DNA from: Nocardioides luteus
Lineage (GTDB): Bacteria; Actinomycetota; Actinomycetes; Propionibacteriales; Nocardioidaceae
Assembly (NCBI RefSeq): GCF_015752315.1
Contig: NZ_JADOVJ010000001.1
Location: forward strand, 4,208,501 to 4,272,500
Direction of reading: 5' to 3'
DNA: 64,000 bases
Within the stretch, counting starts at the first letter, position 1; each line of letters opens with the position of its first letter. The notes under the pieces were generated by a model. It made no database searches and was not told the DNA's origin. It saw only the letters and a list, made by a program, of their open reading frames with translations. This document shows positions 1 to 64,000 of this stretch, in pieces. The translations under genes were made by a program, and so were the position numbers.

Positions 1-179
1 TCCACACCCGTCGGAATCCGCGCCGAATACCGGTTGTCAGCGGGGTCGGCGCGGCGTCGCGGTAGCGCTGCGGCCACGAAGTCGGCAGCTGTCAGCCGCC
101 CGATCCGCGAAATCCTCGACGCTTTCCGCAGGGGGTGATGGCGGCCCGGGGTTTACCTCGCCGTTCGCTGTCCAGGCGG

Positions 180-195
180 TGTGACGGCAGTCACC
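180..195. promoter_or_regulatory. CRP/GlxR-like site
   Basis: The sequence TGTGACGGCAGTCACC matches the CRP-family consensus TGTGA-N6-TCACA in all but the last base. It lies about 60 bases upstream of the small membrane protein gene that starts at 254. Bases 1-179 show no other gene or motif I can support. The role is inferred from the motif only. Confidence 0.35.
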
Positions 196-253
196 ATTCC
201 GAGACAACGTGCGGCACGAGCCACGCGTTCACCGGAAGAATCGAGGTCGCTCC

Positions 254-517
254 ATGACGTTCGAGACCTTGCTGGTCATGGCGGTCGGTATCGCGGCGCT
301 GACCGGTCTGCGGATCGTTCTGGCCCTCATCGGAAAGGGGCATGCCGCCGACCACTCGACGATCCCGCGCCCGCGGGAAGAGGGTGCGGTCGGCACCAGG
401 CGCCGCGCGGTACGCGGCACGGGACGCAACCGGAACCTGCTGTACTTCGTGCCGAGCCAGGAACCGCAGCCGATGCTGGAAGCTCGGCAGGCTACAGCGT
501 CCGGCGAGCGCCGTTGA
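254..517 (+). CDS. small single-pass membrane protein
   Basis: This 87-residue protein is of no family I recognise. Residues 1-22 or so form one hydrophobic helix (MTFETLLVMAVGIAALTGLR), followed by a basic, Arg-rich, probably cytosolic tail. I chose the ATG at 254 over the in-frame ATG at 209 because GAGG lies just upstream and the protein then begins directly with the membrane helix. Its 3' end overlaps the convergent gene ending at 492 by 26 bases. A CRP-like site lies about 60 bases upstream. The reading frame is short, so a spurious ORF cannot be ruled out. Confidence 0.45.
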   Translation: MTFETLLVMAVGIAALTGLRIVLALIGKGHAADHSTIPRPREEGAVGTRRRAVRGTGRNRNLLYFVPSQEPQPMLEARQATASGERR

Positions 518-950
518 CCTTCTGCCGGAGCCAGGCGGGGATGCGGTCCTCGTCGCGGGGGAACGTCTCGAGGTCGAGCGCGTACAGCCCCGGATGGGCC
601 GGCCAGCGCCAGACCGGCTCGTCGTCGTAGTTGAACACGACCTTCGTCGAGTTCTTCTCCCCCTCGCCCTCGCCGCTGGCGATGGTCCAGCGGGCGGAGA
701 ACCAGGCGCCCCGGCCCGGCTCGTACATCACCCGCCGGAGCTCGTCGGTCAGCGCGAGGATCGTCTCGGGCGGACGGGCGTAGGCGAAGCTGCCGTCCGG
801 CCGGTGCACGTCGATGCGTCCGGTGAAGAACATCGACAGGTTGCGGTGGTTGAAGACCAACGTGGACCAGTCGCCCTCGACCTCGTCGGCGAGGTGGAGG
901 GCGATCTCATCGATGAGCTGTTCCTGTCTGACCACAGGAGGAACGGTCAT
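492..950 (-). CDS. YezG/DUF600-like immunity protein
   Basis: The 152-residue soluble protein resembles the YezG (DUF600) immunity proteins that neutralise LXG/YeeF-type toxins in Firmicutes and relatives. Visible family-like features are an N-terminal helix with DEIALHLADEVEGDWSTLVF, a central GAWFSARWTI strand, the VVFNYDDEPVW strand and a C-terminal FPRDEDRIPAWL motif. The ATG at 950 follows an AGGAGG Shine-Dalgarno element on the minus strand. No toxin gene is nearby, so it is either an orphan immunity protein or a related domain with another role. The assignment rests on motif memory only. Confidence 0.5.
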   Translation of the reverse strand: MTVPPVVRQEQLIDEIALHLADEVEGDWSTLVFNHRNLSMFFTGRIDVHRPDGSFAYARPPETILALTDELRRVMYEPGRGAWFSARWTIASGEGEGEKNSTKVVFNYDDEPVWRWPAHPGLYALDLETFPRDEDRIPAWLRQKVNGARRTL

Positions 951-1097
951 GACCGCCAACCTACTACCGCTGTCGACCCCAATCCGGGACCAACGTCCCG
1001 AGGTCCGGCACAGTGAGGTGTTTCCCACACGTGACGGGACCGTGAGTTTCCGATGGCTCCGTGAACGCCGAGGACCGTTTCGGACTAGGTTGAGCAG

Positions 1098-1679
1098 ATG
1101 ACTCGGAACCCGCGACAGTCCCTCGATCGCTCCGTGCAGCGGCTGGGTTCCCGCGTGCGCGAGCTGCGCAAGGCGCAGGGGATGACGCTGGTCCAGCTCG
1201 CCGAGGCGACCGACCTGTCCCACCCGTTCCTGAGCCAGATCGAGCGCGGGATGGCACGCCCGTCGATGTCCTCGCTGTTCCGGATCGCGCAGACGCTGGG
1301 CACCACCCAGCAGGGCCTGCTGGCGGACAGCGTCGAGAGCCCCTCCGCAGGCCCGGCGGCGGTCGTACGCCGCTCCGACCCCGGCACCGCGGAGGCGTCC
1401 AACGGCGCGGTGCAGGCGCTGGTCGCCGGGGCCGACCATGCGTTCATCCCGATGGAGTTCGTCGGCGACGAGACGTCCTGGGACCGCTACTGGCAGCACG
1501 AGGAGGACGAGTTCGTCTACGTCGTGGGCGGGACGCTGCGGATCGACCTGGACGGCGAGGAGCAGGTCATGGAGACGGCCGACTCGGTCTACATCCCCGG
1601 CGGCGTACGTCACCGGTGGGCGAGCGCCGACGGCGAGCTCTTCCGGCTGCTGGTGGTCAAGGAGCAGCGCGGGCGCTGA
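1098..1679 (+). CDS. XRE-cupin transcriptional regulator
   Basis: This 193-residue regulator has an N-terminal HTH_3 DNA-binding domain (about residues 14-70: LRKAQGMTLVQLAEATDLSH, then FLSQIERG) and a C-terminal cupin_2 sensor barrel (about 105-190) with WQHEEDEFVYVVGG and IPGGVRHRW carrying the usual His/Glu ligands. Proteins of this layout (PuuR/ClgR-like) sense small catabolites and repress amine or amino-acid catabolic genes. Its 3' end overlaps the convergent amidohydrolase gene by 23 bases, and that gene is the last one of the seven-gene operon ending here. This makes it the best local candidate for the operon's regulator, possibly at the inverted repeat at 9166-9196. Confidence 0.85.
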   Translation: MTRNPRQSLDRSVQRLGSRVRELRKAQGMTLVQLAEATDLSHPFLSQIERGMARPSMSSLFRIAQTLGTTQQGLLADSVESPSAGPAAVVRRSDPGTAEASNGAVQALVAGADHAFIPMEFVGDETSWDRYWQHEEDEFVYVVGGTLRIDLDGEEQVMETADSVYIPGGVRHRWASADGELFRLLVVKEQRGR

Positions 1680-2895
1680 ACCGCGCCAGCTCCGCCACGA
1701 TCTCCCGCTCGTCGGCGGTGACGAGCACACCGTCGCGTACGACGACCCGGCCGGCCACGACCACGTGCCGCGGGCGCCGCCCGGGCGAGGCCCAGAGCAG
1801 CCCGGCCGCCGGGTCGTGGACCCCGGCGTCGGCGACGCCGGAGACGTCCCAGACACACAGGTCCGTCCCCGAACCCAGCCCCGGCCGACCGAGGCCGGAC
1901 GCTGAGCCGGTGGTCGCCATCTCGAGCACGTCGGCGGCGGCCAGCGGCGGACCGACCAGCGGCGCGACCTGCATGGCCAAGCGGGCGTCGGCGAGCAGGT
2001 GGCCGGCGTCGTTGCTGCCGCCGCCGCTGGTGCCCAGGCCGACCTCGACCCCGGCCTCGCGGAGCGCCGCGACCGGCGCGATTCCCCACCCCATCGGCAG
2101 GTCGCAGCCGGGTGCGTGCGTGGCGCTCACCCCGGCGGCGGCGAGCCGCCGGATCTCGTCCGGCGTCACGTCGCACAGGTGTGCCAGGGTCACGTCGGGC
2201 GCGAGCCAGCCCCACTCCTCCAGCAGGTCGATCGGGCGCCGGCCGTAGCGCTCGGCCGCGACCGCGACGTCGACCTGCTCGTTGGCCTGCGTACGCCGCC
2301 GCAGCCCGCGCCGGGCCGCCACCTCCCCCATCAGGCGGAAGGTCGGCTCCGGGTCCGAGTGCACCCCGGCCGGGCCGACGGCGACCTGCAGCATCCCGTC
2401 GGCGCTCACCCCGCCGGGCGCATCACCCACCAGCGCCTCGGCGATCAGGTCGGCGCTGCGCGCCGCGGTCTCGGGGTCGTCCCGGGCGGCACCACGGACG
2501 AACACCAATCGGGCGCCGAGCTCCGCTGCCGCCCTCGCGGTCCCCTGCGCCAGTGGCACCGTCTCCTCGGGAGTCAGGGCAGCCGGCCAGGTCAGGTGGT
2601 GGTCGGCGACCGTGGTGACCCCGCAGAGCAGCGACTCGGCGAGACCGGCCCGCGCCGCGGCGTACGTCAGCTCGGCGTCGACCCCGACCCGGTCGTAGGC
2701 CGCGGCCATCGTGGGCAGCCAGGTCGCCATCGGGACACCGCGGGTGCCGGGGAGGGTGCGGAACGCGGTCTGCAGCAGATGGTGGTGGGCGTTGACCAGG
2801 CCCGGCGTGACCAGGCATCCCGACGCGTCCAGGTCGTCGTCAGGCCCCTCGACCGAGAGATCCCCCGCGGCCGCGCCTGTGATCCGCAGCGTCAT
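1657..2895 (-). CDS. 8-oxoguanine-deaminase-like amidohydrolase, degenerate site
   Basis: This 412-residue protein belongs to the ATZ/TRZ branch of the amidohydrolase superfamily and most resembles 8-oxoguanine and hydroxyatrazine-type deaminases: VTPGLVNAHHHL near residue 35, HAPGCDLPMGWGIAPV near 260, and SNDAGHLLADAR near 294. The HxH metal ligands (H37, H39) and the later His (H239) remain. However, the third metal His of the HTHLAE motif is Gln (Q203 in RTQANE), and the catalytic Asp of the GVDG motif is Ser (S290 in GLGTSGGG). The N-terminal sandwich domain is also very short. It may have lost hydrolysis or changed chemistry. Its start overlaps the creatininase stop by four bases (ATGA). 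Confidence 0.8.
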   Translation of the reverse strand: MTLRITGAAAGDLSVEGPDDDLDASGCLVTPGLVNAHHHLLQTAFRTLPGTRGVPMATWLPTMAAAYDRVGVDAELTYAAARAGLAESLLCGVTTVADHHLTWPAALTPEETVPLAQGTARAAAELGARLVFVRGAARDDPETAARSADLIAEALVGDAPGGVSADGMLQVAVGPAGVHSDPEPTFRLMGEVAARRGLRRRTQANEQVDVAVAAERYGRRPIDLLEEWGWLAPDVTLAHLCDVTPDEIRRLAAAGVSATHAPGCDLPMGWGIAPVAALREAGVEVGLGTSGGGSNDAGHLLADARLAMQVAPLVGPPLAAADVLEMATTGSASGLGRPGLGSGTDLCVWDVSGVADAGVHDPAAGLLWASPGRRPRHVVVAGRVVVRDGVLVTADEREIVAELARFSARAAP

Positions 2896-3677
2896 GCCGA
2901 CGGCGTGAAGCGAGAGGCCTCCACGATGACCTCGGCCAGCGTCGCGACCCCGGCCTCGAAGCGGACCTTGCCGTCCTCGGCGGTGGCGGTGGTCGGGTCT
3001 CCGAGGTAGCCGTCGGTGCCGAAGTCGTCCGAGAGCCAGCCGAAGGAGACCGGCTTGCCGAAGCCGATGTGCCGGTAGCCGGCCAGCTGCTCGGGCACCT
3101 TCCGCTCCCCGCGCTCCTGGTGCACCAGCTCGGGCCTCAGATGGAGCATCATCGAGGTCTCGCCGTGGCCGCCGTGGATGCCGAGGCCGAGCTCGTCCGC
3201 CCGCGAGGAGGTGCCGCCCTGGTCGGGCGGCACGGACAGGTGCGCGAAGAAGGTCGCGAGACCGAACTGCTTGCGCAGCTCGCGGCTGGCGACCTGTCCG
3301 AGCGCGGAGTTGCCGCCGTGACCGTTGACGAAGAGCAGCCGGGTGATCCCCGACGTGCTCAGCGAGCGGCCGATGTCGACGAGCACCCGCATCAGGGTGT
3401 CCCAGGAGAGCCAGATCGTCCCGGGCGACCAGGAGTGCTCGTCGGACTTCGTGTAGGCCAGCGGCTCCAGCAGCACCACGGAAGCACTGCCCGCCTCGGC
3501 CACGGCAGCCACCGCCGCCGAGGCCGCCTCGGCGGCGATCACGTAGTCGGTCGAGACCGGTAGATGGGGGCCGTGCTGCTCGATCGCGCCGAGACCGAGG
3601 ACCGCCACCGTGTCCGGCGGCAGCTCGGCGATCTCGGGGGCGGTGAGGTCGGCGAAACGAGGCACGCGGTGGGGCAT
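2892..3677 (-). CDS. creatininase-family amidohydrolase
   Basis: This 261-residue protein is about the usual length of the creatininase/ArfB/MftE family, which opens cyclic amides or hydrolyses formamides with a di-metal site. The metal signature is intact: GAIEQHGPHLPVSTD (Glu, His and Asp ligands, about residues 31-45), VNGHGGN (about 116-122) and HGGHGETS (about 168-175). It is coupled on both sides: its start overlaps the FAD-oxidase stop by one base and its stop overlaps the amidohydrolase start by four. The context suggests a ring-opening or amide-cleaving step on the substrate imported by the neighbouring ABC system. The exact substrate is unknown; creatinine itself is only one option. 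Confidence 0.85.
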   Translation of the reverse strand: MPHRVPRFADLTAPEIAELPPDTVAVLGLGAIEQHGPHLPVSTDYVIAAEAASAAVAAVAEAGSASVVLLEPLAYTKSDEHSWSPGTIWLSWDTLMRVLVDIGRSLSTSGITRLLFVNGHGGNSALGQVASRELRKQFGLATFFAHLSVPPDQGGTSSRADELGLGIHGGHGETSMMLHLRPELVHQERGERKVPEQLAGYRHIGFGKPVSFGWLSDDFGTDGYLGDPTTATAEDGKVRFEAGVATLAEVIVEASRFTPSA

Positions 3678-5020
3678 CAGCGGACTCCGATGTTGACGCG
3701 GGTGTCGACCAGCGTGTGGTCGGTGAGCTTGCCCTGGTTGAGCAGCCCCTTGGGGTCGCGCTCGCGGGCGACGGCGGTGACGAGCTCGACGTTGCGGTCG
3801 ACGTACCACTGGTGGGGCGAGTGCACGCCCACGCCGATCTCGTCGAAGCGCGGGATGCCGGCGAGGACCTGCTCCTCGGAGACGTACTCGGCCACCACCA
3901 TCGCCAGCGGGCCTCGCCCCATCAGCTCCAGATGCAGCCAGACCGGCCCGTCGTAGACCTCGCGCACCCGGTCGGCATCGGTCCAGTAGAGCTCGCCCCC
4001 GGTCTCCATGTGGAACCAGGTCCGGTCACGGTGCGCGCGCTGCAGGAAGTAGACCGGGTGGTTGTAGGACATCCCGGAGAGCAGATCGGTCGCGGCGTAG
4101 TCCTCCAGACACGCCCGTACGCTGCCCCCGGCCGCCACGACGAGCGACTCGATCTCGGCGACCGTGGAGGCCTCGGCGATCACCCGGAGGCTGTGCTGGG
4201 CCGGGTCGAGCGAGACGTTGGTGGTCAGGGTCGGGACCAGCGCGGGCTCGTCGCCCGAGGCCAGCCGCGGCAGCACCGGCAGGTCCAGCAGCCGGCGGTG
4301 CACCGACACCATCGCCTCCCAGCTGTCGAAGGCGGCGTAGACCGCCACCCAGTCGCGCGCGGGATCGGTGCGCACCACCACCGAGGTCACGACGCCGGTC
4401 ACGCCGTAGGCGTGGATGTAGGGCAGCGTCTCCTCGCCCCGCATCGTGAGCAGGCGGCCGCTCCCGTCCATCGGGGCCACGGTCAGCTCGGTGACGAAGC
4501 CGTCGGAGGTGGTGCCGTGCTCGATCGTCCCGGTGCCGGCGCTGCCGCCACCGATGAAGCCGCCGATCGTGGAGCCCTTGGTGGAGGGGAAGATCCACAG
4601 GTCGCGTCCGGCCTCGCGGGCCACCTTGTCGATCCGGGTCATCCGGGCCCCGGCCCCGGCGCGTACGTCGCCGTCGGGCAGCACCTCGATCGCGTCCAGG
4701 CCGCGGAGGTCGAGGATGATCCCACCGGTGAACGGGGTCGCCTGGCCGTAGTTGCCCGTCCCGGCGCCGCGCGGGACGACCGGCACGTCGTGCTCGAAGG
4801 CCAGGGCCAGGATGTCGGCGACCTCCTGCTCGGTCCGCGGCCGGACGATGGCATCGGCGACGTACCGGCCGCTCGGCACCTTCTCCTGGAGGATCGGGGA
4901 CATCCGCGACCAGTCGGAGGAGAGCTTGACCAGCGCGGCCGGGTCGGTCTCGACCCGGTCCGCGCCGAGGCGGTCGGCGACCAGGGCGGTCACCAGGGAC
5001 GTACGCTGCGAAGTCGTCAT
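3677..5020 (-). CDS. FAD-linked oxidase (PCMH/GlcD type)
   Basis: This 447-residue flavoprotein has the PCMH/VAO FAD-binding fold: an N-terminal helix, VVPRGAGTGNYGQ (about residues 76-88), the pyrophosphate loop GGFIGGGSAGTGTIEHG (about 155-171), then a divergent substrate/cap domain ending with RDPKGLLNQGKL, the usual GlcD-type C-terminal signature. Such enzymes oxidise hydroxy acids, alcohols or amines. The gene sits between the ABC lipoprotein (five-base gap) and the creatininase (one-base overlap), so it probably oxidises the imported compound or an early intermediate. No Cys or His for bicovalent FAD attachment could be assigned with confidence. Confidence 0.85.
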   Translation of the reverse strand: MTTSQRTSLVTALVADRLGADRVETDPAALVKLSSDWSRMSPILQEKVPSGRYVADAIVRPRTEQEVADILALAFEHDVPVVPRGAGTGNYGQATPFTGGIILDLRGLDAIEVLPDGDVRAGAGARMTRIDKVAREAGRDLWIFPSTKGSTIGGFIGGGSAGTGTIEHGTTSDGFVTELTVAPMDGSGRLLTMRGEETLPYIHAYGVTGVVTSVVVRTDPARDWVAVYAAFDSWEAMVSVHRRLLDLPVLPRLASGDEPALVPTLTTNVSLDPAQHSLRVIAEASTVAEIESLVVAAGGSVRACLEDYAATDLLSGMSYNHPVYFLQRAHRDRTWFHMETGGELYWTDADRVREVYDGPVWLHLELMGRGPLAMVVAEYVSEEQVLAGIPRFDEIGVGVHSPHQWYVDRNVELVTAVARERDPKGLLNQGKLTDHTLVDTRVNIGVR

Positions 5021-5025
5021 CGGCG

Positions 5026-6210
5026 TCACTTCATCGAGATCGAGTCGTCGATGAACCGGTTGTCGTAGAGCGACTCCGGGTCGATGTCGTCGGAGGTGAT
5101 CGTGCCGGCCTGCTTCATGATCGGCGCGAACGTCTCGACGATCTCCTTCATCCGCTCGCCGTCGATCTGGCCGAAGACCCCCGACTTCGGGTCGTCGTGG
5201 ACCAGGTCGAGGTCGGTCATCGTCTCGGCGGCGTACGCAGCCACGCCCTCGCTGTAGGTCCAGCCGGTCTGGTAGCGCTCGACGATGTCGACGATGACGC
5301 CGTTGGCCCAGTCCGGGTCCGCCAGGTAGTCGATCTCGGCCTGCTGCATCACCGGGACGAGCTTCTCGAGGCAGTCGGCCTCCTTGTCGACATCCTCGGC
5401 GCGTACGGCGATCGGCTCGGGGTAGATGCTGTAGCCGATCTCGGAGAGGAGCTGGTAGCCGATCGGCTTGCCCCAGCTGCTGATCTCCTTCTCGTAGATG
5501 TAGGGCTCGGCGGTGGCGAACCCCTGCTGGAGGATCGTCGGCTCGGTGACGAAGCGCTGCGGGGTGCCCTCGTAGGAGAGGTCCGACTGCTTCTTCTCGA
5601 TCATCCCCTGCGACTCGAGCAGCGCGGGGATCACGTCGCCGGCGGTCACGACGGGGTCGCCGTCCTTCGCGGCGTCGGCGACGGTCTTCGCGCCGTCCTG
5701 GCTCTTCGGGTCCCACATCAGGATCTGGGGCGAGACGGTCAGCTGCGAGGTCAGCGCCACGGTGGGCTGCTTCTCCGCGGCCGCGATCGCGGCGTCGGTG
5801 TTAACCGCTCCGATGAGGATGTCCTTGTCGAGGTACATCGTCGCCGGGACGGGCTGGAACCCGGTCGCCGGGCCACCCGAACGGACCTCGATCTTCACGC
5901 CGGTGTCGACGCCTCCGGAAACGAGCGGACCGGTGACGGTCTTCTTGTCGGTGTCGACGGTGTAGCCCTCGCCGACCAGGCTGTACATGCCGCCGTGCTC
6001 GGCCTCGGGCTGCCAGTCCTGCTGCATCACCACGGTCGCGGGGCAGACGTCGGAGAGGTCCTTCGCGCTGCCCTTCTCCGCCTTGGTCACCTCGCCCGCA
6101 GAGGCGGTGTTGGTGGCGCCGGCGTCGCTGCCGCAGCCGGTCAGGGCGAGCGGGACGATGGTCGAGAGTGCTACCAGGGTGGCGGTACGCAGGGGTAGGT
6201 GTCGGTTCAT
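5026..6210 (-). CDS. ABC transporter substrate-binding lipoprotein
   Basis: The 394-residue protein begins with a lipoprotein signal peptide and the lipobox LTGC (lipidated Cys about residue 23). The mature part has the look of periplasmic-binding-like folds in NitT/TauT/THI5-type importers, with domain swaps around LIGAVNTDAAIAA and TILQQGFATAEPYIYE. It should bind the nitrogenous substrate outside the membrane and deliver it to the permease encoded just downstream of the ATPase. The start ATG at 6210 gives a canonical MNRHLPLR n-region. It is followed closely by the FAD-oxidase gene. The ligand cannot be read from sequence. Confidence 0.8.
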   Translation of the reverse strand: MNRHLPLRTATLVALSTIVPLALTGCGSDAGATNTASAGEVTKAEKGSAKDLSDVCPATVVMQQDWQPEAEHGGMYSLVGEGYTVDTDKKTVTGPLVSGGVDTGVKIEVRSGGPATGFQPVPATMYLDKDILIGAVNTDAAIAAAEKQPTVALTSQLTVSPQILMWDPKSQDGAKTVADAAKDGDPVVTAGDVIPALLESQGMIEKKQSDLSYEGTPQRFVTEPTILQQGFATAEPYIYEKEISSWGKPIGYQLLSEIGYSIYPEPIAVRAEDVDKEADCLEKLVPVMQQAEIDYLADPDWANGVIVDIVERYQTGWTYSEGVAAYAAETMTDLDLVHDDPKSGVFGQIDGERMKEIVETFAPIMKQAGTITSDDIDPESLYDNRFIDDSISMK

Positions 6211-6241
6211 GCTGGGTCCGTTTCTGGGGTGAGGGAGGGGG

Positions 6242-7132
6242 TCAGCGCTCGCCGTACCACTTGCCGATGACGGCACGGTCGAGGGCGGCGAAGGCCGAGA
6301 AGACGACGACTCCGAAGAGGGCGGTCAGGATGATCGCCATGAAGAGCGGCTCCATGCTGAGCCGCAGCGTGTAGACGCGGAGCAGGCCACCGATGCCGGG
6401 GCTGCCCTGCTGGAAGTAGAAGTCACCGACGATCACGCCGATGACCGACAGCCCGGCAGCGTTGCGCAGGCCGGTGAAGATCGCGGGCATCGCGGCGGGC
6501 AGCTGCAGCTTGAGCAGCCGCTGCAGCCGGTTCGCCCGGTTGAGGGTGAACAGGTCGTGTGCCGGCGCCGTCGCCGACTGCAGACCGAAGAGGGTGTTGG
6601 CGATCATCGGGAAGACGGCGATGATCACGCAGACCACGATCCGGGCGGAGATGCCGTAGCCCATCCAGATCCCGATCAGCGGGGTCAGCGCCAGGATCGG
6701 GACGGTCTGCAGGATGACGGCATAGGGATAGAGCACCTTCTCCAGGAGCCGGGTCTGGGCCATCACCATCGCCCAGGCCATCCCGATCACCACCGAGATC
6801 ACCAGACCGGCCAGCGCGACCTGGACCGACTGCCACAGCGCCGCGAGCATCGGCTGCATGACCTCCGGTCGGCCGAGCGTCTCGCCGAAGACCTGGTGCG
6901 GCGGCGGGAGCAGGAACCGCTTGTCCTCGCTCAGGATGACGTACGTCACCAGGTACCACAGCCCCGCCAGGCCGGCGAGCGCCGCGATCATCGGCACCAC
7001 CTTGGCGAGGAGGCGGCGCAGCACCGAGGGCGTACGCCTCCTGGGCTCTGCAGGCGCAGCCTCGGTCACGGCGGCGATGTCCGGCTCGACGACCGGCCCG
7101 GCGCTCAGCCCTGCGCTCAGCTCGGTGCTCAT
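6242..7132 (-). CDS. NitT/TauT-type ABC permease
   Basis: This 296-residue inner-membrane protein has six predicted membrane helices and the BPD_transp_1 architecture of SsuC/TauC/ThiX permeases. The EAA coupling loop is visible as LFTLNRANRLQRLLKLQLPA followed by AMPAIFTGLRNA. The N-terminal 45 residues are a Pro/Ala-rich cytosolic extension before the first helix. The ATG overlaps the upstream ATPase stop by four bases (ATGA), so the two subunits are translationally coupled. It forms the channel for the importer with the ATPase at 7129-7869 and the lipoprotein at 5026-6210. Confidence 0.9.
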   Translation of the reverse strand: MSTELSAGLSAGPVVEPDIAAVTEAAPAEPRRRTPSVLRRLLAKVVPMIAALAGLAGLWYLVTYVILSEDKRFLLPPPHQVFGETLGRPEVMQPMLAALWQSVQVALAGLVISVVIGMAWAMVMAQTRLLEKVLYPYAVILQTVPILALTPLIGIWMGYGISARIVVCVIIAVFPMIANTLFGLQSATAPAHDLFTLNRANRLQRLLKLQLPAAMPAIFTGLRNAAGLSVIGVIVGDFYFQQGSPGIGGLLRVYTLRLSMEPLFMAIILTALFGVVVFSAFAALDRAVIGKWYGER

Positions 7133-7869
7133 GCGTGCTCCTCCAGTGCCTGGGAGACCTGGCCGACCAGATGGGCGAAGTCGGACTCGAACCGCAGCTC
7201 GGGCGGTCGCGGGAACTCCCAGGGCACCGGGATCTCCGCGACGATCCGTCCGGGGCGGCCGCTCATCACCACGACGCGGGTGGAGAGGTAGACCGCCTCG
7301 GCCACGGAGTGGGTGATGAAGAGACCGGCGAAGCCCTTGAGCCTGAAGAGCCGCTGCAGCTCGGTCTGCATCGCCAGCCGGGTGATCTCGTCGAGGGCTC
7401 CGAACGGCTCGTCGAAGAGGGCGAGGTCGGGTTCGGCGACCAGCGCGCGGGCGATCGAGACCCGCATCCGCATGCCTCCGGAGAGCTGGCGCGGATGCTG
7501 CTTCTCGAAGCCGGTGAGGCCGACGAGGTCCAGCGCCTCCTGGGCAGCCCGTTGCCGCTGTGACTTCGGGAGCCCGCTCAGCTCGCCGATCAGCTCGACG
7601 TTCTTCCGGGCGCTGCGCCACTCCAGCAGGGTGGGGTCCTGGAAGACGTAGCTGGTGGTGCCGGCGTCGACCTCGACCCGACCGACGGTGGCCTCCTCGA
7701 GTCCCGAGGCGAGCCGGAGCAGGGTGGACTTGCCGCAGCCGGACGGGCCGACGACGGAGACGAACTCGCCGGCGTCGACGCTCAGGTCGACCCCGGTCAG
7801 CGCGGTCGTGCCGGTCGGGAAGCGCTTGGTCACCCCGGAGAGGGCGAGCGTGGCGGTGGTCGTTTTCAT
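7129..7869 (-). CDS. NitT/TauT-type ABC ATPase
   Basis: The 246-residue ATPase has every ABC motif: Walker A GPSGCGKSTLL (about residue 40), Q-loop in SYVFQDPTLLEW, signature LSGGMRMRVSIARAL, Walker B LALFDEPFGALD and the H-loop in FITHSVAEAV. It is closest in style to SsuB/TauB/NrtD. It powers the importer formed with the next two gene products. Its start lies one base after the stop of the deaminase gene, consistent with the operon's second position. Confidence 0.92.
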   Translation of the reverse strand: MKTTTATLALSGVTKRFPTGTTALTGVDLSVDAGEFVSVVGPSGCGKSTLLRLASGLEEATVGRVEVDAGTTSYVFQDPTLLEWRSARKNVELIGELSGLPKSQRQRAAQEALDLVGLTGFEKQHPRQLSGGMRMRVSIARALVAEPDLALFDEPFGALDEITRLAMQTELQRLFRLKGFAGLFITHSVAEAVYLSTRVVVMSGRPGRIVAEIPVPWEFPRPPELRFESDFAHLVGQVSQALEEHA

Positions 7870-7870
7870 G

Positions 7871-9148
7871 TCACCTCGGCATGGGATCGAGATCGAGGAC
7901 GGTGCTGACGCGGGTGTCGGCGACCACCCGACCGCCGTGGACGACGATGCGGGCGGCCTGTGTGCCGGCGACGACCTCGTCGACGGGCACGTCGGGGACG
8001 AGCATGAAGTCGGCCCGGGCGCCGGGCCCGGTGCCGGCGGCCAGGAGCCCGAGCACGGTGCGGGTCGTGGTCGTGACGGCGGCGAGGGCCTCGGCGGGCC
8101 GGAGATGCCCCGCGGAGACCAGGAGCGAGGTGGTCTCGAACGGGTCCGCCCGGCCGACCGGGTTGAACGGGTCGCGCAGGTTGTCCGCACCGGCCGCGAC
8201 CGGCACACCCGCGTCGAGCAGCGCCCGGACGGCGGTGAGGCCGCGCGGCACCGCCGCGTCGGCGTCGCGGCCCTGCAGGTAGAGGTTGGTGATCGGGAGG
8301 GTCACGATGCCGATCCCCGCCTTCGCGACCAGGTCCACGACGGGTCGGCGCCGATCGTGGTCGAGCATCCCGAGACGTACGCAGTGGGAGGCGGTCACCT
8401 GCTGCTGCAGCCCGCGCGCGATGACCTGCTCGGCGAGGTCGGCGAGGTCGAGGTGGGTGGTGGTGGTCTGCTCGTCGGTGTGCAGGTCGACGGGAAGACC
8501 GGATCGCTCGGCGTGGTCGAGGATGCGGCTGGTCTCCTTGGCCGGCTCGTCGGCCAGGTGCGGACAGCCACCGATGACATCGATGCCACGGCCGATCGCG
8601 TCCTCGATCACGGCGTCCGGGACGTCCTGCCCGGCGAGCAGGCAGACCTGGAGGGTGACCGCTCCGCGGAGCTCCTCGCGCAGGCCGAGCAGGGCGTCGA
8701 CCCCGCGCAGCGGGTCGCCCGCGAGGAGCGCGTCGGCATGCGTACGGATCGTGGTTATGCCGTTCGCCACGTAACGACGAACCGCCCGCCGGGCGCGTTC
8801 GGCGAAGTCGTCGGCGGTGAGCGTGGGGACGAGCGCACGCCACTGCTCGATGGCGGTGACCAGGTCGTTGCCCGCGTGCCGGCCCGGCGTGATCTGCTCC
8901 GCGCTCAGCGCCTTGTCGAGATGGGCATGCGGTTCACCCGCACCGGGGACCAGCCGCCAGCCGGTGGCGTCGGTCCCCGGACCGCCCTCGACCGGCTTGA
9001 CGACGGTGATCTCGCCGGCGGCGAGATCCAGATCGGCGAGGGTGCCGTCCAGGAGACGTACGTTGCGCAGCGCGGTCAGCTCCACGCCGGCCAGCGACGC
9101 CGGACCGTCCACCGGCCCGACCTGTCCCGCACCTCGTGCCCCGGTCAT
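7871..9148 (-). CDS. cytosine deaminase/AtzC-like amidohydrolase
   Basis: This 425-residue enzyme is of the CodA/AtzC (N-isopropylammelide amidohydrolase-like) family. All expected mononuclear metal and catalytic positions are present: H74 and H76 (EPHAHLDK), THAD near 136, H223 and E226 (DLHTDE), H255 (ASHCVRL) and D322 (GADNLRDPFNPVG). It probably deaminates or hydrolyses an N-heterocycle in the cytoplasm. It is the first gene of the seven-gene operon; AGGGG precedes the ATG at 9148, and the AT-rich inverted repeat 9166-9196 lies directly upstream. In contrast to the operon's last gene, this paralogous fold has an intact active site. Confidence 0.85.
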   Translation of the reverse strand: MTGARGAGQVGPVDGPASLAGVELTALRNVRLLDGTLADLDLAAGEITVVKPVEGGPGTDATGWRLVPGAGEPHAHLDKALSAEQITPGRHAGNDLVTAIEQWRALVPTLTADDFAERARRAVRRYVANGITTIRTHADALLAGDPLRGVDALLGLREELRGAVTLQVCLLAGQDVPDAVIEDAIGRGIDVIGGCPHLADEPAKETSRILDHAERSGLPVDLHTDEQTTTTHLDLADLAEQVIARGLQQQVTASHCVRLGMLDHDRRRPVVDLVAKAGIGIVTLPITNLYLQGRDADAAVPRGLTAVRALLDAGVPVAAGADNLRDPFNPVGRADPFETTSLLVSAGHLRPAEALAAVTTTTRTVLGLLAAGTGPGARADFMLVPDVPVDEVVAGTQAARIVVHGGRVVADTRVSTVLDLDPMPR

Positions 9149-9165
9149 CGGCTACCCCTTCCCGG

Positions 9166-9196
9166 TCAAAAATGTTGATGAGATGAACATTTTTGA
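9166..9196. promoter_or_regulatory. operator-like inverted repeat of the catabolic operon
   Basis: Perfect 11-base arms, TCAAAAATGTT and AACATTTTTGA, flank a nine-base spacer. The element is strikingly AT-rich in a GC-rich genome and lies 17 bases upstream of the first operon start (9148). It is probably a dimeric regulator site overlapping the promoter. The XRE-cupin protein encoded at 1098-1679 is the nearest candidate ligand-responsive binder (inference). Confidence 0.7.
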
Positions 9197-9254
9197 GCGT
9201 AGGGAGCGGTTGTTTCGGCGGCGTAACCGTTTCGGTCCGCCTCGATGAAACCGT

Positions 9255-10091
9255 CTAGGACGTCGCGCGCACGGCGTCGGCGAACGCGCCGAGCACGTCG
9301 GATCCCGGGGCCGCCAGGTAGGCGACCATGGTCAGCTCGTCGTCGACCGTGCGCATCTTGGTGAGCTCCAGCTCGACCCGCCCGAGGCTCGGATGGTGGA
9401 CGACACGGGTGTGGGAGCCGATCGCGGCCAGGTCACGGCGGCCCCACAGCGTACGGAACTCCTCGCTGACCGCCTCCAGGTCGGCGACCAGCTTCGCGAC
9501 CTCCGGGTCGGCCATGTCGACGGCCGTCTGCGAGCGGAAGAAGGCGACCGCCTCGGCCGCCTCGGTCTCCCAGTCCTCCGACATCGCCCGCACCTGCGGC
9601 GAGGTGAAGGTCAGCCAGATGACGTTGCGCTCGACCTCGTCGAGCTGGTCGAGGCCCGGGAAGAGCAGCTCCGCTCCCCGGTTCCAGGCGACGATGAAGA
9701 AGTGGCGGTCGACCACGAACGCCGGGTTCGGGTCGAGGTGGTCGAGCAGCCGCTGGTAGTGACCGGCATCGGAGCGCTCCGCGCCTCGGGGCGGCAGCTC
9801 GCCGGACAGCCGGAAGAGGTGCTGGGTCTCGAGCTCGTCGAGGCCGAGCACCTCGGCGATGCTGGAGAGCACCTGCCGAGACGCCCGTACGTCCTGTCGC
9901 CCCTGCTCCAGCCAGGTGTACCAGGTGACGCTGACGGCGGAGAGCGTCGCCACCTCCTCGCGGCGCAGGCCCGGCGTACGTCTGCGCCCACTCACCCGCA
10001 GGCCCACGTCCTCGGGGCGCCGGCGCTCGCGGCGGCTGCGGAGGAAGTCGCCGAGCTCGCGGCGCAGGTCGAGGCTGGTCACGACCTCCAT
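9255..10091 (-). CDS. MmyB-type XRE regulator
   Basis: This 278-residue regulator has an N-terminal HTH (about residues 30-90: RRRTPGLRREEVATLSAVSV, then YTWLEQGR) and the C-terminal MmyB-like ligand-binding domain (VDRHFFIVAWNRGAELLF, ERNVIWLTFTSP, HHPSLGRVELE). MmyB proteins usually sit divergently next to an SDR oxidoreductase they are thought to control. The SDR at 10204 is divergent with a 112-base shared promoter region that contains several CTGGT half-sites. A long in-frame upstream extension exists but has no RBS and non-gene-like composition, so I start at 10091. Confidence 0.9.
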   Translation of the reverse strand: MEVVTSLDLRRELGDFLRSRRERRRPEDVGLRVSGRRRTPGLRREEVATLSAVSVTWYTWLEQGRQDVRASRQVLSSIAEVLGLDELETQHLFRLSGELPPRGAERSDAGHYQRLLDHLDPNPAFVVDRHFFIVAWNRGAELLFPGLDQLDEVERNVIWLTFTSPQVRAMSEDWETEAAEAVAFFRSQTAVDMADPEVAKLVADLEAVSEEFRTLWGRRDLAAIGSHTRVVHHPSLGRVELELTKMRTVDDELTMVAYLAAPGSDVLGAFADAVRATS

Positions 10092-10203
10092 TGTGCCCAA
10101 GCCTGGTGATCCGACTACCAGCATCGACTGCATCTGGTTGGCCCCCGCCTGGTTCGTGACGATCGTCGTATCGCCTGACAGATCCCGAGGAACGAGGAAA
10201 GAC

Positions 10204-11049
10204 ATGAGCAACGTGTTCATCACCGGAGCGACCGGCGGCATCGGTGTGCCGACGGTGCGGATGCTCGCCGGCCAGGGCCACCGGGTCTTCGCCGGCGTAC
10301 GTGACCACAGCCTCGCCCGCGCCTTCGACGACCTCGCCGGCGTGGTTCCGGTGCAGGTGGACGTCACCGACGAGGCCTCGGTGGCCGCGGCAGCGAAGGC
10401 GGTCGCAGCGCAGCTCGGCGCCGACTCGCTCGATGCCGTCGTCAACAACGCCGGCATCATCGTGCAAGGACCGCTGGAGCTGGTCGAGGGCGCCGAGCTG
10501 GAACGGCAGCTGCGGGTCAACGTGCTCGGTCCCGCGACCGTCATCCGGGCGTTCCTGCCGCTGCTGCGTCCCGGCCCCGGCCGGATCGTCAACGTGTCCG
10601 CCCCGACCGCACGCCGGGCCGTGCCGTTGATGGCACCGATCTCGGCGAGCAAGGCCGCGCTCGAGTCGCTCTCCGTCGCGCTGCGCGGCGAGCTGGCACC
10701 GTGGGGCATCAAGGTCGTCATCGTCGAGCCGACGGCGACGGACACCCCGATCTTCGCCCGGGCGCGCGCGGCGGCCGAGGAGTCGCTCGAGCGCGCCGAC
10801 CCGCAGCTCCAGCGGATGTATGCCCCGTCGATCGACGCCGCGGACGAGGCCGCGGCGAAGATGACCCTGGCCGACCCGGACTCGATCGCCAAGGTCCTGG
10901 TCACCGCGGTGACGACCGCTCGGCCGCGGACCCTCTACACCGCCGGGCGCGGCGCCGGGATGCTGCCCATGGTCGGCCGCCTTCCCGATCCTCTGGCCGA
11001 CGCCATCATCGCCCGCGCCATCGGGATCGCAGGAGTGCAGGCCGGGTGA
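10204..11049 (+). CDS. SDR oxidoreductase lacking the catalytic Tyr
   Basis: This 281-residue Rossmann-fold protein begins FITGATGGIGVP (cofactor glycine motif) and has VVNNAG in the right place, so NAD(P) binding is likely. In the catalytic YxxxK motif the Tyr is replaced by Ile (PISASKAAL), with the Lys retained. The Ser position (NVSAP) is present. It may be a reductase with altered proton donation or a sensor/partner protein. It follows an AACGAGGAAAGAC Shine-Dalgarno region and is divergent from the MmyB-type regulator at 9255-10091. Two small membrane-protein genes follow at 11084 and 11446 and may be co-transcribed. Confidence 0.85.
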   Translation: MSNVFITGATGGIGVPTVRMLAGQGHRVFAGVRDHSLARAFDDLAGVVPVQVDVTDEASVAAAAKAVAAQLGADSLDAVVNNAGIIVQGPLELVEGAELERQLRVNVLGPATVIRAFLPLLRPGPGRIVNVSAPTARRAVPLMAPISASKAALESLSVALRGELAPWGIKVVIVEPTATDTPIFARARAAAEESLERADPQLQRMYAPSIDAADEAAAKMTLADPDSIAKVLVTAVTTARPRTLYTAGRGAGMLPMVGRLPDPLADAIIARAIGIAGVQAG

Positions 11050-11083
11050 CATACCTGGCGGCGTCCGCGGGTACCGACCGAGC

Positions 11084-11446
11084 ATGCAGCCGTCATCCAC
11101 CTCCGATGCGCCGACCGGGCCCGCGGTCGCCCAGGGCGTGTTCAACATCGTCGGAGGTCTGTGGCCGCTGGTGAGCCTGCGCAGCTTCGAGTGGGTGTTC
11201 GGCCCCAAACGTGACCGCTGGCTGGAGTACACGGTCGCCGGTCTGCTCTGCGTCAACGGCGCGGCCCAGATCGCCGCCGCCCGGGCCGGCGAGCCGGTCG
11301 CGGCACGCCGGATCGGCCAGGGCACCGCGCTCACCCTGCTCGCGATCGACCTCGTGTTCGTCCCCATGGGACGGATCCGCTGGACCTATCTGATCGACGC
11401 CGCCCTGGAGGCCGGCTGGCTGGTCGCCTGGCGAGGTGCTCGCTGA
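11084..11446 (+). CDS. small integral membrane protein
   Basis: The 120-residue protein has about four hydrophobic segments (around VFNIVGGLWPLVSL, YTVAGLLCVNGAAQIAA, GTALTLLAIDLVFVP and YLIDAALEAGWLVAW). I cannot name the family. It lies 34 bases after the SDR stop, and its TGA overlaps the next ATG by one base, so it is probably translated with the membrane protein at 11446. The pair may form a small membrane complex; nothing indicates the substrate. Confidence 0.7.
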   Translation: MQPSSTSDAPTGPAVAQGVFNIVGGLWPLVSLRSFEWVFGPKRDRWLEYTVAGLLCVNGAAQIAAARAGEPVAARRIGQGTALTLLAIDLVFVPMGRIRWTYLIDAALEAGWLVAWRGAR

Positions 11447-11898
11447 TGGTGACGAACGGCGTGGTGCTCGTCTGGCTCTTCACGATGGCCGCCGGGGCCT
11501 TCATGTTCGGCACCGCGAGCCGCTTCGGCGCCCCGCCGGCAGCCATCCGCAACTCCCGGCTGCCGGCTCCGGCCCTGCTCTCCCACCCCACCCTGACGGG
11601 AGGCGCCTTCGCCGCCTGGCTGGGCTTCCTCATCACCGAGGAGCGCGCCTGGGCCTGGGTCGCCGTCGGCATGCTCGCCGCCGGCATCTGCCTCGGCGCC
11701 TTCCTGTTCGTACGCACCATGAAGCCCGAGCACGTCGTCCTCGCCGAGGAGACCGACGAGGTCGTCGGCGAGCCCGTGCGCGTGCCATACGACGTCGCCG
11801 AGCACGAGATCCCGCGCCCGGTGATCTACGGCCACGGGATCTTCGCCGCCGTCACCTTCACTCTCGTCCTGCTGGTCGCGCTCGGCGTCGTCAGCTGA
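11446..11898 (+). CDS. four-helix membrane protein
   Basis: The 150-residue protein shows four hydrophobic helices (VVLVWLFTMAAGAFMFG, GAFAAWLGFLI, WVAVGMLAAGICLGAFLFV and IFAAVTFTLVLLVAL). A charged, acidic loop lies between helices three and four (residues about 90-125). The family is not recognised. Its start overlaps the stop of the preceding small membrane gene by one base. The convergent SDR gene begins its 3' end 18 bases downstream. Confidence 0.7.
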   Translation: MVTNGVVLVWLFTMAAGAFMFGTASRFGAPPAAIRNSRLPAPALLSHPTLTGGAFAAWLGFLITEERAWAWVAVGMLAAGICLGAFLFVRTMKPEHVVLAEETDEVVGEPVRVPYDVAEHEIPRPVIYGHGIFAAVTFTLVLLVALGVVS

Positions 11899-11915
11899 CG
11901 TTCGTCCACAGCTCT

Positions 11916-12674
11916 CTAGAGGTTGAACCCGCCGGAGGCCTCGATGTCCTGGCCCGTGACCCAGCGAGCGCCGTCGGACAGGAGGAACGCGATCACCCCG
12001 GCGATGTCCTCGCCCTCGCCGATCCGGCCCAGGGCCGTCTGGGCCGCGAGCGGGGCGATGACCTCCGGGTGCTTGGCGAACCCGTCGTCGCCCAGCCGGG
12101 TCCGTGTGGGTCCCGGCGCGACCGAGTTGACCCTGATCCCCCGCGGGCTGAGCTCCTTGGCCAGGTAACGGGTCCACACCACGACGGCGCCCTTCAGCGC
12201 GCCGTACGCCGAGTATCCGGGGGTGAGACCGGTCAGCCCGGCGGCGTTGCTGGAGGTGTTCACGATCGCGCCGCCGTCAGCCAGGAGGGGCAGCAACCGC
12301 TGCGTGAGGAAGTAGGGCCCCTTGAGCAGCGCGTCGGAGAGCTCGTCGAACGTCCCGACGTCCATCTGATCGAAGGGCAGGGCCCGCGAGAGTCCGGCGT
12401 TGTTGACGAGGCTGGTGAGACGGTCGGTCTGCCAGACGTCTTTCAGACAGCGTCGTACGTCCTCCACGAAACCGTCGAAGGTCTCGACGCTCCCGACATC
12501 GAGCGGCAAGGCCGCCGCGGTCCCACCCGACCTCGTGATCTGCTCGACGGTCGCCTCGGCGCCGTCGGGGTTGTTGCGGTAGGTCACGATCACGCCGGTC
12601 CCCTGACGTGAGAGCTGGAGCGCCGTGCTCTGGCCGATGCCTGAGCTACCACCGGTGATGAGAGAGATGTTCAT
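11916..12674 (-). CDS. SDR-family oxidoreductase
   Basis: This 252-residue classical SDR (3-oxoacyl-ACP-reductase-like) has LITGGSSGIGQS at the N terminus, LVNNAG, the catalytic Ser in IVNTSSNAAG and an intact YGALK pair. The C terminus has the usual DIEASGGF 'Gx-dGG' ending. It likely uses NADP(H) on an unknown carbonyl or alcohol. It is divergent from the MFS exporter at 12857, with a 182-base intergenic region between them. Confidence 0.88.
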   Translation of the reverse strand: MNISLITGGSSGIGQSTALQLSRQGTGVIVTYRNNPDGAEATVEQITRSGGTAAALPLDVGSVETFDGFVEDVRRCLKDVWQTDRLTSLVNNAGLSRALPFDQMDVGTFDELSDALLKGPYFLTQRLLPLLADGGAIVNTSSNAAGLTGLTPGYSAYGALKGAVVVWTRYLAKELSPRGIRVNSVAPGPTRTRLGDDGFAKHPEVIAPLAAQTALGRIGEGEDIAGVIAFLLSDGARWVTGQDIEASGGFNL

Positions 12675-12856
12675 GCCTTCGAGCCTGGTGCCTGGCGACC
12701 CGATGCCCTAGACCGTTCCTGGTGATCTCTTGCCTGATCCTGCTCGGTTGGCCCCTTGTGGGCAACAGGGACACGTCCTCTCGCCACCGGCCATCCGGTC
12801 AAGCACGGGCGACGGATGATCAAGGCGGGCGGTCGGATCGCGGCGACGATCGAAGG

Positions 12857-14038
12857 GTGACATCGACTTCGCCGGCTTCGACCGCCACCCCGACCACCCC
12901 ACCGACCACGACCTCCGGGCGCGCCGCGCCGGTGGTCGCGCTCGCCGCCGGGATCGCGATCCTGGTCTCGAGCGAGTTCCTGCCCGCCGGTGTGCTGCCC
13001 ACGATGGCGCGCGACCTCGGGATCAGCGAGGGGACCGCCGGGCTGGCGGTGGCCGCGACCGCGATCGCCGGGGCGGCCACCGCGCCGACCATCGCCATGG
13101 TCTTCCCCCGGCTGGACCGGCGTACGTTGCTGGTCGGCCTGCTCGTCGCCGCCGCGGTCGCCAACCTGGCGGTCGCGGTGGCCCCGGGCTTCGTCGTCCT
13201 GCTCCTCGGCAGGCTGGTGCTCGGGGCGGCGATCGCCGGCTACTGGTCCTTCGCCTTCGCCGTCGGGACGTACGCCTCGCCCGGCCGTGACCACGTGATC
13301 TCGACCTCGATCGCGCTGGGCGTCACGGTCGCCACGATCCTCGGCCTGCCGCTGGGCTCGCTGCTCGCCGACGGGCCAGGCTGGCGCTGGGGGTTCGCGG
13401 CGGCCACGGCGCTGAGCCTGGCCTCCGCCGCCGCGCTGGCGCGGGCGCTGCCGCCGGTGCCGGCCCATCCGGCGGCGGGGCTGACCATGATGCGTCAGGC
13501 CCTCCGCAACCCGCTCCTGGTGGCCGGCGTGGTGGTGCTGGTCGTGGTGGTGCTCGGGAACTTCCTGGCGTACCCGTTCATCCGGATCGCCATCGCCGAG
13601 ACCTCCCCGGGTGCGGGCATGTGGATGCTGGCGCTGTGGGGCCTCGGTGGGCTCTTCGGCAACCTGGCGGCCGGCCGGTTCTCCCACCGCCTGCGTGCGG
13701 TCGTGACCGTCGCGCCGCTCCTTCTCGCCGGCGGGCTGCTGCTGACCGTCCTCGCCGAGAGCACGCCGGTGATGGCGCTGGCGATGCTGGTGTGGGGATT
13801 CGGGTTCAACATGGTGCCGGTCGGCACCCAGCTGTGGGTCACCCGCGTCGAGCCGGAGCGCACCGAGTCGGCGCTGGCGCTCCAGGTCACCGCCTTCCAG
13901 GTGGCGATCACCCTCGGTGCGGCGCTAGGAGGCGCGGTGCTCGACCAGTACGGCGTCGGCCGGGTGCTCCTCATCGGAGCGATCGGGGCGGCCGTCGCCG
14001 CGGCAGGCTTCGGCGCGCTCCGCGTGCCGCGCTCCTGA
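12857..14038 (+). CDS. MFS transporter (DHA1 type)
   Basis: This 393-residue protein has twelve predicted helices and belongs to the AraJ/CmlA-like DHA1 drug or sugar efflux family. The GTG at 12857 follows GAAGG and puts the first helix (VVALAAGIAILVSSEFLPAG) at about residue 23 after a Thr/Pro-rich tail; an earlier in-frame ATG at 12722 would add a non-membrane extension. The 3' end overlaps the convergent AraC-type gene by 114 bases, well beyond what is usual. It probably exports small molecules; the substrate is unknown. Confidence 0.88.
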   Translation: MTSTSPASTATPTTPPTTTSGRAAPVVALAAGIAILVSSEFLPAGVLPTMARDLGISEGTAGLAVAATAIAGAATAPTIAMVFPRLDRRTLLVGLLVAAAVANLAVAVAPGFVVLLLGRLVLGAAIAGYWSFAFAVGTYASPGRDHVISTSIALGVTVATILGLPLGSLLADGPGWRWGFAAATALSLASAAALARALPPVPAHPAAGLTMMRQALRNPLLVAGVVVLVVVVLGNFLAYPFIRIAIAETSPGAGMWMLALWGLGGLFGNLAAGRFSHRLRAVVTVAPLLLAGGLLLTVLAESTPVMALAMLVWGFGFNMVPVGTQLWVTRVEPERTESALALQVTAFQVAITLGAALGGAVLDQYGVGRVLLIGAIGAAVAAAGFGALRVPRS

Positions 14039-14815
14039 GGCGTCCTCGCGCCACGCCTGCGGACCGATGCCGTGGGTGGCGGTGAAGGCGCGGCTGAACG
14101 CCGCGCCCGATCCGTAGCCCACGGCGTACGCCACCTGCTCGACCGGACGGTCACCGCCGGCCAGCAGGTGGCGGGCCGCACGCATCCGGACGTCGCGCAG
14201 CGCCTCGCTCGGGCTCTGCCCCAGGCTGCGACGGAAGCGCTCCCCCAGCGCCGACCTGGACAGATGCACCGACTCCGCCATCGCCTCGACCGACCAGGCC
14301 CGCCCCGGATCCTCGGTCAGCGCGGACAGCACCTCCGCGACCGACGGGTCCAGGGCGGGCGCGGGACCATCGGTCCCGCGCCCGGTGTCCTCGAGCCAGG
14401 AGGCCGTCATCGCGGCGCCGAGCAGCGATGCGTAGCCCGACGCGAACAGCGCCGACGGCCGGCACGGCCCCGCCAGCGGGCACCGGCGGAGCAGCTCGGC
14501 CACCCCACCGTGCCTGCCGACGAAGTCGCGCACGACCAGCGGGTTGGCGAGCGGGTAGCCCGCCGCGACCGCCCGCAGGTCGCCCCGGATCAGGGCCGCC
14601 CCGTCGTGGGTCGCCACCCGGTGGCTGACCTGTCCCCCGACCAGCGCGGCGTCGCCCGCGCGCAGGAGGTGCGACTGCCCGGCGGCGGTCAGCACCACGG
14701 TGCCGTCGTCGACGAGCAACCAGGTGGCGGAGCGTACGTCCTCACCGGCGGAGCCGGCGGACAGCTCCTCCTGGTAGGCGAACGTCATCTCCCATGCCGT
14801 ACGGTCCTGGTTCAC
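13925..14815 (-). CDS. AraC-family regulator with cupin domain
   Basis: The 296-residue regulator has an N-terminal AraC-binding cupin_6 domain (about residues 5-185) and a C-terminal double HTH (about 195-275; VEAMAESVHLSRSALGERF and VEQVAYAVGYGSGAAFSRAF). Family members normally end just after GIGPQAWRE. Here the frame continues for some 35 polar residues, all lying antisense to the MFS 3' end. That tail is unusual but no earlier stop exists. It is 43 bases downstream of the alpha/beta hydrolase gene on the same strand, so the two may be co-expressed. Confidence 0.85.
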   Translation of the reverse strand: MNQDRTAWEMTFAYQEELSAGSAGEDVRSATWLLVDDGTVVLTAAGQSHLLRAGDAALVGGQVSHRVATHDGAALIRGDLRAVAAGYPLANPLVVRDFVGRHGGVAELLRRCPLAGPCRPSALFASGYASLLGAAMTASWLEDTGRGTDGPAPALDPSVAEVLSALTEDPGRAWSVEAMAESVHLSRSALGERFRRSLGQSPSEALRDVRMRAARHLLAGGDRPVEQVAYAVGYGSGAAFSRAFTATHGIGPQAWREDASGARHAERAEACRGDGRPDRSDEEHPADAVLVEHRAS

Positions 14816-14857
14816 ACCTGACGCAGCGCGCGGCCGCCGCCGGGCTATTCCCGAGCC

Positions 14858-15679
14858 TCAGTCGGCGATGAACTCGAGGATGTCGGCGACGAGGGCGTCC
14901 TGGTAGTCGCCGGCGACGCCGTGCGGAGCACCCTCGTAGACCTTCAGGGTGCCGTCGGACACGAGCTTGATCGCCTTGTCGGCGGCGGCAGCGATCGGCA
15001 CGATCTGGTCGTCGCCACCGTGCGCGATCAGGATCGGCACGTCGAGCGCCTTCAGGTCCTCGGTGAAGTCGGTCTCGGAGAAGACCTTGACGCAGTTGTA
15101 CGCAGCGACGAGACCGGCCAGCATCCCCTGACGCTGGAAGTCGTCGATGAGGCCCTGCGAGACCTTGGCACCCTCGCGGTTGAAGCCGTAGAACGACACC
15201 GCCAGGTCCTTGTAGAACTGCGAACGGTCGGCCAGCACACCGGCACGGATGCCGTCGAAGACCTCGATCGGCGTGCCCTCGGGGTTGGTCTCCGACTGGA
15301 CCATGATCGGCGGCACCGCGCCGGCGGTGACGACCTTGCGGACGCGACCCTTGCCATGCTGGGCGGCGTAGCGGACGACCTCGCCGCCGCCGGTCGAGTG
15401 GCCGATCACGACGAGCTCGGTGAGGTCGAGGTGCTCGATGAGCTCGGCCAGGTCGCGGGCGTAGGTATCCATGTCGTGCCCGAGGTCGGTGTTGGTCGAA
15501 CGGCCGTGACCCCGGCGGTCGTGGGAGATGACGCGGTAGCCGGCGTCGGCGAGCAGCTTGGCCACGGCCGCCCAGGCGTCCGAGCTCAGCGGCCAGCCGT
15601 GGCTCAGCACGACCGGCTTCCCGGTGCCCCAGTCGGTGTAGTAGATGTCGGTGCCGTCAGAGGTGGTGAAGGTAGGCAT
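14858..15679 (-). CDS. alpha/beta hydrolase (chloroperoxidase-like)
   Basis: This 273-residue cytosolic alpha/beta hydrolase is of the non-heme chloroperoxidase/arylesterase family. The nucleophile elbow is GHSTGGG (Ser about residue 95). The oxyanion strand is [13 protein letters not shown]. The acid is in [12 protein letters not shown] and the His in GAPHGVAGD. Usual length is 270-280, matching well. The ATG at 15679 gives the family's typical [18 protein letters not shown] start. Upstream in-frame sequence is not protein-like. Likely an esterase or perhydrolase; the physiological ester is unknown. Confidence 0.92.
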
Positions 15680-15856
15680 GGTGGAAGTCCTCGAGGTTCT
15701 GCGCCGGTCTGCCGCCCCCATCGCCGGAGCTGTCGCGGACCCGACGCGGTATCCATCATCCGCCTCGGGAACCCCTTTCGGCCCCGCCGTATCTGCCCGA
15801 TACCCCACGAATCCGGACACCTTCGACCGCACCTCGACCACAACGGCCGAGCCTCG

Positions 15857-16234
15857 TCAGGTCCAGGGGTTGTCCCAACGCCCGTCGGCCTGCGCCGCCC
15901 GGACCTCGGCGATCCCCGCTGGCCGCATCCGACCCTCGGCGGTGAGGCGCTCGACCTTGGAGATGTTCAGCCGGGACCACTTCGAACCCGGACGCCGGCG
16001 GGTGTAGCGCTGCAGGTAGGTCTCCTCATCGCCTCGGCGGCGTACGGCCGAGATCCAGCCGAAGCACAGCCCGACGTCGACGAGCTCGTCAGAGGAGAGC
16101 GAGGCGGGCTCGACGCCCTTCCGGGTCAGCCGCAACCACACCGCCCGGGTGTCGGGGTCGGCGGCCTCGAACCAGGCCTCGACCTCGGCCACGGTCGGCC
16201 GCTCCAGCACCGGCTCGCTGTCGATCATCTCCAT
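15857..16234 (-). CDS. YdeI/OmpD-associated family protein
   Basis: This 125-residue soluble protein has the family marks VGLCFGWISAVRRR and YLQRYTRRRPGSKWSRLN followed by RLTAEGRMRPAGIAEV and an AxxDGRWDNPW ending. The biochemical role of the family is not settled. It lies ten bases upstream of the secreted peptidase gene's stop on the same strand, but no functional link is obvious. Confidence 0.9.
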   Translation of the reverse strand: MEMIDSEPVLERPTVAEVEAWFEAADPDTRAVWLRLTRKGVEPASLSSDELVDVGLCFGWISAVRRRGDEETYLQRYTRRRPGSKWSRLNISKVERLTAEGRMRPAGIAEVRAAQADGRWDNPWT

Positions 16235-16243
16235 CCGGCCAAT

Positions 16244-17743
16244 CTAGTGGTCGGCCGAGCAGTGGTAGTCGCGCGACGGCCGCTCGCCGGTGGTCAGGTA
16301 GGTCGTCACCGCGTGGTTCGCACAGCGGTTCCTGCCTGCCGGGTAGACGCCGTGGCCGCTCTGGTCGGCGGTCACCATGGTGGCCCGCTTGCCCAGTGCC
16401 GCCCGCATCTCCCGCGCACCGGAGAGCGGCGTCGCCGGGTCGCGGAGGTTCTGCACCATCAGTACGTTGGCCGGACCCCGATCGGAGATCCGGACCGGCG
16501 GTTCGACGGGATCAGGCCAGTAGGCGCACGGTGTGGCGTTGGCTCCCGCGGCACCGAACAGCGGATACCTGACTCTGTCGACAGCGACGTTGCGCTGGTA
16601 GGTCGTCACCGACGACGGCCAGCGCGCGTCATTGCAGATCATGTAGTAGCGGCCGGAGATGAGGTTGTCGACGTCGGTCGCGGTGTCGCCCCCGGGCAGC
16701 GGTGGCGGCGGCTGGTTCGCGTCGACCGCCTGCCAGATGCCCGCCAGCAGCGGCAGCTGGGTCGGGCCGTATAGCAGACCGAAGTTCACCAGCCGGAACG
16801 CGACGTGGTCGAAGGGGCCGTCCGGCGTCGGGATCGGCTTCTTCTCCAACCGCTCGGCGAGCTCGAAGTACTTCGCTCGTACCTGCGCCGGTGTCTTGCC
16901 CAGGCCGTACTCACGGTGGTTCGCCGCGGCGAACTTCGCGAAGGCCGGGAACGTGTCCTCGACCCCCTGGGACCACAGCCGGTTGCCCGCATAGTCCCAG
17001 CCACCCGGGCCCAGGTTGCTGTCGAGGACGATCCGGTCGCTGCGCTGCGGGAACAGGGTGGTGTAGACGGCGCCCAGGTGGGTTCCCCAGGAGGCACCGG
17101 CGTACGAAAGCTTCGGCTCGTCCAGCGCTGCCCTGATCCGGTCCATGTCGCGTGCGGTGTTGGCCGGGCTGACGTGCGGCAGCATCCAGGATGTCGTGGA
17201 CGTCGCGCACTGCTCGGCGATCTGCTTGCTCACGTCGGCGTGCGCGGTCACGTCGGCGGCGTCGAGCGGGTACGGCGGGATGCTCCCGGTCCCCAGCTGG
17301 TCCGCGGTGAGGTCGCACGTCACCGGCGTGCTGCGGCCGATCCCGCGCGGGTCGAAGCCGACCACGTCGTAGCTGTCCCGGACGCTCTGCGGAAGACCCA
17401 TCGCGACGAGCATCGCGGGGTAGCCCTCACCCGCGGACGGGCCGCCGGGATTGGTCACCAGGATGCCGCGCCGCTTGCCGGGCTTCGAGCTCGCCAGCCG
17501 CGAGACCGCGATGTCGATCGTCTTGCCGTCGGGGTCGCTGTAATCCAGCGGGACCTTCAGGGTCCCGCACTGCATCTCCTCCGGGATCGGCACCGGAGAG
17601 ATCTCGGCAGGGCACGTGTTCCACGTGATGCGGTCCGGTGGCACGGCATCTGCCTCGGCCGGACCGGCCAGCGAGACCACCGGGGCCAGTGTGGCCGCCA
17701 ACAAGACGACGGCGGCGGTGAGCGGTACCGAGATACGTTTCAT
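16244..17743 (-). CDS. secreted tripeptidyl-aminopeptidase-like hydrolase
   Basis: The 499-residue protein has a Sec signal peptide (KRISVPLTAAVVLLAATLAP, cleavage after AEA about residue 32) and the SlpD/SlpE/TAP alpha/beta-hydrolase fold. The nucleophile lies in YAGASWGTHLG and the catalytic His in DQSGHGVY. The C-terminal TAP-like domain contains several Cys that probably form disulfides. It likely removes tripeptides or hydrolyses esters outside the cell. A GAGGAAGAA Shine-Dalgarno region precedes the ATG at 17743. The 216-base divergent region to the HAD gene holds its promoter, but I see no clear operator. Confidence 0.9.
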   Translation of the reverse strand: MKRISVPLTAAVVLLAATLAPVVSLAGPAEADAVPPDRITWNTCPAEISPVPIPEEMQCGTLKVPLDYSDPDGKTIDIAVSRLASSKPGKRRGILVTNPGGPSAGEGYPAMLVAMGLPQSVRDSYDVVGFDPRGIGRSTPVTCDLTADQLGTGSIPPYPLDAADVTAHADVSKQIAEQCATSTTSWMLPHVSPANTARDMDRIRAALDEPKLSYAGASWGTHLGAVYTTLFPQRSDRIVLDSNLGPGGWDYAGNRLWSQGVEDTFPAFAKFAAANHREYGLGKTPAQVRAKYFELAERLEKKPIPTPDGPFDHVAFRLVNFGLLYGPTQLPLLAGIWQAVDANQPPPPLPGGDTATDVDNLISGRYYMICNDARWPSSVTTYQRNVAVDRVRYPLFGAAGANATPCAYWPDPVEPPVRISDRGPANVLMVQNLRDPATPLSGAREMRAALGKRATMVTADQSGHGVYPAGRNRCANHAVTTYLTTGERPSRDYHCSADH

Positions 17744-17959
17744 TTCTTCCTCCCGAGGATGGAGCTGGGTCGGTGTCAGTCTTCGCTGATCGACGGACGG
17801 GAACATCCGGCCGAAGACCATTCCCGGGGTGGCCGAAAGCACTATTGACCGGTGGGGAAAGTAGCGGTGGCGCAGATCACCGCCCCTGCTGAAGATGCTT
17901 GCCGCACGAGTCGGCGACAACGGATTGGCGGTTGGGCCGCGATCGGCAAGGATGTCCCC

Positions 17960-18760
17960 GTGATCGACGAGCGCCCCATCAAGACCTGGCTGACCGACAT
18001 GGACGGTGTCCTGGTGCGTGAGGAGGAGCCGATCCCGGGAGCCGCCGAGTTCCTGAAGAAGCTCACCGAGGCGTCGGTGCCGTTCATGGTGCTGACCAAC
18101 AACTCGATCTACACCCCGAGAGACCTCCGGGTCCGGCTGCTCCGCTCCGGCCTGGACGTGCCCGAGAAGTCGATCTGGACCTCGGCGATGGCCACCGCGC
18201 AGTTCCTCGCTGACCAGCGGCCGGACGGCTCGGCGTACGTCGTGGGTGAGGCCGGGCTGACGACCGCGCTGCACGCGGTCGGCTACGTGATGACCGAGAA
18301 CGATCCCGACTACGTCGTGCTGGGCGAGACCCGCACCTACTCGTTCGAGTCGATCACCCGGGCGATCCGGCTGATCGAGGGCGGCGCCCGGTTCATCGCG
18401 ACCAACCCGGACCCGAGCGGGCCGAGCCCGCAGGGCACCCTCCCCGCGACCGGCTCGGTGGCCGCGCTGATCAGTGCCGCGACCAACCGGGCGCCCTACT
18501 ACATCGGCAAGCCCAACCCGCTGATGATGCGCAGCGCCCTCAACCAGCTCGAGGCCCACTCCGAGACCACGGTGATGATCGGCGACCGGATGGACACCGA
18601 CATCATCAGCGGCCTCGAGGCAGGGATGCGCACGATCCTCGTCGAGACCGGGTCGACCAAGCCCGAGCAGGTCGAGACCTTCCCGTTCCGGCCGACGCGC
18701 GTGGTCGCGTCCATCGCCGACGTACTGCCGCTCGTCGACGGCCAGCAGGACGGTCAGTAG
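17960..18760 (+). CDS. HAD-IIA sugar-phosphatase (NagD-like)
   Basis: The 266-residue protein is a HAD-superfamily IIA phosphatase. The catalytic DxD is in [10 protein letters not shown], motif II is VLTNNS, the Lys is in [10 protein letters not shown] and the terminal acids are in [11 protein letters not shown] start at the GTG at 17960, preceded by AAGGA; the in-frame ATG at 17852 would add 36 residues outside the family's usual N terminus. It dephosphorylates small phosphometabolites. Its stop overlaps the convergent SDR stop by seven bases. Confidence 0.9.
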
Positions 18761-19461
18761 GGCAATGGACCCTGGCCCGAGACGTACGTCCCGGTCGGGC
18801 CGTCCGGGCCGAGCTGTGCCATCCGGACGATGATCTCGGCACCCTCCTCGACGGTCTGGGTGCCGGTGTGGCCGTTGAGGTCGGTGTCGGTGAAACCGGG
18901 TTCGACCGCGTTGATCCGGATGCTCGGGTAGGCCTTGGCGAGCTGGATGGTGGCGGCGTTGACGGCGGCCTTGGAGGCCGGGTAGCTCAGCCCCCGGTAG
19001 AAGTAGGTGAAACCGTCGGGGTCGCTGAGCATGCCGAGCGAGGCCAGGCCGCTGGAGACGTTGACGATGACGGGTGCCGCCGACTTCAGCAGCAGCGGGA
19101 CGAAGGCCTGGGTCACCCGGAGCCCGCCGAACAGGTTGGTCTCGAAGGTGGCGCGTACGTCCTCGATGCTCTCGTCCGCGGCGGTGGGGATGGCGTTGCC
19201 GGCCAGCCGCGGCTCGACGCCGGCGTTGTTGACGAGTACGTCGAGGCCACCGTCGGCGGCGATCTGCTCGGCCGCGGCGGTGACGGAGGCGTCGTCGGTG
19301 ACGTCGATGCGCACGAACCGGGCGCCGAGCTCGGCCGCCGCGGCTCGGCCACGGGCCTCGTCCCGGGCGCCGATGTAGACGGTGTGCCCGGCGGCGAGAA
19401 GGCGTCGGGCGGTCTCCTTGCCGAGGCCCTTGTTGGCCCCGGTGATCAGTGTGGTGGTCAT
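18754..19461 (-). CDS. SDR-family oxidoreductase
   Basis: The 235-residue classical SDR has [24 protein letters not shown], the catalytic Ser in VNVSSG and an intact YPASK motif. It resembles the carbonyl-reductase-like SDRs commonly found beside MmyB-type regulators. The regulator at 19545 is divergent with an 83-base intergenic region. This is the second such pair in the window (compare 9255/10204); here the catalytic Tyr is retained. Confidence 0.9.
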
Positions 19462-19544
19462 GCCTCCAGGCTGCGTCGGTGACGCGGCCCCAAGAAGCGG
19501 TCCGGTTTTCGTAGGACTGGCAGGGCCAGGACATCGGCCCGGAC

Positions 19545-20411
19545 ATGTCGGAGACTGGTGGGGTGGAGTCATCGGAGTTCGGCCGGGTGCTGCGGCGCTG
19601 GCGTGACCGCGTGGATCCCGCCGCGGTCGGCCTGCCTGCGGGTGGCCGGCGACGAGCCGCCGGGCTGCGGCGCGAGGAGGTCGCCGGCCTGGCCGGCATC
19701 TCGGTCGACTACCTGACCCGGCTCGAGCAGGGCCGGGCGACCTCGCCGTCGGCGCAGGTCGTCGAGGCGCTGGCCCGGGCGCTCCGGCTTCCGGACGCCG
19801 ACCGTGACCTGCTGTTCCGTCTGGCCGGCCACGCCGCTCCCGGCCGGGAGGCGATCTCCACGCGGGTCTCGCCGAGCGTGCAGCGGCTCCTCGACCGCCT
19901 GGCGCACACCCCGGTCGTGGTCTACGACGCGGCGTGGAACCTGGTGATCGCCAACGAGGCCTACGACGCGCTCATGGGCGCGACCACGACCTGGCAGGGC
20001 CGCGAGCGCAACGCGGTGTGGCGCAACTTCGTCGGCCCGGGCAGCCGGGCGGTCACCTCCCCGGCGGAGACCGAGGCGCTGCAGGCGGGGCTGGTCGCCG
20101 ACCTGAGGCTCACCGCCGCTCGCTATCCCGGTGACCAGCGGCTGCGACGGCTCCTCGACGACCTGCGCGCCGCCAGCCCACGCTTCGTGGACCTGTGGGA
20201 GAGCGCCGACCCTTCCCGGCACCATGAACCGGCCCGGCACAAGGTCATCGACCATCCCACCGTCGGCCCGATCGCGCTCGACTGCGACACGCTCACCGTC
20301 GCCGTCGAGGACCTGCGGATCATGGTCTACACCGCCGATCCGGGCACCGAGGACGCCGATCGTCTGGCCCTGGCGACGGTCGTCGGCAACCAGACGCTCG
20401 AGGATCGCTGA
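19545..20411 (+). CDS. MmyB-type XRE regulator
   Basis: The 288-residue regulator has an N-terminal HTH (AAGLRREEVAGLAGISVDYL, then TRLEQGR, about residues 37-65) and a MmyB ligand-binding domain (VVVYDAAWNLVIANEAYDAL, RNAVWRNFVGPGSR, VIDHPTVGPIALDCD). It probably controls the divergent SDR at 18754-19461 in response to a small ligand. A GTG at 19563 is an alternative start. It is about 30-35% identical by eye in its conserved blocks to the paralogue at 9255-10091, so they are separate specificities rather than a recent duplication. Confidence 0.9.
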   Translation: MSETGGVESSEFGRVLRRWRDRVDPAAVGLPAGGRRRAAGLRREEVAGLAGISVDYLTRLEQGRATSPSAQVVEALARALRLPDADRDLLFRLAGHAAPGREAISTRVSPSVQRLLDRLAHTPVVVYDAAWNLVIANEAYDALMGATTTWQGRERNAVWRNFVGPGSRAVTSPAETEALQAGLVADLRLTAARYPGDQRLRRLLDDLRAASPRFVDLWESADPSRHHEPARHKVIDHPTVGPIALDCDTLTVAVEDLRIMVYTADPGTEDADRLALATVVGNQTLEDR

Positions 20412-20426
20412 GCGCCGCGGGCCGCC

Positions 20427-21473
20427 TCAGTCCGCGAGCTCGAACTCGGCCCGTCCCTTGCGCCGCCCGCGGTCAGCGGGGAACGCCGACCAGAACCGGC
20501 GCTGGTACTGCGACGGTGAGATGCCGAGCCGCGCGACGAACGTACGCCGCAGCGCCTCCGGGCTGCCGTATCCCGACCGCGCCGCCGTCTCGGTCACGCT
20601 CGCACCGCCTTCGAGGCACACCCGGGCGAGGTCGAAGCGCACCGCGGTGACGTACTCCGAGGGCGTCTGGCCGAGCTCGTCGCGGAAGCGCCGGGCCAGA
20701 TGGCGCGGGCTGGTCGAGACGAGCCGGGCGAGGTCGGTCACGGTCCAGGCGCGGGTGGGGTCGGCGTCGACCAGATCGGTCGCGCGGCGCACGATCGACG
20801 CCGGTTGCGCCCGGGCCCGCAGCGGGACGGAGTACTGCGACTGGCCGCCGGAGCGCTGCAGGTAGACGAGGAGGAGCTGGGCGACCTGCCGGGCGACGTC
20901 GGCGCCGTGGTCGTCCTCCACGAGGGCGAGCGCCAGATCGATGCCCGCCGCGACCCCGGCCGAGGTCAGGATGTCGCCGTCACGTACGAAGATCGCGTCG
21001 GGGTCGACGCGCACGCTCGGATAGCGCCGCTGGAGCTCCGGCGCGAACTTCCAGTGCGTCGTCGCGCGCCGGCCGTCGAGCATGCCGATCTCGGCGAGCA
21101 CGAAGGCACCGCTGCAGATCGAGACCACCCGCCGCGCACGCGAAGCCAGCGAGGCCGCCGCCTCGGTGAGCGGGCTGCGTACGAACTCGTGGGGCGGCCG
21201 CTCGCTTCCCGGCAGGATCACGGTGTCGAACTCGCCCGCATCGTGGACGGCGCCGTGCACGGAGACCCGGCTGCCGAGAGAGGTCACCACGTCGTTCCCA
21301 TCCGGTGAGAGCAGCACGATGTCGTAGGCGTCCACCGCCTGGTTGGCCTCCACGAAGACCTCCGCGGGACCGACGTAGTCGAGCATCTTCACGCCGTCGA
21401 AGAGCAGGAACGCGATGCGTCGGCGGGCGTGGGACGAGGGCACGTGACCATCGGCAGGGCCGCGGTCGATCAA
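20427..21473 (-). CDS. GlxA-type AraC regulator with DJ-1/PfpI domain
   Basis: This 348-residue protein fuses a DJ-1/PfpI amidotransferase-like sensor (about residues 18-190; Cys in VVSICSGAFVLAE) to a C-terminal AraC double HTH (about 240-320; VTDLARLVSTSPRHLARRF and VTETAARSGYGSPEALRRTF). GlxA-type regulators respond to small metabolites, often quaternary amines. It lies divergent from the OhrR-like gene at 21605, and three palindromic operators occupy the shared region, so it may itself be under OhrR control. The first 15 residues before RRIAFLLFDGV may be an over-long start. Confidence 0.88.
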   Translation of the reverse strand: MIDRGPADGHVPSSHARRRIAFLLFDGVKMLDYVGPAEVFVEANQAVDAYDIVLLSPDGNDVVTSLGSRVSVHGAVHDAGEFDTVILPGSERPPHEFVRSPLTEAAASLASRARRVVSICSGAFVLAEIGMLDGRRATTHWKFAPELQRRYPSVRVDPDAIFVRDGDILTSAGVAAGIDLALALVEDDHGADVARQVAQLLLVYLQRSGGQSQYSVPLRARAQPASIVRRATDLVDADPTRAWTVTDLARLVSTSPRHLARRFRDELGQTPSEYVTAVRFDLARVCLEGGASVTETAARSGYGSPEALRRTFVARLGISPSQYQRRFWSAFPADRGRRKGRAEFELAD

Positions 21474-21514
21474 AGCGGTGCTGGATATGTCGGTTCACTC
21501 CTCGAGGCGGATTA

Positions 21515-21588
21515 CCTTGCGTACAAGGAATCTACGCCGCACTTACCTTGCACACAAGGCTTCTTTCCCAAAAGGCTTGCGCGCAAGG
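21515..21588. promoter_or_regulatory. triplet OhrR-type operators
   Basis: Three near-identical palindromes occur at 21515-21528 (CCTTGCGTACAAGG), 21546-21559 (CCTTGCACACAAGG) and 21575-21588 (GCTTGCGCGCAAGG). Their starts are 31 and 29 bases apart, about three helical turns, so they face the same side of DNA. They fill the region between the divergent GlxA-type gene and the MarR/OhrR gene. Multiple phased sites suggest cooperative, autoregulated repression by the adjacent MarR protein (inference). Confidence 0.8.
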
Positions 21589-21604
21589 GTTGTAGGGTGG
21601 ACCT

Positions 21605-22051
21605 ATGACAGAGACTCGCCACAGCCTGGAGCTGAGCGAGCAGCTGTGCTTCTCGCTCTACACCGCGCAGCGGCTCGTGACCGCGGCCTACCGACCGATC
21701 CTCGACGCCCTTGGCCTGACCTATCCCCAGTACGTCGCCATGCTCGTGCTCTGGGAGAGCTCCCCCGTCACCATGGGCGAGCTCGGCGAGCGGCTGGGCC
21801 TCGACTACGGCACCGTCACGCCGCTGGTCAGGCGCCTGGAGGCGGCCGGGCTGATCACCCGCGAGAAGCGCCCCGAGGACCAGCGCAGCGTCCGGCTGCG
21901 CCTGACCGACGCCGGCACCGAGCTGCGCAGCCGGGCCGAGGGCGTGCCCGACACCATCGCCGAGGTGATGGCGCTGCAGCCCGAGGAGTTCTCCATCCTC
22001 AAGGAGTCCCTCGACCACCTCAGCGACAACGTCGCCCAGCGCCTGCGCTGA
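21605..22051 (+). CDS. OhrR-like MarR-family peroxide sensor
   Basis: This 148-residue winged-helix repressor has the OhrR hallmarks: the N-terminal reactive Cys (C15 in SEQLCFSLYTAQR), the LTYPQYVAMLVLWE segment and a wing with EKRPEDQRSVRLRL. OhrR proteins are released from DNA when this Cys is oxidised by organic hydroperoxides. No ohr peroxidase gene is present in the window; the only neighbours are the divergent GlxA-type gene and a convergent acyltransferase two bases away. The three operators at 21515-21588 strongly suggest autoregulation. Confidence 0.9.
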   Translation: MTETRHSLELSEQLCFSLYTAQRLVTAAYRPILDALGLTYPQYVAMLVLWESSPVTMGELGERLGLDYGTVTPLVRRLEAAGLITREKRPEDQRSVRLRLTDAGTELRSRAEGVPDTIAEVMALQPEEFSILKESLDHLSDNVAQRLR

Positions 22052-22053
22052 GC

Positions 22054-23244
22054 TCACCGCATCCCGAACAGGAACCGGGTCACCGGCGTACGCCTGACGA
22101 GGACGTCGTAGATACCGACCGTGAGCAGCAGCGAGACGGCGACGATGACCACGTACTGGAGGAGCGCCGGGAGGGGCCAGCGGACGACGACGTACGCGAC
22201 GCCGACCACGACCGGTTGATGCAGGATGTAGATCGGCAGGACCGCGGGGCCGAGATAGCCGGTCAACCGGACTCGCAGCGAGGAGCCGTCCTCTCGCGGT
22301 GAGGCCCGCGGGCGGTCCAGCAGCCCGAGGATCGCCACCACCGCGCACCAGCCGACGGCTCCGTAGAACGCCCGGCCGGCCATCGCGAGCGGGCTCGACT
22401 CGACGAACGGATCCTCGGTGAGGAAGAACCCCGGGGCGCCACCGCAGAAGAGGAGCACCGCCGCCACGAGTGCCGTCCTGCCGTTTCGCTGCATCGCAGC
22501 GCGGAGCCGCTCGTCGGCGGCGATGAGCAGGCCGAAGGAGAAGAAGAGCAGGTACGCCAGCCGGTGCCAGCCGCCGTAGTCGACCTCCAGCCCCCACACC
22601 GCGCACACCAGCGCCAGCGGGAGCCCGGCGAGCAGGATCGTCCACGGCCGCCGCTCGACCGCCTCCGCGACCGCCGAGAGCGTTCGCGCGCGCCACCCGT
22701 CCGGCAGCAGCGCCACCGGCACCGCCACCACCAACGAGAACGCGAGCAGCAGGACCACGAACCACAGGTGCCCCGACTCGAACTGCTCACCACGAACCAG
22801 GAAGGGCAGCCGCCCCAGCGAGAGGTGGACGTCGAAGAAGATCGGGAGGTATTCGACGTACGACTCGGGGTGGCCGTCAGCACGCCACCGCAGCCACTGC
22901 GGGAACGGCAGCAGGGCGAAGACGGAGAAGACCAGAGGTACGCCGAGGCGGCGCAGCCGCTCCAGGACGAACCCGCTCCCGCCGCGGCGGCGCAGTGACT
23001 GCGCCGCCCCGAACCCGGCGATCACGAAGAGCAGCGGCATCGCCCAGACCACCACCGGGCCGGCCGCCATCGCGAGCGGTGCCGTGGTGTCGTTGTGGAC
23101 GTAGAAGTCGGTCTCGGAGTCGAAGACCAGCGCGGAGTGGAAGAAGACCAGCCCCACGACCACCAGCGCCCGCAGCGCATCCATCTCCGAACGCCGCTCG
23201 GGCCGGGCGGTGCCCTCCGCCTCCCCCGCCGGCACGGTCGTCAT
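22054..23244 (-). CDS. acyltransferase-3 family membrane protein
   Basis: This 396-residue integral membrane protein has about ten helices and the acyltransferase-3 (OafB/OpgC) pattern: an RxxEMDALRAL start, the catalytic-type His in FHSALVF, and a RRLGVPLVFSVFALLPF segment. Members transfer acyl groups to cell-envelope sugars or antibiotics. The acceptor is unknown. Its stop lies two bases after that of the convergent OhrR-like gene. Confidence 0.85.
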   Translation of the reverse strand: MTTVPAGEAEGTARPERRSEMDALRALVVVGLVFFHSALVFDSETDFYVHNDTTAPLAMAAGPVVVWAMPLLFVIAGFGAAQSLRRRGGSGFVLERLRRLGVPLVFSVFALLPFPQWLRWRADGHPESYVEYLPIFFDVHLSLGRLPFLVRGEQFESGHLWFVVLLLAFSLVVAVPVALLPDGWRARTLSAVAEAVERRPWTILLAGLPLALVCAVWGLEVDYGGWHRLAYLLFFSFGLLIAADERLRAAMQRNGRTALVAAVLLFCGGAPGFFLTEDPFVESSPLAMAGRAFYGAVGWCAVVAILGLLDRPRASPREDGSSLRVRLTGYLGPAVLPIYILHQPVVVGVAYVVVRWPLPALLQYVVIVAVSLLLTVGIYDVLVRRTPVTRFLFGMR

Positions 23245-23321
23245 GACGCCTCAACGTAGCCTCGCGCGCGTGGCCTGTCGCCCTCAATTGCCGGCGGCTG
23301 CGAGGACCGGCGCCGACCTCC

Positions 23322-23708
23322 TCAGTCGGTCAGGCGCAGGTCGTCCTCAGCCCGGGGCGGCAGGTTGGAGAGGGCGGTCTGGACCAGCGCGACGCGGGCC
23401 TTGACCGTGACCGCCCGGCGGAGCCGGCCGACGTCGTCACCGATGTGGCGCTCGACGGACTCGCGGATCTGCTCCTCCGGGAAGGACGGGCGACCACCGA
23501 CCGGGACGTCGACGTCGGGGAGGTCGGTGAGCACCGGGAAGATCTGGGTGCCGATGCTGTCCAGGAGCTTGAAGCGCTGGAACCGGTCGGTCTCGTCCCA
23601 GACCTTGTCGATGTCTGCACCGCCCTTGCGGAACCTCCGGCCGGAGGCCAGGAAGGTCTTCGCCGTCCCGGTCAGGGCCACGGTGAGCTCGTGCTCGGTC
23701 AATCGCAT
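23322..23708 (-). CDS. conserved-looking protein of unknown function
   Basis: The 128-residue soluble protein matches no family I recognise. It is charged and mostly helical (LTEHELTVALTGTAKTFLAS, then a KVWDETDRFQRFKLLDSIG block, then a C-terminal helix with RLRRAVTVKARVALVQTALS). The ATG at 23708 was chosen because the preceding in-frame residues are not gene-like. It stands alone between the acyltransferase and aldo/keto reductase genes on the same strand. Confidence 0.6.
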   Translation of the reverse strand: MRLTEHELTVALTGTAKTFLASGRRFRKGGADIDKVWDETDRFQRFKLLDSIGTQIFPVLTDLPDVDVPVGGRPSFPEEQIRESVERHIGDDVGRLRRAVTVKARVALVQTALSNLPPRAEDDLRLTD

Positions 23709-23792
23709 GAGCCAAGCATGCCCCCAACCAGGACGGACACCACCCCTGGGCCGATCACCGATCGATAACACCTGCCCCGGCCGACCAGGAGG

Positions 23793-24614
23793 TCAGGCGG
23801 CGTTGAACGTCGCCGGGTCCGGGCCGGTGCGGCCGTCGCTCTCCAGGGCGTCGATCGCGGCGAGGTCGGCGTCGGTGAGATCGAAGCCGAACACGTCGAT
23901 GTTCTGCGCGATCCGCGACGGGGTCACCGACTTGGGGATCACGATCCGGCCCTGCTGGAGGTGCCAGCGCAGGATCACCTGGGCGGTGGTACGGCCGAGG
24001 CGGCCGGCGATCGCGGTGATGACCGGATTCTCGAGCATGGCGCCCTGAGCGAGCGGGCTCCACGCCTCGGTCGCGATCCCGAGTCGGTCGTCGGCGGCCG
24101 CCGTCGCGCGCTGCTGCAGCGCCGGGTGCAGCTCGATCTGGTTGACGGCCGGCACCGTGCCGCCGAGGGTCACGATCCGGTCGAGGTGCTCGGGCAGGAA
24201 GTTGGAGACGCCGATCGCGCGGGTCTGGCCCGCGGCGTACAGCTCCTCGAGTCCCTGCCAGGCGGCGGCGTACAGATCGCGGCCGGGGGTGGGCCAGTGG
24301 ATCAGGTAGAGGTCGACGTGGTCGAGGCCGAGGAGCTCGAGGCTCTTCTCGTACGCCTCGGCCGGCCGCTCGTGGTCGGCGTTCCAGAGCTTCGTGGTGA
24401 TGAAGAGCTCCTCGCGGGCGGTGCCGGACTTCGCGAGGGCGCGGCCGACGCCGGCCTCGTTGCCGTAGACGGCCGCGGTGTCGATGCTGCGGTAGCCGGC
24501 CTCGAGCGCCGCGGTCACGGCCGCCTCGGTCTCGTCGTTCGGCACCTGGAAGACGCCGTAGCCGAGCTGCGGCATCTCGACGCCGTTGTTGAGGGTGATG
24601 GTCGGGATGGTCAT
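23793..24614 (-). CDS. aldo/keto reductase
   Basis: The 273-residue enzyme has the AKR TIM-barrel tetrad: Asp and Tyr in SIDTAAVYGNE, Lys in FITTKLWN and His in LYLIHWP. It also has the NADPH-binding IPKSVTPSRIAQN segment. It resembles the 2,5-diketo-D-gluconate reductase group (AKR5). It lies 29 bases downstream of the MFS transporter on the same strand, and the divergent MarR at 25967 probably regulates both. A reduction-plus-efflux detoxification unit is plausible. Confidence 0.93.
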   Translation of the reverse strand: MTIPTITLNNGVEMPQLGYGVFQVPNDETEAAVTAALEAGYRSIDTAAVYGNEAGVGRALAKSGTAREELFITTKLWNADHERPAEAYEKSLELLGLDHVDLYLIHWPTPGRDLYAAAWQGLEELYAAGQTRAIGVSNFLPEHLDRIVTLGGTVPAVNQIELHPALQQRATAAADDRLGIATEAWSPLAQGAMLENPVITAIAGRLGRTTAQVILRWHLQQGRIVIPKSVTPSRIAQNIDVFGFDLTDADLAAIDALESDGRTGPDPATFNAA

Positions 24615-24643
24615 GACTTCCTTCTCTTCGAGGTGGGTGAGGT

Positions 24644-25825
24644 TCAGGCAGGGACGGGAACGGACGTACGCCGCTCGCCCCCGGGCGCACGGACGGCGAC
24701 CAGCAGCACGAGGAGACCGAGCGCGGTGACCCCGGCGCCCGCCCACAGCGGCGAGGTGTAGCCGAGTCCGGCGGCGAGGGTGAGGCCGCCGATCCACGCG
24801 CCGAGCGCGTTGCCGACGTTGAAGGCGGCGATGTTGGCGCCGGAGGCGAGGGTGGGTGCCCGGTCGGCGTACCCCATCACCCGCATCTGCAGGGCCGGCA
24901 CCGTGCCGAAGCCGACCGCGCCCATCAGAACCAGCGCGACGACGGTCAGCACCTGGCTGGTGGCGACGAGGGCGAAGACGGCGAGGACGACGGTCAGCGC
25001 TGCCAGGAGGACGCCGAGGGTGCGGACCAGGTCACGGTCGGCGGCGCGGCCGCCCACGATGTTGCCGAAGAACAGGCCGACGCCGAAGAGGACGAGCAGC
25101 AGCGGGACGGCGCCGGCGGAGAAGCCGCTGACCTCGGTCAGGGTGAAGGCGATGTAGGTGAACCCGCCGAACATGCCGCCGTAGCCGAGCACGGTCAGGG
25201 CGATCGAGAACCAGACCTGCGGGCTGGCGAAGGCGGCCAGCTCGGTGCGTACGGCCGGGGCGGCCTCCTCGTTGCGGCCGGTGTGGGCCGGGACCAGGAG
25301 CGCGATGCCGATGAAGGCGATGACGCCGATCACGGTGATGGCCCAGAAGGTCGAGCGCCAGCCGGCGGCCTGGCCGAGCAGGGTGCCGAGCGGCACACCG
25401 AGGACGTTCGCGAGGGTGAGGCCGCCGAACATGAAGGCGATGGCACTCGCCTTACGCTCCGGGGCGACCAGCTGCGCGGCGACGACGGCGCCGATGCCGA
25501 AGAACGCGCCGTGGCATAGGGCGGCGATGATCCGGCCGACCATCATCGTGGCGTAGTCGGGCGAGATCGCCGAGATCAGGTTGCCGATGATGAACAGCAC
25601 CATCAGGCCCAGCAGGGCGGACTTCCGGGGCACGCGGGTGAGCGCGAGGGTCAGGGCGATCGCGCCGATCGCGACGCTGAGGGCATAGCCGGAGATGAGG
25701 TAGCCGGCGGTGGTCTCGCTGACCGCGAAGTCGGTGGAGACCTCGGGCAGCAGGCCCATGATGACGAACTCGGTGAGGCCGATGCCGAACCCTCCGATCG
25801 CGAGGGCTAGCAGTGCGACGGGCAT
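24644..25825 (-). CDS. MFS efflux transporter (AraJ/NepI-like)
   Basis: The 393-residue protein has twelve helices and the DHA1 signature of AraJ/PbuE/NepI exporters: LTEFVIMGLLPEVSTDFAVS at the N terminus and HGAFFGIGAVVAAQLVAPER in the fourth-fifth helix region. It probably exports a small sugar, nucleoside or drug. It is the promoter-proximal gene of the transporter-aldo/keto reductase pair. The MarR gene diverges from it across a 141-base region holding an ATAGT-type palindrome at 25901-25921. Confidence 0.92.
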   Translation of the reverse strand: MPVALLALAIGGFGIGLTEFVIMGLLPEVSTDFAVSETTAGYLISGYALSVAIGAIALTLALTRVPRKSALLGLMVLFIIGNLISAISPDYATMMVGRIIAALCHGAFFGIGAVVAAQLVAPERKASAIAFMFGGLTLANVLGVPLGTLLGQAAGWRSTFWAITVIGVIAFIGIALLVPAHTGRNEEAAPAVRTELAAFASPQVWFSIALTVLGYGGMFGGFTYIAFTLTEVSGFSAGAVPLLLVLFGVGLFFGNIVGGRAADRDLVRTLGVLLAALTVVLAVFALVATSQVLTVVALVLMGAVGFGTVPALQMRVMGYADRAPTLASGANIAAFNVGNALGAWIGGLTLAAGLGYTSPLWAGAGVTALGLLVLLVAVRAPGGERRTSVPVPA

Positions 25826-25900
25826 GGATGACTCCTGAACGTGGACGGGTTGCGTCTGTCGATAGTCCGCGTGCGCAGTAGTTGCACACGCTTCATATTT

Positions 25901-25921
25901 ATAGTTGCACGCGCGCACTAT
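25901..25921. promoter_or_regulatory. MarR operator-like palindrome
   Basis: A 21-base imperfect palindrome with arms ATAGTTGC and GCGCACTAT lies midway between the divergent MFS gene and the MarR gene. A related GTGC...GCAC element at 25871-25887 has similar TGCAC half-sites. A MarR dimer binding here would control both promoters (inference). Confidence 0.6.
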
Positions 25922-25966
25922 CCGCGCAACTCGGGTATGCTTGGAAGTGTCCACGAAGGAGGACCC

Positions 25967-26413
25967 ATGGGAATCGCTGACGACGCCGTCGAGATCCGCG
26001 CTCAGGGCTGGCGCACGCTGGCCGCCGTGCACGGACTGATCGAGGCCGCGCTCGAGAAGGCGCTGCAGCGCGAGCACGGGCTGTCGGTCGTCGAGTTCAC
26101 CGTCCTCGACGCGCTCAGCCGCCAGGACGGCTGGCACATGCGCATGCAGCAGCTGGCCCGCGCGGCAGCCCTCTCCTCCTCGGCCACGACCCGCCTGGTC
26201 ACCCGCCTGGAGAACCGCAACCTCCTCACCCGGATCCTGTGCGCCGACGACCGGCGCGGGATCTACACCGAGCTCACGCCCGCCGGACGGGCGCTGCTGA
26301 AGAAGGCGCGTCCGTTGCACGACGAGGTGCTGCGTACGGCTCTGGACGAGGCCGCCGAGATCCCCGAGCTCGCGCCGCTCGTGCACGCGCTCGGAACGTT
26401 GTCGCCCGCCTGA
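25967..26413 (+). CDS. MarR-family regulator
   Basis: The 148-residue winged-helix regulator shows the MarR core: LSVVEFTVLDALSRQ, the recognition helix ARAAALSSSATTRLVTRLE, and the wing LTRILCADDRRGIYTELTP. A GAAGGAGG Shine-Dalgarno element precedes the ATG at 25967. It diverges from the MFS-aldo/keto reductase operon and very probably represses it, being relieved by a drug-like or phenolic ligand. Its 3' end faces the 29-bp periodic repeat array at 26487. Confidence 0.92.
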   Translation: MGIADDAVEIRAQGWRTLAAVHGLIEAALEKALQREHGLSVVEFTVLDALSRQDGWHMRMQQLARAAALSSSATTRLVTRLENRNLLTRILCADDRRGIYTELTPAGRALLKKARPLHDEVLRTALDEAAEIPELAPLVHALGTLSPA

Positions 26414-26486
26414 CCAGGCCGGCGCAGAACCCCACGGGCTTCGCTCGTTGCTAGCTGGCGCCGCTCCGGCGAGGTCGCCGCGCGGG

Positions 26487-26592
26487 GTGAAGGAAAATTC
26501 GTTCGCCGTCGCTGGGTGAACGAACTTTCATTCGCGATCGCCGAGTGAACGAACTTTCATTCGTCCCTCGCGGGTGAATGAATTTTCGTTCA
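26487..26592. repeat. four-copy 29-bp periodic hairpin array
   Basis: Four 19-base units begin at 26487, 26516, 26545 and 26574, exactly 29 bases apart. Units two and three are identical (GTGAACGAACTTTCATTCG); units one and four differ by a few bases. Each unit holds an imperfect hairpin GAAYGAA-NN-TTCRTTC, and the ten-base spacers are unrelated GC-rich sequence. The array fills the convergent junction between the MarR and response-regulator genes, so it could act as a bidirectional terminator, a protein-binding array or a mobile-repeat remnant. Confidence 0.85.
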
Positions 26593-26604
26593 CCCGACAG
26601 GAGA

Positions 26605-27213
26605 TCAGCTCAGCCAGCCGTTGCGGCGGGCGGTCAGAGCAGCCTCGGTCTTGTTGCGGGTGCTGGTCTTACCGATCGCGGCGGAGAGGTAGTTGCGGAC
26701 GGTGCTCGGGGAGAGGAACAGGCGCGAGGCGATGTCGGCGATGCTCGACCCGTCCTCGGAGGCCGCGAGCACGTCACGCTCGCGCGAGGTCAGCGGATTC
26801 GGGGCGGCGCGAAGCGTGGCGGCGGCCAGATCCGGGTCGAGAACCGTCTCGCCGCGCAGCACCCGGCGGATCGCGTCGGCCAGCTCCTCGACCGGTCCGT
26901 CCTTGACCAGGAAGCCGACCGCGCCCGCGGCCATCGCCTCGCGCACATAGCCGGGTCGCGAGAACGTCGTCAGGATCATCACCCGGCACTCCGGGAGCCG
27001 CGCAGTCAGCTCGCGTGCGGCCTCGAGACCGCTGATGCCGGGCAGCTCGATGTCGAGCAGCGCCACGTCGGGGCGCACCTCGAGCGCGGTCGGCACGATC
27101 TCGGTGCCGGCGCCGACCTGGGCGACCACCTCGAGGTCGTCCTCGAGCCCGAGCAGCACGGCGAGCGCGCCACGCATCATCGCCTGGTCCTCGGCCAGCA
27201 GGATGCGGATCAC
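26605..27213 (-). CDS. NarL/LuxR-family response regulator
   Basis: The 202-residue protein has a receiver domain (phospho-acceptor Asp in VALLDIELPG about residue 54, switch Lys in FLVKDG) and a C-terminal LuxR-type HTH (LTSRERDVLAASEDGSSIAD, RLFLSPSTVRNYLSAAI). It is the output of the two-component system whose kinase gene overlaps it by four bases upstream. DesR-like regulators of this size control membrane or transporter genes. Confidence 0.93.
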   Translation of the reverse strand: MIRILLAEDQAMMRGALAVLLGLEDDLEVVAQVGAGTEIVPTALEVRPDVALLDIELPGISGLEAARELTARLPECRVMILTTFSRPGYVREAMAAGAVGFLVKDGPVEELADAIRRVLRGETVLDPDLAAATLRAAPNPLTSRERDVLAASEDGSSIADIASRLFLSPSTVRNYLSAAIGKTSTRNKTEAALTARRNGWLS

Positions 27214-28292
27214 GATGCCGGCACCGTCGCCTCGAGGCGAAAACCTTCGGCCCCAGGAAGCACGTCGAGGCGACCGTCGACGGCACGGAGCCGCTGCCGC
27301 AGGCCCTCGAGCCCGCCGGACCTCTCGCTCGCTCCGCTCGGGCCCGCCGGTCCGCCCACCCCGTCGTCGACCACGGCGAGCCGGAACTCACCACCGTCCT
27401 CGGTGAGCTCGAAGCGGCAGCTGGCCGCCCCGGAGTGGCGCAGTACGTTGGTGGCCCCCTCGCGCACGACCCAGGCGAGCGCCTGGCCGGCGATGTCGGG
27501 CACCTCGCTCGGGGCAGCGGTCACCGACGTACGGATCCCGGCGGCGTCGAGAGCACGGCGTGCGCCGTCGAGCTCCTCGGCCAGGGAGAGCGTCTTCATC
27601 TGGTCGACGGCGACCCGGACGTCGGCCAGGGCTGCGCGGCCGACCTCCTCGATGTCCGCCGCGTGCGCGGCGGCCGCCTCGGGATCACGAGCCGCCAGGC
27701 GGCGTACGGCCTCGGCCTTGACGACCATCACGCTCAGCGTGTGGCCGAGCAGGTCGTGGAGGTCGCGGGACATCCGGGCGCGCTCCTCGGCCACGGCCGC
27801 GCGGGCCAGCTCCTCGCGGGTGCGGCGGAGCTGCTCGACGGCCTCGATGAGGCGCAGGAAGGACGTCGTGGTGATGCCGCTGAGCAGGGTGCCGCCGACG
27901 CTGAGCAGGTAGGCGTCGCCGATGCCCTCGATCACCGCGATCGAGACCGCGACCCCGACCGTGGCCACGGCGATGGCGACCAGCAGACGCCAGCCGCGCA
28001 GCACCGCCGGGGAGACGATGGCCAGCACTCCCCAGACGGTCTGCCAGCCCTCGCCCTGCATCGCGGCGAGCGCGATCAGAGCGACGAGCGAGGGCAGCAG
28101 GACGGGGATGCGCTCGGTGACGACGAGGGCGACCGCGGCCGCCGCGATCGCCAGCACCAGAGCGACCTGGCCGAACGCCGGCAAGAGCCCGTCGGAGAGA
28201 TTGAGCAATGGGAAGAGCAGCAGCACCGGCAGCCACACCAGCACCACGCCGTGGCGCTGGAGGTGACACCTCAGGCCGGACACGCTCGTCAC
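27210..28292 (-). CDS. DesK-type sensor histidine kinase
   Basis: The 360-residue kinase has about five N-terminal membrane helices (residues 15-135), then a HisKA_3 dimerisation domain with the phosphorylated His in MSRDLHDLLGHTLS, and a C-terminal HATPase with REGATNVLRHS and DDGVGGPAG motifs. The GTG at 28292 is one base after the stop of the upstream DUF6069-like gene, giving tight coupling; a longer in-frame start at 28325 would overlap that gene. Its stop overlaps the response-regulator start by four bases. Confidence 0.9.
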   Translation of the reverse strand: MTSVSGLRCHLQRHGVVLVWLPVLLLFPLLNLSDGLLPAFGQVALVLAIAAAAVALVVTERIPVLLPSLVALIALAAMQGEGWQTVWGVLAIVSPAVLRGWRLLVAIAVATVGVAVSIAVIEGIGDAYLLSVGGTLLSGITTTSFLRLIEAVEQLRRTREELARAAVAEERARMSRDLHDLLGHTLSVMVVKAEAVRRLAARDPEAAAAHAADIEEVGRAALADVRVAVDQMKTLSLAEELDGARRALDAAGIRTSVTAAPSEVPDIAGQALAWVVREGATNVLRHSGAASCRFELTEDGGEFRLAVVDDGVGGPAGPSGASERSGGLEGLRQRLRAVDGRLDVLPGAEGFRLEATVPAS

Positions 28293-28293
28293 T

Positions 28294-28701
28294 TTACCGT
28301 CGCCGCAGGCCGGCGATGACCACAACGGCCACGACGACGTGCAGGCTCACGAGCCCCAGCCCGGCGGCCACGGTGAGCGCGCTGGTCGGCGTGATCAGCG
28401 AGACCGACGCGATCCCGACGGCGAGCATCGTCCAGCGCCTGGTCCCGCGCTCGGAGCGGCCCTCCCACCACCGCAGCAGCGCGCCGCCGGCGAGCCCGAT
28501 CAGCAAGCTGCTGAGGATGACCGAGCCGATTCCGATCTGCTGCGCCCCCGACCCCGACTTCACCTCGAGGTCCACTCCCCCGGCCGCGGTCCACAGCACC
28601 CAGACGACCGTCGCCGCGACGGCCGCAGCGGCCGCCGTCCCCACGATCCGCGGCCACCCGATTCGGGTGCGCTGCGGGATCTCGTTCGTCACCGTTGTCA
28701 T
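28294..28701 (-). CDS. DUF6069-like membrane protein
   Basis: This 135-residue protein has four predicted helices (VGTAAAAAVAATVVWVLWTA, IGIGSVILSSLLIGLAGGAL, MLAVGIASVSLITP and the C-terminal VSLHVVVAVVVIAGL). Similar small proteins (DUF6069) often precede a histidine kinase/response-regulator pair in actinobacteria. It is the first gene of this three-gene operon. It may be a regulated target or accessory sensor. Its promoter region contains a perfect palindrome at 28718-28738. Confidence 0.7.
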   Translation of the reverse strand: MTTVTNEIPQRTRIGWPRIVGTAAAAAVAATVVWVLWTAAGGVDLEVKSGSGAQQIGIGSVILSSLLIGLAGGALLRWWEGRSERGTRRWTMLAVGIASVSLITPTSALTVAAGLGLVSLHVVVAVVVIAGLRRR

Positions 28702-28717
28702 GCGAGTCCTCCGTCTC

Positions 28718-28738
28718 CACCACCCACCGTGGGTGGTG
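28718..28738. promoter_or_regulatory. perfect palindrome upstream of kinase operon
   Basis: The perfect arms CACCACCCAC and GTGGGTGGTG surround a single base and lie 17 bases upstream of the DUF6069-like start. This is the natural place for the operon's own response regulator or another dimeric factor to bind. A GC-rich hairpin follows at 28751-28770 (arms CGCCCGAG and CTCGGGCG). Confidence 0.65.
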
Positions 28739-28797
28739 TCTCCAGACTCGCGCCCGAGGGATCTCGGGCGGCAGAGGTGAATGTCCGGACCCGATGG

Positions 28798-28809
28798 TGA
28801 CAATTGTCA
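28798..28809. promoter_or_regulatory. TGACAATTGTCA palindrome
   Basis: The perfect 12-base palindrome TGACAATTGTCA lies 28 bases before the plus-strand start at 28837, overlapping the likely promoter of that gene. It is AT-rich compared with its surroundings. It is probably a repressor site; no binder can be named. Confidence 0.55.
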
Positions 28810-28836
28810 GTGGCCTCGTATGCCTAGGGTGAGAGC

Positions 28837-29490
28837 ATGCGCATCGCCATCGTCGGCGGCCACGGCAAGGTCGCCCTGCACCTCCATCCGATCCTCGCCG
28901 CCGCGGGGCACACCCCGCTCGCGCTCGTACGCAGCGAGAGCTACCGAGCCGAGCTCGAGGCGCTCGGCGCCGAGGTCGGCCTGCTCGACATCGAGAACCA
29001 GGACGCCGACGGGTTCGCCGCCGCCTTCGCGGGCTGCGACGCGGTGGTCTTCGCCGCCGGGGGCGGCCCCGACGGCAACAAGGAGCGCAAGCGCACCGTC
29101 GACCTGGAGGGCTCGACGAAGTCGATCGCCGGCGCGGAGGAAGCCGGCATCAAGCGCTTCGTGCAGGTCTCGGCGATCAACGTCGACGAGCCGGTCCCGG
29201 CCGATGCCGGCGAGGTCTGGAAGGCCTACGTCGAGGCCAAGCGCGACGCCGACATCGCCCTGCGCGACAGCGATCTGGAGTGGACCATCCTGCGTCCCGG
29301 CGGCCTCACCGACGAGCCCGGGACCGGGCGGGTGAAGCTGGCCCCGAAGCTCGACCGCGACACCATCCCGCGCGCCGACGTGGCCGCGGTCATCGCCGCG
29401 GTGATCGACGACGCCGCCACCGTCGGCAAGCAGTGGGAGCTGGTCTCCGGCGACGCCACGGTCGACGAGGCCATCGCCGCCGTGCTCTGA
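28837..29490 (+). CDS. atypical SDR (NAD(P)H-binding) protein
   Basis: The 217-residue protein is of the YwnB/NmrA-like atypical SDR5 group, with a glycine-rich IVGGHGKVALHL cofactor motif, VVFAAGG, and the VQVSAINVDEP and WTILRPGGLTDEPGTG blocks. Such proteins act as flavin/biliverdin-reductase-like enzymes or redox sensors. The ATG at 28837 gives the usual MRIAIVGGHG start. The TGACAATTGTCA palindrome upstream suggests tight regulation. Confidence 0.88.
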   Translation: MRIAIVGGHGKVALHLHPILAAAGHTPLALVRSESYRAELEALGAEVGLLDIENQDADGFAAAFAGCDAVVFAAGGGPDGNKERKRTVDLEGSTKSIAGAEEAGIKRFVQVSAINVDEPVPADAGEVWKAYVEAKRDADIALRDSDLEWTILRPGGLTDEPGTGRVKLAPKLDRDTIPRADVAAVIAAVIDDAATVGKQWELVSGDATVDEAIAAVL

Positions 29491-29499
29491 GGCTCGCTC

Positions 29500-30018
29500 T
29501 CAGCGGAGAGCGAGCAGCCCCTTGACGTACGCCGCCTGGCCGATGTGCTGGGCGGCGTCGTCGACGACGCTGACCAGCCGCACTGCAGCGGTGACCGGCG
29601 GGTCCCAGCGCTCGTCGATGACGCGCGCGAGATCCTCGTCGCTCAGCGAGTCGACCAGCTCGAGGGTCGCCGCGTGGACGGCCTCGTAGTAGCCGGTCAG
29701 CAGCGTCGGGTCCTCCAGCCGGAAGGCCGCGACCTCTGCGGCCGACTGCCCGTAGCCCATCGCACGCGGCCGATAGGGCAGCCCGAACCGCTCCACCCAG
29801 CCGTCCCTCGCCCACACCTCGTCGGTGCCGGCGAGCGGTGCGATCTGGGCATCCTCCATCCGGCCGATGTGCCACAGGGTCCAGGCGATCGAGTTGGCCC
29901 CGTCGTACGGCCGCCACAGCAGGTCGTCGACCGAGAGGCCGTCGACGATCGCGGGGAGGTTCTCCGCGATCCGGCCGAAGCCGTCCGCGAGCAGGCGCTG
30001 GGAACAGGTTTGGCTCAT
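29500..30018 (-). CDS. DinB-family mycothiol-transferase-like protein
   Basis: This 172-residue four-helix protein is of the DinB/MST (DUF664-like) superfamily. The metal-binding His residues appear in SIAWTLWHIGRMED and VVDDAAQHIGQAAYVKGL, and the N-terminal helix carries the usual Leu-rich segment. Related enzymes conjugate mycothiol to electrophiles, which fits a mycothiol-making host (mca at 49386). A second DinB-type gene is at 58119. Confidence 0.85.
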   Translation of the reverse strand: MSQTCSQRLLADGFGRIAENLPAIVDGLSVDDLLWRPYDGANSIAWTLWHIGRMEDAQIAPLAGTDEVWARDGWVERFGLPYRPRAMGYGQSAAEVAAFRLEDPTLLTGYYEAVHAATLELVDSLSDEDLARVIDERWDPPVTAAVRLVSVVDDAAQHIGQAAYVKGLLALR

Positions 30019-30041
30019 GCTCTCCGTTCTACACCGCCGTC

Positions 30042-31115
30042 CTACTCCGCGTCGGGAAGGAGACTTCGGGCCTCGCTCCACATCCGGGTGACGATGTCGG
30101 CCGCGGGCTCGGCGACGGCGCGGCCGGCGGCCTGCCCGGCCCAGTGGTTGGCGCGGTCGAGAGCCACCGCCGCGGCCTCGTCGGGCGTGCCCTTGCGCCA
30201 CCTGCCGACCAGCCGGCGCTGGTGCGGGTAGGGCGCGGGCGAGGGCGAGTCCGGGGCCTGCCAGGAACGCACATAGGGCGTCGGGGCCGCGCGGCCGAGG
30301 CGGCCGGAGTAGGCCCGGGTGGCGACCGTGTCCTCCGGCTCGAGCCCGTCCAGCGAGGCCGCCCAGGCGTCGGCGATCCCGGTCTCGGGCGAACGCAGCA
30401 GCGCACTGCCGACCTGCACGGCGCTCGCGCCGAGGGTCAGCGCCGCGGCGACGCCACGGCCGTCGGCGATCCCTCCGGTGGCGATGACCGGCAGGTCCAC
30501 GCCGTCGACGATGTGCGGGAGCAGCGCGAACAGTCCCACGGCCGTACGCTCCGCCGTCTCCGCCTCGAAGACGCCACGATGCCCGCCGGCCTCGAGTCCC
30601 TGGGCGACGATGGCGTCCGCACCGGCCTCCTGGGCGGCCCGAGCCTCGGCCAGGGTCGTGGCGCACGCGAACCAGGCGATCCCCGCCTCGTGCAGACGGT
30701 CCACGTAGTCGGGCGAGAAGAGACCCATGATCGAGGAGACGACCGTCGGCCGGGCGGCGAGCATCGCCTCGCACTGCTCCTCGAACGAGGGCGCGGGAGG
30801 CTGCTCGGGGCCCGGCGTACCGAACCTCCCGAGGAACTCCTCCGCGGCCGCGATCCTGGCCTGGTCGTCGTCGATCGGGTCGGGAATCCAGATGTTCAGC
30901 TGCAGCGGACCCGCCGACATCGACCGGAACTCGGCGGTCCATTCCGCGATCCGTTGCGGCGAGTCGAGCACCACGCCCGCCGCCCCCATCCCGCCGGCAT
31001 CGGCCACCGCGGCCGCCGCGGCGGGCGGACACGCACCCGCCATCGGCGCCTGAAGGATCGGCATCGAGAGGCCGTACGCCTCGCAGAACTCCTGAGCACG
31101 TCGTCGGGCGGTCAT
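30042..31115 (-). CDS. nitronate monooxygenase
   Basis: The 357-residue FMN enzyme matches the 2-nitropropane dioxygenase/NMO family: MPILQAPMAG near the N terminus, the FMN-binding and catalytic segment GADAIVAQGLEAGGHRG, and IATGGIADGRGVAAALTLGA with AVQVGSALLRSPE. It oxidises toxic nitronates such as propionate-3-nitronate to carbonyl compounds. It sits between the DinB-like and globin genes on the same strand, 10 bases from the globin stop, forming a small detoxification run. Confidence 0.92.
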   Translation of the reverse strand: MTARRRAQEFCEAYGLSMPILQAPMAGACPPAAAAAVADAGGMGAAGVVLDSPQRIAEWTAEFRSMSAGPLQLNIWIPDPIDDDQARIAAAEEFLGRFGTPGPEQPPAPSFEEQCEAMLAARPTVVSSIMGLFSPDYVDRLHEAGIAWFACATTLAEARAAQEAGADAIVAQGLEAGGHRGVFEAETAERTAVGLFALLPHIVDGVDLPVIATGGIADGRGVAAALTLGASAVQVGSALLRSPETGIADAWAASLDGLEPEDTVATRAYSGRLGRAAPTPYVRSWQAPDSPSPAPYPHQRRLVGRWRKGTPDEAAAVALDRANHWAGQAAGRAVAEPAADIVTRMWSEARSLLPDAE

Positions 31116-31125
31116 GCGATCCAGG

Positions 31126-31572
31126 TTAGTGCGCGATCAGCCCGTCGTGGCCCCAACGGGGCGTCGGCCCGGGGTCGCCGAGATCGGTGCCGGGCGGGTC
31201 CTGGGAGACGTCCTTCGCGATCGCGGTGCCCCAGTCGAAGTAGGCCATCAGCGTCTTGTGCAGCTCGGGCCGGTCGGCCAGCACCTCCTCGATGGCGGCC
31301 TGCATCAGCTCGAGCCAGCGCTGCCGGTGCTCCTCGCGGATCCCGAGGCCGAGGTGCACCTTCAACAGAGCCTGGTGGCCGCCGAGGGTGGCGGTGAAGT
31401 CGGCCGGGCCGCCGAAGATCTCGCCCAGCCAGACCGCCACCCGCTCGACATGCGTGGGTGTGAAGCTCGCGAACACCGGCGCGAGGAGCTCGTCGGCCAG
31501 CACCCTCTCGTAGAACGCGTCGCTCAGCCGGCGCAGCGCGGGAGCACCGCCGAGGTCGTCGTACAAGGTCAT
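31126..31572 (-). CDS. group II truncated hemoglobin
   Basis: The 148-residue protein is a TrHbO-type truncated globin with the YDDLGG start, FYERVLADELLAPVF helix, GEIFGGP turn, the proximal His in LLKVHLGLGI and the G8 Trp in RQRWLELM. It binds O2/NO and probably protects against nitrosative or oxidative stress. A C-terminal extension of about 20 residues (after VSQDP) is longer than usual. Its start and the DHFR-like start diverge across 80 bases. Confidence 0.93.
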   Translation of the reverse strand: MTLYDDLGGAPALRRLSDAFYERVLADELLAPVFASFTPTHVERVAVWLGEIFGGPADFTATLGGHQALLKVHLGLGIREEHRQRWLELMQAAIEEVLADRPELHKTLMAYFDWGTAIAKDVSQDPPGTDLGDPGPTPRWGHDGLIAH

Positions 31573-31652
31573 GCCTCACCATCACGCGCGTCCGGCGGAT
31601 ACGCAACGAAATACTTGTGGCGGCAGGTGGGCCCGCGCGGCAGGATCTGCAC

Positions 31653-32234
31653 ATGCGCACCCTCATCTACTCAGCGTTCGTATCCCTCGACGGCGTCGTC
31701 GACTCCCCCGGCGGCGGCTCGCCGTCCGAGCAGCACCGCAGCGGTGGCTGGACCTTCAAGGACATCGAGTTCCTGCCGGAGGCCTACGCCATCAAGGGCA
31801 GCGAGATGGAGGAGGCCGGCGCGCTGATGTTCGGTCGCCGCAGCTACGAGGCCTTCGCCCCGATCTGGCCCGACATCGAGGACTTCGCGGTGGTCAAGGA
31901 GATCCCGAAGTACGTCGTCTCGACCTCCCTCGGCGAGGAGGCTCTGGTCGAGGGCTGGGGCCCGCAGAACATCGTGAGGTCGCTGGACGAGGTCGAGAAG
32001 CTCAAGCAGGGCGACGGCGGCCCGATCCTGATCGCCGGCAGCGCCGAGCTCGCCCGCAACCTCTCCGACGCCGGCCTGATCGACCGCTACCACCTGCTCG
32101 TCTTCCCGGTGGTCCTCGGCGCCGGGAAGTCGCTGTGGAGCGAGACCGACAAGGACAAGCAGATGCTGACGCTGGTCGAGTCGGAGACCTACGCCAACGG
32201 CATCCTCAAGCTCGTCTACGACGTCGTCCGCTGA
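31653..32234 (+). CDS. dihydrofolate reductase-family (RibD_C) protein
   Basis: The 193-residue protein has the RibD_C/DHFR-like fold: a YSAFVSLDGVVDSPGG start, LMFGRRSYEAFAPIWP, and DRYHLLVFPVVLGAGKSLW. Such YyaP-like proteins are NADPH-dependent reductases of uncertain substrate. The ATG at 31653 is preceded by CAGGATCTGCAC, and the protein begins directly with the first strand. Confidence 0.92.
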   Translation: MRTLIYSAFVSLDGVVDSPGGGSPSEQHRSGGWTFKDIEFLPEAYAIKGSEMEEAGALMFGRRSYEAFAPIWPDIEDFAVVKEIPKYVVSTSLGEEALVEGWGPQNIVRSLDEVEKLKQGDGGPILIAGSAELARNLSDAGLIDRYHLLVFPVVLGAGKSLWSETDKDKQMLTLVESETYANGILKLVYDVVR

Positions 32235-32252
32235 CTCCGGCCAGGACGACGC

Positions 32253-33578
32253 TCAGGGGCAGCGCGCGTAGAGGCGGCGCGACCCGGTCCCGTACGCACC
32301 GGGATCGGTGAACGCGCAGCCGTAGTCGGGTGCGGCGACCGCGGCCCGGTCGAGCACGTCGTCGCCGGCCGGGCGGTCGCCGTGCTCGACCCAGCCGATG
32401 AGGTCGCCCCAGGCGGCCGAGGCCTCGGCGGGGCTGAACTCGCAGTGCCCGGCGGACCGGATCGCCCGCTGCACGACCAGACCGTCGCGGTGGTGGCGCT
32501 TCACCTCACGCAGGTAGATCTGCTCCAGCGAGAACGGCACGAACATGTCGCCGAGGTTGTGCAGGCTCACCACGGGTGCGCTCGGACGTCCGGAGATCCG
32601 CGAGGGCGCGTTGAGCCGGTGGCTGTAGCGCCCGGCCGGGTCGGCGGGGGCGATCCGCTCGATCTCGCTGTTGAGGTCGACCGGCGAGCTCGGCGTGTAG
32701 ACGGTGTCCTGGTTGGTCGCGACCCGGGCGATGTTGAAGGCCAGCGTGCCGCCGTCGTCGACCGAGGGCAGCGAGAACAGGAAGTCCTTCCACTGCCCGA
32801 AGGCCGCGGTGGCGCCCGGCCGGGGGCCACCGCTGCGCTCGATGGTCATCGCCCGCAGCTGCTCGCCCTCCGGCGTCAGCGTGCCGTCCAGCCCCAGCCG
32901 CTCCTTGATCACCGGGACGTCGGCGCTCTGGTAGTCCGCGCCGTAGGGGTAGGCGTCGTACCCGGCGAGCGCCTGGGCGCCGAGGTTGTAGTCGACGAAG
33001 AAGTCGAAGAGCTCCACGTCGCCCAGCTGCCCGCACATCGGCATCGCGCCGTCGTAGAAGCCCGGATACTGCTCCAGCGAGCGCCCGATCACGTGCCCGC
33101 CCATCGACACCCCGGTCACGTACGTGCGGCTGGCGCGGCGGGGCAGCAGCTCGGAGGCGTACGCCGCCAGGTCCCGCGTCGAGCGCACCCCGGCACCCAC
33201 GTCGTAGCCGTTGGTCGAGTAGCTCGACGCCGCCCAGGCGTAGCCCTGCTCGAGGAACGTACGCCGCAGCCCGAACGCCGGGGTCTCCGGCGTCAGCGTG
33301 TAGCTGAGCCCGCGGTAGCCGTGGGCCCACATCACCAGCTCGCCGTTCCAGTCCGCCGGCACCTCGAGGATGTACGCAGCGTGCTCGTGCACGCCCTGAC
33401 GCACCGTGGTCTCCTCGCCGCCGACGACGATCGGCGCCACCGCCGGGTTGCTGATCGTGTAGCCCGGCAGCGGCTGGTCACCGGGTGGCTCGGGGTCGGC
33501 GAGGACCGGGCCGGTCGAGGCGACCAGGGCGGAAGCGGTCAGGAGCAGGGCGAGGAGAGCGGCTGACGCACGAGGCAT
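32253..33578 (-). CDS. secreted alpha/beta hydrolase
   Basis: This 441-residue protein has a Sec signal peptide (ASAALLALLLTASALVAS, cleavage after LADP or near) and an alpha/beta-hydrolase domain with LVMWAHGYRGL (oxyanion strand), the nucleophile elbow VTGVSMGGHV, and a C-terminal His in SAGHCEF. It resembles secreted lipases/esterases or tannase-like proteins of actinobacteria but I cannot name a subfamily. The ATG at 33578 fits the signal peptide; a longer in-frame start at 33650 does not. A perfect CRP-type box lies 22 bases upstream, so carbon-catabolite control by cAMP is likely. Confidence 0.82.
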   Translation of the reverse strand: MPRASAALLALLLTASALVASTGPVLADPEPPGDQPLPGYTISNPAVAPIVVGGEETTVRQGVHEHAAYILEVPADWNGELVMWAHGYRGLSYTLTPETPAFGLRRTFLEQGYAWAASSYSTNGYDVGAGVRSTRDLAAYASELLPRRASRTYVTGVSMGGHVIGRSLEQYPGFYDGAMPMCGQLGDVELFDFFVDYNLGAQALAGYDAYPYGADYQSADVPVIKERLGLDGTLTPEGEQLRAMTIERSGGPRPGATAAFGQWKDFLFSLPSVDDGGTLAFNIARVATNQDTVYTPSSPVDLNSEIERIAPADPAGRYSHRLNAPSRISGRPSAPVVSLHNLGDMFVPFSLEQIYLREVKRHHRDGLVVQRAIRSAGHCEFSPAEASAAWGDLIGWVEHGDRPAGDDVLDRAAVAAPDYGCAFTDPGAYGTGSRRLYARCP

Positions 33579-33599
33579 GCCTCCGAGCGTAGGGCTCGC

Positions 33600-33615
33600 T
33601 GTGACCCGCGTCACA
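33600..33615. promoter_or_regulatory. perfect CRP/GlxR-type site
   Basis: TGTGACCCGCGTCACA matches TGTGA-N6-TCACA at every specified base. It lies 22 bases upstream of the secreted hydrolase start at 33578, so it would overlap the promoter or the first transcribed bases, consistent with repression or a short leader. The 105-base stretch 33579-33683 holds nothing else I can support. Confidence 0.75.
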
Positions 33616-33683
33616 AGAACAGCGCACGAGGTGCCTCGTACGCTGCGCACAACACCGTTCGGCGGGTCAGCGGGGTCAGCGGG

Positions 33684-34100
33684 TCAGCGCCCGACGGCCT
33701 TCCGGATCGCGCCGAACGCAGCCTGGCCGACGCCCTTGATGCCCGCCGCGATGAACGTCGTCCAGTCGAAGTAGTCGCGCCAGAGCACGATCTTGCCGTC
33801 GCGCACCTCGAAGGTGCCGCACACCCAGAACTCGGCGGAGACCGAGCCGCGGCTGAGCACGTCGATGCGCTCGGTGAGCACCACCGGGCCGTTGGCCGCG
33901 ATGTTGATCATCCGGACCTCGAAGCCGGTGGCGTACTTCCCCATGACCCGCAGCTGGCGCCCGACCTCGGACAGGCCACGGGCCGGCGGCAGGGGCACGT
34001 TCTGGTAGGTGACGTCGTCCGCGCACAGCGCCAGCGCCGCGTCGACCTCTCCGGTCTCGAGCGCGGCCAGGAACTGCTCGACGATCTGGATCTCGGTCAT
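33684..34100 (-). CDS. limonene-1,2-epoxide-hydrolase-like protein
   Basis: The 138-residue protein is a cone-fold (NTF2-like) epoxide hydrolase of the LEH family. The five active-site residues known from the Rhodococcus enzyme all appear at matching spacing: Y32 and N34 (TYQN), R78 and D80 (ERID) and D112 (RDYFDW). It should hydrolyse an epoxide to a diol without metals. Its start lies four bases downstream of the FkbM-methyltransferase stop on the same strand, so the two are probably co-expressed. Confidence 0.85.
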   Translation of the reverse strand: MTEIQIVEQFLAALETGEVDAALALCADDVTYQNVPLPPARGLSEVGRQLRVMGKYATGFEVRMINIAANGPVVLTERIDVLSRGSVSAEFWVCGTFEVRDGKIVLWRDYFDWTTFIAAGIKGVGQAAFGAIRKAVGR

Positions 34101-34104
34101 GCCG

Positions 34105-34881
34105 TCACGCTATCGCCGATCCGGCGGCAAGGGCAGGGCTCAGCACGACGCAGTCCTGGCGGTGCAGCGTGGGTTCGTCGAGAAGCTCCTCGACGGCGAT
34201 GCGCTCGCCGGGCACCCGCCGCAGCACGGTCGAGTCCTTCTCCTTGACGAACACGTCGCGGGTCCGCGCCAGCTCGGCAAGGTAGCCGCGGTCCATGTGC
34301 TCGATCTCGAGCATCAACGCCCAGCGCTCCGTGCCCTCCAGCGACCCGGCGGCGCCGTCGACGACCTCCCGCTCGAAGCCCTCGACGTCCACCTTCACGC
34401 AGAACGACCGCCCCGAGCCGCCGAGCACCTCGTCGAGGGTGGTGACCTCGACGTCGCGGAGCTGCCAGCGGGCCGAGCCGTCGTGGCGCTCGTCGTACAG
34501 CGACGACGTCCCCGACCAGGTCCGGTCGACCGCGAACCGCGCCGTGCCGGGCCTGTCGGCGACGGCCTGCGAGCGAAGGTCGATCGCGACGCCTCGGGCC
34601 TCGAGGGTCTTGCGCAGGACCTTGTGCAGCGATGTGTTCGGTTCGAACCCGATCAGCTCCGCACCCGCCGGGATCTCCACCCCGACAAGCATCTCGCCGT
34701 AGTTCACGCCGATGTCGATCACGGTCTGCCACTCGTGCAGCCCGAGCGCCACCCGCCACAGCTCCAGCGAGCCACGGATGATCCGTCCCTTGTTGGCGAT
34801 CAGGCCGAGAGCCCGCGGATCGGTCGGCTTCACATAGATCCGATGGCCTTCTTCGGTTGTCGCGTACGCCATCTCGAGCAC
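34105..34881 (-). CDS. FkbM-family methyltransferase
   Basis: The 258-residue SAM-dependent O-methyltransferase has the FkbM core: WQTVIDIGVNYGE (SAM-binding glycine motif I), LIGFEPNTSLHKVLRK (acidic-loop II), and VTTLDEVLGG with CVKVDVEGFEREVV. FkbM enzymes methylate sugar, polyketide or lipid hydroxyls. The ATG at 34872 is an alternative start. It precedes the epoxide-hydrolase gene with a four-base gap. A polyketide or lipid acceptor cannot be deduced. Confidence 0.88.
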   Translation of the reverse strand: MLEMAYATTEEGHRIYVKPTDPRALGLIANKGRIIRGSLELWRVALGLHEWQTVIDIGVNYGEMLVGVEIPAGAELIGFEPNTSLHKVLRKTLEARGVAIDLRSQAVADRPGTARFAVDRTWSGTSSLYDERHDGSARWQLRDVEVTTLDEVLGGSGRSFCVKVDVEGFEREVVDGAAGSLEGTERWALMLEIEHMDRGYLAELARTRDVFVKEKDSTVLRRVPGERIAVEELLDEPTLHRQDCVVLSPALAAGSAIA

Positions 34882-34988
34882 CTTCGCCTAGGGGTCTTCG
34901 GCCCAGCCGCCATGGGCTGTCGCCGAACCGTACGGTGCCTACCGAAACGGCAGCCGAACCCTGGGCAACGCGGATCCGGCCGTAAGCG

Positions 34989-35747
34989 TCAGGAGAGCTG
35001 CTCGGCCAGGTTCGCGGCGATCTCCTCGAAGGAGTTGCCGTCCGCGAACTGCTCACCGTCGAGGAGGATCGTCGGGGTGCCCTGGACGCCGTCGTCGACA
35101 GCAGCCTGCGTGGCGGCGTCGGCCCAGGCCTTGCCGTCGAGGTTCTCGATACGGTCCTTGACCGCGGACTCCTCGGCGCCGGCCTCGACGGCGAGGTCGA
35201 CGAGGTCGGCGCCCTCGGGGAAGGGACCGGACTCGCTGGGCTGGTTCTCGAAGAGCAGGTCGTGGAACTTCTTGGCGACCTCGTCGCCTGCTTCCTCCTG
35301 GACGACCGCGAAGGCCGAGGTGGCGAGCTCGGAGTAGGGGCCGATCTGGTCGAGGAGCACGAACGGGCGGTAGTCGACCTGCACCTTGCCGTCGGCGGCG
35401 AGCTCGGCGAGATCCTCGCGGGACGCGGCCTCGAAGTCGCCGCAGTAGGGGCACAGGAAGTCCTCGTAGATGACGACCTTGTGGGGCGCGTCGTCGGGGC
35501 CGATCACCAGACCGTGCTCGCTGCTGCCGGCTTCGGGCGCGGCGATCTCGCTGTCCCCGGAGCGGCTCAGGCTGAACCAGACGAGGCCGCCGACGATCAC
35601 GGCGATGGCGGCGCAGACCGCCACGACGGTGAGGATCGACTTGCGGGCCTGCTTCTTGCGCAGAGCCTCCAGCTCCGCGGCGGCCTTGGCAGCGCGGGCC
35701 TCACGCTTCTCCTTGCGCGAGGGGCTGCTGGCTGAATCCGTGCTCAT
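34989..35747 (-). CDS. membrane-anchored DsbA-like oxidoreductase
   Basis: This 252-residue protein has a charged cytosolic N-terminal segment (residues 10-36, coiled-coil-like), one membrane helix (SILTVVAVCAAIAVIVGGLV about 38-57) and an extracytoplasmic thioredoxin/DsbA domain with the CPYC redox pair (FLCPYCGDF) and a cis-Pro loop in VQGTPTILLDG. It should form or shuffle disulfides in secreted proteins. Its promoter region faces orn divergently. Confidence 0.92.
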   Translation of the reverse strand: MSTDSASSPSRKEKREARAAKAAAELEALRKKQARKSILTVVAVCAAIAVIVGGLVWFSLSRSGDSEIAAPEAGSSEHGLVIGPDDAPHKVVIYEDFLCPYCGDFEAASREDLAELAADGKVQVDYRPFVLLDQIGPYSELATSAFAVVQEEAGDEVAKKFHDLLFENQPSESGPFPEGADLVDLAVEAGAEESAVKDRIENLDGKAWADAATQAAVDDGVQGTPTILLDGEQFADGNSFEEIAANLAEQLS

Positions 35748-35864
35748 GGGGCCAACATAGGTCGGTCTCCTGAGTGCATGCTGAAACCACGCCATGGGAA
35801 CCGTTATCACATCGTCTCCTAACCCTCCGCGAAGCCGTTGAGCAGCGGCGTTATGGTGCTCTGC

Positions 35865-36521
35865 GTGGCTTCACTGAACGAACGTCTGGTCTGGATCGAC
35901 TGCGAGATGACCGGGTTGTCCCTCGAGAACGACGCGCTCATCGAGGTGGCGGCCCTCGTCACCGACTTCGATCTCAACGTGCTCGGCGACGGGGTCGACA
36001 TCATCATCAAACCCCCGGCCGAGGCGCTGGAGCAGATGGACGACTTCGTTCGCGACATGCACACCAAGTCCGGCCTGCTGGTCGAGCTCGAGAACGGTGT
36101 GACGATGCGTGAGGCGGAGGAGCAGGTCCTGGCGTACGTCTGGGAGCACTGCGGCAAGGACTCCCGGCCGCCCCTCGGCGGCAACACGGTGGCCACCGAC
36201 CGCAACTTCCTCGCCCGCGACATGCCCGAGCTGGAGGGGTTCCTGCACTACCGCAACGTCGACGTCTCCTCGATCAAGGAGCTGTCGCGCCGCTGGTTCC
36301 CGCGGGCCTACTTCTCGGCTCCCCCGAAGCGCGGCAACCACCGCGCGCTGGCCGACATCCAGGAGTCGATCGAGGAGCTTCGCTACTACCGCGAGGCGGT
36401 CTTCGTGCCGATGCCCGGCCCGGACTCCGACACGGCCAAGGAGATCGCCGCCCGGCACGGCGCCTCGATCACCGGCCTGATCGATCCCGACGAGGTCGCC
36501 GATTCCACAGATCCGGCCTGA
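35865..36521 (+). CDS. orn: oligoribonuclease
   Basis: The 218-residue enzyme is the DEDDh exonuclease Orn, which degrades 2-5 nt RNA (including pGpG) in the cytosol. Motifs: VWIDCEMTGL (ExoI Asp/Glu), GNTVATDRNFLARDMP (ExoII) and HRALADIQESIEELRYY (ExoIII His/Asp). I chose the GTG at 35865 because the family begins about ten residues before this motif; an ATG at 35853 is an alternative. The tRNA-His gene follows, as in other actinobacteria. Confidence 0.95.
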   Translation: MASLNERLVWIDCEMTGLSLENDALIEVAALVTDFDLNVLGDGVDIIIKPPAEALEQMDDFVRDMHTKSGLLVELENGVTMREAEEQVLAYVWEHCGKDSRPPLGGNTVATDRNFLARDMPELEGFLHYRNVDVSSIKELSRRWFPRAYFSAPPKRGNHRALADIQESIEELRYYREAVFVPMPGPDSDTAKEIAARHGASITGLIDPDEVADSTDPA

Positions 36522-36569
36522 TTCCCCTATGCTTTCTGCTGGCTCGGACATGCGCTGTCCGGGTCGATG

Positions 36570-36645
36570 GTGGGCGTAGCTCAGCTGGTAGAGCATCGCG
36601 TTGTGGTCGCGAGGGTCGCGGGTTCAAGCCCCGTCGCTCACCCCA
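36570..36645 (+). tRNA. tRNA-His (GTG anticodon)
   Basis: A complete cloverleaf can be drawn. The acceptor GTGGGCG pairs with CGCTCAC, the anticodon arm is TCGCG-TTGTGGT-CGCGA with anticodon GTG at 36603-36605, and the T arm is GCGGG-TTCAAGC-CCCGT. CCA is encoded at 36643-36645. The base before (G at 36569) can pair with the discriminator C, as expected for the extra G-1 of tRNA-His. Confidence 0.97.
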
Positions 36646-36649
36646 TGTA

Positions 36650-36677
36650 AACGGCCCGTCCGAGAGGACGGGCCGTT
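36650..36677 (+). terminator. hairpin terminator after tRNA-His
   Basis: A perfect 12-bp stem (AACGGCCCGTCC and GGACGGGCCGTT) with a GAGA tetraloop starts five bases after the tRNA CCA. Only a weak T-rich run follows, common for actinobacterial terminators. It ends the orn/tRNA-His region. Confidence 0.85.
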
Positions 36678-36711
36678 CGTGATTTGCAGGAATTCCCTTG
36701 GGTCCACGGAA

Positions 36712-36733
36712 GTACCTGACTAAAGTCAGATAC
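36712..36733. promoter_or_regulatory. autoregulatory palindrome overlapping a -10 element
   Basis: The inverted repeat GTA-N-CTGACT-AA-AGTCAG-N-TAC directly abuts the ATG at 36734 of the MarR-GNAT fusion. Its centre contains TAAAGT (36721-36726), a -10-like hexamer placed about seven bases before the ATG, as in leaderless transcripts. Binding of the encoded MarR domain would block transcription (inference). Confidence 0.7.
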
Positions 36734-37609
36734 ATGACAGTGGATACCTCGGTGATGCGCAAGTTCAACATGAGCTACGTCCGCCGCGTGGGAGCGCTCG
36801 AAGAGTCCTTCCTCGGCAGCGGTCTCCCCTACGGCACGGCGCGGATCCTCTACGAGATCGGCCTCGGCGCCGAATCCGTCCAGGACCTGCGCATTCGCCT
36901 CGGCGGCCTGGACTCCGGCTACGTCAGCCGGATGCTGCGGACCCTGGAGAGCAAGGGATACGTCGCGACGAAGCGTGACCCGGCCGACGGCCGGCGCCGG
37001 CTCGTGGTGCTCACCGAGGACGGCCTCAAGCAGTGGGACGACCTCGAGCGGCGCTCGGAGGAGCGCGCCCACCTCCTGCTCGACCCGCTGACGCAGCGGC
37101 AGCGTGACCGCCTCAACGAGGCGCTGGCCACCGCCGACCTGCTGGTGCGAGCGGCCACGATCACCATCGAGCCGGTCGACCCGCGCGACCCGATGGCCCA
37201 GGAGGCGATGGGCCACTACTTCGCCGAGATCGGCGAGCGGTTCGGGTTCACCGTCGGCGACGAGGGGTTCGGCGACGACCCCTCCCTCCGGCCGCCGCAC
37301 GGCTCTTTCTTCGTCGCCGCCAGCGACGGCGCCCCGGTCGCCTCGGGCGGGGTGCGGGAGTTCGACGGCACCGGTGAGATCAAGCGGATGTGGGTGGACC
37401 CCGCCTGGCGCGGCGCCGGCCTCGGCTCACGCCTGCTGCGCCACCTGGAGGCCGAGGCGCTGCGGCTGGGCCACCGGGTCGTACGCCTCGACACCCGTGA
37501 CGTCCTCACCGAGGCGATCGGCATGTACGAGCGAGCCGGCTACGAGCGCATCGACCGCTACAACGACAACCCGCACGCCACCCACTTCTTCCGCAAGCAG
37601 CTGGGCTGA
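36734..37609 (+). CDS. MarR-GNAT fusion regulator/acetyltransferase
   Basis: The 291-residue protein fuses a MarR winged helix (about residues 1-140; VQDLRIRLGGLDSGYVSRML recognition region, KRDPADGRRRLVVLTEDG wing) to a GNAT acetyltransferase (about 140-291; WVDPAWRGAGLGSRLLRHLE acetyl-CoA loop and AIGMYERAGYERI). Such fusions are a known actinobacterial type, linking DNA binding with acetylation of a small molecule. The start chosen is flush with the operator-like palindrome and leaves no room for a Shine-Dalgarno site, suggesting a leaderless mRNA; the next in-frame ATG is at 36755. Confidence 0.9.
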   Translation: MTVDTSVMRKFNMSYVRRVGALEESFLGSGLPYGTARILYEIGLGAESVQDLRIRLGGLDSGYVSRMLRTLESKGYVATKRDPADGRRRLVVLTEDGLKQWDDLERRSEERAHLLLDPLTQRQRDRLNEALATADLLVRAATITIEPVDPRDPMAQEAMGHYFAEIGERFGFTVGDEGFGDDPSLRPPHGSFFVAASDGAPVASGGVREFDGTGEIKRMWVDPAWRGAGLGSRLLRHLEAEALRLGHRVVRLDTRDVLTEAIGMYERAGYERIDRYNDNPHATHFFRKQLG

Positions 37610-37615
37610 ATGCCG

Positions 37616-37661
37616 ACCGAGGTAACTCGGTCAGCGCTCGCCTCCACCGAGTTACCTCGGT
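37616..37661. repeat. tandem ACCGAG hairpins
   Basis: Two palindromes, ACCGAGGTAACTCGGT at 37616-37631 and ACCGAGTTACCTCGGT at 37646-37661, start 30 bases apart and fill the convergent gap between the MarR-GNAT and PfkB stops. Each folds as a seven-bp stem with a four-base loop. The same core appears at 63334-63363, so this is a repeated intergenic element, perhaps a bidirectional terminator. Confidence 0.8.
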
Positions 37662-37663
37662 GA

Positions 37664-38518
37664 TCATCCCCCGGCCGCCGCGTAGACCTCCAGCCGGTCC
37701 AGCGGCGGCTGGGCACTCGGGTGAGCGACGGCGGCCGCACCCACCGCACAGGCCGTACGCAGCGCCTGCTCGTCCGGCGCACCCGAGAGGATCGCGAGGG
37801 TGAGCGCCGCCGAGAAGGCGTCGCCGGCACCGACGGTGCTGATCACCTCGGACACGGGCGTGGCGGGCACGCGCGTCGCCTCGACACCGCCGACGAACAT
37901 GGCCGCGCCCGAGGCCCCGTAGGTCACCGCGACCCGCTCGGCCTCCCGCAGCTCGGGCATCGCGGCGTACTCGGTCTCGTTGACGATGAAGAGGTCGACG
38001 CGCTCGACGAGGTCGGCGGGGAGCGGCTGCGCCGGGGCCGCGTTGACCGCGACGAACCCGGTCGCCTGCGCGGCCACGGCCCGGACCACGTCCACAGAGA
38101 GCTCGAGCTGCATCAGCACGGCTTCGTCGGGCCCGACCGCGGTCCCGTCGACGCCGACCAGGGCGTTGGCGCCGCCGCACACCACGATCTGGTTCTCCCC
38201 CGCCGCGTCGACCGCGATCAGCGCGGTGCCGGTCGGTGCGTCGACCGTGCGTACCGCGGCGACGTCGACCCCCGCGGCCCGGATGGTCTCGACCGCCGCG
38301 GCGCCGTCGGCATCGGCGCCGACGGCTCCGACCATCCGCACCCGCGCCCCCAGCCGGCTCGCCGCGACCGCCTGGTTGGCACCCTTCCCGCCGACGTCAC
38401 GGCGCAGCTGCCCGCCTCCGACGGTCTCACCGGCCCCGGGCAGCCGCTCGACGAGCGCGGTCAGGTCGACGTTGATGCTTCCGACGACGACCAGGGGCTG
38501 GGGCGGCCGCACCGGCAT
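37664..38518 (-). CDS. PfkB-family (ribokinase-like) kinase
   Basis: The 284-residue kinase has the ribokinase layout: VVVGSINVDLTALVERLP at the start, DVGGKGANQAVAASRLGA (substrate glycine signature) and the ATP/catalytic signature ending VGAGDAFSAAL with the base Asp retained. The first residue of signature 2 is Ser (STVGAGD) rather than the common Asp. Its ATG overlaps the stop of the PRTase-TRSP-PELOTA gene by one base, so the two are translationally coupled; it may phosphorylate a ribose or nucleoside made or used by that system (inference). Confidence 0.9.
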   Translation of the reverse strand: MPVRPPQPLVVVGSINVDLTALVERLPGAGETVGGGQLRRDVGGKGANQAVAASRLGARVRMVGAVGADADGAAAVETIRAAGVDVAAVRTVDAPTGTALIAVDAAGENQIVVCGGANALVGVDGTAVGPDEAVLMQLELSVDVVRAVAAQATGFVAVNAAPAQPLPADLVERVDLFIVNETEYAAMPELREAERVAVTYGASGAAMFVGGVEATRVPATPVSEVISTVGAGDAFSAALTLAILSGAPDEQALRTACAVGAAAVAHPSAQPPLDRLEVYAAAGG

Positions 38519-40887
38519 CAGGGACGCAGCAGCCCGACGCAGGAGTAGGGCAGGTCGGAGACGCGCTCCACGGGCACCTCGCGCGCCTCGGCGAGCTTCC
38601 TGACCTGGGCCAGGTCGGCGTCGCGCGCCGGATCCACCAGGACCATCGCCGGCTCGCCGTGCAGCAGCAGCCGTACGGTCTCGTCGACGCCGGCCACGAC
38701 CAGGCTGACGTCACCGTCCCCGAACCGCTCGGCCACCTCCTCGACCGCGTCCCAGCCCGCCCACGTCGGGGTGTGGTCACCGCCGAGGTGAGCCTCCAGG
38801 TCGAGCATCACCTTGGTGCGTACGATCGGGAACCTCGCCGCGACCGTGTCGATGAACTTCTTGGACACGTCGGCCGGAGCCAGGTCGGCGTGGAACACCG
38901 CGCCGTGGAAGTCGTTGGGTCCGACCCGGTCGTCGTCGACGACGGGACGCGAGACGAGACCCGAGACGGTGGCGTCGAGGCACGCCGACGGGATCAGGTA
39001 GTCCTCCCGGGTGCCGTAGATCGACACGCTCCGGCCCGGGTCGGCGAGAGCCGCGAGCTCCGGGGAGAACGGCGAGGAGAGATGAGCATCGAGCGTCGAG
39101 TTGGCCTTCTCCACCGACGCCGCCAGCTCGCGGGTGACCGCGCCGGTGCCGGTCCACCCGTCGACGAACATCACCCGGGCGGGGTCGTGGTTCGCGGCCA
39201 GATAGGCGAGAGCGGTCTGGTCGATGCCGCGTCCGTGCGTCAGCGAGATCGCGTAGTGGGGCAGGTCGAGCCCGTGCACACGCTGCGCCCAGCGCCGCAT
39301 CAGCACGCCGATCGGAGTGCCGGACGGGGCCAGGGAGACCAGCACGGCATCCTGTCCGCGCCGCGCCAGGACGTGCTCGGTGACCAGGCCGACGGCGTAC
39401 GCCACGCGCTGGGCCGACGCGCTCAGCGCCTCGTCGAAGAGCTCCGGATGGGCCGGCGCGCTCTCCTCGGCCGGCGTCTCCGCCTCCTCCGAGGAGAGGT
39501 CCTTGAGCAGCCAGGCGACGTCGTCCCGCTCGTAGGAGCCGAACGCCGGTCCGTGCAGCGGGTCGGGCAGCTGGAGGGCAGGCTGATCGTGGCGCGGCTC
39601 CGGCGCGAACGCCGGGATGGTCACGACCACGACCCGCGGCGCCATCCGGGCGAGCTGGTCGACCAGGCCGCCCTCCGCGTGCAGCGCGGGAGTGTCGGCG
39701 GGTTCGTCGACGACGAGCACGATCGCCTCGAACGCGCCCTCACGCAGGTTGTAGGCGAACCGCGGACCGTCACCGTCGGCGGGAGCGTCGTGGGACGGGA
39801 AGGTGATCGCGGTGCGGATCGCATAGCCCGGGTCGTCGACGTCGAGCACCGGCGACCGCGTGGTCGTCGAGTAGGTGATCTCGTGGCGGCGACCCTCGGC
39901 CGCCCGCCGGTCGGCCAGCGCGGAGGCGATCCGCAGGGGTGCGTACATCAGCTCCTCGGTGCCCAGGACGTGCACCGGGCCGTCGGGGATGCGGCCGGCG
40001 ATGGCCGCGGCGGTCACCGTGACGGCGGACTCGTAGGTGCCGGCGGCGCTGGGCGCGAAGCCGTGGCGGCCGCCCTCCGGGACGGCCCGCGGCCAGGTCG
40101 CGACGACCTGGACGATCTCGCCGCGCGGACGCTGGGTCGGCTCGACGCCGGCCAGCTGGCGGAGGTTCTCGACGGTGTCGATGAGCCGGTTGCCGTTGTC
40201 CGCGAGGTCCTCGGGCAGCTCGATCTCGCCGCTGGCGATGGAGACGACGTCCACGGTGGCACGCAGCCGCTTGATCGAGCGCTCCATCCGGCCACGGTCG
40301 TCCTCGGAGCGCAGGTCGACGAGGGCGGCCACGACGTAGTGCTTGCGCGGGAACTTCTTGTGCAACGCCCGGATCGTGCTGACGACGGTCTTGCCCGTGA
40401 TGATCTCGTCGTCGACCAGCACCAGCGTCTCGGCACGAGCGAGGAAGGCCGGGTCGGCGGGGAGCAGCCGGTGAGCGGTGGCGTGCGAGTGCTCCTCGAA
40501 GAAGTCGGCGACGGACTCGATGCCGTCGACGACCCGTCGGGTGGAGTGCAGGTAGGGCGCCCCCAGCGCGTCGGCGACGAGGTGGCCGAGCGCGGTCGCG
40601 GTCTCGGCGTAGCCGAGCACCACCGCGTCGCCCGTGACCGCGGCGCGAGCCTTGGCCCCCAGGCGCAGCCCGGCGTCGGTCACCAGACGCGGGTCGGTCG
40701 GGACGTGCTTGCCGAGGACGGAGGAGACGAGAAGCTGCGCCCGGCGGGGGTTGCGTCGCACCGCCAGACCGACCAGGTCGGTGATCATCATCCCGCTCGG
40801 CGCGTCGGTCGTCCGAAGACGCACACCCAGACGTTCGGCCACCCAGGTCCCCGACCAGCCGCTCGCTTCGTCTCTCACAGGTGACAT
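38518..40887 (-). CDS. Ter-associated PRTase-TRSP-PRTase-PELOTA protein
   Basis: This 789-residue protein belongs to the biosynthetic module of tellurium/stress-response (Ter) systems. Its domains in order are: a PRTase_2-type phosphoribosyltransferase with the PRPP loop VLVDDEIITGKTVV (about residues 30-235); a TRSP domain (about 260-455); an acidic linker (SSEEAETPAEESAP); a second PRTase-like domain with the degenerate loop MFVDGWTGTGAV (about 480-690); and a PELOTA/L7Ae-like RNA-binding domain at the C terminus (VSLVVAGVDETVRLLLHGEP to end). Such proteins are predicted to make a nucleoside-like signal or tailored metabolite. Usual partners ATP-grasp, HAD and HpcH/HpaI genes are absent here; a PfkB kinase is coupled instead and terD lies 1.7 kb away. 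Confidence 0.85.
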   Translation of the reverse strand: MSPVRDEASGWSGTWVAERLGVRLRTTDAPSGMMITDLVGLAVRRNPRRAQLLVSSVLGKHVPTDPRLVTDAGLRLGAKARAAVTGDAVVLGYAETATALGHLVADALGAPYLHSTRRVVDGIESVADFFEEHSHATAHRLLPADPAFLARAETLVLVDDEIITGKTVVSTIRALHKKFPRKHYVVAALVDLRSEDDRGRMERSIKRLRATVDVVSIASGEIELPEDLADNGNRLIDTVENLRQLAGVEPTQRPRGEIVQVVATWPRAVPEGGRHGFAPSAAGTYESAVTVTAAAIAGRIPDGPVHVLGTEELMYAPLRIASALADRRAAEGRRHEITYSTTTRSPVLDVDDPGYAIRTAITFPSHDAPADGDGPRFAYNLREGAFEAIVLVVDEPADTPALHAEGGLVDQLARMAPRVVVVTIPAFAPEPRHDQPALQLPDPLHGPAFGSYERDDVAWLLKDLSSEEAETPAEESAPAHPELFDEALSASAQRVAYAVGLVTEHVLARRGQDAVLVSLAPSGTPIGVLMRRWAQRVHGLDLPHYAISLTHGRGIDQTALAYLAANHDPARVMFVDGWTGTGAVTRELAASVEKANSTLDAHLSSPFSPELAALADPGRSVSIYGTREDYLIPSACLDATVSGLVSRPVVDDDRVGPNDFHGAVFHADLAPADVSKKFIDTVAARFPIVRTKVMLDLEAHLGGDHTPTWAGWDAVEEVAERFGDGDVSLVVAGVDETVRLLLHGEPAMVLVDPARDADLAQVRKLAEAREVPVERVSDLPYSCVGLLRP

Positions 40888-40977
40888 TCTCCCCCAATGT
40901 TCCGCACCTGACTCAACCGCACGTGGGTCTTGATGTCCACTGCCGGTCTCGTACGGGCCACCGCGACGCCCAGAATG

Positions 40978-40989
40978 AGAACACGTTCT
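40978..40989. promoter_or_regulatory. AGAACACGTTCT palindrome
   Basis: The inverted repeat AGAAC-AC-GTTCT lies 35 bases before the endoglycoceramidase-like start at 41024, in the 136-base divergent region shared with the PRTase gene. It is a typical size for a TetR- or LacI-type site. No specific regulator can be assigned. Confidence 0.5.
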
Positions 40990-41023
40990 TGTCGGTGGCG
41001 GCAGAGAGCGCTAGGTTCCGCTC

Positions 41024-42493
41024 ATGTCACGTCGCTCGGGAAGCTTCGGAATCGTTGCCGTCACGGCGGCTGTGCTCGCGTTCGGGACCTCGCTGCTGAG
41101 CCCGGTCGGACCGGCCGGAGCCGACCCCGCGGAGACCCCGCGGTTGGCGCGCGAGGGACGCTGGCTGGTCGACCAGCACGGCCGGATCGTGCTCGTGCAC
41201 GGGCAGAACCTGGTCTGGAAGCACGATCCGTACGTCCCGCCCGACTCGCCCGAGGGCTTCACCGCGGCCGACGCGGAATGGCTGGCCGAGCACGGGTTCA
41301 ACGGCGCCCGGATCGGCACCCTGTGGGCGGGCGTGACCCCGGACGCTCCCGGGAAGGTCGACGAGGACTACCTCGACGACTGGCAGCGGGTGATCGACCT
41401 GCTCGCCGACGAGGGCATCTGGATGCAGTACGACTTCCACCAGGACATGTGGCACGAGACCTACGGTGGCGAGGGCGTGCCCGACTGGGCCGCGAAGCGG
41501 CCGGCGCCCTACCACCTGCACCCGCCGATCAAGCTCTCCTTCCCGGCGACCTACATCACCCCCGAGCTCGCCACCGTCTACGACAACTTCTGGGCGAACA
41601 AGGACGGCGTCCAGGACGGCTGGGCCGCCGCCTGGGGCGCGGTCGCGCAGCGGTGGGGCGACCAGCCCTACTCGATGGGCTACGACCTCATCAACGAGCC
41701 GTGGGCGGGCCGGGAGTGGCTCTCCTGCCCGATCACCGGGTGTGCGAGCTCCTACCGCGACGAGTTCCAGCCTGCGTACGAGAGGGCGACGGCGGCGATC
41801 CGCGAGTCCGATCCCGACGGGATCGTCTGGTACGAGTCGCAGCTGCTCGCCAACCAGGTCCCCAACTCCGCCTTCGGACCGGCGAACGACGACCAGGTCG
41901 GCTACTCCTGGCACAGCTACTGCCCGTACGGCTACCTCGACTCCCAGGGCATCCCGATCGGGGTCAGCGGGTGCAAGGACTACGACGAGACCCACAACAC
42001 GAAGGCCCTCGAGCAGGCCGAGACGATGGGCGCGACCAACCTGATGTCCGAGTTCGGCGCGACCGACAACACCGAGCTCCTGGCCATCGACACCGCCTCG
42101 GCCGACGACCACTTCACCTCCTGGATGCACTGGGCCTACAAGCACTGGGACGACCCCACCACGGCCGACGGTCGCCAGGGCATGTTCGCCGACGACGCCG
42201 ATCTGTCGACGGTGAAGCAGGAGAAGCTGCGTACGCTCGTCAGGACCTACCCGCAGGCCACGGCCGGCACCCCGGTCGATCTCTCCTTCGACCCCGGGAC
42301 CGGCGCCTTCAGCTACACCTATGAGCCGTCCACGGACATCGACGAGCCGACCGAGATCTTCGTCAGCCCGATCCACTACCCGAACGGTCCCGAGATCTCC
42401 GTCGCGGGCGGCCGGGTCGTCGGGGAGGCCGAGCACCACCGGATCCTGGTCGAGGCGACCGGAACCGGGCCGGTGACCGTCACGATTGACTAG
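41024..42493 (+). CDS. secreted GH5 endoglycoceramidase-like glycosidase
   Basis: The 489-residue protein has a Sec signal peptide (about residues 1-33, ending AGADP), a GH5 TIM barrel and a C-terminal beta domain (from about 395). GH5 catalytic acids are in DLINEPWAG (acid/base Glu) and MSEFGATD (nucleophile Glu); QYDFHQDMW and SWHSYCPYGY are also typical of endoglycoceramidases, which cleave the glycan-ceramide bond. It may act on eukaryotic sphingolipids or related glycosides in the environment. It separates the Ter PRTase operon from terD. Confidence 0.88.
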   Translation: MSRRSGSFGIVAVTAAVLAFGTSLLSPVGPAGADPAETPRLAREGRWLVDQHGRIVLVHGQNLVWKHDPYVPPDSPEGFTAADAEWLAEHGFNGARIGTLWAGVTPDAPGKVDEDYLDDWQRVIDLLADEGIWMQYDFHQDMWHETYGGEGVPDWAAKRPAPYHLHPPIKLSFPATYITPELATVYDNFWANKDGVQDGWAAAWGAVAQRWGDQPYSMGYDLINEPWAGREWLSCPITGCASSYRDEFQPAYERATAAIRESDPDGIVWYESQLLANQVPNSAFGPANDDQVGYSWHSYCPYGYLDSQGIPIGVSGCKDYDETHNTKALEQAETMGATNLMSEFGATDNTELLAIDTASADDHFTSWMHWAYKHWDDPTTADGRQGMFADDADLSTVKQEKLRTLVRTYPQATAGTPVDLSFDPGTGAFSYTYEPSTDIDEPTEIFVSPIHYPNGPEISVAGGRVVGEAEHHRILVEATGTGPVTVTID

Positions 42494-42549
42494 GCTGGTC
42501 TCGTCCCGCCCGCTCCGGCCAGTGTCGGCCCAGCCATCGGAGGATCAGT

Positions 42550-43125
42550 TTGTCCGTCTCGCTTGCTCGGGGACAGTCGGTCTCGCTCACCACGGGTGAC
42601 GGCAGCAGCATGACGCACGTGCGGATCGCGCTCGGCTGGGACGCGGTCCGGAAGGGCCTCTTCGGCGGTTTCCGCGGCGCCGACGTCGACATGGACGCCT
42701 CCGCGATCCTCTACGACGCGGCCGGATCCCACATCGACCAGGCCTGGTTCCGGCAGCTGAAGTCCCGCAACGGCGCCGTCGTGCACACCGGCGACAACCG
42801 CACCGGTGCCGGTGAGGGCGATGACGAGTCGATCATCGTCCACCTCGACCAGGTGCCGCCCGAGGTCGCCCAGATCGTGTTCACGATCAACTCGTTCACC
42901 GGGCAGAGCTTCGCCCAGATCCAGAACGCCTTCTGCCGTCTCGTCGACGAGAACACCCGCACCGAGATCGCCCGGTTCGACGTGAGCCAGACCGGCCCGC
43001 ACACCGCGGAGATCATGGCCAAGGTCAGCCGCTACGACGGCGGCTGGACGATGACCGCGCTCGGCGAGATCGGCAACGGGCGTACGTTCCAGGACCTGCT
43101 GCCCTCGATCGCCCCGACCCTCTGA
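42550..43125 (+). CDS. terD: TerD-family stress protein
   Basis: The 191-residue protein is a TerD/TerE/TerZ family calcium-binding stress protein: VSLARGQSVSLT at the start, IALGWDAV, the acidic DVDMDASAILYDAAG loop that binds Ca2+, and ESIIVHLDQVPPEVAQIVFT. The start is TTG at 42550, supported by GGAGGA seven bases upstream. TerD proteins assemble at the membrane in response to tellurite, phage or colicin stress. It is the nearest partner of the PRTase-TRSP-PELOTA gene at 38518. Confidence 0.93.
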   Translation: MSVSLARGQSVSLTTGDGSSMTHVRIALGWDAVRKGLFGGFRGADVDMDASAILYDAAGSHIDQAWFRQLKSRNGAVVHTGDNRTGAGEGDDESIIVHLDQVPPEVAQIVFTINSFTGQSFAQIQNAFCRLVDENTRTEIARFDVSQTGPHTAEIMAKVSRYDGGWTMTALGEIGNGRTFQDLLPSIAPTL

Positions 43126-43149
43126 CGTCCGGCCGACGCCTGGGCGACC

Positions 43150-43938
43150 TCAGCCGAGGGAGCCGACGCCGACGACGGTGAGCCCGGCGCCGAGGACCGT
43201 GACGCCGAGCGCCGCCAGGATCGGGGTGACCTTCGCCGCGACCTGCAGGTACGCCTGGGACTCGGCGACCCGGACGACGAGGTTGTTGCCGGCCAGGGCC
43301 AGCAGGCCGACTCCGAACAGGATCGTCGCCATGCCCAGGCCGAAGGTGATCACCAGCAGCAGCGCGAACGCCGAGCGGCCGGCGAACAGGCCGGTCACCA
43401 GCACCAGGAACGCGCCCGGGGACGGCGTCAGGCCGCCGGAGATGCCGAGGAGGACGATGCCGGGGCGGCGTACGCCTGCCTGATCGTGACCATGGGAATG
43501 GCCGTGCGAGTGGCCGTGTGAGTGCCCGTGGCCGGTTCCGGCGCGCGCGGAACGCCAGTGCCGGCGCAGCAACCAGAGCCCGGTGCCGACGACCAGCACC
43601 CCGGCGACGACCTGCAGGCCGGCGGTGAGGTTCTCCAGGCGTACGAGGTCGGAGAGCGAGAAGAAGGCCCAGGCCACGGCGATGACCAGCACCGAGAAGG
43701 TGTGCATCACTGCCACCGAGCCGCCGAGCCAGGCGGCGTCGCGCACGCGGCCCTCGGCGCCGATCAGGTACGCAGCCGCCAGGGTCTTGCCGTGTCCGGG
43801 CGCGATTGCGTGCGCGGCGCCGGCGGCGAAGGCGAGCACGAAGGCGGCCGCGGCGATCCCGGGCTCGTCCAGGTAGCCCTGCACCCGCTCGACCAGTGCC
43901 GCCGCGCCGAGCCAGTCGCCCGTCAAGAAATCGTTCAT
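43150..43938 (-). CDS. NicO-family nickel/cobalt transporter
   Basis: The 262-residue membrane protein has about six to seven helices and the NicO/RcnA marks: AAHAIAPGHGKTLAAAYLIG, the His-rich cytosolic loop GHGHSHGHSHGHSHGHD (about residues 138-154) and a second GGLTPSPGAFLVLV motif. It moves Ni2+ or Co2+, in or out. A GTG at 43959 is an alternative start. The divergent gene pair at 44149-49064, whose second product is an HPFG-type protein often found beside such transporters, suggests a metal-handling cluster. Confidence 0.88.
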   Translation of the reverse strand: MNDFLTGDWLGAAALVERVQGYLDEPGIAAAAFVLAFAAGAAHAIAPGHGKTLAAAYLIGAEGRVRDAAWLGGSVAVMHTFSVLVIAVAWAFFSLSDLVRLENLTAGLQVVAGVLVVGTGLWLLRRHWRSARAGTGHGHSHGHSHGHSHGHDQAGVRRPGIVLLGISGGLTPSPGAFLVLVTGLFAGRSAFALLLVITFGLGMATILFGVGLLALAGNNLVVRVAESQAYLQVAAKVTPILAALGVTVLGAGLTVVGVGSLG

Positions 43939-44069
43939 GTCAGGCGCAAACGATGGCACAGGGGATTCGTCGGTGGATACGGCTGCGGCAACCGTTTACC
44001 AAGTCGACAGCCGGGCGTCGACAGCGCCGCTCGGCCGTGTTCATCCGATCTCAGGATGCTTTCAGACTG

Positions 44070-44089
44070 GCCGGACACGGGTGTCCGGC
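44070..44089. promoter_or_regulatory. palindrome before the LamG-metallophosphatase gene
   Basis: Perfect nine-base arms GCCGGACAC and GTGTCCGGC flank two bases, about 60 bases upstream of the GTG at 44149 and in the 210-base region shared with the divergent NicO gene. It may be a metal-regulator operator controlling both directions, or a leader hairpin. The rest of 43939-44148 shows no other clear signal besides AAGGAG before 44149. Confidence 0.55.
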
Positions 44090-44148
44090 TGTTCGGCACC
44101 TCGGGCGATGCCGCACGTCTCATTGCCGCATGACCCCCAAGGAGCATC

Positions 44149-47100
44149 GTGTTCGCCGTAACGAGTGCCAGCTTCGCCCGACCCAGACGAACGCGGCTTC
44201 TCGCCGCGGTCGCGGGTCTGGCCCTCGCCGGGGGCGTCGTCGCCGCCCTCCCCGGCGACGCCGTCACACCCGCCAGTGCCGCGACCTACACCGCGGTCGG
44301 CGCACCGCTGACCGGGCCGCCGCCGGCGGCCCTGGCGACCGTGGACGCCCCGACGGCCGACCTGCTCGACATCGACTTCGAGGGCGGCGCTCCGCACGAG
44401 CGCGCCCGGTCCCTGGAGCCGCGCACCTGGGGCGCGCCGACGTACGGCACCGACGACACGCTGGCCGAGACGCCCACCGGCGTCATGACCGTCGACGGCG
44501 TCGATGACGCCGTCTCCGTCGAGCACGACCCGTGGGCCGACCTGCAGCAGGGCTTCACCATCGAGTGCGTCTTCCGGGTCGAGACCACGCTGCCGACCAG
44601 CAACGAGAAGGACCTCTGCTCCAACAAGGAGGCGGGCGGCTACTCGGTCTACGTGACCGGCTCCAACCTGGGCACGATGGCCCACATCGGTGGCGGCTAC
44701 AAGTCGGTGCTGACCCCGATCACGGCCGACCGGTGGTATCACGTGCTCTCGGTCTGGGACGGCCAGACGCTGAGCCTCTACGTCAACGGCACCAAGGCCG
44801 GCTCGACCGCGGCCACCGGCACCCTGCAGGCCCCGGCCGCCACCTCGCGCCGCTTCGTCGTCGGCGCCGACTCGGCGCCGAGCGGCATCGGCCAGCCCGC
44901 CCCGCCGGCGTCCTTCGCCGGCGCCTCGCTCTTCGCCCGTGCGGTGACCGACGCCGAGGCCGCGGCCCTGGCGGGGGCCTACGACACCGCTCCCCCGGTG
45001 CCGGCCGCGGACGTGCTCGACGTCGACTTCGACGACGGCACGCCGTCCGACGACACCGGCCGCGCCGTGACGACGGTCGGCGAGCCGGTGATCTCCGACG
45101 ACACCGCGCTGAAGGCCAAGGTCGCCTCCTTCGACGGCTCCGACGACGCGTACGCCTATGCGATGGGCTCCTCGGCCTGGGACCTGATCGACGACCAGGT
45201 CTCCATCGAGTGCACCTTCAAGGACAACGGCACCTACCCCAACGGGACCGAGCACTCGATCTGCTCCGAGAAGGAGGGCGGCGGCTACTCGATCGTCGTC
45301 TACAGCGGCAAGCTGACCTTCGCGGTCCACGCCGGCGGCGCCTACCGCAACGCGCAGGTCGCGATCGAGACCGGTCGCTGGTACCACGCGGTCGGCACCT
45401 GGGACGGCACCACCGCCAGGCTCTACGTCGACGGCCAGCTGGCCGCCTCGATCGCCGCACCCGCCCCGCTGACCCGCCCCGGCGGCAGCGCCCTCAACTC
45501 CTTCTACGTCGGCGCCGACTCGGTCAACCAGTTCTGGTCGCCGGTCACCGTACGCAACGCCCGCATCTTCACCGACGTGCTCACCGCGGACCAGGCCGAG
45601 GCCCTCAACGTGGCTGCGCTCGGTGACGTACGCGACGCCGGCGTGGTCGTCAACGGCACCACTCCTGCGGCCGGTGCGCACCTCACCACCCCGACCGAGT
45701 TCGCCGTCGACGTCACCAACCAGGGCAACGCCTCGGGCTGGGCCTACACGCTGGACGGGGACCCGATCCAGCCCGGTCAGGAGATCGGTGCCGGTCTCGC
45801 CGCCGGCGAGCACACCATCGAGATCACCGCGAAGGACGTCTTCGGGCGACCGGTCGCGCACACCTCGACCTTCACCTCCGACGCGATCCCGACCGGTGGC
45901 GGGACCGACACCGGCCAGGGCGAGGGCACGGTGACCCTCTCCGCGATCGCCAACAGCCCCGACGGCTCCGACGTGACCACGACCTTCAAGGCGGCCTCCG
46001 CCTCGGTCGCGGACGGCGGCTTCCAGGGCGTCGTGCCGGTGCTCCCGAGCGCGCTCGAGTTCGACTACTCCTCGCCCGAGACGATCGCCGGAAGGCAGGC
46101 ACCCGACGGCAAGACCGCCGACAGCGCCTCGAGCAAGCTGATCCCGTTCCAGCGCTACGACGTCACCGTCCCGGCCTCCGACGCGCGTCGCCACGTGGTC
46201 TGGACGGGCACGGCCGACCCGGCCCGATCGGTCTCGCTGCGGGTGTGGAACACGGTCGAGAACCGCTGGGACGAGCTCGCCTCCGCCCGCGGGATCGCCG
46301 ACGGCGACACCACGCTGCGGGGCCGTACGCTGGCGGCGCACGTCGACGACGGCGTCGTGCACGTCCTGGTGACCGGCATCGACCCGTTCGCCGACGACCT
46401 CTCGCCGCGCGACGAGTCGGCCGCCGACGACAAGGACCGCTTCGAGAACCCCGAGGACTACGACTTCTCCTTCGCCCACTTCACCGACACCCAGTACATC
46501 GCCGAGGGTGCGGCCGGCGGGACGTACGAGAACTTCAACGGGATCGAGGAGCCCTCCGACGTGCAGCTGGTCGAGGAGCAGGCGGTGTGGCAGCGCGCCT
46601 ACCGCGCCGAGACCGAGTGGATCCGCGACAACGCCGACCAGCGCAAGATCGCCTTCACCTCGCACACCGGTGACGTGACCGAGAACGACACCAAGGACCC
46701 GTTGGCCACCGATGCCAACGGCAACCTGCTCTACCCGGGGCTGGACGAGCAGATCACCCGCGAGTTCGAGTTCACCTCGGATGCGCAGTCGACCCTGGAC
46801 AAGGCCGGCGTGGTCAACCAGGTCGTCGCCGGCAACCACGACAATCAGGGCGGCAAGGAGATCGGGCCGCAGTCGCGGTTCAGCCGCTACTTCAGCCCGT
46901 CGCGCTACTACGAGGCGGCGCAGGCCTGGCCCGAGGGTGCCTCCTACCACGCCTGGGACGAGGAGACCGACGCCTCGGGCAACGTGGTCACACCGGGCAC
47001 GGACAACCAGAACAACTACGTGCTCTTCTCCGCCGGCGGGCTCGACTTCGTCGCGGTCGGCCTCTCCTACGGGGTCACCGAGGAGGAGGCGGCCTGGGCG

Positions 47101-48402
47101 AGCGAGATCTTCTCCCGCTTCCCCGACCGCAACGGCATCCTGAGCACCCACGCCTACCTGGCGCCGTCCACGGCTCCCGACGGGCGCGGGGCGAAGTTCT
47201 CCACCGACGGCTCCCGGCTCTACGACCAGGTCGTGGAGGCCAACCCCAACGTGTTCCTGGTCCTCGCCGGCCACGAGCACGGCGTCGGCACCAACCTCAA
47301 GCGCGGCATCGGCGCCACCGTCTCGCACAACGTGGTGGAACTGCTGGCCGACTACCAGTTCTACAAGGTGACCGCCGGGGAGCTCTTCCCCGACTCCGTC
47401 GACGCCTCCGGCAACATCGACCTCAACGGTGACGGCACCGTCGACCACAAGGCGACCGACCTGCTGCAGTTCGGCGCCTCCTACCTCCGCCTGCTGCAGT
47501 TCGACACCGAGCGCTCCGAGATGTCGATCGACACCTACTCCCCTCACCTGGACGACTTCGGGGCGACGGAGTACGACGACCGCCACCGCTACAACGGCGC
47601 CGAGGACAACCTGACGCTCCCGGTTGACCTCTCCACCCGGCGTACGTCGTTCGCGACCGACGCGCTGACGGTGGTCACCCCCACCGACACCGTGATCGGC
47701 ACGGACACGGCGCGTTCGGGCTGGCCGGCGACGGTGGAGTGGAGCGGGCTGACCGAGGGCGAGGTGTACGCCTGGACCTCGACCTCGCGCACCGGCCAGG
47801 CCGGTGAGACCCAGACACTGGGCTCGATCGACCAGTTCGGCGGCGTCTTCCTGGCCACCGCGGCGGGCACCGACACCACACCGCCGGTGCTGAAGGTCCC
47901 GGCCTCGACGACGCTGCAGGTGGGGGCCGAGTTCGACCCGCTGGACGGGGTCAGCGCCACCGACAACGCCGACGGTGACCTCACCTCGTCGATCCAGGTC
48001 ACGGGGAGCGTCGACACCAACACGCCGGGTGCCTACCCGCTGACCTACACGGTCACCGACACCAACGGCAACCAGGCCGTCGCCTCGCGCGCGGTCGTCG
48101 TGGAGGAGCCCGAGACGCCCGACCTGAAGCCGGTCACGCTCACCGCGAAGGACGTCACGGTCCGGTTCGGGCGGGACCTGACGCTGCGTACGTCGATCGC
48201 GCCGCGCAGCGCCACCGGCACGGTGCAGTTCCTCATCGGCGAGGACGTGCTGTGCGAGGCGCCCGCGCGACGCGGGGCTGCGGAGTGCGACGTGGACGTG
48301 CTCCCGCCGCCGGGGCGCCACCAGGTGCAGGTCGTCTACCCGGGCGACTCGGCTCACCAGCCTGCGACCACGAGCTTCACGCTCACGGTGAAGCAGCGCT
48401 AG
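44149..48402 (+). CDS. giant secreted LamG-metallophosphatase protein
   Basis: This 1417-residue exoprotein has a signal peptide (about residues 1-45, ending TPASAA), two LamG/concanavalin-like domains (about 70-280 and 287-490), an Ig-like region (about 500-600), a calcineurin-type metallophosphatase (about 770-1130) and two Ig-like modules (DUF5011/HYR-like about 1243-1320, Ig_3-like 1330-1415). Phosphatase motifs are intact: HFTDTQ, HTGDVTEN, GNHDNQ, ILSTHAY and AGHEHG. It has no LPxTG anchor. It probably removes phosphate from extracellular substrates after carbohydrate binding. The start is GTG with AAGGAG eight bases before. Confidence 0.88.
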   Translation: MFAVTSASFARPRRTRLLAAVAGLALAGGVVAALPGDAVTPASAATYTAVGAPLTGPPPAALATVDAPTADLLDIDFEGGAPHERARSLEPRTWGAPTYGTDDTLAETPTGVMTVDGVDDAVSVEHDPWADLQQGFTIECVFRVETTLPTSNEKDLCSNKEAGGYSVYVTGSNLGTMAHIGGGYKSVLTPITADRWYHVLSVWDGQTLSLYVNGTKAGSTAATGTLQAPAATSRRFVVGADSAPSGIGQPAPPASFAGASLFARAVTDAEAAALAGAYDTAPPVPAADVLDVDFDDGTPSDDTGRAVTTVGEPVISDDTALKAKVASFDGSDDAYAYAMGSSAWDLIDDQVSIECTFKDNGTYPNGTEHSICSEKEGGGYSIVVYSGKLTFAVHAGGAYRNAQVAIETGRWYHAVGTWDGTTARLYVDGQLAASIAAPAPLTRPGGSALNSFYVGADSVNQFWSPVTVRNARIFTDVLTADQAEALNVAALGDVRDAGVVVNGTTPAAGAHLTTPTEFAVDVTNQGNASGWAYTLDGDPIQPGQEIGAGLAAGEHTIEITAKDVFGRPVAHTSTFTSDAIPTGGGTDTGQGEGTVTLSAIANSPDGSDVTTTFKAASASVADGGFQGVVPVLPSALEFDYSSPETIAGRQAPDGKTADSASSKLIPFQRYDVTVPASDARRHVVWTGTADPARSVSLRVWNTVENRWDELASARGIADGDTTLRGRTLAAHVDDGVVHVLVTGIDPFADDLSPRDESAADDKDRFENPEDYDFSFAHFTDTQYIAEGAAGGTYENFNGIEEPSDVQLVEEQAVWQRAYRAETEWIRDNADQRKIAFTSHTGDVTENDTKDPLATDANGNLLYPGLDEQITREFEFTSDAQSTLDKAGVVNQVVAGNHDNQGGKEIGPQSRFSRYFSPSRYYEAAQAWPEGASYHAWDEETDASGNVVTPGTDNQNNYVLFSAGGLDFVAVGLSYGVTEEEAAWASEIFSRFPDRNGILSTHAYLAPSTAPDGRGAKFSTDGSRLYDQVVEANPNVFLVLAGHEHGVGTNLKRGIGATVSHNVVELLADYQFYKVTAGELFPDSVDASGNIDLNGDGTVDHKATDLLQFGASYLRLLQFDTERSEMSIDTYSPHLDDFGATEYDDRHRYNGAEDNLTLPVDLSTRRTSFATDALTVVTPTDTVIGTDTARSGWPATVEWSGLTEGEVYAWTSTSRTGQAGETQTLGSIDQFGGVFLATAAGTDTTPPVLKVPASTTLQVGAEFDPLDGVSATDNADGDLTSSIQVTGSVDTNTPGAYPLTYTVTDTNGNQAVASRAVVVEEPETPDLKPVTLTAKDVTVRFGRDLTLRTSIAPRSATGTVQFLIGEDVLCEAPARRGAAECDVDVLPPPGRHQVQVVYPGDSAHQPATTSFTLTVKQR

Positions 48403-49064
48403 TGGCTCGTCGTTTCCGGGTTCTCGCGGTGGTCGCCGGCTTCGTGCTGGCGGCCACCGCGGGCCTGCCCGCCGACGCTCATCCGTTCGGAGCCCCGCAG
48501 ACCGCGACGATAGCCGGGAGCACCAGCGCTCCCGAGGTGACCTGGCGGTTCGGAGCCACCGACGACATCGCCTACCTCGCCGTGCAGGTCGGCGCGCTGC
48601 CGCCGGACCGGATGACGCTCGACGGCGTCGTCCTCTACGAGTCCGGCGACGAGACGGCGCTGGCGCGGTCGGAGGCCTATGCCGACTACGTCCTCGACCA
48701 CATCCGGATCGAGGGCTGCGACGGGTCGGTCGAACCGGGCGAGGATCTCATCGCCGACGGCACCACCGTCACCTTCGACTGTCCGTCACCGACCTCGACC
48801 AGGAGGATCGAGATCGACATGCTGACCGACCTGCATCCTGCGTACCAGACCCTCGCCTCGGGCCCGAACGGCCAGAAGGCGGCGTACGCAGGCGACGCCC
48901 GCTCCCACGGCTGGTCGCTCGACGAGTCCCGGGCCGCGGCGACCGGGCTCAGCGCTTTGGTGCAGCTTGGCGGCACGCTGGGCGTGCTCGCGCTGGCCGG
49001 CGTCGCCGCGTGGTGGCTGGTGCGACGCCGCCGCTCCGCGGGGACTAGCGCTTCAGCTTCTTGA
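48402..49064 (+). CDS. membrane-anchored HPFG-type exoprotein
   Basis: The 220-residue protein has a signal peptide (about residues 1-27) whose cleavage would expose an N-terminal HPFG motif, a beta-rich domain (WRFGATDDIAYLAVQVG) and one C-terminal membrane helix (LGGTLGVLALAGVAAWWLV) with a basic stop. Similar HPFG/HPLG proteins neighbour nickel/cobalt transporters, where the His may bind metal. The GTG shares its first base with the TAG of the giant metallophosphatase (TAGTG), giving translational coupling. Its 3' end overlaps the convergent gene by 20 bases. Confidence 0.75.
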   Translation: MARRFRVLAVVAGFVLAATAGLPADAHPFGAPQTATIAGSTSAPEVTWRFGATDDIAYLAVQVGALPPDRMTLDGVVLYESGDETALARSEAYADYVLDHIRIEGCDGSVEPGEDLIADGTTVTFDCPSPTSTRRIEIDMLTDLHPAYQTLASGPNGQKAAYAGDARSHGWSLDESRAAATGLSALVQLGGTLGVLALAGVAAWWLVRRRRSAGTSASAS

Positions 49065-49332
49065 TCTCGTCCTTGGCGGCCTGCTGGGCGATCGCCTCGG
49101 CCTGGGCCTCCTCGCCGAAGACGCCCTCGACCTTGGCCTTCTCGACCTTCTTGAACTGGCGCAGCATGCTCCAGGCGATCACCGCGACCGCGACGCAGAG
49201 CGCGATGAAGATGCCGAAGGCGGTCCAGCCCGCCACGACGTCCTCGTCCTGGGGCGGGTTGGGCTCAGGAGCGGGCTGAGAGGTGTGGAACGACTGCGTC
49301 GTCGCCAGAGTCGTCATCGGAAGGCCGGACAT
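49045..49332 (-). CDS. small membrane protein (mca neighbour)
   Basis: This 95-residue protein has one helix (VVAGWTAFGIFIALCVAVAVIAWSML region, about residues 32-57) and a charged helical tail (QFKKVEKAKVEGVFGEEAQA). Its size and position next to mca recall the small Rv1083-like protein in mycobacteria (from memory, not checked). An ATG at 49317 is an alternative start. Function is unknown. Confidence 0.7.
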   Translation of the reverse strand: MSGLPMTTLATTQSFHTSQPAPEPNPPQDEDVVAGWTAFGIFIALCVAVAVIAWSMLRQFKKVEKAKVEGVFGEEAQAEAIAQQAAKDEIKKLKR

Positions 49333-49385
49333 GGGGACATTGTCTCACCTTCGCCTGAGAATGCTTCAGCCCGGGCTCAGCCCGC

Positions 49386-50372
49386 TCAGGCGGTGATCAC
49401 CTTGCCGAAGCTGATCTCGCGGCCGACCGCGGCCTTGCCCTCGTCGTCGGCGGTGGAGCGGTCGAGGCCTGCGAACAGATCGGTCTCCTGGCGCTTCTCG
49501 GCCTCGGGCACCGGCACGTAGGAGGTCACCAGCTCGTAGTCCTCGGTCGGCCAGGCCTCCTTCTCGATCTCCCGGGGCACCGCGAACCAGGGGCCGTCGG
49601 GGTCGATCTGGGTGGCGTGCGCGAGCAGCGCCTGGTCACGTACGCCGAAGAAGTCGGCGCACTCCACCTTCGTGGTGACCCGCTCGTCCCAGCCCGGGTC
49701 AGGCTTCCAGTCCTCGAGGCGCTCCTCGTAGGGCGAGCTGAGCCCGTGGCTCTTCATCGCCTCGTGCAGGGCGACCATGCGCGGGTAGTTGAAGGTGTGG
49801 CTGTAGTAGAGCTTCAGCGGCTGCCACGGCTCGCCCGCGTCCGGGAACAGGTCGGGGTCGCCCGCCGCCCGGAACGCCTCCACCGAGACCCGGTGGCACA
49901 TGATGTGGTCGGGGTGCGGGTAGCCCCCGTTCTCGTCGTACGTCGTGACCACGTGCGGCCGGAACGAGCGGATGATCTCGACGAGCCGGCGCGTGCTCAC
50001 CTCGAGCGGCATCCGGCCGAAGCAGCCCTCGGGGAGCAGCGACCAGTCCTTGGCCGCCACATCCTTGACCTCCATGAACTCCTCGACCCAGCCCGAGTCG
50101 ACGAAGCCCAGCCAGTCCTGCTTGATGCCGAGGATGTCGCGGGCGCGATGCATCTCCTCGCGGCGGATCTCGTGGATGTTCTCCAGGATCCCCGGGCGCT
50201 CCATCTTCGGGTTGAGGATGTCGCCCCGCTCGCCACCCGTACACGTCGCGACATGGACGTCGACACCCTCGGCGACGTACTTCGCCGTGATCCCGGCGCC
50301 CTTGCTCGACTCGTCGTCGGGGTGCGCGTGCACGTGCATCAGGCGGAAGGCCTGCTGGAGCTGCTCTGGCAT
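49386..50372 (-). CDS. mca: mycothiol S-conjugate amidase
   Basis: The 328-residue enzyme is a zinc LmbE-family amidase that cleaves mycothiol-S-conjugates to a mercapturic acid and GlcN-Ins, as a step of detoxification. The zinc motifs are HAHPDDESSKGAG (His/Asp, about residues 13-25) and YPHPDHIMCH (His). The family-wide TCTGGERGDILNP and VTTYDENGGYPHPDH segments identify Mca rather than MshB. The small neighbour at 49045 and DUF4307 at 50498 complete the usual actinobacterial context. Confidence 0.96.
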   Translation of the reverse strand: MPEQLQQAFRLMHVHAHPDDESSKGAGITAKYVAEGVDVHVATCTGGERGDILNPKMERPGILENIHEIRREEMHRARDILGIKQDWLGFVDSGWVEEFMEVKDVAAKDWSLLPEGCFGRMPLEVSTRRLVEIIRSFRPHVVTTYDENGGYPHPDHIMCHRVSVEAFRAAGDPDLFPDAGEPWQPLKLYYSHTFNYPRMVALHEAMKSHGLSSPYEERLEDWKPDPGWDERVTTKVECADFFGVRDQALLAHATQIDPDGPWFAVPREIEKEAWPTEDYELVTSYVPVPEAEKRQETDLFAGLDRSTADDEGKAAVGREISFGKVITA

Positions 50373-50497
50373 GGGTTCAATCCTAACCACGCCCCGTCTC
50401 ACGTTTCGGTTACCCGCTCCCACTCCGCGGACAACTTTCGTGGTAGGCCGCGGGGACGGATGTGCGGTCTGCTCCGGCAGGATGGGACCATGGCCTG

Positions 50498-50890
50498 GTG
50501 AGCACGCCGTCAGCCGAAGATTCCCGCATCGCGACCCGCTACGGTCGCGGCCCGCGCCGTCGTCCCGGCGTACTCATGATCGCGCTGATCCTCGCCCTGG
50601 TCGCCGTCGTCGGCTGGTTCGGCTGGGCGCTGTGGCTCGCGCTGCACCCCGAGGTCTCCTCCGGGCTGGAGAAGTGGGAGGCGGTCAGCGAGAACGAGGT
50701 CGAGGTGACCTTCGTCGTACGCCTCCACGACAAGGACGCGAAGCCGGTCTGCACCGTCGAGGCCGAGGACGACCAGGAGGAGAAGGTCGGCCACCTCGAG
50801 TTCACCGCCGCCGAGGGGCGTCAGACGATCACCGTCCCGACCGAGCGCCGCGCGCTGCGGGTCGAGTGGGGTGACTGCACGGTCGAGTGA
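50498..50890 (+). CDS. DUF4307 membrane protein
   Basis: The 130-residue protein has a basic N terminus (YGRGPRRRPG), one membrane helix (VLMIALILALVAVVGWFGWALWLAL about residues 25-49) and an extracytoplasmic beta domain ending with a conserved WGDCTVE. Two Cys (CTVEAEDD and CTVE) could form a disulfide. DUF4307 genes sit between mca and greA in many actinobacteria; function is unknown. The GTG at 50498 gives the usual VSTPSAEDSRIATRYG start. Confidence 0.88.
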   Translation: MSTPSAEDSRIATRYGRGPRRRPGVLMIALILALVAVVGWFGWALWLALHPEVSSGLEKWEAVSENEVEVTFVVRLHDKDAKPVCTVEAEDDQEEKVGHLEFTAAEGRQTITVPTERRALRVEWGDCTVE

Positions 50891-50911
50891 CCGCGCAGTC
50901 ACCGATGTGGA

Positions 50912-51421
50912 TCAGCCGGTGTAGACCTCGGTCTTGAGGATCTCGACCTTGAGCGGCCCGCGAGGACCCTCGTAGGTCACCGTGTCACCGACGCGGGCGC
51001 CGATGAGGGCAGCACCGATCGGCGAGGCGGCGGAGGAGATCTCGACGCCGCCGGCGTAGTCCTTCATCTCGATCGAGGCGATCAGACGGGTCTCGGCCTC
51101 GTCGTCGTCATCGCCCTCGAACTTGAACGTGACCAGCTTGCCGACCGAGACGACGTCGTCGTCCTCGGGGACCGTCGTGTCCGCCTTGCGGAGCAACGCC
51201 TCGAGCTGCTGGATCTGACCCTCGAGCTTGCCCTGCTCCTCACGAGCGGCGTGGTAGCCGCCGTTCTCCTTGAGGTCACCTTCGTCGCGGGCGGAGCTGA
51301 TCTCGGCGAGGATCTCCTGGCGCCGGGGGCCCTTCAGGTATTCCAACTCCGCGGTGAGCTTGTCGAATGCACCCTTGCTGAGCCAGATCGTGGCAGCCGT
51401 GGTCTCGGTCGACTGAGTCAT
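50912..51421 (-). CDS. greA: transcription elongation factor GreA
   Basis: The 169-residue factor rescues backtracked RNA polymerase. It has the N-terminal coiled coil with the acidic tip (SSARDEGDLKENGGYHAARE, about residues 42-61) and the C-terminal FKBP-like domain (SSAASPIGAALIGARVGDTV). The length is near the family norm with a short N-terminal extension (MTQSTETTAATIWLSKGAFD). AGGAG lies ten bases before the ATG. Its leader holds a nine-bp GC hairpin at 51458-51487. Confidence 0.97.
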   Translation of the reverse strand: MTQSTETTAATIWLSKGAFDKLTAELEYLKGPRRQEILAEISSARDEGDLKENGGYHAAREEQGKLEGQIQQLEALLRKADTTVPEDDDVVSVGKLVTFKFEGDDDDEAETRLIASIEMKDYAGGVEISSAASPIGAALIGARVGDTVTYEGPRGPLKVEILKTEVYTG

Positions 51422-51457
51422 AGCGAGTTACTCCTGATGGGTAGTGAATAGGTAAGG

Positions 51458-51487
51458 GGCGCCGGTCAACCCCCATCAACCGGCGCC
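51458..51487. terminator. hairpin in greA leader, T-tract on the plus strand
   Basis: Arms GGCGCCGGT and ACCGGCGCC flank a 12-base loop. On the plus strand TTTTCT follows immediately, so the structure reads as an intrinsic terminator for plus-strand (antisense to greA) transcription. On the minus strand it is a 5' leader hairpin about 37 bases before the greA ATG. It could be both an antisense stop and a leader element. The rest of 51488-51636 holds two GAACGTTC palindromes (51524 and 51547). Confidence 0.7.
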
Positions 51488-51636
51488 TTTTCTCCCTGCT
51501 GTGCGGGCGTAGTTCACCCAGCGGAACGTTCTGCGGGAGATTGTCAGAACGTTCAGTTTAACAAGGCAACCACACCCGGAGACAGTTCGCGACCGAAACG
51601 TTGCTCAATCTGGCCTCGAGACCGCTCCCCGGAACG

Positions 51637-52857
51637 TCAGGGACTGACAGCGGGATAGCCCTTGCTGCGCAGCTGTTCGAGGACGCGCTCGGCGTGGTTC
51701 TGGCCGCGGGTCTCCAGCTGGAGCTGCACGCCGACCTCGGCCAGCCTCAGCCCGGGGTTGGTGCGCGAGTGCACGACCTCCATGACGTTGGCGCCGGTGT
51801 CGCCGATCACCGAGAGCAAGGTGGCCAGCGCGCCGGGCTGGTCGGGGATCGTGACCGCGACCGGCAGATAGCGCCCGGCCAGCGTCATGCCGTGCTGGAT
51901 CACCTTGCCGAGCAGGAGCGGGTCGATGTTGCCCCCGGAGAGCACCACCACGACCGGCCCCTCGAAGGCCTCGGGCGCGTCCATCAGGGCGGCGACTCCC
52001 ACGGCTCCCGCGGGCTCGACGACCAGCTTGGCCCGCTCGACGAGCGCGAGCAGCGCGCTCGAGATCGACTCCTCCGAGACGGTGCGGATCTCGTCGACGT
52101 AGGACTGGATCATCGGGAAGTTGGTCTCCCCCGGCAGCCCGACGGCGATGCCGTCGGCCATCGTCGGCATCTTGTCGAGCCGGATCGGACGGCCCTCGCG
52201 CAGCGAGACCGGGTAGGCGGCGGCGGTCTCCGCCTGCACGCCGATCACCTTCACGTCAGGGTGCTTCGCCTTGATCGCGAGCGCCGCACCGGCCAGGAGG
52301 CCGCCCCCGCCGAGCGGGATGACCACCGTCTTCACGTCGGGGGCCTGCTCGAGGATCTCGAGCCCGATCGTGCCCTGGCCCGCGACCACGTCGGGATGGT
52401 CGAAGGGGTGGATCATCACGGCGCCGGTGCGCGCGGCGAAGGCCATCGCGGCATCGAGGCACTGGTCGACGTACTGGCCCTCGAAGATCACGTCCGCGCC
52501 GTAGGCGCGGGTGGCCTTCTCCTTCGGGATCGGCGCTCCCTCGGGCATGAACACGGTCGACGGGATGCCGAGGGTGGTCGCCGCCAGCGCGACCCCCTGG
52601 GCGTGGTTGCCCGCACTCGCGGCCACCACCCCGTTCTTGCGCTGGTCCTCGGGCAGCCGGGCGATGCGTACGAAGGCTCCACGGGCCTTGAAGGAGCCCG
52701 TACGCTGCAGGTTCTCGCACTTGAGGACGACCTTGTCGCCGACGATGTCGGTGAGCCAGCGAGACCCCTGGACCGGGGTCTCGGTGATGTGGTCGCGCAG
52801 CAGCTCGCGGGCCTCGAGGATCTCGTCGTACGTCGGCTGAGCGTGCATCTCAGGCAC
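51637..52857 (-). CDS. ilvA: threonine ammonia-lyase with ACT domain
   Basis: The 406-residue PLP enzyme converts threonine to 2-oxobutyrate, the first step to isoleucine. The PLP Lys is in RTGSFKARGAF, the phosphate loop in GGGGLLAG, and a C-terminal ACT domain (VAVTIPDQPGALATLLSVIG, about residues 330-395) marks the short, single-ACT (TdcB/IlvA2-like) type. I start at GTG 52857 because CCAGGAG lies eight bases upstream; an ATG at 52848 is possible. The start overlaps the upstream AI-2E stop by eight bases. Confidence 0.95.
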   Translation of the reverse strand: MPEMHAQPTYDEILEARELLRDHITETPVQGSRWLTDIVGDKVVLKCENLQRTGSFKARGAFVRIARLPEDQRKNGVVAASAGNHAQGVALAATTLGIPSTVFMPEGAPIPKEKATRAYGADVIFEGQYVDQCLDAAMAFAARTGAVMIHPFDHPDVVAGQGTIGLEILEQAPDVKTVVIPLGGGGLLAGAALAIKAKHPDVKVIGVQAETAAAYPVSLREGRPIRLDKMPTMADGIAVGLPGETNFPMIQSYVDEIRTVSEESISSALLALVERAKLVVEPAGAVGVAALMDAPEAFEGPVVVVLSGGNIDPLLLGKVIQHGMTLAGRYLPVAVTIPDQPGALATLLSVIGDTGANVMEVVHSRTNPGLRLAEVGVQLQLETRGQNHAERVLEQLRSKGYPAVSP

Positions 52858-54334
52858 CGCCTGCTCCTGGGCTCGGTGGGGGTGGGGACGTCGGGCCGGT
52901 GGCCGGCGCCGAGGGCGGTGGCGACGTCGGCGGAGCGGCCGTGGCCGATGCCGCGGTCGACGTCGTGGCCGAAGCCGTGGCCGGGACCGCGGTCAGGTGG
53001 TTGGCCACCGCGTTGAGAGCGGCCACGAGCGGCACCGCCACGAGCGCACCGGCCACGCCACCGAGCACGATGCCGGTGGCGACCGCGAGGATGACGCCGA
53101 GCGGGTGGACCCGGACCCAGCGGCCGAGCAGGAACGGCTGCAGGCCGTGGGCCTCGAGCTGCTGGACGAGGATCACGCCACCGAGCATCAGCAGTGCCGT
53201 CACCGGTCCCTGGGACACCAGCGCGACGAGCACGGCGACCGCGCCCGCGACGGTGGCACCGATCAGCGGCACGAAGGAGCTCAGGAAGACGAGCACGCCG
53301 ATCGCCACCACGAACGGGATCTGCAGCGCCGCGGCGATGATCATGATGCCGACCGCATCGACCGCGGCGACGATCACCGTGGCGCGGGTGAACTGGGTCA
53401 GCGAGACCCATGCGACCCGGCCCGAGCTGTCCATCCGGCTGCGGGCCGCCCGCGGCGCGAGCCGCACCAGCCAGCCCCAGATCCGCTCGCCCTCGGCGCA
53501 GAAGAAGTAGGTGGAGAAGAGCACGATGAACAGGCCGGCGAAGACGTCGAGGGCGACCCCGCCGACCTCGCTGACCCGGGAGAACGGGTTGGAGGCGTAC
53601 GCCGCCGCCCAGTCCTCCACGGTGGTCTGCACCGTGTTGAGCCAGGTGTCGATCTGGGTCTCGCTCGCGTGGAACGGCCCGTTGATCAGCCAGTCGCGGA
53701 TCTCGTCGAGCGCCTTGACGGTCTGCCCGGCCAGGTCGGTGAAGCCGTTGGCGACCTGGGTGCCGGCGAAGCTGAGCATGGCGATGACCGCCGCGAGCAC
53801 CCCGATCACCACGAAGAGCGCCGAGATGCTCCGCTTGAGGCCCACCCGGGCCAGGCCGTCGACCACCGGGGAGACGAGCGCGGCGATCAGGAGGGCGATC
53901 ACCACCGGGACCACGACGATGCTGAGGAAGCCGAGAGCGCGGACGATCAGATAGCCGGCCGCGACGATGACCAGGAACCGCCAGCCCCACTGGGCCGCCA
54001 TCTCGACGCCGTAGGGGACGTTGGTCCGGCTCGCGGAGGTCGGAGCCGTCACCGGCTCGGGAGCGGCCAGCTGCTCCTGGCGCCCCTCGCGCAGACGCTC
54101 GAACTGGTTGACGAGGCGCAGCGCGAAGTTCTCGGCCGACTCGCGAGCCTCGGCGGCGGCCTCCTTGGCCACCTCCGCGGACTCCCGCGCGTCGGCCTCC
54201 TCCTGCGCCTGGCGCTGGGCCAGACGATGGGCCTCACGCGCCTCGCGGTTGCGTCTGAACGCACCCGTCATCCGCTCGAAACTCTCCTTCGCGGTCGACT
54301 TCTCGCCGCCGGGTGCATCCCCCTGATCCGTCAC
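52850..54334 (-). CDS. AI-2E family transporter
   Basis: The 494-residue membrane protein has a long charged, Ala/Glu-rich cytosolic N terminus (residues 20-95, coiled coil) followed by about eight helices of the AI-2E/YdiK fold (LSIVVVPVVIALLIAALVSP, LVFLSSFVPLIGATVAGAVA, HPLGVILAVATGIVLGGVAG) and a Thr/Pro-rich tail. Members are thought to be exporters or Na+/H+ antiporters. The GTG start at 54334 follows the MutL-like stop by ten bases. Its tail DNA overlaps the ilvA start. Confidence 0.9.
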   Translation of the reverse strand: MTDQGDAPGGEKSTAKESFERMTGAFRRNREAREAHRLAQRQAQEEADARESAEVAKEAAAEARESAENFALRLVNQFERLREGRQEQLAAPEPVTAPTSASRTNVPYGVEMAAQWGWRFLVIVAAGYLIVRALGFLSIVVVPVVIALLIAALVSPVVDGLARVGLKRSISALFVVIGVLAAVIAMLSFAGTQVANGFTDLAGQTVKALDEIRDWLINGPFHASETQIDTWLNTVQTTVEDWAAAYASNPFSRVSEVGGVALDVFAGLFIVLFSTYFFCAEGERIWGWLVRLAPRAARSRMDSSGRVAWVSLTQFTRATVIVAAVDAVGIMIIAAALQIPFVVAIGVLVFLSSFVPLIGATVAGAVAVLVALVSQGPVTALLMLGGVILVQQLEAHGLQPFLLGRWVRVHPLGVILAVATGIVLGGVAGALVAVPLVAALNAVANHLTAVPATASATTSTAASATAAPPTSPPPSAPATGPTSPPPPSPGAGGA

Positions 54335-54344
54335 CTGACAGAGG

Positions 54345-55712
54345 CTACCGGGAGGGTGTGAGGTGGGTCGCAAGGTGGCGTGCCGTGGCCGGGTGCGACC
54401 GCGCGAGCAGGCCCACCGCGGCGAGCACGTAGTCGCTGTCGACCGTCCGCAGCGGCGCCTCCGGAAGCTGCCACCCGCCGCGCGCCGACCAGCGCATGAC
54501 GCGGTCCTCGATGTGCGGACGCCCATGCCGCAGTACGCCGCCGGAGCCGATCACCACGCCGACCCGGCGCAGGTCGGTGCCGGTGCGCTCGATGACCTTG
54601 CCGCTCGGGGACAGCACGACCCGGGACCGTCCGGCGTGGCGCTGCAGCGCGGTGCAGATCGCGATCCTCGCCAGGAGCTCGTCGATGTCCTTGTCCTGCT
54701 CGGTGCGCGGCAGCCAACCGGGGTGGTTGCGCCGGTAGTCGACCTCACCGGACAGATCGGACTCGGCCAGGGACGGGTCGCCGTGGTCGGCGGCATCGAG
54801 GGTGGTCGGGGCCGACCAGCGCATCCCCAGATCGCCCTCGACCGTGCGGGTCACCGGAGTGACCGCGACGACCTCCTCGCGGACGTGCTCGGCCTCGGGA
54901 TCGGGGCGGACCACGCTGTGCACGTCGGTCGTGGCGCCGCCGACGTCGACGACGACCACGTCCTCGCCGAGCACCTCGGCCAGCGTCTCGACGCCCTGGA
55001 GGACCACATCGGGGGTCGCGCCCTGGACGATCCGCCGGAAGTCCGCCCGGCTGCTGAGGTTCTTGCCGCCGATCACGTGCTCGAGGAACATCTCCCGGAC
55101 GGCCGCGCGGGCGCTCTCGGGCGCGAGCACGCCGATCTTGGGAACCACGTTCTCGCAGGTCACATGGGGCACGTCGGCCAGGATCTCGTCGATCTCGGGG
55201 TTGGCATCGCGGTTGCCCGCCACGACGACCGGCCCGCGCCAGCCGGCCGCGGCCAGCTCGCGCGCGGCGGAGACGATGGCGTCCCGGTTGCCGCCGTCGG
55301 TGCCACCCGTCAGCAGCACCAGATCAGGGGTCGTGGAGCTGAGCGTGGCCCCCAGGTCACCCTCGGCCTCACGGCCAGCGGTCGCGATCACCGCGACGAC
55401 CTTGCCGCCGCTGGACAGCGCCACCCGCCGACCGGCCTCGGCGGTCACCAGCTCCTCGTTGCCGACCACGGCGATCCGCAGCCCGCCGCCCGCCGAGGAG
55501 CAGGCCAGGATCTCGGCCGTCGTCGCCCGCGGGTCGGCCTCGGCGAGGGTCACCAGGCAGGCGTCGTACGCCTCCATCACCTCGTGCAGCGACGTCGGCG
55601 CGCTCGCGGACCCGAGGACCTCGCCCGAGACGAGATCGACGTGGAGAGCCTTGGTCCAGGTGGAGCCGAAGTCGACGCAGACCGCGGTCTGTGGCGCGTC
55701 AGCTCTGGTCAA
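54345..55712 (-). CDS. MutL/GlmL-type glutamate-mutase-associated ATPase
   Basis: This 455-residue ASKHA-fold protein matches the glutamate mutase MutL (GlmL) family: CVDFGSTWTKALHVDL (phosphate 1), TPDLVLLTGGTDGGNRDAIV, VVVVDVGGATTDVHSVV (phosphate 2) and IGSGGVLRHG. Family members are proposed reactivating or assembly factors of B12-dependent mutases. No mutase gene lies in the window. Its start overlaps the metB stop by 14 bases, placing it firmly in the metB-ilvA operon; why is unclear. Confidence 0.88.
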   Translation of the reverse strand: MTRADAPQTAVCVDFGSTWTKALHVDLVSGEVLGSASAPTSLHEVMEAYDACLVTLAEADPRATTAEILACSSAGGGLRIAVVGNEELVTAEAGRRVALSSGGKVVAVIATAGREAEGDLGATLSSTTPDLVLLTGGTDGGNRDAIVSAARELAAAGWRGPVVVAGNRDANPEIDEILADVPHVTCENVVPKIGVLAPESARAAVREMFLEHVIGGKNLSSRADFRRIVQGATPDVVLQGVETLAEVLGEDVVVVDVGGATTDVHSVVRPDPEAEHVREEVVAVTPVTRTVEGDLGMRWSAPTTLDAADHGDPSLAESDLSGEVDYRRNHPGWLPRTEQDKDIDELLARIAICTALQRHAGRSRVVLSPSGKVIERTGTDLRRVGVVIGSGGVLRHGRPHIEDRVMRWSARGGWQLPEAPLRTVDSDYVLAAVGLLARSHPATARHLATHLTPSR

Positions 55713-56868
55713 GGGCCTGCTCGAGGTCCGCGACCAGGTCCTCGGCGTACTCGATGCCGACGGAGAGCCGGACCAGGTCGGCCGGCACCTCGAGGTCGGT
55801 GCCGGCGACGCTGGCGTGGGTCATCTTGCCCGGGTGCTCGATCAGGCTCTCGACGCCGCCGAGCGACTCGCCCAGCGTGAAGATCTTGGTGCGCTCGCAG
55901 ACCGCGAGCGCCTGGGCCTCACCGCCGGTCACCCTGAAGGAGACCATGCCGCCGAAGCGCTTCATCTGCTTCTGGGCGACGGTGTGGCCGGGGTGGGTCT
56001 CCAGACCGGGGTAGATGACCTCGCCGACCTTCGGGTGCGAGGTCAGGAAGTCGGCGACGCGCTCGGCGTTGTCGCAGTGGCGGTCCATGCGTACGGCCAG
56101 GGTCTTGAGGCCGCGCAGGGTCAGCCAGGCGCCGAACGGGTCGGCGATCGCGCCGGCGGCGTTCTGGAGGTAGCCGATCTTGTCGGCGAGCTCGAGGTCG
56201 CGGACGACCACGGCGCCGCCGACGACGTCGGAGTGGCCTCCGACGTACTTGGTCGTGGAGTGCACCACCACGTCGGCGCCCAGGGTGAGCGGCTGCTGCA
56301 GGTAGGGGCTGGCGAAGGTGTTGTCGACCACCAGCCGGGCGCCGGCCTCGTGGGCGACGGTGGCCAGGGCCGAGATGTCGGCGATGTTGAGCAACGGGTT
56401 GGTCGGCGTCTCGACCCAGACCACCTTGGTCTTGCCGGGCTGGATCGCGGCCGCGACGGCGTCGACGTCGGCGACCTGGGCCGGCGTGTGGGCGATGCCC
56501 CACTGGCTCTCGACCTTGTCGATGAGGCGGTGGGTGCCGCCGTAGGCGTCGTCGGGGATGACCATGTGGTCACCGGGGCGCATCAGGCTGCGGATCAGGG
56601 TGTCCTCGGCCGCCAGACCAGAGGCGAAGGCGAACCCCTTCTCGCCGTCCTCGACCGCGGCCAGCGCGCCCTCGAGCGCGGTGCGGGTCGGGTTGGCGGA
56701 GCGGCTGTACTCATAGCCGTTGCGCAGGCCGCCGACGCCGTCCTGCTTGTAGGTCGTGGTGGCGTAGATCGGCGGGATCACCGCACCCGTCGTCGGGTCG
56801 GGCTCGTAGCCCGCGTGGATCGCCTTGGTCTCGAAACCGGCCTTGCCGAGGTGCTGCTGCTCGCTCAC
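55699..56868 (-). CDS. metB: cystathionine gamma-synthase
   Basis: The 389-residue PLP enzyme of the Cys/Met metabolism family joins O-succinyl- or O-acetylhomoserine to cysteine. Motifs include TRTALEGALAAVEDGEKGFA, the tetramer/PLP block HMVIPDDAYGGTHRL, the PLP Lys in HSTTKYVGGHSD, and GESLGGVESLIEHP. It is the first gene of the metB-mutL-AI-2E-ilvA operon and diverges from msrA across 103 bases. A cystathionine gamma-lyase activity cannot be excluded by sequence. Confidence 0.92.
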   Translation of the reverse strand: MSEQQHLGKAGFETKAIHAGYEPDPTTGAVIPPIYATTTYKQDGVGGLRNGYEYSRSANPTRTALEGALAAVEDGEKGFAFASGLAAEDTLIRSLMRPGDHMVIPDDAYGGTHRLIDKVESQWGIAHTPAQVADVDAVAAAIQPGKTKVVWVETPTNPLLNIADISALATVAHEAGARLVVDNTFASPYLQQPLTLGADVVVHSTTKYVGGHSDVVGGAVVVRDLELADKIGYLQNAAGAIADPFGAWLTLRGLKTLAVRMDRHCDNAERVADFLTSHPKVGEVIYPGLETHPGHTVAQKQMKRFGGMVSFRVTGGEAQALAVCERTKIFTLGESLGGVESLIEHPGKMTHASVAGTDLEVPADLVRLSVGIEYAEDLVADLEQALDQS

Positions 56869-56971
56869 GGTCCGAGCCTACGTCCGATCTCGCCGCGCGG
56901 CCCATCCGGGAACGTTCGCGCGTCGAACTGTGTTGGAGACTGGTAGACAACCCGACCAATGGAGGTTCCGC

Positions 56972-57625
56972 ATGTTCGGCCGACCGACTCAGCTCTTCCC
57001 CGAGGACCGCACGCTCGCCGGGCGCGACCAGGCGCTCTTCGAGCTGCCTGCGAAGCACCGGGTCCTCGGCACTCCCCTGCTCGCCTCCCCTGAGGACGGG
57101 ACCGCCCCGGAGGGGGCCGAGGTGGCGTACTTCGGTCTCGGCTGTTTCTGGGGTGCCGAGGAGATCTTCTGGCAGACGCCGGGGGTCTACTCGACCGCTG
57201 TCGGGTATCAGGGCGGCACGACCGCCAACCCGACCTACGAGGAGGTCTGCAGCGGCCAGACCAACCACACCGAGGCGGTCCGGGTGGTCTTCGACCCCAC
57301 CGTGGTCTCCTACGCCGACCTGGTGAAGAAGTTCTTCGAGGTGCACGACCCGACGCAGGGCATGCGGCAGGGCAACGACGTCGGTACGCAGTACCGCTCG
57401 GCGCTCTACTACGTCTCCGACGCGCAGCGGGAGACCGCTGAGGAGCTCACCAAGGTCTACGGTGCCGAGATCACCAAGCGTGGCTACGGCGAGATCACCA
57501 CCGAGATCCGCGAGGTGCCCACCTTCTACGCCGCCGAGCCGGCGCACCAGCAGTACCTCGACCGCGTGCCCAACGGCTACCGCTGCCACGCGAACACGGG
57601 CATCCCCTTCCCCGCGACGGCCTGA
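56972..57625 (+). CDS. msrA: peptide methionine sulfoxide reductase A
   Basis: The 217-residue enzyme reduces methionine-S-sulfoxide in proteins. The catalytic Cys is in YFGLGCFWGAEE, the family block in GYQGGTTANPTYEEVCSGQT with HTEAVRV, and a resolving Cys near the end in YRCHANTG. GGAGG precedes the ATG at 56972. An N-terminal extension of about 50 residues before the core (MFGRPTQLFPEDRTLAGRDQ) is typical of the actinobacterial/fungal-like class. Pairing with divergent metB makes functional sense: methionine synthesis and repair. Confidence 0.96.
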   Translation: MFGRPTQLFPEDRTLAGRDQALFELPAKHRVLGTPLLASPEDGTAPEGAEVAYFGLGCFWGAEEIFWQTPGVYSTAVGYQGGTTANPTYEEVCSGQTNHTEAVRVVFDPTVVSYADLVKKFFEVHDPTQGMRQGNDVGTQYRSALYYVSDAQRETAEELTKVYGAEITKRGYGEITTEIREVPTFYAAEPAHQQYLDRVPNGYRCHANTGIPFPATA

Positions 57626-57627
57626 GG

Positions 57628-58119
57628 TCAGGTCAGCGGCAGATACATCACGTGGAGGCCGACCCGGCCGTGCGACCTCGAGTCGAACGCGTCCGGGACG
57701 GTCCCGATGATCTGGAACCCGAGGGACTTCCACAGGCGTACGGCGGTGGTGTTGGTCTCCACGACCGCGTTGAACTGGATGCCGTGGAAGCCGTTGTCCT
57801 TGTGCCACTGCACGCAGTAGTCGCCGAGGGCTCGGCCGACGCCCTTGCCGCGGGCTGCCGAGGAGACCATGAACGAGGCGGTGCCGATGTGGCTGCCGCG
57901 GCCCGGGCGGTTCGGGCCCATCTTGGCGCTGGCCAGGATCTTCTCGTCCTGGGCATCGCCCTCGACCGCGACGACGACGTGGTCGTACATCCACATCTCT
58001 CGGGCCTCCTCGGAGGTGGCACCGAGCGGATAGGCGTAGGTCTCCCCCGCCTCCACGATCTCGGACCAGAACGGGTAGATGTGCGGCCAGTCCGCGGCCG
58101 TCGCCTCGCGGATCTGCAT
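57628..58119 (-). CDS. GNAT N-acetyltransferase
   Basis: The 163-residue GNAT enzyme has the acetyl-CoA loop SSAARGKGVGRALGDYCVQW and VRLWKSLGFQIIGTVPDAF, with an N-terminal IREATAADWPHIYPFWSEIV helix. It is close to the general L-amino-acid or phosphinothricin-type N-acetyltransferases. Its ATG shares one base with the TGA of the upstream DinB-like gene, so the two are translated together. Confidence 0.9.
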   Translation of the reverse strand: MQIREATAADWPHIYPFWSEIVEAGETYAYPLGATSEEAREMWMYDHVVVAVEGDAQDEKILASAKMGPNRPGRGSHIGTASFMVSSAARGKGVGRALGDYCVQWHKDNGFHGIQFNAVVETNTTAVRLWKSLGFQIIGTVPDAFDSRSHGRVGLHVMYLPLT

Positions 58120-58667
58120 CAGATGTCCGTCCTTCCGTCGATGGCCTCGCGAATCAGGTCGGCGTGGCCGCAGTGGCGGGCGTACTCCTCGATCATGTGG
58201 ACCAGGATCCAGCGCAGGCTGATCTCCTGGCCGTCACGGCTCCTTCCGGCCGCGATGTGGTCGAGAGAGCCGGCGGCGTCGGTGAGCTCGTTGGAGCGAG
58301 CGATCGCCTCGCGAAGCAGTGTGCGCAGCTGGTCGGGGTCGTCTTCGGAGGCGCTGGTGAAGTCCCAGTCCTGGTCGTCGTCCCAGGGAGCCGTGTCGAA
58401 CGGCGGGACCGGGACGTTGCCGGCCAGGCGTACGCCGAACCAGACGTCCTCCACGTACGCCATGTGCTTGAGGAGTCCCGCCAGGGTCATGGTCGTGGGC
58501 GGGAAGGGCCGGTTGAGCTGCTCGTGGTCGAGGCCCGCGACCTGCCTGAGCAGGGTCGCCCGATGGAAGTCGAGGAACGTACGCAGCGTCGTGGACTCGT
58601 CCGCGACGTAGGGGGCGCCGGTCGGATGGCGGGTGTCCTCGAAGAGTGCCTCGGTCATGGGCGTCAA
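58119..58667 (-). CDS. DinB/DUF664 mycothiol-transferase-like protein
   Basis: The 182-residue four-helix protein is of the DUF664 DinB group, with the metal His residues in LAGLLKHMAYVEDVWF and RWILVHMIEEYARHCGHADLIREAI. DUF664 proteins are frequent in mycothiol-using actinobacteria and probably conjugate thiols to xenobiotics. An ATG at 58658 is an alternative. It is co-translated with the GNAT gene and lies divergent to the dehydrogenase gene at 58736, sharing a 68-base region with a KstR-like motif. Confidence 0.9.
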   Translation of the reverse strand: MTPMTEALFEDTRHPTGAPYVADESTTLRTFLDFHRATLLRQVAGLDHEQLNRPFPPTTMTLAGLLKHMAYVEDVWFGVRLAGNVPVPPFDTAPWDDDQDWDFTSASEDDPDQLRTLLREAIARSNELTDAAGSLDHIAAGRSRDGQEISLRWILVHMIEEYARHCGHADLIREAIDGRTDI

Positions 58668-58710
58668 CGTAACGGCGGCGAGTTTCCTCGGCGAATCACT
58701 TTCGCGAAAC

Positions 58711-58724
58711 TGTAACGCGTTCTA
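58711..58724. promoter_or_regulatory. KstR-like motif
   Basis: TGTAACGCGTTCTA fits the TNNAACNNGTTNNA pattern reported for KstR, the TetR-family repressor of steroid catabolism in mycobacteria and rhodococci. It lies 11 bases before the start at 58736. A single chance match is possible; AACNNGTT is a short motif. Confidence 0.45.
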
Positions 58725-58735
58725 GATTTGGCGGC

Positions 58736-59842
58736 ATGTCCTTCGCCGCTGGAAGTCCCGAGAAGCCGCTCAGAGTCGTCGTCTGGTCCACCGGGACGGT
58801 GGGACGCCATGCGATCGCGGGGGTCGATGCGCATCCGGACCTGGAGCTGGTCGGGGTGTGGACCTCGACGCCGGCGAAGGCCAGGGTCGACGCCGGGGAG
58901 CTGGCGGGGCTGGGGCGGACTCTCGGGGTGGCCGCGACCACCTCTCGCGACGAGCTGATCGCGCTCGCGCCGGACTGCGTCGTCCACGCCGCGATGACCG
59001 ACGACCGGGTCTTCGAGGCGATCTCCGATCTCACCGAGCTCATCCGGAACGGGGTCAACGTCGTCTCCTCCGGACCCGTGATCCTGGTACACCCGCAAGG
59101 CACGCTGCCTGACGAGATGATCGCCGGGATCGACGAGGCCGGGCGGGAGGGTGGCGCGTCGCTGCACGTCAACGGCATCGACCCCGGCTTCGCCAACGAC
59201 GTCCTGCCTCTGGTGCTGACCTCGCTCTCGCAGCGGATCGACCATCTCCGGGTCAGCGAGATCGCCGACTACTCGACCTACTACCAGCCCGTCGTCATGA
59301 AGGATCTCTTCGGCTTCGGGGGCTCGCTGGAGGACAAGCCGTTCCTGTGGGAGCCGGGCGTGCTGAGCACCGCCTGGGGTCCCGTCGTCCGGGTGCTCGC
59401 CGCCGGTCTCGGGGTGACCCTCGACGAGCCGCTCGTCGAGCACGTCGAGCGCCGCCCGGCGGTCAAGGACACCAAGACCGTGTCGGTCGACATCGCCGAG
59501 GGCACCCAGGGCTCCGTACGTTTCACCGTCACCGGCACCGTCGACGGCATCCCCCGCATCACCCTCGAGCACGTCACCCGCACCGACGCCGGCTCCGACC
59601 CCGACTGGCCTGTCCCCGCGACCGGCGACGGCTGCTACCGCATCGAGATCACCGGCGAGCCGTCGATGACCGTCGAGTTCAGCCACCACGGCGAGCACGG
59701 CGACCACAACGTCTCCGGGATGATCGTCACCGCCCAGCGCCTGGTCAACGCCATCCCCGCCGTCGTCGCCGCCTCCCCCGGCCTGGTCTCCCCTCTCGAC
59801 CTCCCGCTGATCACCGGCCGCGGCCTCGTCTCAGCCGAGTAG
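58736..59842 (+). CDS. DapB-fold NAD(P)H-dependent amine dehydrogenase-like protein
   Basis: The 368-residue Rossmann protein has a cofactor start VVWSTGTVGRHAIAGVDAHP and resembles the dihydrodipicolinate-reductase-like 'amine dehydrogenase' family frequent in mycobacteria and Nocardioides. NGIDPGFANDVLPLVL and ADYSTYYQP are probable substrate-site blocks. It may reduce or oxidise a keto/amino acid or steroid-derived substrate. The promoter carries a KstR-like motif, and an SDR follows after a 199-base repeat-bearing gap. Confidence 0.82.
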   Translation: MSFAAGSPEKPLRVVVWSTGTVGRHAIAGVDAHPDLELVGVWTSTPAKARVDAGELAGLGRTLGVAATTSRDELIALAPDCVVHAAMTDDRVFEAISDLTELIRNGVNVVSSGPVILVHPQGTLPDEMIAGIDEAGREGGASLHVNGIDPGFANDVLPLVLTSLSQRIDHLRVSEIADYSTYYQPVVMKDLFGFGGSLEDKPFLWEPGVLSTAWGPVVRVLAAGLGVTLDEPLVEHVERRPAVKDTKTVSVDIAEGTQGSVRFTVTGTVDGIPRITLEHVTRTDAGSDPDWPVPATGDGCYRIEITGEPSMTVEFSHHGEHGDHNVSGMIVTAQRLVNAIPAVVAASPGLVSPLDLPLITGRGLVSAE

Positions 59843-59853
59843 GTGGTTGTGGA

Positions 59854-60021
59854 CGCCGAAACCGCACCTTTGGTGGCCGAGACTGCAGAAATGGCGAGCG
59901 AGCCTGCAGTTCTGGCGATCGCCGGAACGACCGACTCGGCCGCCACACCTGCAGTCTCGCCCGCCACTTCTACCGATTCGCCCACCACAACTACAGATTC
60001 GGCCGCCGCTTCTACAGATTC
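59854..60021. repeat. 21-bp periodic repeat array
   Basis: About eight degenerate 21-base units lie head to tail between two plus-strand genes. The clearest are 59938-59958, 59959-59979, 59980-60000 and 60001-60021, with the consensus GCCGCCACTTCTACAGATTC. The first half (59854-59916) carries the related motif in the opposite orientation (GACTGCAGAAATGGC). Period 21 is a multiple of three, so all frames stay largely open; no protein start or codon bias supports coding. It resembles a dispersed intergenic repeat. Confidence 0.75.
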
Positions 60022-60041
60022 GGCGCGACTGAGGAGACAGC

Positions 60042-60845
60042 ATGAGCATTCTTGAACGATTCGAGTTGACCGACCACGTGGCGGTCGTGACGGGGGCGGG
60101 GCGCGGGATCGGGGCGGCGACGGCGGTGGCGCTGGCGGAGGCCGGGGCGGACGTGGTGATCGCGTCGCGGACCGAGCGCCAGCTCCGGGCGGTCGCCGAG
60201 AGGATCGAGGCGGCGGGGCGGCGGGCGCTGGTGGTGCCGGCGGACCTGGCCGACACGGCTGTGACCGCAGGGCTTGCGGAGCGGGCGTACGAGGAGTTCG
60301 GGCGTCTCGACATCGTGGTCAACAACGTGGGTGGGACGATCCCGAACACGTTCCTCGACACCGACGAGAGCTACCTGGAGGAGGCCTTCCACTTCAACGT
60401 GACCACGGCGCACGCGCTGACGCGGGCGGCGGTGCCGTACATGGTGAAGAGCCCGGACGGGCAGCAGTCGGTGGTGTCGATCAGCTCGATGATGGGGCGG
60501 ACGGCAGGCAGGGGCTATCTCGCCTACGGGACCGCGAAGGCGGCGCTGGCGCACTGGACCAGGCTGGCCGCGACCGACCTGGCGCCGAGGATCCGGGTGA
60601 ACGGGATCTTCGTGGGCTCGGTGCTGACCAGCGCCCTCGAGTTCGTGGCCGGCGACGAGACCATGCGTGGCGAGATCGAGGCGAAGACCCCGCTCAGACG
60701 GATCGGGGAGGCCGAGGACATCGCCGCCGCGGTGGTGTACCTGACCTCTCGGGCCGGCCAGTTCGTCACCGGGAAGCTGCTCGAGGTAGACGGCGGCACC
60801 GAGGCGCCGACGCTGGACCTCAAGCTCCCCGACGCGATGTCCTGA
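60042..60845 (+). CDS. SDR-family oxidoreductase
   Basis: The 267-residue classical SDR has [27 protein letters not shown], the Ser in VVSISSMMG and an intact YGTAK motif, ending with [14 protein letters not shown]. It is similar in style to fatty-acid or steroid beta-oxidation SDRs of actinobacteria. GAGGAGACAGC precedes the ATG. Downstream of the DapB-fold gene and on the same strand, it may share the KstR-like control, though the 199-base gap argues for its own promoter. Confidence 0.9.
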
Positions 60846-60860
60846 GCCTGTCGAAGGGTC
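60840..60860. repeat. CCTGAGCCTGTCGAAGGGTC dispersed motif
   Basis: The stretch CCTGAGCCTGTCGAAGGGTC overlaps the SDR stop codon. I recall this motif (or its complement) as a very common short repeat at gene ends in many GC-rich genomes, of unknown function. A related palindrome ACCCTTCGAAGGGT occurs inside the GNAT gene near 61770. Recognition is from memory. Confidence 0.5.
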
Positions 60861-60880
60861 GGCGCCTGATCGTCAGACAA

Positions 60881-61888
60881 TCAGACCGTGACGTGCTTGT
60901 GCCAGGACTCGGTGACGTAGTCGGTCACCCAGCCCATCGACTTGTAGAGCCCGTCGGCCCCGGTGGGGCTGTCGGCGTCGACCTCGAGCGAGACCCGGTC
61001 GCGGCCGCGCTCGATCGCGTCGCCGATGACGGCGTGGAGCAGCCCCTTGGCGACCCCGCGCCCGCGGGCGTTGCGGTTGACACCGATGTACTCGACGTAC
61101 GTCCCCTCGACCCCGGCAGCGTTGGCGGGCAGCACCGAGGCAACCAGTGAGCCGGCGGGCAGCGTGTCGTCCACATAGGCGAGCCACCAGTGGTCCCAAC
61201 GGTGGCCGGGGTCCTCGCGGAGACGCTGGACGAACTCCGGGAAGCTCTCCCGGTAGGAGTTGAAGTGGTCCTGGAAGGACTCCTCCAGGGTCTGGTGGAC
61301 CGTCTGCAGGTCGGCTGCGACGGGCATCCCGTTCTCGTGGGTCTCGACCGGTCGGATGGTCACGCCCTCGCGGAGCGGGGGCACGGTCTCGTCGGGCAGC
61401 ACCGGGCGGCTCATGTGCAGCCAGGTGCGCCTGTTGGTGAACTCCGCCGCCGCCAGCCACTCGCGCTGCACGGTGTCGTCGGCGAACGGGCTGGCGTCGA
61501 GGTGGGACTCGGTGATGCCGCGCAGCTCGGCCATCGCCCGCGCCTGCTCCTCGAGCCAGGCGTAGAGCCCGGCGGCGACCTCGGCCGCCTGGGCGATGGT
61601 GCGGTCGACGTAGAGGTAGACGAGGGTGCGTCCGGCGGCGCGGTCGTGGGCGATCGCCCAGGCGCGGATGTCGCCGTCGGGGTCGACCGCGACGAGCTGC
61701 TGGCGGGTCCAGGAGGCGGGGCCGGCGATCTCGCCGGTGATGGCGTCCGCGTCGACCTTTCCGGACCCTTCGAAGGGTGTCTTGTCGGCTGCTCGGAGCC
61801 TCAGAAGTGCGGGTAGATCGTCGAGGTCTGGGACCTTCGTCGTCCATCCGTCGGGGAGTTCCACGGGCGTCTCGCTATGGTCGCTCAC
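60881..61888 (-). CDS. MshD-like tandem GNAT acetyltransferase
   Basis: The 335-residue protein has two GNAT-like halves; the second (about residues 180-330) has the acetyl-CoA loop YIGVNRNARGRGVAKGLLHA and LYKSMGWVTDYVTESWHKH. It resembles mycothiol synthase MshD, but the divergent first half (TLVYLYVDRTIAQAAEVAAG) and lack of an identifiable mycothiol partner make another substrate possible. The GTG at 61888 gives a start before the first beta strand; upstream sequence is not conserved-looking. Confidence 0.8.
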   Translation of the reverse strand: MSDHSETPVELPDGWTTKVPDLDDLPALLRLRAADKTPFEGSGKVDADAITGEIAGPASWTRQQLVAVDPDGDIRAWAIAHDRAAGRTLVYLYVDRTIAQAAEVAAGLYAWLEEQARAMAELRGITESHLDASPFADDTVQREWLAAAEFTNRRTWLHMSRPVLPDETVPPLREGVTIRPVETHENGMPVAADLQTVHQTLEESFQDHFNSYRESFPEFVQRLREDPGHRWDHWWLAYVDDTLPAGSLVASVLPANAAGVEGTYVEYIGVNRNARGRGVAKGLLHAVIGDAIERGRDRVSLEVDADSPTGADGLYKSMGWVTDYVTESWHKHVTV

Positions 61889-61907
61889 CCAGCCATTCTC
61901 CCAAACG

Positions 61908-62534
61908 TCAGGGGAGGTCGACCCACTGGTCCGTGCCCGGGACCAGCGCAGACGCACCCGCGGTGAGCTCTGCGACGAGCGCTGCGAGGCGTTTCTCCTC
62001 GGCCGGCGGGGCCCCGATCCGCAGGGTCACGGCAGCGCCGTAGCCGGTGTCCAGGACCGCGACACCGGAGGATCGCAGGTCGGTCTCGAGGCGGCCGGCG
62101 GCGTCGTACGGCACCTCGATCTCGTACTCGCGAACGAGCTCCCGCCGGAGCGTCCCGACCTCGTCCAACGCGGCGCGGACGGCGTCAGAGTACGCCCGGA
62201 CGAGACCGCCCGCGCCGAGCAGCGTCCCGCCGAACCAGCGGGTCACCACCGCGACCGTGTCCGAGACCCCGGCCCCGCGCAGCACCTCGAGCATCGGGGC
62301 GCCCGCGGTGCCGGCCGGCTCACCGTCGTCGTTGGAGCGCTCGACCGGCTGCGGCGGCGGACCGATCCGGAAGGCGGAGCAGGTGTGCCGGGCGTCCCAG
62401 TGCTGCTTGCGGAGCCGCTCGACCACCGCCCGCGCGTCGGCCTCGTCCTCGACCCGGGCGAGCGTGCACAGGAACCGCGACCGCTTCTCCTCGATCTCGG
62501 CTGCGCCGTCGCGGGCGATGGTCAGGTAGTGCAT
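61908..62534 (-). CDS. YigZ/IMPACT-family protein
   Basis: The 208-residue protein has the IMPACT N-terminal domain (EIEEKRSRFLCTLARV, DGEPAGTAGAPMLEVL and VVTRWFGGTLLGAGGLVRAY) and a DUF1949 C-terminal ferredoxin-like domain. Bacterial YigZ may act with ribosomes or proline-linked metabolism; the role is uncertain. Its ATG overlaps the TauE stop by one base. Confidence 0.93.
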   Translation of the reverse strand: MHYLTIARDGAAEIEEKRSRFLCTLARVEDEADARAVVERLRKQHWDARHTCSAFRIGPPPQPVERSNDDGEPAGTAGAPMLEVLRGAGVSDTVAVVTRWFGGTLLGAGGLVRAYSDAVRAALDEVGTLRRELVREYEIEVPYDAAGRLETDLRSSGVAVLDTGYGAAVTLRIGAPPAEEKRLAALVAELTAGASALVPGTDQWVDLP

Positions 62535-63313
62535 CACCAGACTCCGAGCACGCTGCCGCCGATGCGGATGATGAACCCGGCGACCACGACGATGAAGAAG
62601 ACGCGTACGAACCCGGCGCCCTTGGCCACCGCCGTCCGGGCCCCGAGGTAGCCGCCGATCAGGTTGCACACCCCCATCACCAGACCGGTCTTCCACAGCA
62701 CCGCACCCTGCGGGACGAAGACGACCAGGGCAGCGAGGTTGGTGGCGACGTTGGCCATCTTGGCCTTGGCGCTGGCCTCCAGGAAGGAGTAGCCGAGCAG
62801 GCCGACCAGCCCGATCACCAGGAAGCTTCCCGTCCCGGGACCCAGCGCACCGTCGTAGAAACCGACCGCGAAGCCAACGACCATCGCCCCGATCACGTGC
62901 CGGTGGTCGTCGAACTTCAGCTCCGTCGCCTCCCCGAGCGACGGCTTGAAGAGCACCCACGCCCCCACCAGGATCAGCGCGACCAGCACGATGGGCTCGA
63001 AGACCTTCTCAGGAAGGTACGACGCCACCCCCGCCCCCAGCGCGGACCCGACGAACGCGAGGACCATGAGCGGGACGAAGGTCTTCGGGTCCGGCCCGAC
63101 CCGCCGGTAGTAGGTCGCGGCGCTGATCGAGGTTCCGAAGACCGAGGCCAGCTTGTTGGTCGCCAAGATCTGCACCGGTGCGGCGCCCGGCAGGAACAAC
63201 AGCAGCGCGGGGAGCTGGATCAGCCCACCTCCGCCGACCACGGCGTCCACGTATCCGGCGGCCAGGGCCGCGAGAGCGAGAAGGGCAAGTACGTTCAGCG
63301 TCTCCTCGGGCAC
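62534..63313 (-). CDS. TauE/SafE-family anion exporter
   Basis: The 259-residue membrane protein has about eight helices and the two TauE/SafE repeats: VDAVVGGGGLIQLPALL with NKLASVFGTSISA in the first half and GFYDGALGPGTGSFLVIG with KMANVATNLAAL in the second. Members export sulfite, sulfoacetate or similar organosulfur anions. The start is GTG at 63313, with GAGGAGACG upstream on the minus strand not clearly spaced. It is coupled to yigZ downstream. Confidence 0.92.
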   Translation of the reverse strand: MPEETLNVLALLALAALAAGYVDAVVGGGGLIQLPALLLFLPGAAPVQILATNKLASVFGTSISAATYYRRVGPDPKTFVPLMVLAFVGSALGAGVASYLPEKVFEPIVLVALILVGAWVLFKPSLGEATELKFDDHRHVIGAMVVGFAVGFYDGALGPGTGSFLVIGLVGLLGYSFLEASAKAKMANVATNLAALVVFVPQGAVLWKTGLVMGVCNLIGGYLGARTAVAKGAGFVRVFFIVVVAGFIIRIGGSVLGVW

Positions 63314-63333
63314 GAGCGCAGGCTACGCGGCCG

Positions 63334-63363
63334 GATGTTCACCGAGTTAACTCGGTGAACATC
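63334..63363. repeat. 30-bp perfect ACCGAG palindrome
   Basis: A perfect palindrome folds as a 13-bp stem (GATGTTCACCGAG with CTCGGTGAACATC) and TTAA loop. It lies between the VWA gene stop and the TauE start, so it could end VWA transcription or mark the TauE promoter. Its core matches the two hairpins at 37616-37661. Confidence 0.85.
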
Positions 63364-63372
63364 CCAGCACGC

Positions 63373-64000
63373 TCAGCCGGCCCACCAGCCACGACCGCCG
63401 AACGCATCGGGGTAGCCGCCATAGGTGTTCGACGTACGCCGCGCCGTCCTGTCCCCCAGATACGACCCGACCACGGCGGCGCCGAGGTCGTCGAGCTCGG
63501 GCGCGACGACGCGCCCCTCGACGCGGCGGGCCATGGAGTCGATGAACCGGGCCAGGCCGGGATCCTCACCGAGGCGGAAGAAGGTCGTCTGGGCACCGAG
63601 GCGCCGTGAGTTCTCCAGCTCCTCGACGGATCTGGCGATCGTCACCGGGTGCGGCGGGTAGGAGAACCAGACGTCGCCGCCCGGCTCCAGGTGGGCGGTG
63701 GGCTCGCCGTCGGTCACGATGAGCAGCACCGGCTGGGCACCCGGGTGCTTGCGGAAGTGCCGGTTGGCCAGCAGCAGCGCGTGGTGCAGGTTGGTGCCCT
63801 TGTCCCAGATCGCGTCGAGCGCGGTGAGCTTCTCGATCTCCATCGTCTGCGCGTAGCGCCCGAACGAGATCAGCTGCAGGTCGTCGTTGCGGAAGCGGCT
63901 CCTGATCAGGGTGTGCAGCGCGAGCGCGGTGCGCTTCATCGGCACCCACCGGCCGTCCATCGCCATCGAGAAGCTGGTGTCGACCAGGAGGGCGACCGCT
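63373..64000 (-). CDS. VWA-domain protein, 5' part beyond window
   Basis: The visible 209 residues are the C-terminal part of a VWA (von Willebrand factor A) protein, cut by the window end. A MIDAS start is visible as VALLVDTSFSMAMDG, with VTDGEPTAHLEP later and FFRLGEDPGLARFIDSMARR near the C terminus, as in VWA partners of MoxR AAA+ ATPases. The N terminus and the presumed AAA+ gene lie beyond base 64000. The ending GGYPDAFGGRGWWAG is Gly/Trp-rich. Confidence 0.9.
   Translation of the reverse strand, partial: AVALLVDTSFSMAMDGRWVPMKRTALALHTLIRSRFRNDDLQLISFGRYAQTMEIEKLTALDAIWDKGTNLHHALLLANRHFRKHPGAQPVLLIVTDGEPTAHLEPGGDVWFSYPPHPVTIARSVEELENSRRLGAQTTFFRLGEDPGLARFIDSMARRVEGRVVAPELDDLGAAVVGSYLGDRTARRTSNTYGGYPDAFGGRGWWAG

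Follow-up and report, generated by a model that had tools for sequence, protein, structure and literature searches.

Bacterial destruction of the folate pterin ring is thinly covered in the open literature that we searched, where it amounts to a PDB title and assayed pterin deaminases. The title, that of entry 6V42 (6V42/6V43), names a flavin oxygenase ‘involved in folate catabolism’; neither the paper behind this structure nor a published account of the whole gene set treated here was found in that literature. Among the deaminases, that of Variovorax sp. F1 was tested with folate and pteroate as substrates, and a gene next to it is named ‘endoribonuclease’ (PMC9513972). We presume the latter to be a RidA gene.

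Here we analyzed an operon from Nocardioides luteus that is best read as a new actinobacterial variant of this barely described pathway. As the cluster brings together three core enzymes with an importer, an operator and a regulator, it makes the question of pterin ring destruction directly testable in non-pathogenic soil actinobacteria. A pterin substrate would also assign an expected substrate class to each gene and would call for the renaming of hundreds of proteins that carry database names such as ‘cytosine deaminase’ and ‘creatininase’.

Layout and conservation of the operon

The window, meaning the whole analyzed stretch of 64,000 nt, carries seven intact open reading frames A–G on the minus strand, running from 9148 to 1657 with translations free of stops. 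The amidohydrolase A (9148–7871, 425 aa; Pfam Amidohydro_3/1, PF07969/PF01979) is followed by the ABC importer ATPase B (7869–7129, 246 aa; ABC_tran PF00005, 101 bits), the NitT/TauT-type permease C (7132–6242, 296 aa; BPD_transp_1 PF00528) and the proposed substrate-binding lipoprotein D (6210–5026, 394 aa). Downstream lie the VAO-type FAD enzyme E (5020–3677, 447 aa; FAD_binding_4), a homologue of 6V42, the creatininase-superfamily amide hydrolase F (3677–2892, 261 aa; Creatininase PF02633, 218 bits) and G (2895–1657, 412 aa; Amidohydro_1 PF01979), which resembles TrzN and 8-oxoguanine deaminase. On the plus strand the XRE-cupin regulator H (1098–1679; HTH_3 PF01381 and Cupin_2 PF07883) overlaps G tail to tail by 23 bases, and a palindrome at 9163..9199, the putative operator, lies 15–51 bases ahead of A, counted from its first base. 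The sequence-only reading had described seven tightly packed genes under one AT-rich palindrome, with an XRE-cupin sensor at the far end, and the reading frames and Pfam matches bear this out. Its spacing of 1–5 bases holds, from the coordinates, for five junctions (A/B gap of 1 base, B/C overlap of 4, D/E gap of 5, E/F overlap of 1 and F/G overlap of 4) but not for C/D, where the gap is 31 bases. Between 900 and 9400 neither a sigma-70-like promoter nor an intrinsic terminator turned up, the promoter result meaning little in an actinobacterium, and an Rfam scan of 1–13000 gave zero matches.

In order to count the genes in related clusters we used a translated search of 80 actinobacterial loci, 57 of them with full flanks and not independent of each other; a survey of neighbouring ORF families was not used for counts, as it mixed antisense shadow frames with true genes. 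All six core genes A–F are present in 47 of the 57 full-flank loci and some part of them is absent in the other 10. The comparison establishes A–F as one conserved import-plus-catabolism unit, in line with the sequence-only reading. That a single ring is imported, deaminated, altered by flavin chemistry and hydrolysed at an amide is still the natural view. G, found in 40 of 57, is the loosest member of the set. The distances of A, E and F co-vary with r of 0.86–0.94, G being the least correlated; since in all six pairs tested, those with G as well, the correlations exceeded every one of 1000 permutations, they carry shared ancestry besides function. Database relatives numbered 675 for E and 560 for D.

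Within the importer, ATPase and permease are assigned by Pfam, and C matches the TauC, NtrB and SsuC models, all below their cut-offs. D, which in a NitT/TauT-type importer would be a binding protein of the NMT1/THI5 type, has no Pfam match and no credible PDB match by sequence or by profile; its AlphaFold2 model, built from a six-sequence alignment, reached a pLDDT of 55 and was too poor for a fold search. We call D a binding lipoprotein because of its position, its Cys26, which is invariant in 6/6 sequences in a lipobox judged by eye, and the company of B and C, each of which is present in 74 of the 80 loci collected by means of D.

A conserved operator and its proposed regulator

The arms of the palindrome (9163–9179 and 9183–9199) are 88% complementary, and the core of the palindrome at 9172–9190 matches the operator consensus ATGTTGATnnnATCAACAT at 15 of 16 positions. 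This core is the sole place in the window with two or fewer operator mismatches, and none of 100 shuffles has one. In the actinobacterial collection ATGTTGATnnnATCAACAT accounts for 58 sites in 38 of the 80 loci, compared to 0–5 matches for each of 20 controls with shuffled arms. Of these sites 26 lie at most 100 bases upstream of A and 26 within 210 bases of H; 11 sites belong to both groups, and 17 are near neither gene. The genome of the window itself has a single strong site (1 mismatch), located at the operon, and five other places with 3 mismatches. Judged by this recurrence, the palindrome, which had been noticed on first inspection, is a conserved operator.

We propose that H binds this operator. 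For the association we used 35 of the 38 loci with sites, leaving out L045, whose site lies inside gene D, as well as L114 and L115, whose sites lie beyond F and away from A and which both are without H. H is present in all 26 full-flank loci of this set and in 18 of the 31 other full-flank loci; after restoring L114 and L115 the numbers are 26/28 with a site and 18/29 without. That H tends to accompany the operator is thus established by comparison, and agrees with the earlier assignment of the XRE-cupin gene to the system.

The enzymes and their proteobacterial counterparts

The closest solved structure to E is 6V42, which leads the sequence and the fold comparison by a wide margin and places E in its family, at 25–27% identity in structure alignments. 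6V42 itself is 66% identical to the E proteins of Rhizobium phaseoli and Rhizobium L51/94 and 41–61% identical to 12 other proteobacterial ones, whereas E of the window shares 27–31% with 13 of these 14 proteins and 38% with that of Salipiger, the latter over 232 residues only. The two Rhizobium proteins are surrounded by the core gene set that also makes up the operon of the window. According to their annotation, with incomplete gene tables, the 14 proteobacterial regions contain a creatininase-family gene and a RidA gene in 14/14 and a CodA-like or amidohydrolase gene and an ABC importer in 13/14 each. An NAD(P)H or VanB-type reductase is annotated in only 9/14, so that an adjacent reductase does not strictly define this kind of cluster. 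The gene set had been thought unlike any described, a view we cannot uphold, as the same core occurs in Proteobacteria around these proteins so closely related to 6V42. Two proteobacterial RidA queries gave no match in the 80 actinobacterial loci, and the nine window genes scanned include no RidA; because of this absence we regard the operon as a variant and not as a member of the proteobacterial form. A reductase was likewise not found among the window genes scanned, its nearest homologue in the same genome being far off at G000:C1:2948263, while VanB-like (30/80) and Flavin_Reduct-type (12/80) reductases occur in other actinobacterial loci.

A matches CodA in the PDB at 7e-35. Eighty-five loci, three duplicates among them, were given to the alignment and 67 were aligned; in all 67 the metal ligands (HxH, H, E, H, D) are unchanged. 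The contacts of CodA to cytosine, which we take to be Gln156, Asp314 and Trp319, have changed: the position of Asp314 is Asn and that of Trp319 is Phe in 67/67 proteins, and the position of Gln156 is mostly Gly or Ser and Gln in none, although this region is loosely aligned and the next column holds Gln in 12/67, including A of the window. Thus the description of A as a CodA/AtzC-like deaminase holds for the family, but not for the cytosine-binding residues, and with the NCBI cut-offs missed as well we rejected the name cytosine deaminase. The window protein is 29–34% identical to 13 A proteins from proteobacterial clusters and 31% identical, over 287 residues, to a relative from Comamonadaceae. 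A protein 73% identical to the latter (P0160) carries the name ‘Pterin deaminase’, and close relatives of the Comamonadaceae protein are mostly Variovorax by name. A is proposed as a pterin deaminase, and the low identities of both A and E leave room for a substrate that may have shifted. The assayed Variovorax gene may not belong to this cluster, since its product has 399 residues compared to mostly 418–433 in the Variovorax relatives listed, and since RidA in L121 follows E and not A.

F belongs to the creatininase superfamily (PF02633), as had been noted, but falls below the cut-offs of the more specific NCBI models for creatininase (TIGR04448, 85.3 bits with a cut-off of 235), a name that we rejected for this reason, and for the mycofactocin peptidase MftE (TIGR03964, 129.6 of 172 bits). 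Compared with the creatininase-family proteins of the 14 proteobacterial clusters, one from each, its identity is 31–41%. For G the best PDB matches are TrzN (7e-60) and 8-oxoguanine deaminase (3.7e-46); the latter name was discarded at 233.6 of the 532 bits of NCBI NF006055. A plasmid search with G at 1e-40 gave no match.

A proposed pteridine substrate and its competitors

We lean, by a modest degree, towards regulated uptake and ring degradation of a pteridine, likely a folate-derived pterin or a folate fragment, as the function suggested by these comparisons. The substrate class and the following steps are what we infer. D, C and B would import the pterin or folate fragment, and the CodA-like A would remove the exocyclic amino group of the ring, as pterin deaminases do, to give a lumazine. 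The VAO-type E would then oxygenate or oxidise the ring and might draw the electrons for this from a separate reductase, F would open the lactam or amide made in this step, and G would deaminate or hydrolyse a second pteridine or purine-like ring intermediate. The cupin domain of H would sense a metabolite and H would control the operon at ATGTTGATnnnATCAACAT.

One-carbon genes near related clusters point in the same direction. MTHFR-like genes occur in 20 and FTCD_C genes in 7 of the 57 full-flank loci, the MTHFR-like ones in none of the 10 loci lacking part of A–F, and neither family was found in 228 kb of DNA from 12 other stretches. The scores of the Pfam MTHFR matches are weak (24.5–51 bits, cut-off 24), and 6 of the 7 loci with FTCD_C as well as 8 of the 20 with MTHFR-like genes come from Microbacterium. 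In L057 a 16/16 operator is followed after 71 bases by the start of an amidohydrolase frame, with which an MTHFR-like frame overlaps, and two Flavin_Reduct genes (L057, L060) begin 28–49 bases from an operator. The cluster of the window has no MTHFR-like, FTCD_C or reductase gene, and no folate side-chain hydrolase was noticed among the 25 neighbour families listed out of 76.

That the importer takes up a breakdown product of purines or a modified purine (8-oxoguanine, guanine or a methylated one), from which G would form a urate-like compound, with a purine derivative as the substrate of A, E and F, is in our view unlikely. It would fit the resemblance of G to 8-oxoguanine deaminase, and xanthine dehydrogenase-like (7/57) and uricase (6/57) genes do occur in full-flank loci; in Agreia (L106) xanthine dehydrogenase, XdhC and uricase are neighbours. 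An AtzH-amidase lies beside 8 of the 80 clusters and its relative adjoins a uricase gene elsewhere in the genome of the window, while the Nitratireductor region has a ureidoglycolate lyase and that of Rhizobium phaseoli an allophanate hydrolase. However, the absence of G from 17 of 57 loci, together with its place as the least correlated gene, suggests that G may be a neighbour and not part of the core. Furthermore, uricase or xanthine dehydrogenase appears in 0/14 proteobacterial regions, as far as their incomplete gene tables go, and in the genome of the window two uricase loci and a xanthine-dehydrogenase-like gene lie away from the operon.

We consider it quite unlikely that a pyrimidine, for example the moiety found in thiamine, is taken up and degraded, even if A is a CodA homologue and the binding protein of a Klebsiella cluster is distantly related to N-formyl-aminopyrimidine-binding (6.7e-6) and THI5 (3.7e-4) proteins. 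Acetamidase/formamidase-family genes in 6 of the 80 clusters and the flavin reductase genes in 12 would also suit such a substrate. On the other hand, the replaced cytosine contacts in all 67 aligned A proteins argue against it, D matches no pyrimidine-binding protein, and the 25 neighbour families listed out of 76 brought no thiamine genes to notice. Creatinine, hydantoin or triazine, named among the compounds to be tested in the sequence-only reading, are highly improbable in spite of the superfamily of F and of TrzN as the closest solved relative of G, because F stays below the creatininase cut-off (85 of 235 bits), 6V42 and the one-carbon genes point elsewhere, and the spread of the set in natural isolates is hardly explained by a man-made triazine.

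A more far-reaching version of the pteridine assignment remains doubtful: a self-contained and complete actinobacterial route for import and pteridine-ring opening of vitamin B9, in which A as a CodA-like pterin deaminase, E as a VAO-type flavin oxygenase and F as a creatininase-fold lactam hydrolase form the core, G is a native pteridine aminohydrolase representing the ancestral stock of TrzN, and an XRE-cupin/ATGTTGATnnnATCAACAT regulon takes in MTHFR-like and flavin reductase genes in some genera.

Compared to the known systems, A shares the fold family and all metal-ligand positions with CodA of E. coli (1k6w) but differs from it, as do its aligned relatives, at the positions of all three presumed cytosine contacts. 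The alignment of G with TrzN and 8-oxoguanine deaminase covers almost the whole protein, but G stays below the NF006055 cut-off and sits in a catabolic operon with an importer. The pterin deaminases, Variovorax sp. F1 PDA and Arad3529 of Agrobacterium, presumably belong to the same broad amidohydrolase group as A; the likeness runs through the name on a relative of the Comamonadaceae protein, with which A of the window aligns only in part, and Variovorax sp. F1 PDA differs in length from the Variovorax relatives listed. Closest is the 6V42-kind cluster, whose gene set is known from the neighbourhoods of 6V42 relatives. With this cluster the operon has in common an E homologous over nearly its full length and of the same fold, the CodA-like deaminase, the creatininase-family hydrolase and the ABC importer; RidA and the adjacent reductase are missing from the operon, whereas G, H and the operator belong to the actinobacterial form.

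Gene layout and conservation of the cluster

Within the window, which spans G000:C1:4208501-4272500 of its genome, genes A to G run on the minus strand from 9148 down to 1657 as open frames without internal stops and encode a CodA/AtzC-type amidohydrolase (A), an ABC ATPase (B), a permease (C), a putative substrate-binding lipoprotein (D), a VAO-type FAD enzyme (E), a creatininase-superfamily hydrolase (F) and a TrzN/8-oxoguanine-deaminase-like amidohydrolase (G), with the XRE-cupin regulator gene H convergent with G. The family assignments of the sequence-only reading agree with the model scans for A to H, except that D matched no Pfam model, and the packing it described, with 1–5 bases of gap or overlap, holds at every junction among A–G but C/D, where the gap is 31 bases.

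A homologue of A of some sort was found in 20 of the 58 genomes searched, the window's own genome included. From these, 13 longer stretches were taken. The five best-matching ones have A to F, one of them (L028) with the genes divided between both strands and another (L026) without G, and no match to D, E or F was found in the eight weaker stretches. A profile of D retrieved 560 relatives from the genome collection, and the best 80 were retained as loci. In the 57 full-flank loci, each with at least 20.9 kb of sequence, A–F is complete in 47, is joined by G in 40 and by both G and H in 36. Genes A–G are a real conserved unit, the distribution of which is patchy, as E was found at 1e-60 in 7 of 196 genomes of the order searched (own genome counted).

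Near H lies a 152-residue reading frame (492–950, minus strand) without Pfam match. Two MmyB-type regulators (MLTR_LBD) are located at 9255–10094, with a relative in only 3 of the 80 loci, and at 19545–20411, and a 1417-residue protein (44149–48402), probably located at the surface or secreted, has domains of the Laminin_G_3 and bacterial Ig-like types.

Modules and operator

Across the window and 37 loci that carry the full set of eight genes, pairwise distances correlate at 0.86–0.94 among A, E and F and at 0.88–0.95 among B, C and D, whereas G shows the lowest correlation with the other genes (0.36–0.59) despite the highest mean identity (73%), all these values being partly due to shared ancestry. 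We read A, E and F as a putative catalytic core, the importer as a second module and G as a looser companion. In Microbacterium loci such as L040, L044, L048 and L050, B, C and D are 66–71% identical to those of the window and A, E and F only 38–48%; here the two modules appear to have recombined.

The core ATGTTGATnnnATCAACAT of the palindrome upstream of A (9163–9199) occurs at 58 sites in 38 of the 80 loci with at least 13 of 16 positions matched, compared to 0 to 5 matches for each of 20 shuffled-arm palindromes in the same 1.47 Mb. Measured from gene starts extrapolated from alignments, 41 sites lie close upstream of A (no more than 100 bases) or of H (no more than 210), and the other 17 are near neither. 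As H is present in all 26 full-flank loci of the site set (26 of 28 with two dropped loci restored) but in 18 of the 31 others, it is the likely binder of this operator, although the association is no test of binding since related lineages share both. Some extra 16/16 sites adjoin further genes. One such gene is of the Flavin_Reduct type, with the site ahead of it in L057 and L060 and at its very start in L042; another, in L057, encodes an amidohydrolase, and its frame overlaps that of an MTHFR-like gene.

Neighbouring genes and substrate

MTHFR-like genes, a name used loosely for proteins with low Pfam scores, occur in 20 of the 57 full-flank loci and FTCD_C genes in 7, but Microbacterium contributes 8 and 6 of these, so that the loci are not independent. 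None of the ten loci lacking part of A–F carries an MTHFR-like gene, and both types are absent from 12 other stretches (228 kb), a small control of which one overlaps the window. Such genes would suit a pathway stripping one-carbon groups from folates.

The window's genome (G000) holds a second nitrogen-ring locus (L134, G000:C1:4028000-4047900) that combines a uricase gene with an AtzH-amidase 47% identical to the one adjoining related clusters, a gene resembling OHCU decarboxylase by eye and a second ABC importer, its ATPase being 44% identical to B. Since L135 (G000:C1:5017000-5036900), with uricase, xanthine-dehydrogenase-like and XdhC-like genes, is separate, the genome has two uricase loci.

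Fourteen annotated proteobacterial plasmid regions were selected from two sets of matches (17 and 153 records), each region by its match to E or D, and the presence of these two genes there is therefore not independent evidence. A creatininase-family gene and a RidA gene (the family's older name being 'endoribonuclease') are listed in all 14, an amidohydrolase or 'cytosine deaminase' in 13 (exception Agrobacterium L140), an ABC importer in 13 (exception Ruegeria L139) and an NAD(P)H-dependent or VanB-type reductase in nine. The solved structure 6v42 (residues 7–443), titled as a flavin oxygenase 'involved in folate catabolism', is 66% identical to the E protein of two regions and at least 41% to that of all 14. 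The window's E shares 27–31% with 13 of them (Salipiger 38%, over 232 residues), its F 31–41% with all 14 counterparts and its A 29–34% with 13 proteins.

We lean slightly towards a pterin or folate-derived ring as the substrate. This low identity to the 6v42 group, the lack of a reductase, RidA or one-carbon gene in the window cluster, the purine genes adjoining some related clusters and the ureide or allophanate genes of two proteobacterial regions hold us to that cautious preference, with a purine being improbable and a pyrimidine somewhat more so.

Comparison with known pterin deaminases

Every metal ligand is kept in the window's A and in 67 of 67 aligned relatives, and in all of these the cytosine-holding positions of CodA are altered, the Gln156 column being loosely aligned. 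The A protein of the Comamonadaceae cluster is 73% identical to P0160, named 'Pterin deaminase'. The pterin deaminase of Variovorax sp. F1, called an orthologue of the Agrobacterium pterin deaminase Arad3529, acts on folate and pteroate, and a primer was sited in a downstream 'endoribonuclease' gene (PMC9513972). We infer that the latter is a RidA gene. Two observations are at odds with this link: at 399 residues the F1 enzyme differs from the listed Variovorax relatives, mostly of 418–433, and in the Comamonadaceae cluster RidA comes after E rather than A; in Klebsiella and Pantoea it follows A. We rate the cluster as belonging to an already known, though thinly described, type of pathway, of which the window carries a new form.
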